Source: Bacillota bacterium (GTDB taxonomy: Bacteria > Bacillota > JADQBR01). Taken from it: 32,149 nt of DNA. A model generated the notes under the pieces. It did not search any database. It was not told where the DNA came from and worked only from the letters and a program-made list of their open reading frames with translations. The DNA is taken from positions 1-32,149 of the forward strand of contig JADQBR010000063.1 in assembly GCA_016278515.1 (NCBI GenBank). Direction: 5' to 3'. This document shows, piece by piece, positions 1 through 32,149 of this stretch. Each line of letters begins with the position of its first letter. Positions within the stretch are counted from its first letter, which is position 1. A program made the translations under genes and the position numbers.

Positions 1-55
1 ATTAGATTGCTTGACTAGGAAGCTCCCACTTCTATAAGTGGTGAGAGTATGTCAC
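1..55 (+). mobile_element. 3' end of an IS200/IS605-type (TnpB-class) element, partial
   Basis: A hairpin with stem CTC-CCACTT at 23-31, loop CTAT and AAGTGG-T-GAG at 36-45 is followed by AGTATGTCAC. This is the layout typical of the right end of IS200/IS605 elements carrying tnpB. A short open frame ends in TAG at 16-18 and could be the last codons of tnpB, but too little is present to prove it. The element sits directly before a truncated methyltransferase, so it appears to have interrupted that gene. In this family the right end is also the 3' scaffold of the omega RNA, with the guide read from the flank; that part is inference. Confidence 0.5.
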
Positions 56-251
56 AGATCAAGATTATGAAGACCTATTTACATTATGTAAAAACATGAG
101 TGGCAAATTTCTACTAACCATAAACGATGATCCATTCATAAGGGAGTTATTTTCTGTTTTTGAAACAATGAATGTGGATGTATTTTACAATGTTAGTACA
201 AAAAATACGGGAAGAAAAAAATACTCAGAATTAATTATTAAAAACTATTAG
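45..251 (+). pseudogene. C-terminal remnant of a D12-class (Dam-like) N6-adenine DNA methyltransferase
   Basis: The open frame reads YVTDQDYEDLFTLCKNMSG and ends in ELIIKNY before TAG at 249-251. The pattern D-Y-x2-L, then GKFLLTINDDPFIRELF, then a terminal E-L-I-I-x-N-Y is that of the C-terminus of D12 adenine methyltransferases. About 65 of the usual 260-300 residues remain. The catalytic DPPY motif and SAM-binding motif are absent, and the upstream frame stops at 42-44 inside the IS200/IS605-type end. It is a dead fragment, probably from an older restriction-modification locus in the same island. Confidence 0.75.
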
Positions 252-253
252 AG

Positions 254-713
254 TGGAAGGTGTATAATGGACCCAGGAAACGAGACACGATTTGGCAAGA
301 GGAATGCGACACTAACCGAAGAAGTATCTTAAAAGACGAAAGGAGCATGTCTCGTGCCAAAAAAACAATTTTCACCAGAACAAAAATTACAGATTGTCTT
401 AGAAGCCCTCAAAGATGAACGCCACATTGGCGATATTGCTTCAGAATATGGAGTTCATTATAGTGCCATACATCGCTGGAAGAAGGAATTGCTAGACGGT
501 GCTGATAAAGTATATGCTACCTCCAAAAACGCCAAGGCAGTTGCCAAAGAAAAAAAGCAGCAAGAAGAAACAATTGAAAATCTATATGCTCAAGTTGGCC
601 GTCTAACAACTCAGTTAGATTGGCTCAAAAAAAAATCTGGCGGAATCTTATCCCGTGAATGAACGAAAAGCAATGGTGGAGTGGGCTAATGAGGAGCAAC
701 CCTTAACCATTCA
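254..713 (+). mobile_element. IS3-family insertion sequence, 5' part only (orfA plus start of orfB)
   Basis: It holds a complete OrfA and the first codons of OrfB, then stops where MITE-like copy A begins (GTGACAAAGG at 714). The left end probably lies near TGGACCCAGG at about 269, by comparison with the usual distance to orfA. No catalytic DDE domain and no right end are present, so it cannot move by itself. Confidence 0.7.
354..662 (+). CDS. IS3-family transposase OrfA (DNA-binding subunit)
   Basis: This 102-residue protein is full length for an IS3/IS150-type OrfA. Its helix-turn-helix occupies roughly residues 5-45 (FSPEQKLQIVLEALKDERHI, then IASEYGVHYSAIHRWKKEL), followed by a leucine-zipper-like helix at about 65-95 (Q-x2-E-T-I-E-N-L-x3-V-x2-L-x3-L-x2-L). 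OrfA normally binds the IS ends and is fused to OrfB by programmed frameshifting. The GTG start follows AGGAG at 341-345. Near its end lies a run of nine A (627-635); the orfB frame begins there. The partner OrfB is truncated, so the protein probably has no transposition role now. Confidence 0.85.
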   Translation: MPKKQFSPEQKLQIVLEALKDERHIGDIASEYGVHYSAIHRWKKELLDGADKVYATSKNAKAVAKEKKQQEETIENLYAQVGRLTTQLDWLKKKSGGILSRE

Positions 714-717
714 GTGA
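634..717 (+). pseudogene. Truncated IS3-family OrfB start
   Basis: The frame beginning at the A9 run reads NLAESYPVNERKAMVEW, then ANEEQPLTIQ, and stops at TGA 715-717. This resembles the first residues of an IS3-type OrfB (integrase). Everything after about 27 residues was lost where MITE-like copy A joins. The frame relation to orfA is +1 rather than the usual -1, which fits loss of one A from the run after the element died. Confidence 0.7.
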
Positions 718-866
718 CAAAGGCACGGGGTTGTTGACACAAATCACACCTATGGTATAGTTTGCCATAGGTGGCTTTATAGGAAGGATAGGGCTTATCA
801 ATTAGACAGATTGAGAGATTAACTGGAATTAGCAGGGGAATAATCCAAAGATTATAGTGTGACGAT
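714..866 (+). repeat. MITE-like repeat, copy A (right terminal repeat lost)
   Basis: About 150 bases closely match copy C at 24710-24885, including the shared stretches TTGACACAAATCAC, GACAGATTGAGAGATTAACT and AATCCAAAGATTATAGTGTG. The left terminal repeat is present in a variant form (GTGACAAAGGCACGGGGTT), but the right one is missing after GTGTGACGATA at about 866. CCTATGG and CCATAGG (748-770) form an inverted repeat around the -10-like element. Copy A lies between two broken IS3-family genes. Confidence 0.8.
734..761 (+). promoter_or_regulatory. Sigma-A-like promoter carried inside MITE-like copy A
   Basis: TTGACA at 734-739 and TATAGT at 756-761 are separated by 16 bases. The arrangement is conserved in copy C with a perfect TATAAT. 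It points to the right, toward the nuclease gene, but the terminator at 1086-1111 stands between them. Activity is inferred. Confidence 0.45.
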
Positions 867-894
867 AGATAACAATAACCTGGGATTTCCATCT

Positions 895-996
895 TAATTC
901 ATGCTCGGCTGCTAGCTCGCCGAGTTGCTTCTCTTCTCTAAGCAACTCCAGTACGATTTTTGTTTTGAATTCGGCTGAATATTTTCTTCTTCCCAT
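895..996 (-). pseudogene. IS3-family OrfA N-terminal fragment
   Basis: On the minus strand, from ATG at 996, the frame reads MGRRKYSAEFKTKIVLELL and continues to LGELAAEHEL. This is the first half of the helix-turn-helix of an IS3/IS150-type OrfA, different in sequence from the one at 354. Similarity ends at about 895, where the second recognition helix and the rest of the gene should follow; a short unassigned stretch and MITE-like copy A lie there instead. An AGAAGG ribosome site precedes the ATG, and the IS end probably lies near 1050-1060. Confidence 0.75.
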
Positions 997-1085
997 TTTG
1001 TATGAACCTTCTTTCTGACAGTTTCCTGTCATTTATTATATCAGGTTCACTTAGATCCTCGAAAATTTTGTCTGAATTCATGGGT

Positions 1086-1111
1086 ACACATCTACTTAGA
1101 TGTGTTTTTTT
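1086..1111 (+). terminator. Rho-independent terminator
   Basis: ACACATCT (1086-1093), loop ACTT and AGATGTGT (1098-1105) form an 8-bp perfect stem followed by six T. It would stop transcripts entering from the IS/MITE scar before the defence island. Confidence 0.8.
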
Positions 1112-1189
1112 AATTGTGAGAAAATTGCAGGAACATTCTTTTTAGCTGACGAAGTTGCAACAAATGAAAGTAAGGATGTGGGGTATTAC

Positions 1190-2010
1190 ATGCTGTTAGC
1201 TGAAATAAATAATAAATTGTCTCATTCCTCTAGTTATATGGAGCGAATGGAAGACATCCTAACGTCAAACATTTTTGGGGTTTTTAAATATCTGGACGAT
1301 AGAACTGTTATGCTTCAATTTCTAAGAAGTGCAGTAACAGTTGAAGATCAAACTTTGGTTATTTCAAGTGTTGATCATTTTGAGTTTTACTTTTGGCCGG
1401 TGCTGGAAAACGGAAGAGAGCCAGACCTGCTAATTAGGGGTTACTTCAAAGAGGAACTTAAATACGATATTTTAATAGAAATGAAATACCTATCCGGCAA
1501 AAGCAACATCTTTTTGGACAATCAGAAAGTAATCAGGGACCAATTAGTTGAAGAATATTCGGGGTTACTAACTGGTAGATGGAAAGATCAAATAATAAAT
1601 TTGAAAAAGCCAAATCAGTCATTGCTTATCTACATTACATCGAATTATCAGATACCATTACGAGATATTCAGGAAAGCATAGATAAACTTCAGAAAACCG
1701 AAGATCTTGAGCATCAACCCAAAATTACTGGACAAGTGTGCGTAAGCTTTACCAGATAATCTACAGCGGAATTGGCAACTATGAAGGTGGCAATGAGCTA
1801 ATGTTAGTCGACCTGTCTCAAGTTCTGTTTAGAAAACGGCTAGGTTACTTTTCTTTTGATTTTGGCATCAGTCCAGATTGTGTATTAGGTAAAGAACACT
1901 ACAACATAAGAAAGAGCCACCAACAACATAAAAATTGCCAAACACGGTATGATTGGCAGGTGGATTGTTGCAGCAGGACTGACTTTTTATTTTGGAGGGG
2001 AGCTAAATGA
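1190..2010 (+). pseudogene. PD-(D/E)XK nuclease-like protein, split by a frameshift
   Basis: From ATG 1190 the first frame begins MLLAEINNKLSHSSSYMERM and carries a classic PD-(D/E)XK core: E-P-D at residues 77-79, then 17 residues further E97-M-K99 in ILIEMKYLSGKS. This fold is shared by restriction and other DNA nucleases. The frame ends at 1759, but around 1723 the next frame takes over as NYWTSVRKLYQIIYS and stays open to 2010, giving about 273 residues in all. The tryptophan-containing NYWTSVRKLY segment is what I expect after the core in related nucleases. A run of four A at 1721-1724 would restore P-K-N-Y-W if it were five. ATG 1190 is preferred because the frame upstream lies in the terminator. 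The gene overlaps the next start by ATGA. A short open frame at 1910-2062 makes the exact 3' end uncertain. It may be decayed, phase variable or a sequencing error. Confidence 0.65.
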
Positions 2011-2630
2011 ACAAAGGAAACGATATTTACAAATGCTTTGGAAATGTGCAACACGTTTATAATCAAGTAAGTGAAATGCTGCAGTATATTGACGAAAGTT
2101 TTCTAAAGGTAAAAGGGTCACCCAAATTAAACCCGTGGAAGGGTAAGGCGTGTAGCTGGGATCATTCAGGAGCATATAATATGCCCGATAAATGGATGAA
2201 CAAGTTTTTCGTGCGCTATTATTATACCGGCCCAAAGATTTACCCGGGTAGAGCAATTGGTATTTGCACATGGCTATATGATGTTGAGGAAGGAATGATG
2301 CTCTTTGAGGTACCCTACGTTAGCTGCTCCTATGTTGAGTATGATAGACAGCATAAAGATATTGACAAGGAGTGGTTTAGACGTATGGGGCAGTATGAAG
2401 GCTATTCGCTAAAACCAGATAGGAATAAATCAGGAATTTATACTTATGAAGGGTCATTAGATGACAGAACGGAATTCACCAAAATGATTTCCTATTTTCT
2501 AGAATTAACGAAATTGGAGACGGATGAGAAGATTGACGACTATGTAATTACTCCGCTCGTAAATCTATTCAAAGGTGAAGGCACTGTTGAGAATATCCCA
2601 GTTAAGGAACTTCTCATTCTTAAGGAGTAA
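2007..2630 (+). CDS. Unknown protein encoded between the nuclease and BREX genes
   Basis: I do not recognise this 207-residue family. The protein is soluble by appearance, rich in aromatic residues (KWMNKFFVRYYYTGPKIYPG; EYDRQHKDIDKEWFRRMGQY), with no transmembrane stretch and no obvious catalytic signature. The start is set by GGAGGGG at 1995-2001, six bases before the ATG. It overlaps the nuclease frame by ATGA, which suggests translational coupling. The context points to a defence role, perhaps as partner or inhibitor of the nuclease; that is inference. Confidence 0.7.
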   Translation: MNKGNDIYKCFGNVQHVYNQVSEMLQYIDESFLKVKGSPKLNPWKGKACSWDHSGAYNMPDKWMNKFFVRYYYTGPKIYPGRAIGICTWLYDVEEGMMLFEVPYVSCSYVEYDRQHKDIDKEWFRRMGQYEGYSLKPDRNKSGIYTYEGSLDDRTEFTKMISYFLELTKLETDEKIDDYVITPLVNLFKGEGTVENIPVKELLILKE

Positions 2631-2771
2631 GAAAACCGTTTTGGCAAGCCAAAGTGGTTCTATTGATTATAACAGGATTTATTGTTCTAAATGTTGAAGT
2701 TACTTATACTTACAGAAAAAGGTTATAGAATGTGCATGTGCGTTAGAATATAAGCTAAAGAGGTTTTGTTG

Positions 2772-3230
2772 ATGCTAAGTAATACTTATGCAAAAATAAA
2801 TGAGCAATTAGATACCATTTCATATCGTAGGCACCAACTACTTATTGTATGTGGTGTGACATGTAGCGATATACTTCAGGGATATGCATCTGCTGCTAAT
2901 GTGCCATATGTTAGCCTTAGTTTAGAATTGAGTAAAGAATTATTAGAAATTCCTGTATCTAAACGGGGTAGAAAAGTAGGGCAGCTTGTTGATCATATAA
3001 TCAAGCAGCAGGGTAGTAATATTATTTGCTTTGACCATTTGGAATTGTTATTTCACCCGCAGCTGCATCAAGACCCGATGAGACTGCTTGAAGACATCAG
3101 CCGTAACACAACTATAATAGCTGGATGGAATGGCTATTATGAAAACGGAAAACTTACTTACGCTGAACCCGGTCATCCAGAATTTCAATCATACACAGAG
3201 TTAGAAGCGAGCATTATAACCGTGGAATAA
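2772..3230 (+). CDS. brxF: BREX type 3 protein BrxF
   Basis: This is a small protein (153 residues) at the head of the BREX type 3 set, directly before brxC. It opens with MLSNTYAKINEQLDTISYRR and has a beta strand QLLIVCGV, the segment NVPYVSLSLELSKELLEIPV, a Walker B-like strand IICFDHLELLF at about 91-101, and IIAGWNGYY followed by YAEPGHPEFQ near the end. BrxF is described as P-loop-containing, but the expected Walker A place reads CGVTCSDIL with no GK(S/T). Its precise role in BREX-3 is not known. ATG 2772 is preferred over TTG 2766 and 2769 because AGAGG lies at 2759-2763. The gap to brxC is 19 bases. Confidence 0.78.
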   Translation: MLSNTYAKINEQLDTISYRRHQLLIVCGVTCSDILQGYASAANVPYVSLSLELSKELLEIPVSKRGRKVGQLVDHIIKQQGSNIICFDHLELLFHPQLHQDPMRLLEDISRNTTIIAGWNGYYENGKLTYAEPGHPEFQSYTELEASIITVE

Positions 3231-3249
3231 ATATGGGGGTGTTGAATTG

Positions 3250-6200
3250 ATGAAATATAGTGACTTAATTCATTTTGAACCAATTGAAACGGTGGTTCAG
3301 CTACGAGAGTCTAACAAAGAAGACTATGCAATGCAGCTTTTGGATACTTACGTAATTTCTGATCGTATGGCTGAATCCATTGATGAGATTGTAATTGAAC
3401 AACTACAGTACGATCGCCAAGCAGATAACAAAGGGTTGCTGGTGGTGGGTAACTATGGTACTGGTAAATCTCACTTGATGAGTGTAATTGCAACCATTGC
3501 TGAAAAGGATAACGTTAGTGAACGTCTGACAAATGCACATGTAGCTGGAAAATCTAAGGAGATTCAAGGCAAATTTAATGTTATTCGTTCGGAAATAGGT
3601 TCTACTACTATGTCTTTAAGAGATATTATCTGTGGGGAACTAGAAGACAACTTAGCTGAAATGGGTGTGGATTATAGATTTCCAACTGCCAGCCAGGTAC
3701 GTAATAATAAAGATGCATTTAATGAAATGATGGCTGCTTTCCATGAAGTATATCCCGATAAAGGACTACTTTTGATAGTGGATGAGCTCTTAGATTACTT
3801 AAGAGGCCGAAAGGAACAAGAGATTAATCTTGATCTTGGTTTTTTAAGGGAAGTAGGAGAAATATGCCGCACTACTCGTTTTCGCTTTATAGCCGGTGTA
3901 CAAGAAATGCTGTTCGATAATCCAAGGTTCCAGTTTGTGGCTGAACAATTACGCAGGGTACGGGAACGGTTTGAGCAGGTGCAGATCGTTCGAGAAGACA
4001 TTGCCTATGTTGTAGCCCAAAGGCTATTGAAAAAGGATGATAGACAAAAGGCGCTGATACGTGAGCACCTTCAGCAGTTTTCTCCCCTTTATGAAAAACT
4101 AAATGAGCGACTTGAAGATTTTGTTGCATTATTCCCAGTACATCCCTCTTACCTGTCGACGTTTGAGAAGGTGGATGTTGCGGAAAAGCGCGTTGCATTA
4201 AAAACCATTAGTAAGGAAATGAAGAAGCTTCTTAACCAGGAAGTCCCTAAAAATAAACCAGGTCTCATTTCGTATGATAGCTACTGGCCTTATATTGAAA
4301 ATGACACTGCATTAAAGAGCAATCCTGATATTAGAGAGGTTATGTCAAAATCAAAGATATTACAGGATAGAATTGAAAACGCATTTACAAGGCCTATATA
4401 TAGCCCGGTGGCACTGCGGATAGTACAGGCCTTATCGGTATTACGCCTAACGACTGGTGATATCTACGCCAAGCTTGGTGCAACTTCCGAAGAGCTACGA
4501 GACACCCTCTTTCTTCACATAGAAAACCTTCCAGAAGAAGATACGCAATTTTTAAGGTCTACTATTGAGGCGGTTTTAAAAGAAATATTAAAGACAGTAA
4601 GCTGGCAGTATATTTCATTTAACAAACAAAATGGGCAGTATTATCTAGACCTTAATAAAGATATTGTGGTAGACGATCTAATTGAACAAAAGGCTGAAGG
4701 TTTGATGCCGGAACAACTGGATCGCTATTATTTTAATGCCCTTTCTCTGGTAACTGAAAGTGCACAGAATACATATGTTACTAACTACCGTATTTGGCTG
4801 CATGAGCTTCCATGGTGGGAGAGCAAAGTAACACGCCAAGGTTACCTGTTTTTTGGAGCACCAAATGAACGTTCAACTGCACAACCGCCGAGGGATTTCT
4901 ATATTTATATGTTACAACCTTTTGACCCACCGAAATTTAAGAAAGAGGAAAAAACTGACGAAGTATTTTTTAAGCTGGTCGATAAAGATGAAAATTTTCT
5001 TCGTGCATTATCTCTCTATGCAGCAGCTAAAGAATTAAGTGCAAGTGCTGCATCCGGAACAAAACACCTCTATGAGGAAAAAGCAAAAGAGAACTTGCAG
5101 CGTTTGACCAAATGGTTAAGGGAAAATATCTTAACAGCAGTCGACGTAACTTATAAAGGCAGCAGTAAGAAAGTAGCTGAATGGATTTCCACTATGCCAC
5201 AGCAGGCAAGTGTCAGGGAATTAATTGACTTAGTTGCTTCAACCTGTCTTGCAACTTGCTTTAAGGAGAAATATCCGGATTACCCGCATTTTAATAAGCT
5301 AAAGACACCAATGACAACGGATAATTTACCGGTTTATGTTCAGGATGCTTTGAAGAATATTACCGGTGCTAAGACAAAAAGCGGGACAGCAGTGCTGGAG
5401 GGCTTAGTGCTTTTAGAAGGAGACAATGAAAAATTAAATGTTCGTAAATCGGGATATGCAAAATGGGTATTAGAAAAGCTGAAAGAAAAAGGTCAGGGTC
5501 AGGTAGTAAACCGTTCTGAATTAATTGAAGTGGTTTATACATGTCAGGGCTCTCCGGATGTTGAGCTGACAACAGATTTTAAATTAGAACCTGAACTACT
5601 CCTAGTATTATTAGTAGCGCTTGTATATAGCGGTGACATTGTATTGACTATTTCCGGTACAAGTTACGATGCCATGAAGATTAACCAGCTTATTAAGTTG
5701 CCATTGAATAGCATCAAAGATTTTAGTCATCTAAAAAAACCAAGCGGCCTACCTATGGCTCCTTTGAAAGCCATTTTTGACATGTTTGATATCTCACATG
5801 GGCTGTTAGTGCAAAACAACTTGGATGAGGGAGTTAGAGAGCTTAATAAATATGCTCGAAAATTTTTAGACGACACAGTAAATACGTTGCAAACAGTTCG
5901 TGCTGGAATTCCATGTTGGGATGGAACGCTGTTATCTCCAAACGAGCAGGAACAGTACAAGGGAAAACTAGCAAGCTTTAAAGAGTTCTTAGAAGCCGCA
6001 TTAATCTATGATACGCCTGCGAAGCTGCGGAATTTCAAGTATTCAGTTGAAGAAGTACAAGCACAGAAAGAAGCAAAGGATCTTATTGAGTGGTTAAAGC
6101 AATTACAGCAACGGGTCAATGAATTATCTGCAGTTGCTACCTACTTAGTAACGGCACAACAGCATTTACCTGTTAACAATGACTGGCAGCAAGAAGTTGA

Positions 6201-6936
6201 GAATGCGTTGGATGATCTGCTGCATGCTTTGAGGCAAGGTGAGAGTTGTCAGGCAGAACTACAAAAGCTCCAACAACTTAAAGATAAATATATTGATATT
6301 TACATGGGTCTTCATAGTAATACCAGGTTAAATGCTAACGAGGATAATAAGAAAGGCAAGCTTCTAAATGATGCCAGACTCAAAGCACTGAAACAACTTT
6401 CTTCTATTGAGCTGCTGCCTGCTAGTCAGTTAGAACAGTTGCTAAATAGTATCACGTTGTTAAGAACGTGCTGGAGCTTAACTAAGGATGATATGAAAAA
6501 ACAATCATTTTGTCCACACTGTAGATTTAAACCTAAGGAAGAACAGCAGGTACATATGTATAGCTTAGAAGAAATAGAAGAACAAGTGCAGGCCCTGTTG
6601 GATCAATGGACATCGATTTTACTTGGTTATTTTAATGACTCTGAAGTTAAAGAGAATATCAGCTTATTAAAACCCGAACAGCAGCAATCAATTAAGGACT
6701 TATTAGATAAACAAGAGTTCGAACTGCCGATTGATATTCAGTTAATACAGGCAATAAAAGAGCTGTTACAAGGTATCGAAAAAGTGCAGATGACCGTAGA
6801 AGGTTTAAAAGAAGCGTTGGGAAACGGTAATCCAATTACGGTTGAAGAAGCTCGGCGGGGTTTTGAGCAGTTATTGAGTAAAAGCATAGGTGCACAGTCT
6901 GTAAATCGCGTGCGAATAATGCTTGAAAACAAGTAG
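3250..6936 (+). CDS. brxC: BREX ATPase BrxC/PglY
   Basis: This large P-loop ATPase (about 1228 residues) is of the BrxC/PglY size class. Walker A is GNYGTGKSH at residues 67-75 and Walker B is LLLIVDELLDYL at about 173-184, with an AAA-like region up to about 320 (arginines in AEQLRRVRERFEQVQIVRED). The C-terminal half is helical with long Gln/Leu-rich coiled-coil-like stretches (about 880-1080) and one CPHC pair near residue 1086. BrxC is an essential BREX core factor thought to act with PglZ and PglX on DNA. ATG 3250 follows GGGGG at 3235-3239; the in-frame TTG at 3247 is an alternative. It lies 11 bases before pglX in a clear operon. Confidence 0.87.
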   Translation: MKYSDLIHFEPIETVVQLRESNKEDYAMQLLDTYVISDRMAESIDEIVIEQLQYDRQADNKGLLVVGNYGTGKSHLMSVIATIAEKDNVSERLTNAHVAGKSKEIQGKFNVIRSEIGSTTMSLRDIICGELEDNLAEMGVDYRFPTASQVRNNKDAFNEMMAAFHEVYPDKGLLLIVDELLDYLRGRKEQEINLDLGFLREVGEICRTTRFRFIAGVQEMLFDNPRFQFVAEQLRRVRERFEQVQIVREDIAYVVAQRLLKKDDRQKALIREHLQQFSPLYEKLNERLEDFVALFPVHPSYLSTFEKVDVAEKRVALKTISKEMKKLLNQEVPKNKPGLISYDSYWPYIENDTALKSNPDIREVMSKSKILQDRIENAFTRPIYSPVALRIVQALSVLRLTTGDIYAKLGATSEELRDTLFLHIENLPEEDTQFLRSTIEAVLKEILKTVSWQYISFNKQNGQYYLDLNKDIVVDDLIEQKAEGLMPEQLDRYYFNALSLVTESAQNTYVTNYRIWLHELPWWESKVTRQGYLFFGAPNERSTAQPPRDFYIYMLQPFDPPKFKKEEKTDEVFFKLVDKDENFLRALSLYAAAKELSASAASGTKHLYEEKAKENLQRLTKWLRENILTAVDVTYKGSSKKVAEWISTMPQQASVRELIDLVASTCLATCFKEKYPDYPHFNKLKTPMTTDNLPVYVQDALKNITGAKTKSGTAVLEGLVLLEGDNEKLNVRKSGYAKWVLEKLKEKGQGQVVNRSELIEVVYTCQGSPDVELTTDFKLEPELLLVLLVALVYSGDIVLTISGTSYDAMKINQLIKLPLNSIKDFSHLKKPSGLPMAPLKAIFDMFDISHGLLVQNNLDEGVRELNKYARKFLDDTVNTLQTVRAGIPCWDGTLLSPNEQEQYKGKLASFKEFLEAALIYDTPAKLRNFKYSVEEVQAQKEAKDLIEWLKQLQQRVNELSAVATYLVTAQQHLPVNNDWQQEVENALDDLLHALRQGESCQAELQKLQQLKDKYIDIYMGLHSNTRLNANEDNKKGKLLNDARLKALKQLSSIELLPASQLEQLLNSITLLRTCWSLTKDDMKKQSFCPHCRFKPKEEQQVHMYSLEEIEEQVQALLDQWTSILLGYFNDSEVKENISLLKPEQQQSIKDLLDKQEFELPIDIQLIQAIKELLQGIEKVQMTVEGLKEALGNGNPITVEEARRGFEQLLSKSIGAQSVNRVRIMLENK

Positions 6937-6947
6937 GGGGAAGCGAC

Positions 6948-9839
6948 ATGGCAACAAATAAGTCTCAACAAGAATTCTTTAATAGTGAAGATAACGGTAA
7001 TAAACCAGTTATGTGTCTAGGTATGACATTTAAAAACGATGATGAGCGCCGTAAACACTTTACGGCAGAACTTCGTAAACGGTTGCCAGATCTTAAGAAA
7101 ATAGAGGGGTGTCCCATTGGTGAGGATGAAGATATATTAGCACTTTCTGATCCGCCGAATTATACGGCATGTCCGAACCCATTTATATCAGATTTTATTC
7201 AACAATGGGAAGCGGAGAAAAAAGAAATGTATGGAGAAGAGGAAGAAGAATATCACCGCGAACCTTTTGCGGCGGATGTTTCTGAAGGCAAAAGTGATCC
7301 TATTTATATGGCTCATAGTTACCACACCAAAGTTCCCCATAAGGCAATAATGAGATATATACTTCATTACACTAAACCAGGAGATATTATTTTTGATGGC
7401 TTCTGCGGTACGGGTATGACAGGTGTAGCAGCTAAAATGTGTGGAGTTCGTGAAGTTGTAGAAAGTTTAGGGTATCAAGTTCGCAATGATGGAACTATTT
7501 TTAAAGAAGAAACCAATATGACTGGCGAAAAGATTTGGGTACTTTTTTCAAAACTAGGGCCAAGACATGCGCTTTTAAACGACTTGGCTCCCGCTGCTAC
7601 ATATATTGCGTATAATTATAACACCCCTAGTGATGTGCATGGGTTCAAAAGAACTACTGAAAAGATCTTGTCTGAAATCAAACAAGAATGTGAGTGGATG
7701 TATTCAACCATAGTTGAAGAAAAGAGAAACATGGCTCCTACCTTGGCTGAAAAGCTTCAAAATGCGAAAGATTTTGATGAAGTACGATATGTAATTGAGC
7801 AAAACAAGTCCGTTTTGGGATCTGTTAATTATATAATATGGAGCGACGTATTTGTATGCTCAGAGTGCACTGAAGAAATTGTTTACTGGAATGCATCCTT
7901 GGACGATGTTGAGTTCAAATTGAATGATAAATTTTTATGTCCCTATTGCAATGTGTCTTTAGAAAAGAATAAGATGGAGCACGCTTGGGAGACTTATTAT
8001 GATCATCCCCTTAAGAAAGTGGTTAAGAAGATAAAAAAAGTGCCTGTACTTATAAATTACAATGTAGGTAAAAAACGTCTTACTAAAGTGCCTGATGAAT
8101 TTGATATTATATTGATTAGACAAATTGAATCAATGGAAGTGCCTTATTGGTATCCCCATAATAGGATGACTGAAGGGAGAGAAGCTAGACGTAATGATAA
8201 ATTCGGCTTGACTAACGTACACCAATTCTATACTAAACGCAACTTATGGGTCTTAGCATCACTATGGCAAAAAACTACCAAGGAGCCCTTAGCACGATTA
8301 TCCATTACATCAGTTCTTGTAAAAACAGCGAGTCTTTTGCATAACGTGGGTTTGAAAAAAGGGAAAATAAACCTTGCGGGGGCATTACCGAATTCTTTAT
8401 ATTTACCGAGTACGTTAGCCGAAAGGAATATAATTGAACTTGTCGAAGGAAAAATGAAGGATATAGTTAACGCAGGCTTAGAAAAAGTTACAAGCACTAA
8501 TATGACATATACGATGTCTCTAGATATTGCAGGTTACGATAAACCTTGTGTGGATTATATATTTGTTGATCCACCTTTTGGGTCAAATCTTATGTACAAG
8601 GAACTCAACTTTTTGTGGGAGGCATGGCATAAAGTTTTTACGGAAAATACTTTCGAGGCAATCGAGGACAAGACACAAGGTAAAGATACTAAAGAATACC
8701 ATAAGTTAATGGCTAAGTTATTTAAAAACGCCTACAAATTTCTAAAGCCAGGAAGATGGATGACAGTTGAGTTTTCAAATACCAAGGCTAGTGTTTGGAA
8801 TGTAATTCAAATAGCACTACAGGAGGCGGGATTTATCGTTGCAAATGTTGCCGCATTAAATAAAGGACAAGGAACCTATAATTCACAAACTAATCCAACC
8901 TCTGTTAAACAGGATTTGGCTATTTCAGTATATAAACCGACAGACAAATTTGTTGATGAAATGAAAAGAAATGTTAATACAGAACAATCTATATGGATTT
9001 TTCTTAAGCAGCACTTACAGCAACTGCCTGTGTTTATAGGGAAAAAAGGAGATTTGGAAATATTGGTTGAAAGGACTCCGCGAGTTTTATTTGATAGAGT
9101 AGTTGCATATCATGTTCAGAATGGCTATCCAGTTCCCCTATCTTCTGCTGAATTTCAAGCCGCGGTGTCCCAACGATTCCCTATGCGCGATGGTATGGTA
9201 TTTCTTGAGGATCAAGTTGCGGAATATGATAAGAAACGTTTGCTTGCTAAAGAATTTATCCAGATGAATTTATTTGTGTCAGATGAGAACAGTGCAATCG
9301 AATGGTTGAGACAGCAATTACTTAGGAAACCAAAAACTAGACAGGACTTGCATCCAAACTTCATGAAGGAAATTCAGCATATTGCAAAGCATGAAGAATT
9401 ACCTGAACTTGACGAATTACTGGAACAGAATTTCTTGCGTTACGAAGGTGGAGGGCCGGTTCCCAGTCAAATTCATGGGTACCTTAGTACGAATTTTAAA
9501 GATTTACGTGGATTAGATAAGGAAGCTAGTGCTTTGAAAGCCAAGGCAAAGCATAGATGGTATGTACCAGATCCTAATAAACAAGCAGATTTAGAAAAAT
9601 TGCGTGAGAAGGCGTTGTTGCGTGAGTTTGCAGCGTACATTGAGCAAGTGAATTCTAGCAAAAAGAAGCTGAAGCAGTTTCGCACAGAGGCTATAAGGGC
9701 TGGTTTTAAGAAAGCTTGGAGTGATAAGGATTATAAAACTATAGTTAGTGTTGGGGAGAGGCTTCCAGAAAAGGTATTGCAGGAAGACGATAAACTGCTG
9801 ATGTATTTTGATAATGCGCAAATATATTTGGACATGTAA
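6948..9839 (+). CDS. pglX: BREX type 3 adenine-specific DNA methyltransferase PglX (PglXI class)
   Basis: In BREX the PglX enzyme methylates adenine in a non-palindromic site on host DNA and marks self. This copy has 963 residues. It shows SDPPNYTACPNPF at about 67-79, the SAM-binding motif FDGFCGTGMTG at 149-159, a CSEC (304-307) plus CPYC (331-334) zinc-ribbon pair inserted in the domain, and the catalytic motif DPPFGSNLMY at 541-550 (DPPF instead of the common NPPY). The C-terminal 300 residues are helical and probably recognise DNA or partners. ATG 6948 follows GGGGG at 6936-6940. No restriction nuclease domain is fused to it. Confidence 0.87.
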   Translation: MATNKSQQEFFNSEDNGNKPVMCLGMTFKNDDERRKHFTAELRKRLPDLKKIEGCPIGEDEDILALSDPPNYTACPNPFISDFIQQWEAEKKEMYGEEEEEYHREPFAADVSEGKSDPIYMAHSYHTKVPHKAIMRYILHYTKPGDIIFDGFCGTGMTGVAAKMCGVREVVESLGYQVRNDGTIFKEETNMTGEKIWVLFSKLGPRHALLNDLAPAATYIAYNYNTPSDVHGFKRTTEKILSEIKQECEWMYSTIVEEKRNMAPTLAEKLQNAKDFDEVRYVIEQNKSVLGSVNYIIWSDVFVCSECTEEIVYWNASLDDVEFKLNDKFLCPYCNVSLEKNKMEHAWETYYDHPLKKVVKKIKKVPVLINYNVGKKRLTKVPDEFDIILIRQIESMEVPYWYPHNRMTEGREARRNDKFGLTNVHQFYTKRNLWVLASLWQKTTKEPLARLSITSVLVKTASLLHNVGLKKGKINLAGALPNSLYLPSTLAERNIIELVEGKMKDIVNAGLEKVTSTNMTYTMSLDIAGYDKPCVDYIFVDPPFGSNLMYKELNFLWEAWHKVFTENTFEAIEDKTQGKDTKEYHKLMAKLFKNAYKFLKPGRWMTVEFSNTKASVWNVIQIALQEAGFIVANVAALNKGQGTYNSQTNPTSVKQDLAISVYKPTDKFVDEMKRNVNTEQSIWIFLKQHLQQLPVFIGKKGDLEILVERTPRVLFDRVVAYHVQNGYPVPLSSAEFQAAVSQRFPMRDGMVFLEDQVAEYDKKRLLAKEFIQMNLFVSDENSAIEWLRQQLLRKPKTRQDLHPNFMKEIQHIAKHEELPELDELLEQNFLRYEGGGPVPSQIHGYLSTNFKDLRGLDKEASALKAKAKHRWYVPDPNKQADLEKLREKALLREFAAYIEQVNSSKKKLKQFRTEAIRAGFKKAWSDKDYKTIVSVGERLPEKVLQEDDKLLMYFDNAQIYLDM

Positions 9840-9848
9840 GGAAATTAG

Positions 9849-11837
9849 GTGAAAAAATTGAGTGGTTGGCGAGACAAGATATTAAAGGATTTCCAGGAAC
9901 CTTTACCGGGTCTAATGTTGGCATTGGACCCGGACGGTTTATTGCTGGATGAAAAACTATCAGCAAAGCTAACGGAAAAAAACATTGAAGTAAATGATTA
10001 TGAAGACCCTGTGGCCTTTAGGTATCTTTATGAGTCTGGATTTCGAGAGGGTTTAACAAATGGGTCATTTCATTTGCTAATTCGTTTAGATAATAATTCA
10101 ATTGATGGTCTTCCGTTTGATATTTTGCAGTTGGGAAAGAAATTGAACTTCAGCTTGTCCAGTTTGTTCCCTGAAATGTCTGTGCCAATCGTTAAACAAT
10201 TGGATAGCATAGAGTTAGATGCTTTATATGAAGCCTATAACCAATATTTCGGTTCTAATTCTGATAGCGAAACTTGTGAATTTATATTACGCAGGGTATT
10301 TAAAGTAGCATATGATACTATCAATAATGAAGCAGACTTGGTTAAATATCTTTTGTCAAAACACTACCAGCAAAAGCAATATCCAGCACTTATAGAAGAT
10401 TATCTTATAAGCAAATTAAAAAGGAACACTGCATTAAACAGTCTGCCGTTGGAAGACTTAGTTAAATCCTCGTCATTCTTTTATAATTACCTCCAGGAGC
10501 AGTGGGTAGACTTCCTGGAGGAAATACAGATGATGCCAGAAGAAATTCGAGATGGAATGCAAATGGACGGAATATATACACCAGTAGCTCACCCGTTTGT
10601 TGACCCGGATGTACGTCGGTTGTTAGATAATTTATTTATCGAAGGAAAACTTAAACCGGTAGAAGGCTACGATGAGAAGCGCTTACCGGGGTGGACCAAA
10701 GTCGGTTTGAAAATCGATCCTGTTGCAGATGAAAAAAGAAGAATTAACGGTATGATTAATCTGCTAAAGGATTTAGTAACAAGAGCGGAAAAATATCCGG
10801 ACTGGATGAAAATAGTCAGAGTATATAGTGAAATGAAGGATTCAATACTTTCACTAGAAATGGGCAAAGACGAAGCGCTTAGTGATGAAGTACGTAAGAT
10901 AGAAACAACCTCAAATAGTAATTTTACGGAATGGATGCTTAAGTTTTACGGCGGTTTACGAAACTTACCATATCTGCCACAACCAGTAATGTTGCATCAC
11001 ATACCCCACTATTTATCTTCTCAACAACATTCAAAAATTGCGCTGGTTGTACTAGATGGAATGAGTTATATTCAATGGACTCAAATTCGAAAGGCGATGG
11101 AAAGTGAACAAAATAAATTTAGCTTTGAAGAAAAGCCCATTTTTGCGTGGGTACCGACTATCACTTCGGTATCTAGGCAGGCTCTTTTTACCGGAGAAAT
11201 TCCTATGTATTTTGCAAACAGCATCGATAGAACGACGAAGGAGCCTTCTGTTTGGAAGCTGTTTTGGGAGAACCATGATATAGCAAAAATGTATGTTGCA
11301 TATGAGAAAAGCTTAGGTAGGGGTGAATACGCCCCGATTGAAAGCCTACAAAAGCCCAAAATTAAGGTTGCTGGGTTAGTGATAGATGCTTTAGACGAAT
11401 TAGTACATGGATCAATACAAGGATATGAGGGAATATATGCCGAAATAAATGTATGGATGAAAAATGGATACTTAGTACAGTTACTAGAAGATTTAACGTC
11501 CAGGGGGTTTGAGGTTTATTTAACATCAGACCACGGTAATAAGGAGAGTGTTGGGGTTGGCCGTTTAGCTCAAGGTGTCCTGGCTGAAACCAGAGGAGAA
11601 AGGGTACGGATCTATAAGGACCAGGCTTTATGGGAGGAAACGGCTGCGAAATATCCCTCTATAAAGTGGCCAAGTGATGGACTGCCCAATGATTATTTTG
11701 TTTTGTTATCCCAAAACAATGAGGCATTTATAAAAGAAGGGGAAGCTATTATTGGACACGGCGGGATTAGCTTAGAAGAAGTAATTGTTCCGTTCGTACG
11801 GGTTAAAAGGAAAATGACAACAGAGAGGTATGACTAG
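9849..11837 (+). CDS. pglZ: BREX phosphatase-like protein PglZ
   Basis: PglZ is the hallmark BREX protein, an alkaline-phosphatase-superfamily domain. The metal-site motifs are in place in the C-terminal half: ALVVLDGMSYIQW with D403, the PTITSVSRQALFTGE segment at 436-450, SDHGN with D561 and H562, and GHGG at 636-639 just before ISLEEVIVPFVRV. The N-terminal 380 residues are helical and probably bind partners. The length (662) is normal for a BREX-3 PglZ. GTG 9849 follows AAGGA at 9838-9842. The stop TAG is immediately followed by the ATG I prefer for the next gene (11839), a sign of coupling. Confidence 0.9.
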   Translation: MKKLSGWRDKILKDFQEPLPGLMLALDPDGLLLDEKLSAKLTEKNIEVNDYEDPVAFRYLYESGFREGLTNGSFHLLIRLDNNSIDGLPFDILQLGKKLNFSLSSLFPEMSVPIVKQLDSIELDALYEAYNQYFGSNSDSETCEFILRRVFKVAYDTINNEADLVKYLLSKHYQQKQYPALIEDYLISKLKRNTALNSLPLEDLVKSSSFFYNYLQEQWVDFLEEIQMMPEEIRDGMQMDGIYTPVAHPFVDPDVRRLLDNLFIEGKLKPVEGYDEKRLPGWTKVGLKIDPVADEKRRINGMINLLKDLVTRAEKYPDWMKIVRVYSEMKDSILSLEMGKDEALSDEVRKIETTSNSNFTEWMLKFYGGLRNLPYLPQPVMLHHIPHYLSSQQHSKIALVVLDGMSYIQWTQIRKAMESEQNKFSFEEKPIFAWVPTITSVSRQALFTGEIPMYFANSIDRTTKEPSVWKLFWENHDIAKMYVAYEKSLGRGEYAPIESLQKPKIKVAGLVIDALDELVHGSIQGYEGIYAEINVWMKNGYLVQLLEDLTSRGFEVYLTSDHGNKESVGVGRLAQGVLAETRGERVRIYKDQALWEETAAKYPSIKWPSDGLPNDYFVLLSQNNEAFIKEGEAIIGHGGISLEEVIVPFVRVKRKMTTERYD

Positions 11838-11838
11838 C

Positions 11839-12546
11839 ATGACTAAACCGGTAGGATTTTGCCAAAAGATAAAGTTGGATCATCTTGATTATATAGCAAA
11901 TAAGGCAAGAAACACAGAACGTAAGAAAATGTATAAGATACTTGGTGAGTATTTATTGAGTGACATACAAGGAGTTCGAAGTAGGACACAGGCTATCACA
12001 ATGCTAATGAAGATATGGTTCTTGGTGGATGAAGAACATGAAGATTTAAGAAACAGGGCCTCTGATATTCTAATGTCATGTACTCCCCAGGAAAAGGTTA
12101 TTTTACACTGGGGTATGACCATGCTGGCATATCCTTTTTTTAAAGATGTTGCTTACGAAGTAGGCAAGTTATTTAAGTTGCAAAATGAGGTATCTAGTCA
12201 TAATATTGGACGAAAAATGAAAGCTTTATACGGAGATAGACGTAGAGTAGAGGTGGCTAGAACTGCGGTGTTGCTAAGCATGAAAGAATGGGGAGTTATT
12301 CAGCCAATAAAACCAAGCATATATACTTTAGCGGAAAAAAGGGAAGTAGTAAGTCAGGAACTAAAGCTTTGGCTGGCCGAGGTTATCGTACGTGTATCTG
12401 AATACAGTTCAATGCCAATTGATATGGTCGTTTCTGCACCAAATATTTTTCCTTTTAATTTTTCACTAAATATTAGGGAAATGGATGAAAGTTCTTTGAG
12501 TGTTAATCGCCAAGGGCTTGACATTCAAATGGTAGGGATTAAGTAA
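11839..12546 (+). CDS. Small helical BREX protein, BrxA-like (NusB-fold candidate)
   Basis: This all-helical protein of about 235 residues sits between pglZ and brxHII, within the set of genes where BREX-3 loci carry brxA. A central block resembles the general layout of BrxA/DUF1819: SRTQAITMLMKIWFLVDEEH, VILHWGMTMLAYPFFKDVAYEVG, then YGDRRRVEVARTAVLLSMKEWGVI, the last like a winged or NusB-type DNA-binding helix pair. BrxA is known as a DNA-binding NusB-like protein, but I identify it here by context and helical pattern only. ATG 11839 fits AGAGAGG at 11822-11828; ATG 11830 is too close to that site. Confidence 0.5.
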   Translation: MTKPVGFCQKIKLDHLDYIANKARNTERKKMYKILGEYLLSDIQGVRSRTQAITMLMKIWFLVDEEHEDLRNRASDILMSCTPQEKVILHWGMTMLAYPFFKDVAYEVGKLFKLQNEVSSHNIGRKMKALYGDRRRVEVARTAVLLSMKEWGVIQPIKPSIYTLAEKREVVSQELKLWLAEVIVRVSEYSSMPIDMVVSAPNIFPFNFSLNIREMDESSLSVNRQGLDIQMVGIK

Positions 12547-12552
12547 ACATGT

Positions 12553-12585
12553 ATCCTCCCTTAAAGTACCCCAGGGAGGATTTTT
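12553..12585 (+). terminator. Terminator-like hairpin before brxHII
   Basis: ATCCTCCC (12553-12560) and GGGAGGAT (12574-12581) pair in an 8-bp stem with a 13-base loop, followed by a run of five T. It lies between the BrxA-like gene and brxHII, so it may lower helicase expression relative to the upstream genes. The loop is long, so termination may be partial. Confidence 0.6.
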
Positions 12586-12622
12586 ATCTAAGAAGCATGA
12601 ATGAAGGACTGGGGGGGAAGTC

Positions 12623-15600
12623 GTGTTAAAAGCGGGAGAGATAGTTAGAGGTTCGCAATTTCCAGAAACAGTTGAAATAAAAAAATGCGAAGTTATAGAT
12701 GATAATTATCTGATTATTGAGGCTTTAGGGCGCGAAACACAAAAATATTACGAGCTTTTACTTGACAGGGATCAATTTGATCAACTGCAACGTTTAACTG
12801 CTAGAAATTTGCAACAGCTTACACATGTTGAATTGCAGCATATATTACAGTTCAAACAATTTCAAGTAGAAAAGAAGTTTTCATCTTCCCGTGCTATAGG
12901 GGGAGGAAATCTACTGCCATTACCCCATCAGATAGAAGCCGTCTATAGTACGATGCTTCAGGTACCGCAGGTGCGTTTCTTACTAGCAGATGACCCTGGT
13001 GCCGGCAAAACCATTATGTCCGGTATGTTAATTAGAGAGCTGCTGGCGAGATTTAGTATAGAACGGATACTAATTCTAGTTCCCCCATTGGTATTAAAGC
13101 AATGGCAGGAAGAACTTAATGGAAAGTTCAATTTATCCTTTACCATTATCAACCGGGAAACATTGCGGTCAGCTACTACCAACCCGTTTGTTGAAAATAA
13201 TTTTTGTCTATCTTCTATGTACTGGGCGGCCAGGGATGATATTAAAAGTTTTATAAATGAGGCTGACTTTGATCTGATAATTGTTGATGAGGCGCATAAA
13301 ATGGCCGCATATACCCATGGAATTAGGAAAAAGAAAATAAGCCGAACAAAACTATATCAGTTAGGGGAAATGATTTTACGCCAAGCAGAGCACTGCTTGC
13401 TACTAACAGCAACACCACATAAAGGGGACCCGGAGAACTTTAAACATCTTATGAGATTGGTAGATCAAGATATCTTTTCTAACCTTAATGCCACTGACTC
13501 TCTGCGAGAAAAAAGCAATCCTTTTATAATACGTCGCTTGAAAGAAAGCATGAAAAACTTTGACGGGACACCAATATTCCCCAAGAGAATAACCAAAACC
13601 ATTACATACGAATTATCTGATCCAGAACTTGAACTATATGAGGCAGTCACTGATTATGTGCGATATTATTTTAACAGAGCGATAAACAAAGGAAATAATA
13701 GTACGGCTTTCGCAATGATGCTTTTACAGCGGAGATTAAGTTCGTCCATTGAAGCCATCCATTTATCCTTAATACGTAGGAGAGGCAGGTTAAATGAATT
13801 ATTAAGTAAAACACTTGATGAACGTGAGAAGTATTTGCATCAATTAGATAAAATTGATCTTGACGATTTTGATGATGAAGCTGCCGATTATCAGGAAAAG
13901 ATTGAAGAAAAACTGGAGCAGGCTTTTGACAATATAGATTTAGGTGAACTGAAAACAGAGCTGCAGAAGCTAGAGCAGTTGATAGACAAAACTTCATTTT
14001 TAAGGGGAAGCATCATAGAGCGAAAATATGAGGAACTGGAATCCACACTATTTAAAGTTAACGGCCTTCTAAATCAAGGGGAAAAGATTATTATTTTTAC
14101 GGAAGCGGCAGATACTTTGCGTTATTTAGAAAATAGACTGCTGCAACATTTACCCCAAGTTGCAAAGATTGTTGGCAATTACTCAATGGAAAAGCGGCAC
14201 CGTCAAGTAGAGTTTTTTCGTGAGGAATGTCAAGTAATGCTTGCCACAGATGCTGGCGGTGAATCAATTAACCTACAATTTTGCAACCAAATGATTAATT
14301 ATGATATTCCCTGGAACCCCAATAAACTGGAACAGCGTATGGGACGTATTCACCGTATTGGGCAGAAAAAAGACGTGGCTGTGTTTAATCTAGTTGCTCA
14401 AAACACCCGCGAGGGTGATGTAATGATGCGATTACTGGATAAGATGGAACAGATGCGCGAAGATTTAGGTTCCGATCTCGTATACGATTTTATTGGAGAG
14501 GTACTTGAAGAGTATTACGGTAATTTAGCTTCGTTAATGCAAGAGGCAATTGTTAACCGCGAAGATCTTAATGAGATTATTACCGGGATGGATAAGAGGC
14601 TAACTGAAGAGCATGAGAAATTAATTGAAATTGTAAAGCAGGAACGATTAAGTGCGGATGCTATTGATTTACCAGGGATGCGAAGAGAACAAAATGACCT
14701 AATTATTAAGCGCATTCCGATTAACAGCTGTCTTAGCTTTGTTAGTCATGTGTTAGAAAAGAACAAAGTCAGAGTATATGATTCTGCAGAAGGCAAGGTG
14801 AAAAGGATTGAACGCCTGCCTAAATTCATTCGCGATTTTTCCAGGAAACACAATATTCCATTATCAACAGCGCATTCATATCGTTTTACTGGTTCTAAAG
14901 ATTATGAAACAGATCAGATTGAGTTACTTACATTTGATAAGCCAATATTTCAACTAAGTTTGGAACTGGCCCAAAGAGAAAGCGAAAAAATAGCATTAGA
15001 ACAGTATAGGGTTTCTTACCCTACATCTGAACATCTTCAAGTGGAGATTTATGAGGTAGGTATTGTGGATGGTACAGGGAAAGAGTTGGCTAGTGAACTA
15101 ATTCATCTTGGTAAGAGGCAGAATGACACGGTAATTTTATTGGATCCATACTGGCTTTTTCAAGAAGATTTTGAAGGGGATTGCACGAAATTATCTAAAG
15201 AGACAGGGGCTTCTTTAAATGCAGTTTCTTTTCAAGTTGCTAAAAATGTAAGAGAACGGATCAAGGTTAAAAGAGAAAAGCAGTTAAATAAAATAAGTAA
15301 ATTTCTATACCGCGCATTTGAGAGACAGTACAATGAAACACTTGAGAAACTTGCTGGTTATCAAGGTGATAACAAAGATAACCGAAACAGTGCACTTATA
15401 AATCAGATGAATGCAAGGTTGATTGATATTGATGCAAGACGAAATGAGCGTTTGGCTGAAATAGAACGCCAAAAAAATATTGTCATGAAACCTCCGAAGC
15501 GTCTTGTGCAGTTGGATGTAGTTCCAAATGGTCAGGCCGCTAGAAGTTTCAATGTTGATTTCAAAGATATAGTTGAGCATTATGAGTTAGTCAATGGCCG

Positions 15601-15826
15601 TAGGCTTATGAAAACATATGATAATTTGGCCTTAGTTGACTTCTACAGTGAACGGTATAATGGGGAACCTAGGTTTATCATCATTTCAGAACAAGCTAAT
15701 CCGCGGTTCAGTGAGGAGTATATGGAACATCTAAAAGACATTTTGGATAGTACTTATGTATATTTAATCCATGATAGTGCGGTTGTTTCAGAAAAAGCTA
15801 TGGTTAATGAGGTGACTTTATGGTAG
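12623..15826 (+). CDS. brxHII: BREX type 3 SNF2/DEAH-type helicase BrxHII
   Basis: This SF2 helicase of the SNF2-like class has 1067 residues. Motif I is DDPGAGKT at 123-130, motif II VDEAH at 221-225, motif III LTATPHKGD at 261-269, and motif VI QRMGRIHRIGQ at about 572-582. A coiled-coil insert (roughly 400-470, acidic DLDDFDDEAADYQEKIEEKL) separates the two RecA lobes. The C-terminal 450 residues include a basic helical region near 880-960 and a final domain reading YELVNGRRLMKTYDNLALVD. It should translocate on DNA as part of the BREX machine. GTG 12623 follows GGGGGGGAAG at 12611-12620. It is separated from the other BREX genes by the hairpin at 12553. Confidence 0.87.
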   Translation: MLKAGEIVRGSQFPETVEIKKCEVIDDNYLIIEALGRETQKYYELLLDRDQFDQLQRLTARNLQQLTHVELQHILQFKQFQVEKKFSSSRAIGGGNLLPLPHQIEAVYSTMLQVPQVRFLLADDPGAGKTIMSGMLIRELLARFSIERILILVPPLVLKQWQEELNGKFNLSFTIINRETLRSATTNPFVENNFCLSSMYWAARDDIKSFINEADFDLIIVDEAHKMAAYTHGIRKKKISRTKLYQLGEMILRQAEHCLLLTATPHKGDPENFKHLMRLVDQDIFSNLNATDSLREKSNPFIIRRLKESMKNFDGTPIFPKRITKTITYELSDPELELYEAVTDYVRYYFNRAINKGNNSTAFAMMLLQRRLSSSIEAIHLSLIRRRGRLNELLSKTLDEREKYLHQLDKIDLDDFDDEAADYQEKIEEKLEQAFDNIDLGELKTELQKLEQLIDKTSFLRGSIIERKYEELESTLFKVNGLLNQGEKIIIFTEAADTLRYLENRLLQHLPQVAKIVGNYSMEKRHRQVEFFREECQVMLATDAGGESINLQFCNQMINYDIPWNPNKLEQRMGRIHRIGQKKDVAVFNLVAQNTREGDVMMRLLDKMEQMREDLGSDLVYDFIGEVLEEYYGNLASLMQEAIVNREDLNEIITGMDKRLTEEHEKLIEIVKQERLSADAIDLPGMRREQNDLIIKRIPINSCLSFVSHVLEKNKVRVYDSAEGKVKRIERLPKFIRDFSRKHNIPLSTAHSYRFTGSKDYETDQIELLTFDKPIFQLSLELAQRESEKIALEQYRVSYPTSEHLQVEIYEVGIVDGTGKELASELIHLGKRQNDTVILLDPYWLFQEDFEGDCTKLSKETGASLNAVSFQVAKNVRERIKVKREKQLNKISKFLYRAFERQYNETLEKLAGYQGDNKDNRNSALINQMNARLIDIDARRNERLAEIERQKNIVMKPPKRLVQLDVVPNGQAARSFNVDFKDIVEHYELVNGRRLMKTYDNLALVDFYSERYNGEPRFIIISEQANPRFSEEYMEHLKDILDSTYVYLIHDSAVVSEKAMVNEVTLW

Positions 15827-16207
15827 TTCATATTTATTGTGGGTAGATATATTTAATATTAATGAAGGGAAGGGAATGCATTGGTAATATTTTGAAGGAT
15901 TTCGTGTATACAATCGTGAATTAAGTAAATTAAGTGTTGGGTTTTGTATCTTTTAGTCAAAAATAGACTTTCTAAAATCCTTAGGAACCTAAACTAAAAT
16001 ATTTTAAAATTCAAACAATGCTACGCATAATATCTTAAAATTTAAAAAGGAAACATCGACCATGGGTAGGTTCACATGGAACTCATTTACCCATAATCTA
16101 GTTTCCTGCTATATCAGTTACTAATATTTCTTCTTGTAAAGATTATTATACATCTTTTTTTACTAAAAATCAAATTTCACCCAAAAATTAACCTTGGAGG
16201 TAAAGAG
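15827..16207. other. AT-rich leader between brxHII and the HEPN gene
   Basis: This 381-base stretch has no coding frame I can support. It contains the nested inverted repeat at 16048-16107 and an A/T-rich run (TTATTATACATC at about 16141-16152) that could hold a -10 element. GGAGG at 16195-16199 serves the HEPN gene. No clear terminator for brxHII was seen other than, possibly, the inverted repeat. Confidence 0.6.
16048..16107 (+). repeat. Nested 60-base inverted repeat in the leader of the HEPN gene
   Basis: Three nested arms pair in order: AGGAAAC (16048-16054) with GTTTCCT (16101-16107), ATGGGTA with TACCCAT, and inner GTTC with GAAC around an ACATG loop. Internal loops separate the arms. 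No T-run follows, so it looks more like a structured RNA element or a large operator than a normal terminator. Confidence 0.6.
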
Positions 16208-17965
16208 ATGAGATACGTTCCTTCCTTCTTGTCTGAAACGAAAATGGCTGGTGAACAATACTTTATAGTTTTATGGTTAGAATTATTTCATAAGCTTTCA
16301 ATAGACACTTATAGATTTCGTGCTATGAATTCGCATTTTATATTGATTGAATTATTACAGGTAACAAAGCTTGTTGAGAAAAGAGTTTGGAATGAACAAA
16401 ATGTTAGCCTGGTCTGTGAAGAAGCCATAACCTTGGTAGATAAGGATCAAGTTTTATTAAATAGGAACTATTTTGATGGGCTAAAAATAGTCTTAAATCA
16501 GTGCTTGAAAAAAGAGCCAGAATCAAAAAATAGAATGAAAGCAGTATTGCCTGCAGTTTTGGATGACCTTCAAATAAACTATTTAAGGGATCTTAAAACG
16601 GGCTTAAGCCAAGCTATACAAGCTAATCATTTTCAAAAAGTGCATTGGTATACGAATGCGTTAGCTACAGAAGCAGCGAATTTAGGTTTTAGTAGAGAAT
16701 ACTTATATAATTTGTGTAAACAAATATTTTTAAAAAATGATAGTGAAAGCTTTTCTGATAAGTACCGGCAATTTATAGAGAATATAATTCCTAGAAGTAA
16801 GCAATATCAAACCTACTTAAAGCTGTACCCCAATAAACCTCAAGTAGTACCTGACCGTATAGCAGATTATACCTTTAGTAAGTCCTTACAAAATATAGAA
16901 ACAGAAGACTATCTTACTAGAGATTACTTATCTAGTGGTGACCCTAAAGTATTTGCTATAACTAAAATTCAAGCATTAGACCCAAACTCTGCTGCTACAA
17001 TGGCTAGGTCTAAAATTGGCAAAGTGTTGGATCTTATGTATTATGGTTATCAGCATAATACTAAGGTAGATGTTCATGAGAATTGTTTAATCCAATTAGA
17101 AAACAGTTTCAATTTATACCCTTCCATCCCTGAACTTGTCGGTTACTTTAAAGACGGCTCTGATTGGCTTCTTACCGTTGAGAAACAACTTGAAACTATT
17201 TTAGAGAGGCCTAGAGCAGATGACCTATCGACAGAAAAACTTTTAGGAGCCTTACGGTATTTCCGGCTTAGTAAAGAAGCAGTAAATATTGAACATCAGT
17301 TTTTAAATTTATGGATTGCATTAGAGCATTTAGCCCAAAGTGATACAAAAATGTTTGAAGCATTAAATAATTATATTCCAAAGACATTAGCATTACAGTA
17401 CATAGGTAAGCTGATCAGAGACATGATAGAAAACTTAAAGAGATGTAAAGTGCGAGTGCCTGAAGCAGTACAACCATATATAAGCAAGAACAATAAAGAG
17501 AAATTTATCTTGTTAGCCAGGAATGATGATTTATTTTCAAAGTTACTATTAAGTGCGGATTCAAATCCATTGCTTCAACAACGGCTGGTGCACTTAAGAT
17601 CTGTGCTATCTAATTCCAAGGAAATGCGGCGAGCTATCAATAAGAACTATACTGATATTCGACTTCATCTATTTAGGATGTATAGGGTAAGAAACCTTAT
17701 AGTCCACACTGCAGCTCATGATTTGCAAATCGAGGGATTAACAGCTAATTTACAAGCATATTTAACTGACATTATCAACAAAGCTTTATATGAACTATCC
17801 TCATATGATTACTTAACAGGATTATATGACGTCTTTTCAAAGTATCAATTTACCTTTGACCAAGTAATGCTGAAGCTGAAAAAAGATGGAGATAAGAATT
17901 TAATAGACGTAGCTCACATAATTAACCCATTCAATTTACTGTGGCCTGAAAAAGAAGTGATTTAG
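16208..17965 (+). CDS. HEPN-motif protein (ApeA-like), candidate abortive-infection RNase
   Basis: The protein has 585 residues, is mainly helical and has no membrane segment. Near residues 494-500 it reads RVRNLIVH, an R-N-x3-H arrangement that is the active-site signature of HEPN ribonucleases. Before it, at about 360-375, NIEHQFLNLWIALEHLAQ resembles the first helix of Apea-type HEPN domains (F-x2-L-W-I-A-L-E). The N-terminal 350 residues are unassigned and may be the sensor. HEPN RNases commonly cleave RNA to arrest infected cells. The position just after the BREX operon supports a defence job. ATG follows GGAGG at 16195-16199. It is separated from brxHII by 381 bases, so it is probably expressed on its own. 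Confidence 0.62.
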   Translation: MRYVPSFLSETKMAGEQYFIVLWLELFHKLSIDTYRFRAMNSHFILIELLQVTKLVEKRVWNEQNVSLVCEEAITLVDKDQVLLNRNYFDGLKIVLNQCLKKEPESKNRMKAVLPAVLDDLQINYLRDLKTGLSQAIQANHFQKVHWYTNALATEAANLGFSREYLYNLCKQIFLKNDSESFSDKYRQFIENIIPRSKQYQTYLKLYPNKPQVVPDRIADYTFSKSLQNIETEDYLTRDYLSSGDPKVFAITKIQALDPNSAATMARSKIGKVLDLMYYGYQHNTKVDVHENCLIQLENSFNLYPSIPELVGYFKDGSDWLLTVEKQLETILERPRADDLSTEKLLGALRYFRLSKEAVNIEHQFLNLWIALEHLAQSDTKMFEALNNYIPKTLALQYIGKLIRDMIENLKRCKVRVPEAVQPYISKNNKEKFILLARNDDLFSKLLLSADSNPLLQQRLVHLRSVLSNSKEMRRAINKNYTDIRLHLFRMYRVRNLIVHTAAHDLQIEGLTANLQAYLTDIINKALYELSSYDYLTGLYDVFSKYQFTFDQVMLKLKKDGDKNLIDVAHIINPFNLLWPEKEVI

Positions 17966-18003
17966 TTAGATGTAAGGGCATTGTTGCAAGTGGAGGAGGG
18001 CTG

Positions 18004-18327
18004 GTGAAAATTTATCATGGAATAGATTTCGTTTAACAAACCTTTACTTTTGGCATAAACTACACTTTTTTAAAAAAGGTTCAAGAAGGGATACCTATTT
18101 CTAATCAACGAAAAATCAATGGTTACGACCGTTACTGGTCAGAGGTATTTGAGATAAACAAAGAAAAATACTTCATGTGCAATGACTGGTATGATAGAAA
18201 TCGATCTTACTTTATAAAATGGTTGAACATGAATTTCAAAGAGATTAGATTCGGCGTACCACCTAAAAAGATAGTACTAACTTGCTCTGCTTGGGTGAAT
18301 AACTTGCGTTTAAAGTGGGGGTCAGAC
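18004..18327 (+). pseudogene. Decayed gene fused in frame to the following HNH-like gene
   Basis: GTG 18004 follows a strong GGAGGAGGG site and starts MKIYHGIDFV, then meets TAA at 18034-18036. The same frame continues open and protein-like: FLKKVQEGIPISNQRKINGY, then YDRYWSEVFEINKEKYFMCN. It runs straight into the next gene. I do not recognise the family. A nonsense change or a stop-plus-reinitiation arrangement explains it; ATG 18175 could restart translation and give an N-terminally extended HNH-like protein. Confidence 0.5.
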
Positions 18328-19269
18328 GTGTTAGGAAAGAAATTTGGGAGACTGACTGTACTAGAACTTCTATGCCATGAAAAGAGTTTGAAGAAATGGA
18401 AATGCAAATGTGAGTGCGGGAATACAACAGAGGTTCATGAACATAACCTTAAAAGTGGTGGGACAAAAAGCTGCGGATGTCTTCGGACTAATCCTAATAG
18501 TCCATATAAAACTGACACAACATTTACGGGACTCATCGGTATTTGGAAGGGTATTAAGAAAAGATGTATGAATCCCAATTACGAGCATTACCACTTATAC
18601 GGTGGTAGAGGTATTAAAGTGACTACGGAATGGGATAGTTTTCAGCCGTTCTATGAATGGGCACTTAATAACGGTTATCAGAAAGGGTTGCAGATTGACC
18701 GTATTAATGTAAATGGTAATTATGAACCATCTAACTGCCAATGGGTAACAGCTAAAGAAAATGGTAGAAACAAACGTAATAACAAACTAGTAACTATTAA
18801 AAGAGAAACAAAAACTGCATCTGAATGGGCTGAAATCATAGGTATTACACCTAGTGCCTTGATGGGTAGGATTAACCGGGGTTGGAGTGATGAAGAATTA
18901 CTGCTACCTCGTAAAGTAAAACGCAATGTTCGTAAGTTTACTGGTAAACAATTTACTATCAAAAGAGAAACTAAGGCAATATCTGAATGGGCAGATATTG
19001 CAGGTATTTCCTATGCTTCGATGAGAGATAGAATAGTTAATGATTGGCCAGAGGAAGAGTTGCTTAGTCTTAGAGGAACAGTAGTTAAAAAATCACCATC
19101 TCCTAACAAATATAGTGGCAGGAAAATTAGTTTTATGGGACAAATGATTAGCATAGCGGAGCTGGCTGATAGAGCAGGGGTTTCCTATGCAACAATGAAA
19201 GAGAGAATAGACAAGGGTTGGAATGAGGCGGAACTACTGCAACCGAAGGGATATCGACGTTCTAGGTAG
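18328..19269 (+). CDS. Phage/homing-type zinc-ribbon and HNH-like protein with three C-terminal HTH-like repeats
   Basis: The start GTG 18328 (VLGKKFGRLTVLE) follows GGGGG at 18317-18321 and matches the usual beginning of this phage-borne family; the longer frame from ATG 18175 gives 364 residues. Using the longer numbering, a zinc-ribbon-like part has KCKCECGN at 76-83 and SCGCL at 99-103. An AP2/HNH-like block follows: RCMNPNYEHYHLYGGRGI, EWDSFQPFYEWALNNGY, then DRINVNGNYEPSNCQWV at 175-191. The C-terminus has three related units of about 42 residues (207-249, 259-300, 318-358), each with SEWA- or AELA- followed by I/AG-I/V-S/T and L-L at the end, like small DNA-reading helix-turn-helix modules. 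It likely binds and perhaps nicks DNA. It is probably a mobile passenger. Confidence 0.72.
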   Translation: MLGKKFGRLTVLELLCHEKSLKKWKCKCECGNTTEVHEHNLKSGGTKSCGCLRTNPNSPYKTDTTFTGLIGIWKGIKKRCMNPNYEHYHLYGGRGIKVTTEWDSFQPFYEWALNNGYQKGLQIDRINVNGNYEPSNCQWVTAKENGRNKRNNKLVTIKRETKTASEWAEIIGITPSALMGRINRGWSDEELLLPRKVKRNVRKFTGKQFTIKRETKAISEWADIAGISYASMRDRIVNDWPEEELLSLRGTVVKKSPSPNKYSGRKISFMGQMISIAELADRAGVSYATMKERIDKGWNEAELLQPKGYRRSR

Positions 19270-19338
19270 GGTGCCGCATATTGATTATTGATTACGGAAT
19301 AGTAAAAAACTGCATAAAAACAATCGAAAACCTTCAGG

Positions 19339-19398
19339 GGTGACAAAGGGGGTGACAAAGGGGGTGACAAAGGGGGTGACAAAGGGGGTGACAAAGGG
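19339..19398 (+). repeat. Five perfect 12-bp tandem repeats
   Basis: The unit GGTGACAAAGGG occurs five times without change and continues directly into ACGGGGTTGTTGACAC. The unit equals the outer end of the MITE-like terminal repeat (compare GTGACAAAGGCACGGGG in copy A), so the array is an expansion of that end. Confidence 0.92.
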
Positions 19399-19428
19399 AC
19401 GGGGTTGTTGACACAATGCCATAGGTGA
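19387..19428 (+). repeat. MITE-like repeat, copy B (short stub)
   Basis: The last tandem unit plus ACGGGGTTGTTGACACAA matches the left end of copies A and C. It then jumps to TGCCATAGGTG, so the roughly 20 bases with the -10-like element are deleted. The interior and right end are absent; an ABC gene fragment follows immediately. Confidence 0.75.
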
Positions 19429-19673
19429 AAAGGCGGCTACATCTAGCACTTGCACTGATTGGCAGTCCTGATATCATATTTCTTGATGAACCAACGGCAG
19501 GGCTTGATGTGGAGGGCGGGGTATCTCTCCACTCGTAAATACGCAAATTAAAAGAACAGGAGAAAACTATAGTTATTGCAAGCCATGATATGTCAGAGGT
19601 TGAAAGCCTTTGTGATAGAACTGCCATTCTCAAAGATGGTAGGCTTGCTTTACAGGTGCAACTGCAGACCTGA
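19425..19673 (+). pseudogene. ABC transporter ATP-binding protein, C-terminal fragment with a nonsense codon
   Basis: The frame reads [20 protein letters not shown] then DEPTAGLD (Walker B and D-loop), and after TAA at 19536-19538 it continues IRKLKEQEKTIVIASHDMSE with the switch histidine, then VESLCDRTAILKDGRLAL to TGA 19671. The Walker A half and most of the signature motif are missing, cut at MITE-like copy B. It resembles the ATPase of ABC-2-type drug or bacteriocin exporters. Downstream, at about 19764-19850, a short frame reads TMVIGSTLALLILKRG and may be a relic of the permease; that is weak. Confidence 0.82.
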
Positions 19674-19817
19674 CCCGTTTGTAAAAGTAGATATAAATTG
19701 TCTAAAATTGGTTTAGAATAAATAACCAGTCATCTAATATTTAGTTAATCACAACATTGTTAAATTGAAGCTAGTGCTGCTACCATGGTAATCGGTTCAA
19801 CATTGGCTTTACTTATC

Positions 19818-21065
19818 TTAAAAAGAGGAACTGCATACGGTGCAGCTTTTTTTATAAATGATAAAGTAAGTTTCTACCTCACCAATACCTTTAATATATA
19901 CTTCACCTCTTTTTTCACAGTGATATTTTCTCCTAACCCTCTCATATAGCATGCTGGATATTTGTATCTGTCCTTCTACACCGCTGGATTCCATTCTGGA
20001 AGCGATATTAACAGTCTCACCCCATATATCATATATGTATTTCCTTTTACCTAAGACTCCTGCGACTACCGGACCGGCATTTATGCCTATTCGCAACTGA
20101 AGTTCCCTATTCATAAATTTTAGTTTTTTGATCTCCTCTCGCAAGTATAGTGCAAAGTCAATTAAGTTTTCCAGGTGATTGGAGTCGTTCTGAGGGAGTC
20201 CGGAGGCAACCATGTATGAATCACCGATAGTTTTTATCTTCTCCAGTTTAAACTTATCAATTAGGTCATCAATGAAAAAGTAAATATTATTCAGCTCGTT
20301 TGCTACCTGTACGGCAGTAACATTGGCGGTGGATTTTGTGAAACCAACTATATCGGCAAATAATACGCTAGCGTCCTCATAGTCATCCGCTATTACTTGC
20401 TTTCCGGACTTAAGTTCTTCCGAAACCTTAACAGGCAAAATATTCATTAAAAGATTTTCCGACTTTTTTCTCTCCTTCATTAGTGATTGTTCGATGCGGA
20501 TATTAGTTTTTTGTAAATCATAGATTATCAGTAGTAAAATTGTGGGCACTAAAGTAACCGTGGTTAGGTACCCTATGGTTGCTTGAATTGGAGGCATTAT
20601 TGGCTTTATGTACCATAAATGAAAATATACTTCCATAGCAACCAGCAGTAGCAATGAAAATAAGGAAAAAATATATTTTAGTCTTCTCTCAACTATAAAT
20701 ATTGTATAGGGAATAACACATAAGATTATCAAATAAAGGTCAAACCCAGTGTTTCTTCCCATTAGTAGGGAGGCCGCAGTTATTTGCCCGTTTGCTGTTA
20801 TCAGCAGTATTAGCTTGGAGATAAAATGCTTTTCACGAAAACTACCGTAGAAGGCTAAACAATACAAGATCAGGGGGATACCGTTAAATACATACGCTTT
20901 GTATTGAATGTGCGCCTCAACGGTAGGGTTTATATAGGTTTGTATGATGAAAAATATGGAGGCAAAAATAGTAATAATTAGTATCCTGTTCTTAAAATAG
21001 TTTGCCTTGGTACTTAAGTCTGATATATCTTCAGAAATTCCTGCATACAAAACCTTCTTTATCAT
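19818..21065 (-). CDS. Membrane-bound class III adenylate cyclase
   Basis: This protein of 415 residues has about six hydrophobic helices in the first 182 residues (for example 27-43, 59-74, 84-100, 108-124, 131-150, 163-182). A coiled linker SLMKERKKSENLLMNILP follows, then a full class III catalytic domain at about 225-405. Metal-binding aspartates are D238 (FADIVGFTK) and D282 (KTIGDSYMV). K278 and D346 (YDIWGETVN) are the pair that selects ATP, and N353 and R357 complete the transition-state site. All residues needed for catalysis in a homodimer are present. It should make cAMP in response to a membrane or lipid-phase signal. GGAGG lies seven bases before the ATG. It is divergent from the sigma-factor operon. 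Confidence 0.88.
   Translation of the reverse strand: MIKKVLYAGISEDISDLSTKANYFKNRILIITIFASIFFIIQTYINPTVEAHIQYKAYVFNGIPLILYCLAFYGSFREKHFISKLILLITANGQITAASLLMGRNTGFDLYLIILCVIPYTIFIVERRLKYIFSLFSLLLLVAMEVYFHLWYIKPIMPPIQATIGYLTTVTLVPTILLLIIYDLQKTNIRIEQSLMKERKKSENLLMNILPVKVSEELKSGKQVIADDYEDASVLFADIVGFTKSTANVTAVQVANELNNIYFFIDDLIDKFKLEKIKTIGDSYMVASGLPQNDSNHLENLIDFALYLREEIKKLKFMNRELQLRIGINAGPVVAGVLGKRKYIYDIWGETVNIASRMESSGVEGQIQISSMLYERVRRKYHCEKRGEVYIKGIGEVETYFIIYKKSCTVCSSSF
19831..19853 (+). terminator. Terminator hairpin at the 3' end of the adenylate cyclase gene
   Basis: CTGCA (19831-19835), loop TACGG and TGCAG (19841-19845) are followed by a T run (19847-19853) on the plus strand. On the minus strand the hairpin lies in the last codons of the cyclase gene and is followed by CCTCTTTTT, so it could act in both directions. 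The stem is short. Confidence 0.45.
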
Positions 21066-21376
21066 ATAGAGCCTCCTTCGGCAGATAATCTTCGAGAACT
21101 TCGCACCTGGTTAATCTGACAAGCCCCTTTCTCTTATAAAATCCAAAAAACAATCGGCCAGACATTACCATTTTCTGTATGCACGAAGAAATCCCCTTTA
21201 TTTGTTGTCAGGCTAATTCATTAGCATAAACATCAAAAATGAAAGGAATTAAAAAAAAAACTATATTTTATATGCAACCTTTTGTTATGATGACTGTGTC
21301 TAATAGGTAGTACAGTAATTCTTATTTGATGTTTAGCTTGAATTTGCGTCGTCAGTTTGGGTGGAGAGGGATACAG
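21066..21376. other. Divergent intergenic region between cyclase and sigma-factor genes
   Basis: It holds the ribosome site of the cyclase at its left end, an A-rich stretch near 21250, and the ECF-type promoter at 21273-21301. I see no RNA gene or hairpin that I can support, and no clear promoter for the cyclase. Confidence 0.5.
21273..21301 (+). promoter_or_regulatory. ECF-type (probably autoregulated) promoter
   Basis: TGCAACCTTTT at 21273-21283 and GTCTAAT at 21298-21304 look like the -35 AAC motif and -10 GTC motif used by many ECF sigma factors, about 75-100 bases before the sigma gene. The spacing (AACC to GTC, 18 bases) is close to normal. Recognition by its own product is inferred. 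Confidence 0.5.
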
Positions 21377-21952
21377 ATGAAAAGTGAAGCCGAAATTGTA
21401 GTTGGGTTAAAAAATACAGAGGAATGGGCTGTGGATGCAGTTATTTTCCTTTACGGAGACCGGCTTTTTCGTAGCGCCGTTGCTATAACAGGCGATTGGC
21501 AGTTGGCGGAGGAAGTGGTACAAGATACGTTTATCCAGATGAGCCGGAAGATACATTCTTTCAAACAGCGGTCCTCACTGCAAACGTGGATGTTTAGTAT
21601 TACTATAAACATTGCCAAAAACCGTATCCGTTCAACCTGGATAAGAAAGGTGTCTACCTGGGGTGATAGTGAAGAGGGTTATTTATCGGGCGACAGTAAT
21701 GATTCCACGCCTGAAACGGAGTTTATTAAAAAGGAGCAACATAATGAAATTATTCACTGTCTGCGGGAGCTCCCGCAGAAATATCATGCTGTAATGGCTC
21801 TGTACTACTTGGAGGATTTTACTATAAAACAGATAAGCGAGATACTTAAGGAACCTGAAGGAACGATAAAAAGCAAACTTTCCCGGGGAAGAAACATGCT
21901 TAAGGACGGACTGCAGGTGAAAGGAGTGGTAGCCGGTGACATATCAAGATAA
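21377..21952 (+). CDS. ECF-subfamily RNA polymerase sigma factor
   Basis: From ATG 21377 (191 residues), region 2 contains DAVIFLYGDRLFRSAVAI and AEEVVQDTFIQMSRKI (core binding and -10 recognition), with QTWMFSITINIAKNRIR after it. Region 4 contains YYLEDFTIKQISEILKEPEG and TIKSKLSRGRNMLK, the -35-reading helix-turn-helix. Length and architecture are normal for an ECF factor. The start is chosen because GGAGAGGG lies at 21363-21370; the in-frame ATG 21326 has no comparable site. It overlaps the next gene by 17 bases, which fits a sigma/anti-sigma pair. Confidence 0.9.
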   Translation: MKSEAEIVVGLKNTEEWAVDAVIFLYGDRLFRSAVAITGDWQLAEEVVQDTFIQMSRKIHSFKQRSSLQTWMFSITINIAKNRIRSTWIRKVSTWGDSEEGYLSGDSNDSTPETEFIKKEQHNEIIHCLRELPQKYHAVMALYYLEDFTIKQISEILKEPEGTIKSKLSRGRNMLKDGLQVKGVVAGDISR

Positions 21953-22301
21953 GGAAATGAAGGATTATATACGATCCACCAGAGACGAAATTCACCTCAC
22001 TGATGCTCAAAAACAGCGCATGAAGCAGACTGTAATGGCGGAGCTTACCCGCCGCAGGCAGAGCGGGGCCGTTAGATTACGGCATAAAATTCAAGATTTA
22101 ATGGACACAACCTACGAAATATCGTTTGTACCGGTTGTAACGGGAGTCTGCGCTCTACTGTTGCTCATTAACTTTTCTTTTCTGGCACCGCTGGTATTGC
22201 AGGAACCGGTAGCGAAAAAAACTTATTATTTACAGCAAGTTACTACAGATCCTGACGGCGATATGAGAATTGTTTATCAAACAGTTGTTAAGGAGGACTA
22301 G
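21936..22301 (+). CDS. Single-pass membrane protein, probable anti-sigma factor
   Basis: This protein of 121 residues has a charged cytoplasmic part (about 1-65, MTYQDKEMKDYIRSTRDEIH then LTRRRQSG), one transmembrane helix (FVPVVTGVCALLLLINFSFL at about 67-86) and a short outer tail. That is the topology of ECF anti-sigma factors, though the HxxxCxxC zinc motif of the ZAS class is missing. Position and overlap with the sigma gene carry most of the argument. GTG 21936 follows AAGGAG at 21921-21926. Confidence 0.6.
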   Translation: MTYQDKEMKDYIRSTRDEIHLTDAQKQRMKQTVMAELTRRRQSGAVRLRHKIQDLMDTTYEISFVPVVTGVCALLLLINFSFLAPLVLQEPVAKKTYYLQQVTTDPDGDMRIVYQTVVKED

Positions 22302-22304
22302 GCT

Positions 22305-24590
22305 ATGTTAACTGTGAGAGTAAAGGGAAAACATATTGTCGGTGCCGTTTTAACCCTCGTTATTGTATTACTAATTGGTTATGGCGCTGCGCCTGGCCTT
22401 ATATATTCTAGGGCAAAGGCATTGGCTGTTGATGGTAAAGGAGAGCAGGCCCAGCAGTACTATGATTTTATTGCTGAACGGTTTCCTTATTCAGGCAGCG
22501 CTGTTAGTGCCTTGTGGAGTTCGGCCCAGTACGACTTGCATGGCACGGATGGTATAGCAATGATATATATCTACCCAAGTTCCACCGGAACAGGGACGGG
22601 TACGGCTGGTGAGGCCGGTCTTAGAAGTGCAATAGAAAAATTTAAAGCCCTGCGGGAGCGTTACCCGGAGTCGCGGTGGGCAGAGCATGCAATGAGGGAG
22701 ATAGGGAATGCATATTATCAATTAAATGACTATGATAAAGCTATTAAGTATTTGAGGGCTTCTGTAAAAGACACTGAAATGCAGGAGGTGCAGAGTACTG
22801 AATTGTTGGCGAAGATATATATTGAACAAGGAGATTATCAAAAAGCTTTGGATTTAGCCGATAAAAGTTTGGGTATCCGGCCCAATCAGAACCCGCTGGC
22901 CATAATGAAGGTAAAAGGAGAAGCACTAACAGGCTTAAAACAGTGGGAAGAAGCCCGAGCGTTGTTTGATGCAATACCTCGGAAGGCAGAACAAATTTAC
23001 ACCGAGCATCTTCAGGACGAGTCGGAGGAAACAATAAAATTGAACATAACAAACTGGGAGGATATTGCAAGGGGCAATATTCAGAAAATAGGTATGCTGC
23101 AAGCTAATCAGGGGAAGCTTGGCAATATTACCGGAACAGTTTTATTTGGAGACAAACCTGCTGAAGGGGTTAAGTTGTTTCTCATAGACCGTTTGTTCCA
23201 GCCCGATTATTTTACAGGCAACGTACGTGATTTGCCATCTACCGTATCTGACAATGCAGGAAAGTATGAATTTAGCAGTTTACAACCCGGAAAGTACATT
23301 ATCGCTGTGGGTGTCATGCCTGAACGTATTCAGGGATATACTTTATCGTTGCGGGAAGAAGAAATTGAACTCAAGGCGGATGAAAATGCTGCCTTTGATT
23401 TGAGATTTGTCCCTACAATTAGGTTATCTTCCCCGGACAGCGGGGAAACGGTGGCCGAGAATGTTACTTTCAGATGGGAACCGGTGAAAGGTGCCGATCA
23501 TTATGACATTTTTCTGGGACCAGTGCAGCGTAAAGAAGACGGTTCTATAACCGGCACGTACACCGGTACGTTTAAAGATAACATCACAGATACAGAATTA
23601 AGCGTAAATATTGGGAGTGAATTTGAAAAATACCGCCTGCGGAGGTCAGTATCATATAATTCCGAAGGTAAGCCGGATCCATCCTCCGTACTAGGACTCT
23701 TTCATCCCGGAGGAGAATACACATGGGGTGTAAATGCATTTGATGTCGAAGGTAACCGTTTGAGCAGCAGCGCCGGATATGGTTTCTTCCAAAAGGAAAA
23801 AGACCTGCCTCTTTTTAAGATTAGTGAAGAAAAGTTAACTAAGGGTGACCGTTTGGTATTAAAAGGTGATTACCTCAAGGCCATAGATGCTTATGAAGAT
23901 CAATTGGCGCAAAATCCCGAAGACGCTGATGCATTGCTGACGCTTGCCCGGCTTTATGACTTCGGCACCACTAGGGATAATAGAAATTACGCCAAGGCGG
24001 CGGAATACTACCAACGACTGCTTCAAGTGTGGAATATTCCGGAAGTTTATGAGGCTTTAGGTGCTGCATATTATAATTCTCAACAGTATCAATTGGCCTG
24101 GGAGGTTTATACTTCGCTGTTCGAACATGATACAACGAACTGGCTTGCCTATCACCAGTTGGCTAAGACAGCGGTACATCTTAATAAACCTGCGGAAAGA
24201 GTTCTGTCATTGTTGGATAAAGCTTTGATCCAAGCAAACGGTAAGTACGTCAGAGTTTACCCAGTAACGCTGAGTTTGCTTCTAGGAAATACCGACCGAG
24301 CAATTATGTATGCTGACAAAGTAGATGAGGGTAATAATTATAAAGGATTGCTTAAGGAACTGCTTCAGAAAGGTATGGAGCCCCGAAGCGAGTTTGCTGA
24401 AGCAATTGCAGCCGGAGAATACCAAACAGCAGAGAAATATTTAGGTAGCACAGATTACGATAATTTTTTGAAAGCACTATTGACCTACTTGAACAGTTCT
24501 CAATACACATCGCGAGAGCAAATACAAAGTATTGAAAGACAGTTGGATACTCCTCTTTTAAGCCAACTACTTCGTCAGATGTTTCTATAA
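22305..24590 (+). CDS. Membrane-anchored TPR / carboxypeptidase-regulatory-like surface protein
   Basis: The protein has 761 residues. One N-terminal transmembrane helix (HIVGAVLTLVIVLLIGYGAA, 10-29) anchors the remainder, probably outside the cell. TPR-like helices at about 43-70 and 105-225 (NAYYQLNDYDKAIKYLRAS; KIYIEQGDYQKALDLADKSL) are followed by a beta-sandwich of the carboxypeptidase-regulatory/CNA-B type at 273-370 (GNITGTVLFGDKPAEGVKLF; DNAGKYEFSSLQPGKYIIAV). A fibronectin-III-like part comes at 371-490 (TFRWEPVKGADHYDIF), then a second TPR set at about 515-700. It starts three bases after the anti-sigma gene, with AAGGAGG at 22288-22294. It could be the effector or sensor of the sigma system; the mixed domain order is unusual. 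Confidence 0.75.
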   Translation: MLTVRVKGKHIVGAVLTLVIVLLIGYGAAPGLIYSRAKALAVDGKGEQAQQYYDFIAERFPYSGSAVSALWSSAQYDLHGTDGIAMIYIYPSSTGTGTGTAGEAGLRSAIEKFKALRERYPESRWAEHAMREIGNAYYQLNDYDKAIKYLRASVKDTEMQEVQSTELLAKIYIEQGDYQKALDLADKSLGIRPNQNPLAIMKVKGEALTGLKQWEEARALFDAIPRKAEQIYTEHLQDESEETIKLNITNWEDIARGNIQKIGMLQANQGKLGNITGTVLFGDKPAEGVKLFLIDRLFQPDYFTGNVRDLPSTVSDNAGKYEFSSLQPGKYIIAVGVMPERIQGYTLSLREEEIELKADENAAFDLRFVPTIRLSSPDSGETVAENVTFRWEPVKGADHYDIFLGPVQRKEDGSITGTYTGTFKDNITDTELSVNIGSEFEKYRLRRSVSYNSEGKPDPSSVLGLFHPGGEYTWGVNAFDVEGNRLSSSAGYGFFQKEKDLPLFKISEEKLTKGDRLVLKGDYLKAIDAYEDQLAQNPEDADALLTLARLYDFGTTRDNRNYAKAAEYYQRLLQVWNIPEVYEALGAAYYNSQQYQLAWEVYTSLFEHDTTNWLAYHQLAKTAVHLNKPAERVLSLLDKALIQANGKYVRVYPVTLSLLLGNTDRAIMYADKVDEGNNYKGLLKELLQKGMEPRSEFAEAIAAGEYQTAEKYLGSTDYDNFLKALLTYLNSSQYTSREQIQSIERQLDTPLLSQLLRQMFL

Positions 24591-24709
24591 GTATAACTGC
24601 CCGTCTTGGAAGATGGAACCACCAAAATGGTAAGGCATTATTGAATATAAGATAATAACTTGTACAGCCTCGCTGTGCAGCTTGGGAGGGAAAAGTGAAG
24701 GACATGACA
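24591..24709. other. Short non-coding gap before MITE-like copy C
   Basis: It includes GTACAGC-CTC-GCTGTGC at about 24662-24678, a small hairpin without a T-run. No gene or clear terminator for the sigma operon was seen. Confidence 0.4.
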
Positions 24710-24885
24710 TGACACGGGGACGGGGTTGTTGACACAAATCACCCCAATGGTATAATTTGTCATAGGGGACTATATAGGAAGAATATGGCTTATCAATTTG
24801 ACAGATTGAGAGATTAACTGGAATTAGCAGGGGGATAGGGATAATCCAAAGATTATAGTGTGACGATAACCCCGTCCCCGTGTCA
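24710..24885 (+). repeat. MITE-like element, copy C (complete, 176 bp)
   Basis: TGACACGGGGACGGGGTT (24710-24727) is the exact reverse complement of AACCCCGTCCCCGTGTCA (24868-24885), giving 18-bp perfect terminal inverted repeats. The interior matches copy A closely, with a few substitutions and a small length difference near GCAGGGGGATAGGG. There is no transposase, as expected of a MITE or REP-type element moved in trans. Target duplication is not clear. Confidence 0.85.
24729..24756 (+). promoter_or_regulatory. Sigma-A-like promoter inside MITE-like copy C
   Basis: Consensus TTGACA (24729-24734) and TATAAT (24751-24756) are separated by 16 bases. It points toward the zinc-ribbon gene at 25064 with no T-run terminator in between, so the element may have supplied that gene's promoter. 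Confidence 0.6.
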
Positions 24886-25063
24886 CCCCATAAGTACAAC
24901 TACCGTGGTATTCGGAAAGAAAACTAGCGGGTAAGGCTTTTGATACATCAATTGAAAAATGAGCATCTTGTTATAAAAATTCTTGACGTTTATAGCGATG
25001 ATAACCATGTGCAGGAATAAATTTGACTAAATCAATGAGCGATTTGAGGGGAGGTGGAGACGG

Positions 25064-25732
25064 TTGAAAGTTTGTCCCGAATGTTATAGTGATAGCATAG
25101 AGAGAACCTCATCAGTGGGTTTGCGTGTGGTAATTTGTATTATATTGTTATTTATTCCTTATGGTCTATTCATCTGTTGGATTCCTTTTGTTTTCCCCCA
25201 TACCTATAGATGCAACATCTGTGGTAAGGAAGGAAAAGAAGAGGAATTGATTGGAATGGATTGGAGAGAAAAAGAGATCTTATTGGAAAAACAAAAGGTA
25301 ATGGAGAAGAATTTAGAGCCCATAATGGGTAAGTGGCTCAAAGCCGAAAACTTATACAAAGTTACCAAAGGCAAAGGACATCTTTTACTCCTTCAAGCTA
25401 CGGAAGAAAAATTTAAACTACTACGTATTGTCGATTATTTACCCGAGACGAATACGATCAAGGTAAAAGGTGAGTTTACTAAGGGTTTTGAAGTATTAAC
25501 GCCTAAGAGTGCTGAACCAGAAGCAAACAGTACTGTGGATAAATATGAACCCATTGCTGGGATCAACGTTACTCCTAAATTAACCGAAGCTACCCTAACT
25601 GCCTTCGGCCAACAATTAATTACAGAAGAAGAATTTTCAGCTTTAAAAGATGGGATGGGCAAGTTGCAACAATTGCTGGAGGAAAATAAGCTGCTGAATG
25701 ACTCCCTGAAAGTTCTATTATGTACACGATAA
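25064..25732 (+). CDS. Zinc-ribbon membrane protein of unknown function
   Basis: The protein has 222 residues. It opens KVCPECYSDSIERTS, then a hydrophobic stretch at 19-45 (VVICIILLFIPYGLFICWIP), then YRCNICGKEGKEEEL. Two CxxC pairs flanking a membrane stretch give a LITAF-like layout in which a zinc ribbon holds a membrane-inserted loop. A coiled-coil stretch (about 65-90), a small globular beta-rich region (about 105-145) and a C-terminal helix with Q-L-L-E-E-N-K-L follow. The family is not recognised. TTG 25064 is chosen for GGGGAGGTGG at 25048-25057. Its promoter may come from MITE-like copy C. Confidence 0.65.
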   Translation: MKVCPECYSDSIERTSSVGLRVVICIILLFIPYGLFICWIPFVFPHTYRCNICGKEGKEEELIGMDWREKEILLEKQKVMEKNLEPIMGKWLKAENLYKVTKGKGHLLLLQATEEKFKLLRIVDYLPETNTIKVKGEFTKGFEVLTPKSAEPEANSTVDKYEPIAGINVTPKLTEATLTAFGQQLITEEEFSALKDGMGKLQQLLEENKLLNDSLKVLLCTR

Positions 25733-25796
25733 GACCGTTATTTTAAAGGAGTCTTTCCGTCGTTGAATTTTATTATAAGGACATAAAGAAAAGCGC

Positions 25797-25821
25797 AGCC
25801 ACAATCACCTCGATTGTGGCT
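25797..25821 (+). terminator. Strong hairpin after the zinc-ribbon gene
   Basis: AGCCACAATC (25797-25806), loop ACCTC and GATTGTGGCT (25812-25821) form a perfect 10-bp stem. The following GAAGTTCTT is a poor U-tract, so it could be a weak terminator or an mRNA 3'-end stabiliser. Confidence 0.45.
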
Positions 25822-25935
25822 GAAGTTCTTGACCGGTCGTTGAGTATTAAAAGTGAAAACTTATTTTCTCATTATCCATAAACCGTTCATAGCCTATAGC
25901 TTGATTAGTTGCTTGGCCTGGCATAGAAATCTTTG

Positions 25936-25962
25936 ACTGACGAACTAATCGACTAGTTCAGT
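25936..25962 (+). repeat. Inverted repeat (operator or hairpin)
   Basis: GAACTA (25942-25947) and TAGTTC (25954-25959), with outer ACT/AGT, surround ATCGAC. There is no T-run. Function unknown. Confidence 0.45.
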
Positions 25963-26007
25963 AGACGAGTGTTATAAAAACAGATTAACATACGGAAATA
26001 TATTCAC

Positions 26008-26034
26008 CTCACCATTCATTAGGGTGAGTTTTTT
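26008..26034 (+). terminator. Rho-independent terminator
   Basis: CTCACC (26008-26013) pairs with GGTGAG (26023-26028) around ATTCATTAG and is followed by six T. It separates upstream transcription from the riboswitch leader. Confidence 0.75.
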
Positions 26035-26139
26035 CAGCTATAGTTCAATTTGTACATTAAAATACCGGGACAATATCTAATCAATAATTATTTGGGGCAG
26101 TCTTTTCAAATTTTTAGATTTTCCAGCGAACAAGATTTT

Positions 26140-26146
26140 TGTCGAA
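26140..26146 (+). promoter_or_regulatory. Possible Spo0A box
   Basis: TGTCGAA, the Spo0A core consensus, sits in TTTTTGTCGAAAATTGATG about 90 bases before the riboswitch. A single 7-base match can occur by chance, so regulation of the YD-repeat gene by Spo0A is only a suggestion. Confidence 0.3.
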
Positions 26147-26232
26147 AATTGATGACAAAAAATACCATGTAAAAAGCAGGAAATAATCGAAGTGTCCCGA
26201 ATATTCAGGCTAATACCGTAAAAATAAAATAT

Positions 26233-26338
26233 AAGTACCCGAAAAGGCAAACCCCGTGAAAACGGGGGACGCAAAGCTACGGGTCTAAAGCCAAGTAAGT
26301 TGGCTATGGCCGCCGAGCTGCCGAAGGTAAAAGTACTT
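26233..26338 (+). ncRNA. Cyclic di-GMP-I (GEMM-I) riboswitch
   Basis: The aptamer signature is present in order: closing stem AAGTAC (26233-26238) with GTACTT (26333-26338), AAGGCAAACC, P2 hairpin CCCCGTGAAAACGGGG with a GAAA-type loop, GGGACGCAAAGC, GGGTCTAAAG, and the P3 part AGCCAAGTAAGTTGGCT. The base before CAAACC is G, as in c-di-GMP-binding rather than cAMP-GMP-binding variants. It lies about 190 bases upstream of the YD-repeat gene on the same strand and should couple its expression to c-di-GMP. Confidence 0.93.
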
Positions 26339-26465
26339 TTTCTATCTATCAGAAGAATAAACCCTAAAGACATTAGGGTAACTACGCTCCTGACTGTGGC
26401 TGATGCCTACTCTTGCTAAGTGTGGGTTAGGCAATAAAGTTGGCAAGTTATCTGGCCAATCATAC

Positions 26466-26504
26466 TTTTACCGTACTCAAGGCAGCTCCTTGGGTACGGT
26501 AAAA
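26466..26504 (+). terminator. Strong leader hairpin between riboswitch and YD-repeat gene
   Basis: TTTTACCGTAC-T-CAAGG (26466-26482) pairs almost perfectly with CCTTG-G-GTACGGTAAAA (26488-26504) around a five-base loop. ATGTTTTAAGGAG follows: a weak U-tract that runs into the ribosome site. It is the best candidate for the expression platform of the riboswitch, either as an attenuator or as a translation-control hairpin. Confidence 0.6.
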
Positions 26505-26526
26505 ATGTTTTAAGGAGTTGTTTTTA

Positions 26527-29500
26527 GTGAAGCGCCAATTAATATTAAGAGCCACAGCTATCATACTCTCGGTAGCCATGCTACTTACCGGAACAGTAAC
26601 ACCCGCCATGGCAGCAGGAGTTCCCATGGTTCAAGACACTACCATACCACCCCTCTTTGATCCTTATGAGCTGACAGGCTTAACCGGTTGGCAGGAAATG
26701 CTGTCGTCTCCGGGAGAACATCTCCCAGATCCCGATAGTGTAGCACCCCAGTTTCCCAAAATAGATTTAAAGACATTAAATAACAGCGACGAATATTACG
26801 GATATATAGACCCGGTAACCGGAATACTGACCATGAACAAAGAAGACCTAACTTACCCCTCTACAGGCATTTCACCCAGCATTTCCCGAAGCTTCATGAG
26901 GCAGGAAGAAATTAAAGGGCTGCTGGGTTATGGCTGGAACTTTCCCTATGACCAGTACCTCCAGATGTATCAGGACTTTATCATTATGGAATACCGTGGC
27001 GACGGTAACCACCGCACCTACGAATTTACCAAAGACGACCCCGACCTAATCATAGATTCCTTTGACGGAGACCCCTTAATCTACTACCCCCTAGACCAGG
27101 GGACATATACCGAGGTAAGTTCAAGGGCCGACCTGACACGAAACCAGGACGGTACCTACACCGTCGAAGAAAAAGACGGATACAGCTACAAATATAACGG
27201 CTACAAAGCACCTTGGCGGAACCAAGAAGCCGATGCCGGAAGGCTAATATCCATTACCGACCCAAACGGCAATACCATAAGTTTAAGCTACGACTCAGAC
27301 GGAAGCTTAAACCTTATCACCGACACCGCCGGACGAGACATAGCAGTAGAAACCGAGAACGGTTTAATCAAGAAAGTAACTGATTCCTTAGGGAGAGAAT
27401 TAGCCTACAGCTATGACAGCAGCCAAAACCTAAAAAAGATAATACTACCCGACGGTAGCAGTGAAAGCTTTGACTACGATACTAATCATAGACTGATATC
27501 CTACACGGATACATTAGAAAGAACATATAACTATCAATACGATAGCCAGGGCCGGGTAACCCGCGTAGAAAATCAGGACGGGACCCTGTTAGAAGCCATA
27601 CAATACGTAACCGGCGACGAAGAAAGCCATGCCGTCATTACCAACTCCAAGGGACTAGAAACAAAGCTTTACTGGAATGAAAACAAAGAGATTACCAGAG
27701 AGACCAACAACCTGGGAAAAGACAAGGGCTACACCTATGACGAGGAAGGAAACAAAGAAAGCATTACCGACCAGGACGGCAGTGTTACCAGTTATGAGTA
27801 TGATGACAAACGAAGGAAAACAAAAGTAATCTACGCAGACGGTGAAACAACAGAATATCTTTATGAGGACAACTTTGACAAGCTGACCAAGGTTATTAAT
27901 CCCGACGGCTCAGAAATAAGCTATAGCTATGACGAGAACGGCAACCTGATCTCTGAAACCGATGCCTTAGGCAATACAACTACCTACCAATATGACCAAC
28001 AAGGAAACAGAACATCAGTCACCGATCCTAAAGGAAACACCACCACATACCACTACGACAGTTACGGAAACCTGACTAAGGTAACCAATGCCTTAGGAGA
28101 AACAACACAATTCACTTACGATGCAGCAGGGAGGAAACTATCCCAAATAAGTCCCCAGGGAGAAGAGGCATTCTTTACCTATGACCAAAGAGACCGCATC
28201 ATTTTAGTAACCGACCAATTAGGTAACGAAACAACCTATACCTATAACCCGGCGGGGAAAGTAACCCAAATAACCGATGCCCAAGGAAACCAGTACAACT
28301 TTGAGTACAATTCCTTAGGACGCTTAGAAAAAGCAACTGCACCAAATGGAAACAGTCAAAGCTACACCTACTATGACAGCGGCTTGGTGCACACCGCAAC
28401 TGATAGTTTGGGAAATACCCACACCTTTGAATACAATGCCCGGGGACAAGTAACCAAGATAACCGACCCCGGTGGAGAGACTACCGAAATAGCATATGAC
28501 GCCCAAGGAAACCGTAGCCAGCTTATCAATCCTGATGACGGGATTATTAGCTATGACTATGACCAATTCAAAAGGCTAACTAGTGTAACATATCCCAAAG
28601 GAATTACCGTCAATTACGGTTATGACATCATGGGAAACCGTACTTCTGTCACTGACGGCAAAGGAAATGTTACCACCTATCAATATGACGCTAACGGCAG
28701 GTTGATTAAAAAAGTAGATCCCCAAGGCGGGGAAATCACCTACAACTATGACGAAAACGGCAACCTGTTAGAAGAGAACTACCCCTTGGAAGGCGGCATA
28801 AGCTATGTCTATGATGCCTTAAACAGAGAGACCGCAGTCATTAACGCCAAAGGAAACCAAACAAGCTACCAGTACGATCAAAACGGTAATCTTATAGAAG
28901 TTACCGACACTCTAGGTAACACCCACCGGTATTCTTATGACCCGGCAGGAAATATGGTGGAGTATAAAGACGCCGGTGATAGTAACTACAGCTACCAATA
29001 CGATACATTAAGAAGGCTTAAAAAACTAACAGATCCTAAAGGTAACGAGACCCTTTATGAGTATGACGCAGTAGGTAATCTATTAAAGATAACCGATGCC
29101 AAAGGAGAGAGCAGCCTCTTTACCTATAACCCTCTGGGACAGATAGAAAGCATTACCGACCCCAGGGGATATACCACCGATATAGAATACGATTATCAAA
29201 ACCGCACGACAAAGATAACGGATTCCGAAGACAATAGTACCACCTACCGCTATAACTTTAGAGGAGACACAAAAGAAATAACTGACGCTAAGGGACACAC
29301 CACTACTTACAATTATGATCAAACAGGATTAATATCAGAGATTATTGACCCAGCCGGAAGCAGCATTACCTTTGGTTACAACTCCCGGGGCGAAACTACC
29401 CGCATTAATGACAGAAACGGTAATATCACCCGATACTATTACGATGCCCGGGGTAATGTTACTAGGGTATTAGAGCCCGAAGGAAACATTACAACATATG

Positions 29501-32149
29501 AATATGATTTGGCCAACAGGTTGGTCAGTATCACCGACCCCACAGATCGGACTCTTCAGTTTGCATACAACAATCTTGGGGAAATAACCCGGGAAATAGA
29601 CCCTTTGGGTAACGAAAAAAACTATGAATATGACCCTTTGGGCCGTCTGACAACAGAAACAGACCCCAGAGGTAACAGCTACCGGTATCAATATGACCAC
29701 CTGGGTAATGTAACCCAGGTAACCGACCCCCAGGGAGATGCAACACAATACAGCTATGATAAACTAGGCAACTTGACAGAAGTAAGAGACCCCTTGAATA
29801 ATACCCAAAGCTACCGGTATGACTCACTAAGCAGAATCATAAAAAGCATTAACCCCGTGGGAGCAGAGAAAACATACAGCTATGACCCGGTAGGTAATAT
29901 CTTAGAAATAACTGATCCTTTAAACAACAGTACCCAATACAGGTACGATTTTAGAAACAACATTACCCAAGTCATGGACGCCCTAGGTAACGTCACCAGC
30001 TATGAATATGATGTACTAGGCAACCTAACAGACGTTATTGATGCCAACGGAAATACTACCCAACTGGAATATGACAGTTTAAACCAGATCATAGAAGAAA
30101 TTAATCCCCTTAACCAAAGAATTCGCTACGGCTATGACAAAGCCGGAAACATGATCCAAAGAATAGACCCCAAGGGACAGATAACAGAATATAGCTATGA
30201 CAAGAATAACCGTTTGACAGGTATCAATTACAACAACCAGGACTTTAGCCAATTTAGATACTATGCCAACGGCCAAGTAGGCAGCATGGTAAGTCCTGCC
30301 TTACATGAAGAATATGAATACGATGGAGCCGGTCGGCTGGAGAAAGTAATAGACGTGAGAAGAGATAAGACAATAGAATATACCTATGACTCAGCAGGAA
30401 ACCGCACTTCCATTACAGATGTCGAAGACCGGACAACCTCTTATAGCTTTGACAGCAGAAATCAGCTCAGCACCCTTACAGACCCTGATGATAATACTAC
30501 CTTTTTTGACTATGACCCGGTAGGTAAAGTTACCCAAACCGTCAGGTCAAACGGAATAAACACCGGCTATAACTATGACCCGGCCGGTCAGATAAATCTA
30601 ATCGAAAACAAAGGCGAAACCGGCATAATTTCAAGTTTTAATTACCAGTATGACCTTGCGGGAAACCGTACCCGCCAGGTGGAAGAAGACGGAGCCGTTA
30701 CCACCTACCAGTACGATGCACTGTACCGGTTAACCAAGGTGAATTACCCCTTGGATAAAATAGAAGCTTTAAGGGAGCAGTATCTCCCGGAAGCACCGGA
30801 AATGAAATTACCAAGAAACCAGACCTTACCAGGAGAAACTGATACTGAGACAGAAAAGGAAAGTAAGGGTAACGGTAATGGAAATGCTAAAGGAAAAGAA
30901 AAACAAACTGCGGTATTAAGTATTGATATAATTAACCGAATTGAAACTGCTCCAACTGACATGAACTTCCTTCTTGCCAAAGGCGGAAATGGCAATGGCA
31001 ATAGTAATGACAATGGAAACAACGGTTCTAAAGATAAAGGCGAAAGCAGTAAAGATAACGGCAGTTCCGGTAACAATAGCGGCAATAGTAGTTCAAAAGA
31101 AAAAGAAAACAGTGGAAACGGCGGAAACAGCAGTTCCAATAATGGGAGTTCTGGTAATAACGGTAACCCTACTGATAAGCCGGGGAATAACTCAAATAGC
31201 GGCAAAGATAACGGAAATAGTAATAACGGTAAGAATTCTACCAAGGAAAAAGGAACTAACAAAGACAACCCCGGTAACGGTAAAGGAAAAGATAAGGATA
31301 AAGAACATCCGGGCCAAGGAAAAGGTTTAGGGAAAGATAAACGTGGCGGCAAGTGGCGTAACTTAGAGGAAAGCGCTTTGCTGGCAGATACTACGACCAT
31401 AGATTTACCTGAATACTTAATGGAACCCACCGGCGAAGCAGTCTTTACCTACGACAGCGTAGGAAATCGCCTGTCCATGACAACGGACGCCGGTAAGATA
31501 GAGTACAGCTATGATAGAGCCAACAGGCTTTTAACGGCAGGGGATACCAGTTATGAGTACGATGCTAACGGTAACCTAATATACAAAGCGGAAGACGACG
31601 GCACCAGGATCGAATATGCCTATAACGCTGCCAATAAGATGACAGACGTTTATTTTGAAGATGGAACGGATTTAAAGTATGCCTATGACGGCTACGGCCG
31701 AAAAGTCTTAAGAGAAGAAACCTACTGGCAGGAAAACGGCAATAGCGGAAACAGTAACAGCAATGGAAACGGTAACGGTAAAGGACAGGAGAAGAAGGCC
31801 GAAAAGAGCCTTAAGTTAAGAACAGAAGAGACGGCCTACCTCTATGACGGCAAAAAACTAATCAAAGAATATACAGGAAATGGCAGTCCCCTGGCAGAAT
31901 ATCATTTAGGAACAGACAGCGTCATATCCCGGAAGATGTTCGGCTATCACGGGAGAAAAGAACAGGGTAAACCCACCCTGCAAACCCGGGGCGGGTTGAT
32001 GTACTATAGCTTTGACGCTTTAGGTAACGTAACGGACCTGACCGATCGGACCGGAGAGACAATTACCCAGTTTCGCTTCAGTGCCTTTGGCAGTATGTAT
32101 GCCGGCACCCTGGCGCCGTATAACTTCATGGGACTGACCGGGAAGCACT
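26527..32149 (+). CDS. Giant secreted RHS/YD-repeat protein, 3' end outside the window
   Basis: GTG 26527 follows AAGGAG at 26512-26517, and the frame is open to the window end (1874 codons). A signal peptide (MKRQLILRATAIILSVAMLL, cleaved near AMA-A at about 30) sends it out. After an N-terminal domain of about 200 residues (GYIDPVTGILTMNKEDL; LGYGWNFPYDQYLQ), dozens of YD repeats of the type (S/T)Y-x-YD-x2-GN-(L/V)-x3-T/ITD run to the end and should fold into the hollow RHS/teneurin cocoon. At about residues 1438-1610 (30840-31360) a low-complexity Asn/Gly/Ser/Lys insert interrupts the repeats, with a short echo near 1737-1755. The last residues, FRFSAFGSMYAGTLAPYNFM then GLTGKH, are the RHS core end, so a variable C-terminal toxin or tip would follow just outside. 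Expression is probably set by c-di-GMP through the riboswitch. Related proteins: WapA and other wall-associated RHS proteins. Confidence 0.92.
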   Translation, partial: MKRQLILRATAIILSVAMLLTGTVTPAMAAGVPMVQDTTIPPLFDPYELTGLTGWQEMLSSPGEHLPDPDSVAPQFPKIDLKTLNNSDEYYGYIDPVTGILTMNKEDLTYPSTGISPSISRSFMRQEEIKGLLGYGWNFPYDQYLQMYQDFIIMEYRGDGNHRTYEFTKDDPDLIIDSFDGDPLIYYPLDQGTYTEVSSRADLTRNQDGTYTVEEKDGYSYKYNGYKAPWRNQEADAGRLISITDPNGNTISLSYDSDGSLNLITDTAGRDIAVETENGLIKKVTDSLGRELAYSYDSSQNLKKIILPDGSSESFDYDTNHRLISYTDTLERTYNYQYDSQGRVTRVENQDGTLLEAIQYVTGDEESHAVITNSKGLETKLYWNENKEITRETNNLGKDKGYTYDEEGNKESITDQDGSVTSYEYDDKRRKTKVIYADGETTEYLYEDNFDKLTKVINPDGSEISYSYDENGNLISETDALGNTTTYQYDQQGNRTSVTDPKGNTTTYHYDSYGNLTKVTNALGETTQFTYDAAGRKLSQISPQGEEAFFTYDQRDRIILVTDQLGNETTYTYNPAGKVTQITDAQGNQYNFEYNSLGRLEKATAPNGNSQSYTYYDSGLVHTATDSLGNTHTFEYNARGQVTKITDPGGETTEIAYDAQGNRSQLINPDDGIISYDYDQFKRLTSVTYPKGITVNYGYDIMGNRTSVTDGKGNVTTYQYDANGRLIKKVDPQGGEITYNYDENGNLLEENYPLEGGISYVYDALNRETAVINAKGNQTSYQYDQNGNLIEVTDTLGNTHRYSYDPAGNMVEYKDAGDSNYSYQYDTLRRLKKLTDPKGNETLYEYDAVGNLLKITDAKGESSLFTYNPLGQIESITDPRGYTTDIEYDYQNRTTKITDSEDNSTTYRYNFRGDTKEITDAKGHTTTYNYDQTGLISEIIDPAGSSITFGYNSRGETTRINDRNGNITRYYYDARGNVTRVLEPEGNITTYEYDLANRLVSITDPTDRTLQFAYNNLGEITREIDPLGNEKNYEYDPLGRLTTETDPRGNSYRYQYDHLGNVTQVTDPQGDATQYSYDKLGNLTEVRDPLNNTQSYRYDSLSRIIKSINPVGAEKTYSYDPVGNILEITDPLNNSTQYRYDFRNNITQVMDALGNVTSYEYDVLGNLTDVIDANGNTTQLEYDSLNQIIEEINPLNQRIRYGYDKAGNMIQRIDPKGQITEYSYDKNNRLTGINYNNQDFSQFRYYANGQVGSMVSPALHEEYEYDGAGRLEKVIDVRRDKTIEYTYDSAGNRTSITDVEDRTTSYSFDSRNQLSTLTDPDDNTTFFDYDPVGKVTQTVRSNGINTGYNYDPAGQINLIENKGETGIISSFNYQYDLAGNRTRQVEEDGAVTTYQYDALYRLTKVNYPLDKIEALREQYLPEAPEMKLPRNQTLPGETDTETEKESKGNGNGNAKGKEKQTAVLSIDIINRIETAPTDMNFLLAKGGNGNGNSNDNGNNGSKDKGESSKDNGSSGNNSGNSSSKEKENSGNGGNSSSNNGSSGNNGNPTDKPGNNSNSGKDNGNSNNGKNSTKEKGTNKDNPGNGKGKDKDKEHPGQGKGLGKDKRGGKWRNLEESALLADTTTIDLPEYLMEPTGEAVFTYDSVGNRLSMTTDAGKIEYSYDRANRLLTAGDTSYEYDANGNLIYKAEDDGTRIEYAYNAANKMTDVYFEDGTDLKYAYDGYGRKVLREETYWQENGNSGNSNSNGNGNGKGQEKKAEKSLKLRTEETAYLYDGKKLIKEYTGNGSPLAEYHLGTDSVISRKMFGYHGRKEQGKPTLQTRGGLMYYSFDALGNVTDLTDRTGETITQFRFSAFGSMYAGTLAPYNFMGLTGKH

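What the first reader, a model, noticed from the sequence alone, without database searches (positions are those of the whole stretch)
26233..26526. c-di-GMP riboswitch with a long leader controlling a giant YD-repeat protein
A clear GEMM-I aptamer is followed by about 190 bases ending in a 16-bp-class hairpin whose weak U-tract merges with the ribosome site. This links the sessile/motile switch to a secreted RHS protein, and the distance leaves room for a further RNA element.
Basis: partly seen in the sequence, partly recalled or inferred. Interest (0 to 1): 0.62.

Follow-up and report, generated by a model that had tools for sequence, protein, structure and literature searches.

The report
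c-di-GMP riboswitch controlling giant RHS protein
A well-formed RNA sensor for the bacterial signal c-di-GMP sits in front of a giant secreted RHS/YD-repeat protein gene; the same pairing recurs in relatives, but here the downstream hairpin looks built to expose or hide the ribosome site rather than to stop transcription as it does in the relatives.

Summary
The aptamer is real: a strong c-di-GMP-I (GEMM-I) match at 26236-26325, followed by a 17-bp hairpin at 26466-26504 and the gene for a secreted RHS/YD-repeat protein (GTG at 26527). The hairpin is not a proper terminator: it has no U-tract. The sequence fits a strand exchange instead. The strand just after the aptamer (26326-26335) is perfectly complementary to the hairpin's 5' arm region (chance about 5e-5). 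When those pair, the hairpin's loop and 3' arm can form an alternative hairpin (26483-26520) that buries the Shine-Dalgarno and is followed by U5. Ligand should lock the aptamer, allow the 17-bp hairpin and free the ribosome site (ON switch). This is inferred from folding only. The 127-nt stretch between aptamer and hairpin shows no significant structure. The RHS link is not accidental: 17 of 63 DUF6531-RHS loci in the phylum have a same-strand GEMM-I aptamer within about 5 kb upstream (0.23 expected), in five families. The relatives have ordinary U-tract terminators, predicted OFF. Side result: Spo0A boxes are enriched upstream of GEMM-I riboswitches in this phylum, including here. Known class, recurrent target, probably a variant platform.

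The parts
26140..26159 (+). two Spo0A-box-like sites: TGTCGAA (26140-26146) and TGACAAA (26153-26159)
   Evidence: read in sequence; TGTCGAA enriched upstream of GEMM-I aptamers, 8 against 0.44 expected in the family loci and 4 against 0.13 in other families; Spo0A gene present
26176..26204 (+). sigma-H-like promoter GCAGGAAAT N11 CCCGAATAT
   Evidence: pattern match; consensus from general knowledge; inference
26236..26325 (+). c-di-GMP-I (GEMM-I) aptamer
   Evidence: RF01051, 88.8 bits, E 1.4e-16
26236..26239 (+). strand P: UACC, pairs GGUA 26326-26329 (lower P1) in the ligand-bound fold
   Evidence: sequence complementarity; inference
26326..26335 (+). strand A: GGUAAAAGUA, pairs with P when ligand is bound, otherwise with T
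   Evidence: 10-nt perfect complement of 26463-26472, chance 5e-5
26336..26462 (+). 127-nt stretch between strands A and T; weakly structured, no second RNA element found; absent from the G001 and G234 orthologs
   Evidence: fold z -1.69; Rfam negative; ortholog leaders of about 59-80 nt
26463..26482 (+). strand T: anti-hairpin partner (26463-26472) and 5' arm of the hairpin (26466-26482)
26466..26504 (+). 17-bp hairpin T:H, no U-tract; predicted to hold the anti-SD away from the ribosome site
26483..26520 (+). alternative hairpin that buries the SD (CAGCUCCUU pairs AAGGAGUUG), -14.1 kcal/mol
   Evidence: chance of a 12-bp run with G-U about 0.007
26521..26525 (+). U5 directly after the SD-burying hairpin: possible weak terminator, d about -11
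26512..26517 (+). Shine-Dalgarno AAGGAG
   Evidence: read in sequence
26527..32149 (+). secreted RHS/YD-repeat protein, GTG start, at least 1874 aa, runs off the contig
   Evidence: Pfam RHS_repeat x28 and DUF6531; translation with N-terminal signal-like segment

Best explanation
This is a c-di-GMP-I riboswitch controlling a giant secreted RHS/YD-repeat protein, one of a recurrent set of such pairs in this phylum. Most likely mechanism, by strand exchange: without c-di-GMP, strand A (26326-26335) pairs with strand T (26463-26472) as soon as T is transcribed; the loop and 3' arm of the would-be hairpin then fold onto the Shine-Dalgarno (26483-26520), so translation is blocked and transcription may also stop at the U5 just before the start codon. 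With c-di-GMP, A is held in the aptamer's basal helix, T pairs with H to give the 17-bp hairpin, the anti-SD is locked away and the ribosome site is open. The output is ON at high c-di-GMP. Shown by computation: the aptamer, the gene, the complementarities, the recurrence. Inferred: ligand binding, strand exchange in the cell, polarity.
For: Aptamer. RHS identity. Recurrence: 17 of 63 DUF6531 loci have a same-strand GEMM-I aptamer within about 5 kb upstream against 0.23 expected, in five families. A:T complementarity 10 nt perfect, chance 5e-5. Equilibrium per transcript length without ligand: A:T about 99% from end 26472 to 26500, and 0% with aptamer and P1 locked. Energies balanced: hairpin -24.0 against A:T -11.1 plus SD-burying hairpin -14.1. 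In the 3' domain to 26535, A free gives the SD-burying hairpin 79% and SD 5% unpaired; A blocked gives the 17-bp hairpin 99.5%. No U-tract after the 17-bp hairpin, but U5 after the SD-burying hairpin.
Against: For the whole leader the 17-bp hairpin wins at equilibrium even without ligand (about 92-99% once complete), so the OFF state would have to be kinetically trapped or the energies be slightly wrong. With A blocked the SD is only 20-25% unpaired; a second anti-SD (GCUCCU, 26386-26391) competes. The anti-SD complementarity is only modestly significant (0.007). The G001 ortholog uses a homologous hairpin as a true terminator, predicting the opposite polarity. No covariation is available: only one leader of this exact form was found.
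Confidence: 0.45

Rival explanations
1. Cd1-like OFF switch, as predicted for the relatives: c-di-GMP favours the aptamer, T:H then forms and works as a (weak or factor-assisted) terminator just before the SD.
For: Hairpin is homologous to the G001 ortholog's terminator (CCGUGCCAAGG..CCUUGGCACGG, U7, then GGAGG); all 16 related RHS leaders carry a hairpin followed by a U-rich tract, 15 of them with positive d-scores; A:T pairing is over-represented in the relatives (combined p about 5e-5, nonredundant).
Against: Tail AUGUUUUAAGG gives d -29; the bases that are U in the ortholog are A here and pair inside the stem.
Confidence: 0.2
2. Decayed riboswitch: the aptamer still folds, but the extra stretch and loss of the U-tract have uncoupled it, so the hairpin forms constitutively.
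For: Hairpin dominates at equilibrium in both states; a sister leader in G001 is followed by no RHS gene; the Bc1 riboswitch binds c-di-GMP without changing expression (PMC11218506).
Against: Aptamer scores highest of 13 in the genome; a perfect 17-bp hairpin and 10-nt A:T match without visible decay.
Confidence: 0.28
3. The leader carries a second regulatory RNA between aptamer and hairpin.
For: The 127-nt length; a 36-codon ORF (26403-26513) ending on the SD.
Against: Fold z -1.69, no Rfam match near gathering score, no homologous copy found.
Confidence: 0.07

Closest known systems
c-di-GMP-I (GEMM-I) riboswitch, Rfam RF01051; Cd1 OFF switch of Clostridioides difficile (PMC9262584)
   Same: Aptamer class; P-A-T-H strand order; anti-hairpin strand directly after the aptamer
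   Different: Cd1's T:H is a real terminator; here T:H lacks a U-tract and the predicted output is ON through the ribosome site
Bc1 c-di-GMP-I riboswitch of Bacillus thuringiensis with a long expression platform (PMC11218506)
   Same: Long platform; terminator-type hairpin formation goes with an exposed ribosome site; mixed transcription and translation effects
   Different: Bc1 has two typical terminators 28 bp apart; its downstream genes were not compared here; no response of expression to c-di-GMP was seen
GEMM-I leaders of RHS genes in relatives (G001, G234, G013, G059, G090, G097, G160, G185, G283)
   Same: Aptamer class and secreted RHS target; G001 hairpin is homologous
   Different: U-tract terminators close to the aptamer; none has the 127-nt stretch between aptamer and hairpin

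Membership tests
c-di-GMP-I riboswitch (RF01051) | Match to the covariance model above gathering score, full length | tested here: met
   88.8 bits against 35, positions 1-87 of 87
c-di-GMP-I riboswitch (RF01051) | G at the Vc2 G20 position and C at the C92 position (c-di-GMP rather than cGAMP type) | tested here: met
   G at 26246 and C at 26321 by alignment; Vc2 numbering mapped from memory
c-di-GMP-I riboswitch (RF01051) | Binds c-di-GMP | not testable with these tools
   needs in-line probing or ITC
c-di-GMP-I riboswitch (RF01051) | Expression platform mutually exclusive with the aptamer's basal helix | tested here: met
   strand A shared between P1 (26326-26329) and the A:T helix; computational only
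Rho-independent terminator (17-bp hairpin) | Stable hairpin directly followed by a U-tract | tested here: not met
   tail AUGUUUUAAGG, d -29
Translational riboswitch | Alternative fold sequesters the Shine-Dalgarno | tested here: met
   26483-26520 pairs AAGGAGUUG; SD 2-5% unpaired in that fold; in vivo untested
Secreted RHS/YD-repeat protein with DUF6531 | RHS repeats and DUF6531 above cut-off | tested here: met
   751 bits and 34.8 bits
RHS polymorphic toxin | Variable C-terminal toxin domain after the RHS core | not testable with these tools
   the contig ends inside the gene

The most novel reading that the evidence does not exclude
Within one orthologous set of c-di-GMP-controlled giant RHS genes, the expression platform has been inverted: a terminator hairpin predicted to give OFF in the relatives has lost its U-tract here and become an anti-anti-Shine-Dalgarno hairpin giving ON, under a promoter that also answers to Spo0A.
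Probability: 0.33. Interest if true: 0.6.

Novelty: new member of a known kind. Interest (0 to 1): 0.42.

Why it matters
It places giant secreted RHS proteins under c-di-GMP control as a repeated rather than isolated arrangement (17 of 63 loci, five families). If the switch polarity really differs between orthologs, it is a natural example of a riboswitch changing its output while keeping its sensor and its target. The enrichment of Spo0A boxes upstream of GEMM-I leaders suggests a joint sporulation and c-di-GMP decision layer that can be tested directly.

Tried and rejected
Terminator reading of the 17-bp hairpin: rejected as the main mechanism for lack of a U-tract. Second RNA element in 26336-26462: no support. 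cGAMP specificity: not supported (G at 26246). P:H pairing as a general antiterminator in the relatives: mostly not better than shuffles. 36-codon ORF 26403-26513 as leader peptide: no Shine-Dalgarno seen, length not unusual by chance. Literature searches for GEMM or c-di-GMP riboswitches with RHS or YD repeats returned no relevant paper in the held library; most subscription papers are not held.

Full report
Observation. Rfam finds one RNA family in the window, RF01051 c-di-GMP-I, at 26236-26325 with 88.8 bits and E 1.4e-16. It is the best of 13 such aptamers in this genome. The base aligned to G20 of the Vc2 aptamer is G and that aligned to C92 is C, the c-di-GMP rather than the cGAMP type (numbering mapped from memory). 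Downstream lie a 17-bp hairpin with a 5-nt loop at 26466-26504, a Shine-Dalgarno AAGGAG at 26512-26517 and a GTG start at 26527. The protein has 28 RHS-repeat stretches and a DUF6531 domain, a signal-like N-terminus, and runs off the end of the contig, which is the window itself.

The hairpin is not a good terminator. The stem is followed by AUGUUUUAAGG, and a d'Aubenton-Carafa-type score gives -29; the homologous hairpin in the G001 ortholog, CCGUGCCAAGG..CCUUGGCACGG followed by U7, gives +41. The stretch between aptamer and hairpin, 26336-26462, folds with z -1.69 (13 of 200 shuffles as good) and matches no Rfam family near its cut-off. There is therefore no support for a further RNA element.

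Anatomy of the switch. The ten bases right after the aptamer, GGUAAAAGUA (strand A, 26326-26335), are the exact reverse complement of 26463-26472, which overlaps the hairpin's 5' arm (strand T); shuffling the leader gives such a match in 5e-5 of cases. The first four bases of A also pair with 26236-26239 (strand P) as the aptamer's lower basal helix, so A has two mutually exclusive partners. If A takes T, the loop and 3' arm of the hairpin can pair with the ribosome site: CAGCUCCUU with AAGGAGUUG, extended by G-U pairs to 12, within a hairpin 26483-26520 of -14.1 kcal/mol. The chance of a 12-bp run is about 0.007. That hairpin is directly followed by U5 (26521-26525) and scores about -11 as a terminator, better than the 17-bp hairpin. 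Energies are balanced: -24.0 for the 17-bp hairpin against -11.1 plus -14.1 for the alternatives.

Folding along transcription. Without ligand, A:T is about 99% populated for transcripts ending from 26472 to 26500, and 0% if the aptamer and basal helix are locked. Once the hairpin's 3' arm is complete the 17-bp hairpin takes over at equilibrium (70% at 26504, 92% or more after that), so the ligand-free state would have to be kinetically held. In the 3' domain alone, to 26535, A free gives 79% SD-burying hairpin and an SD that is 5% unpaired, and A blocked gives 99.5% 17-bp hairpin. The SD is then still only about 25% unpaired; a second anti-SD in the intervening stretch (GCUCCU, 26386-26391) appears to compete. 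The best-supported model is thus a translational ON switch, possibly with coherent weak termination at U5, at confidence 0.45. An OFF switch through weak termination (0.2) and an uncoupled, decaying switch (0.28) remain.

Relatives. The N-terminal part of the protein finds orthologs in G001 (66% identity) and G234, and both have a c-di-GMP-I-type aptamer in a short leader with a U-tract terminator. I then fetched the region up to about 5 kb upstream of 60 further DUF6531 hits and scanned them. With the window, G001 and G234, 17 of 63 loci have a same-strand GEMM-I aptamer upstream, against 0.23 expected from the density. They come from five families in the phylum; several are paralogs or close relatives, so 17 is not 17 independent events. 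In most of them the aptamer directly precedes the RHS gene; in L148 other coding sequence appears to lie between aptamer and RHS gene, and in L183 the assignment is ambiguous. All 16 related leaders have a hairpin with a U-rich tail, 15 with a positive score. The A:T type of pairing is over-represented among them (combined p about 5e-5, nonredundant; the per-leader p-values come from 300 shuffles each), which predicts OFF at high c-di-GMP. P:H pairing was mostly not better than shuffles.

A second G001 leader (L015/L034) is 91% identical to the window over 26200-26347 but is followed by unrelated sequence and no RHS gene: an orphan leader. The G001 RHS gene downstream of the intact leader is split into two open frames.

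Upstream control. TGTCGAA at 26140 and TGACAAA at 26153 resemble Spo0A boxes, and GCAGGAAAT N11 CCCGAATAT at 26176-26204 resembles a sigma-H promoter. TGTCGAA occurs 8 times in the 150 bases upstream of 24 GEMM-I aptamers of the family against 0.44 expected, 4 times upstream of 27 aptamers from other families against 0.13, and once upstream of 29 cobalamin riboswitches against 0.25. The own genome has a spo0A gene. The control regions for the expectation are mostly coding sequence, and I did not test other intergenic classes.

Comparison with the known. The strand order is that of the Cd1 riboswitch, an OFF switch in which T:H is a terminator (PMC9262584). The nearest case with a long platform is Bc1 of Bacillus thuringiensis, where the terminator fold leaves the ribosome site exposed and transcription and translation are affected oppositely (PMC11218506). 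What differs here is the hairpin without U-tract and the SD-burying alternative. I found no paper in the held library linking a c-di-GMP riboswitch with RHS or YD-repeat genes, which is weak evidence of novelty because most subscription papers are not held.

Verdict. A genuine c-di-GMP-I riboswitch with a conserved type of target and a probably unusual platform. New member of a known kind; interest 0.42.

Noticed in passing
window 26140-26204 and upstream of other GEMM-I loci: Spo0A-box TGTCGAA is enriched upstream of c-di-GMP-I riboswitches in this phylum (8 against 0.44 and 4 against 0.13 expected), not clearly so upstream of cobalamin riboswitches (1 against 0.25).
   Followed up: partly
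window 2766-15826: BREX-type defence cluster: BrxF, BrxC/PglY, PglX, PglZ, BrxA and a DrmD/BrxH-like helicase.
   Followed up: partly
window 16208-17965: 585-aa protein with a weak ApeA match next to the BREX-type genes.
   Followed up: no
window 19818-21065: Adenylate/guanylate cyclase-domain protein, E 1e-58, on the minus strand.
   Followed up: no
window 21326-24590: Sigma-70 family (regions 2 and 4) protein followed by a small ORF and a TPR protein.
   Followed up: no
L160, L164, L168, L171: G013 GEMM-RHS leaders carry extra sequence between terminator and SD that begins and ends with near-complementary ends (GGCTCCGGAAATGACC / GGTCATTTACGGAGCC in L168), as in a small mobile element.
   Followed up: no
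L015/L034 and L044: G001 holds an orphan leader 91% identical to the window's without an RHS gene, and its RHS gene with the intact leader is split into two open frames.
   Followed up: partly
window 26403-26513: 36-codon ORF crossing the hairpin, with its stop codon overlapping the Shine-Dalgarno; no ribosome site seen before it.
   Followed up: no
G004:C115, G016:C15, G018:C13, G025:C16, G045:C5: Pairs of GEMM-I aptamers about 160-210 bases apart on one strand, probably tandem riboswitches.
   Followed up: no
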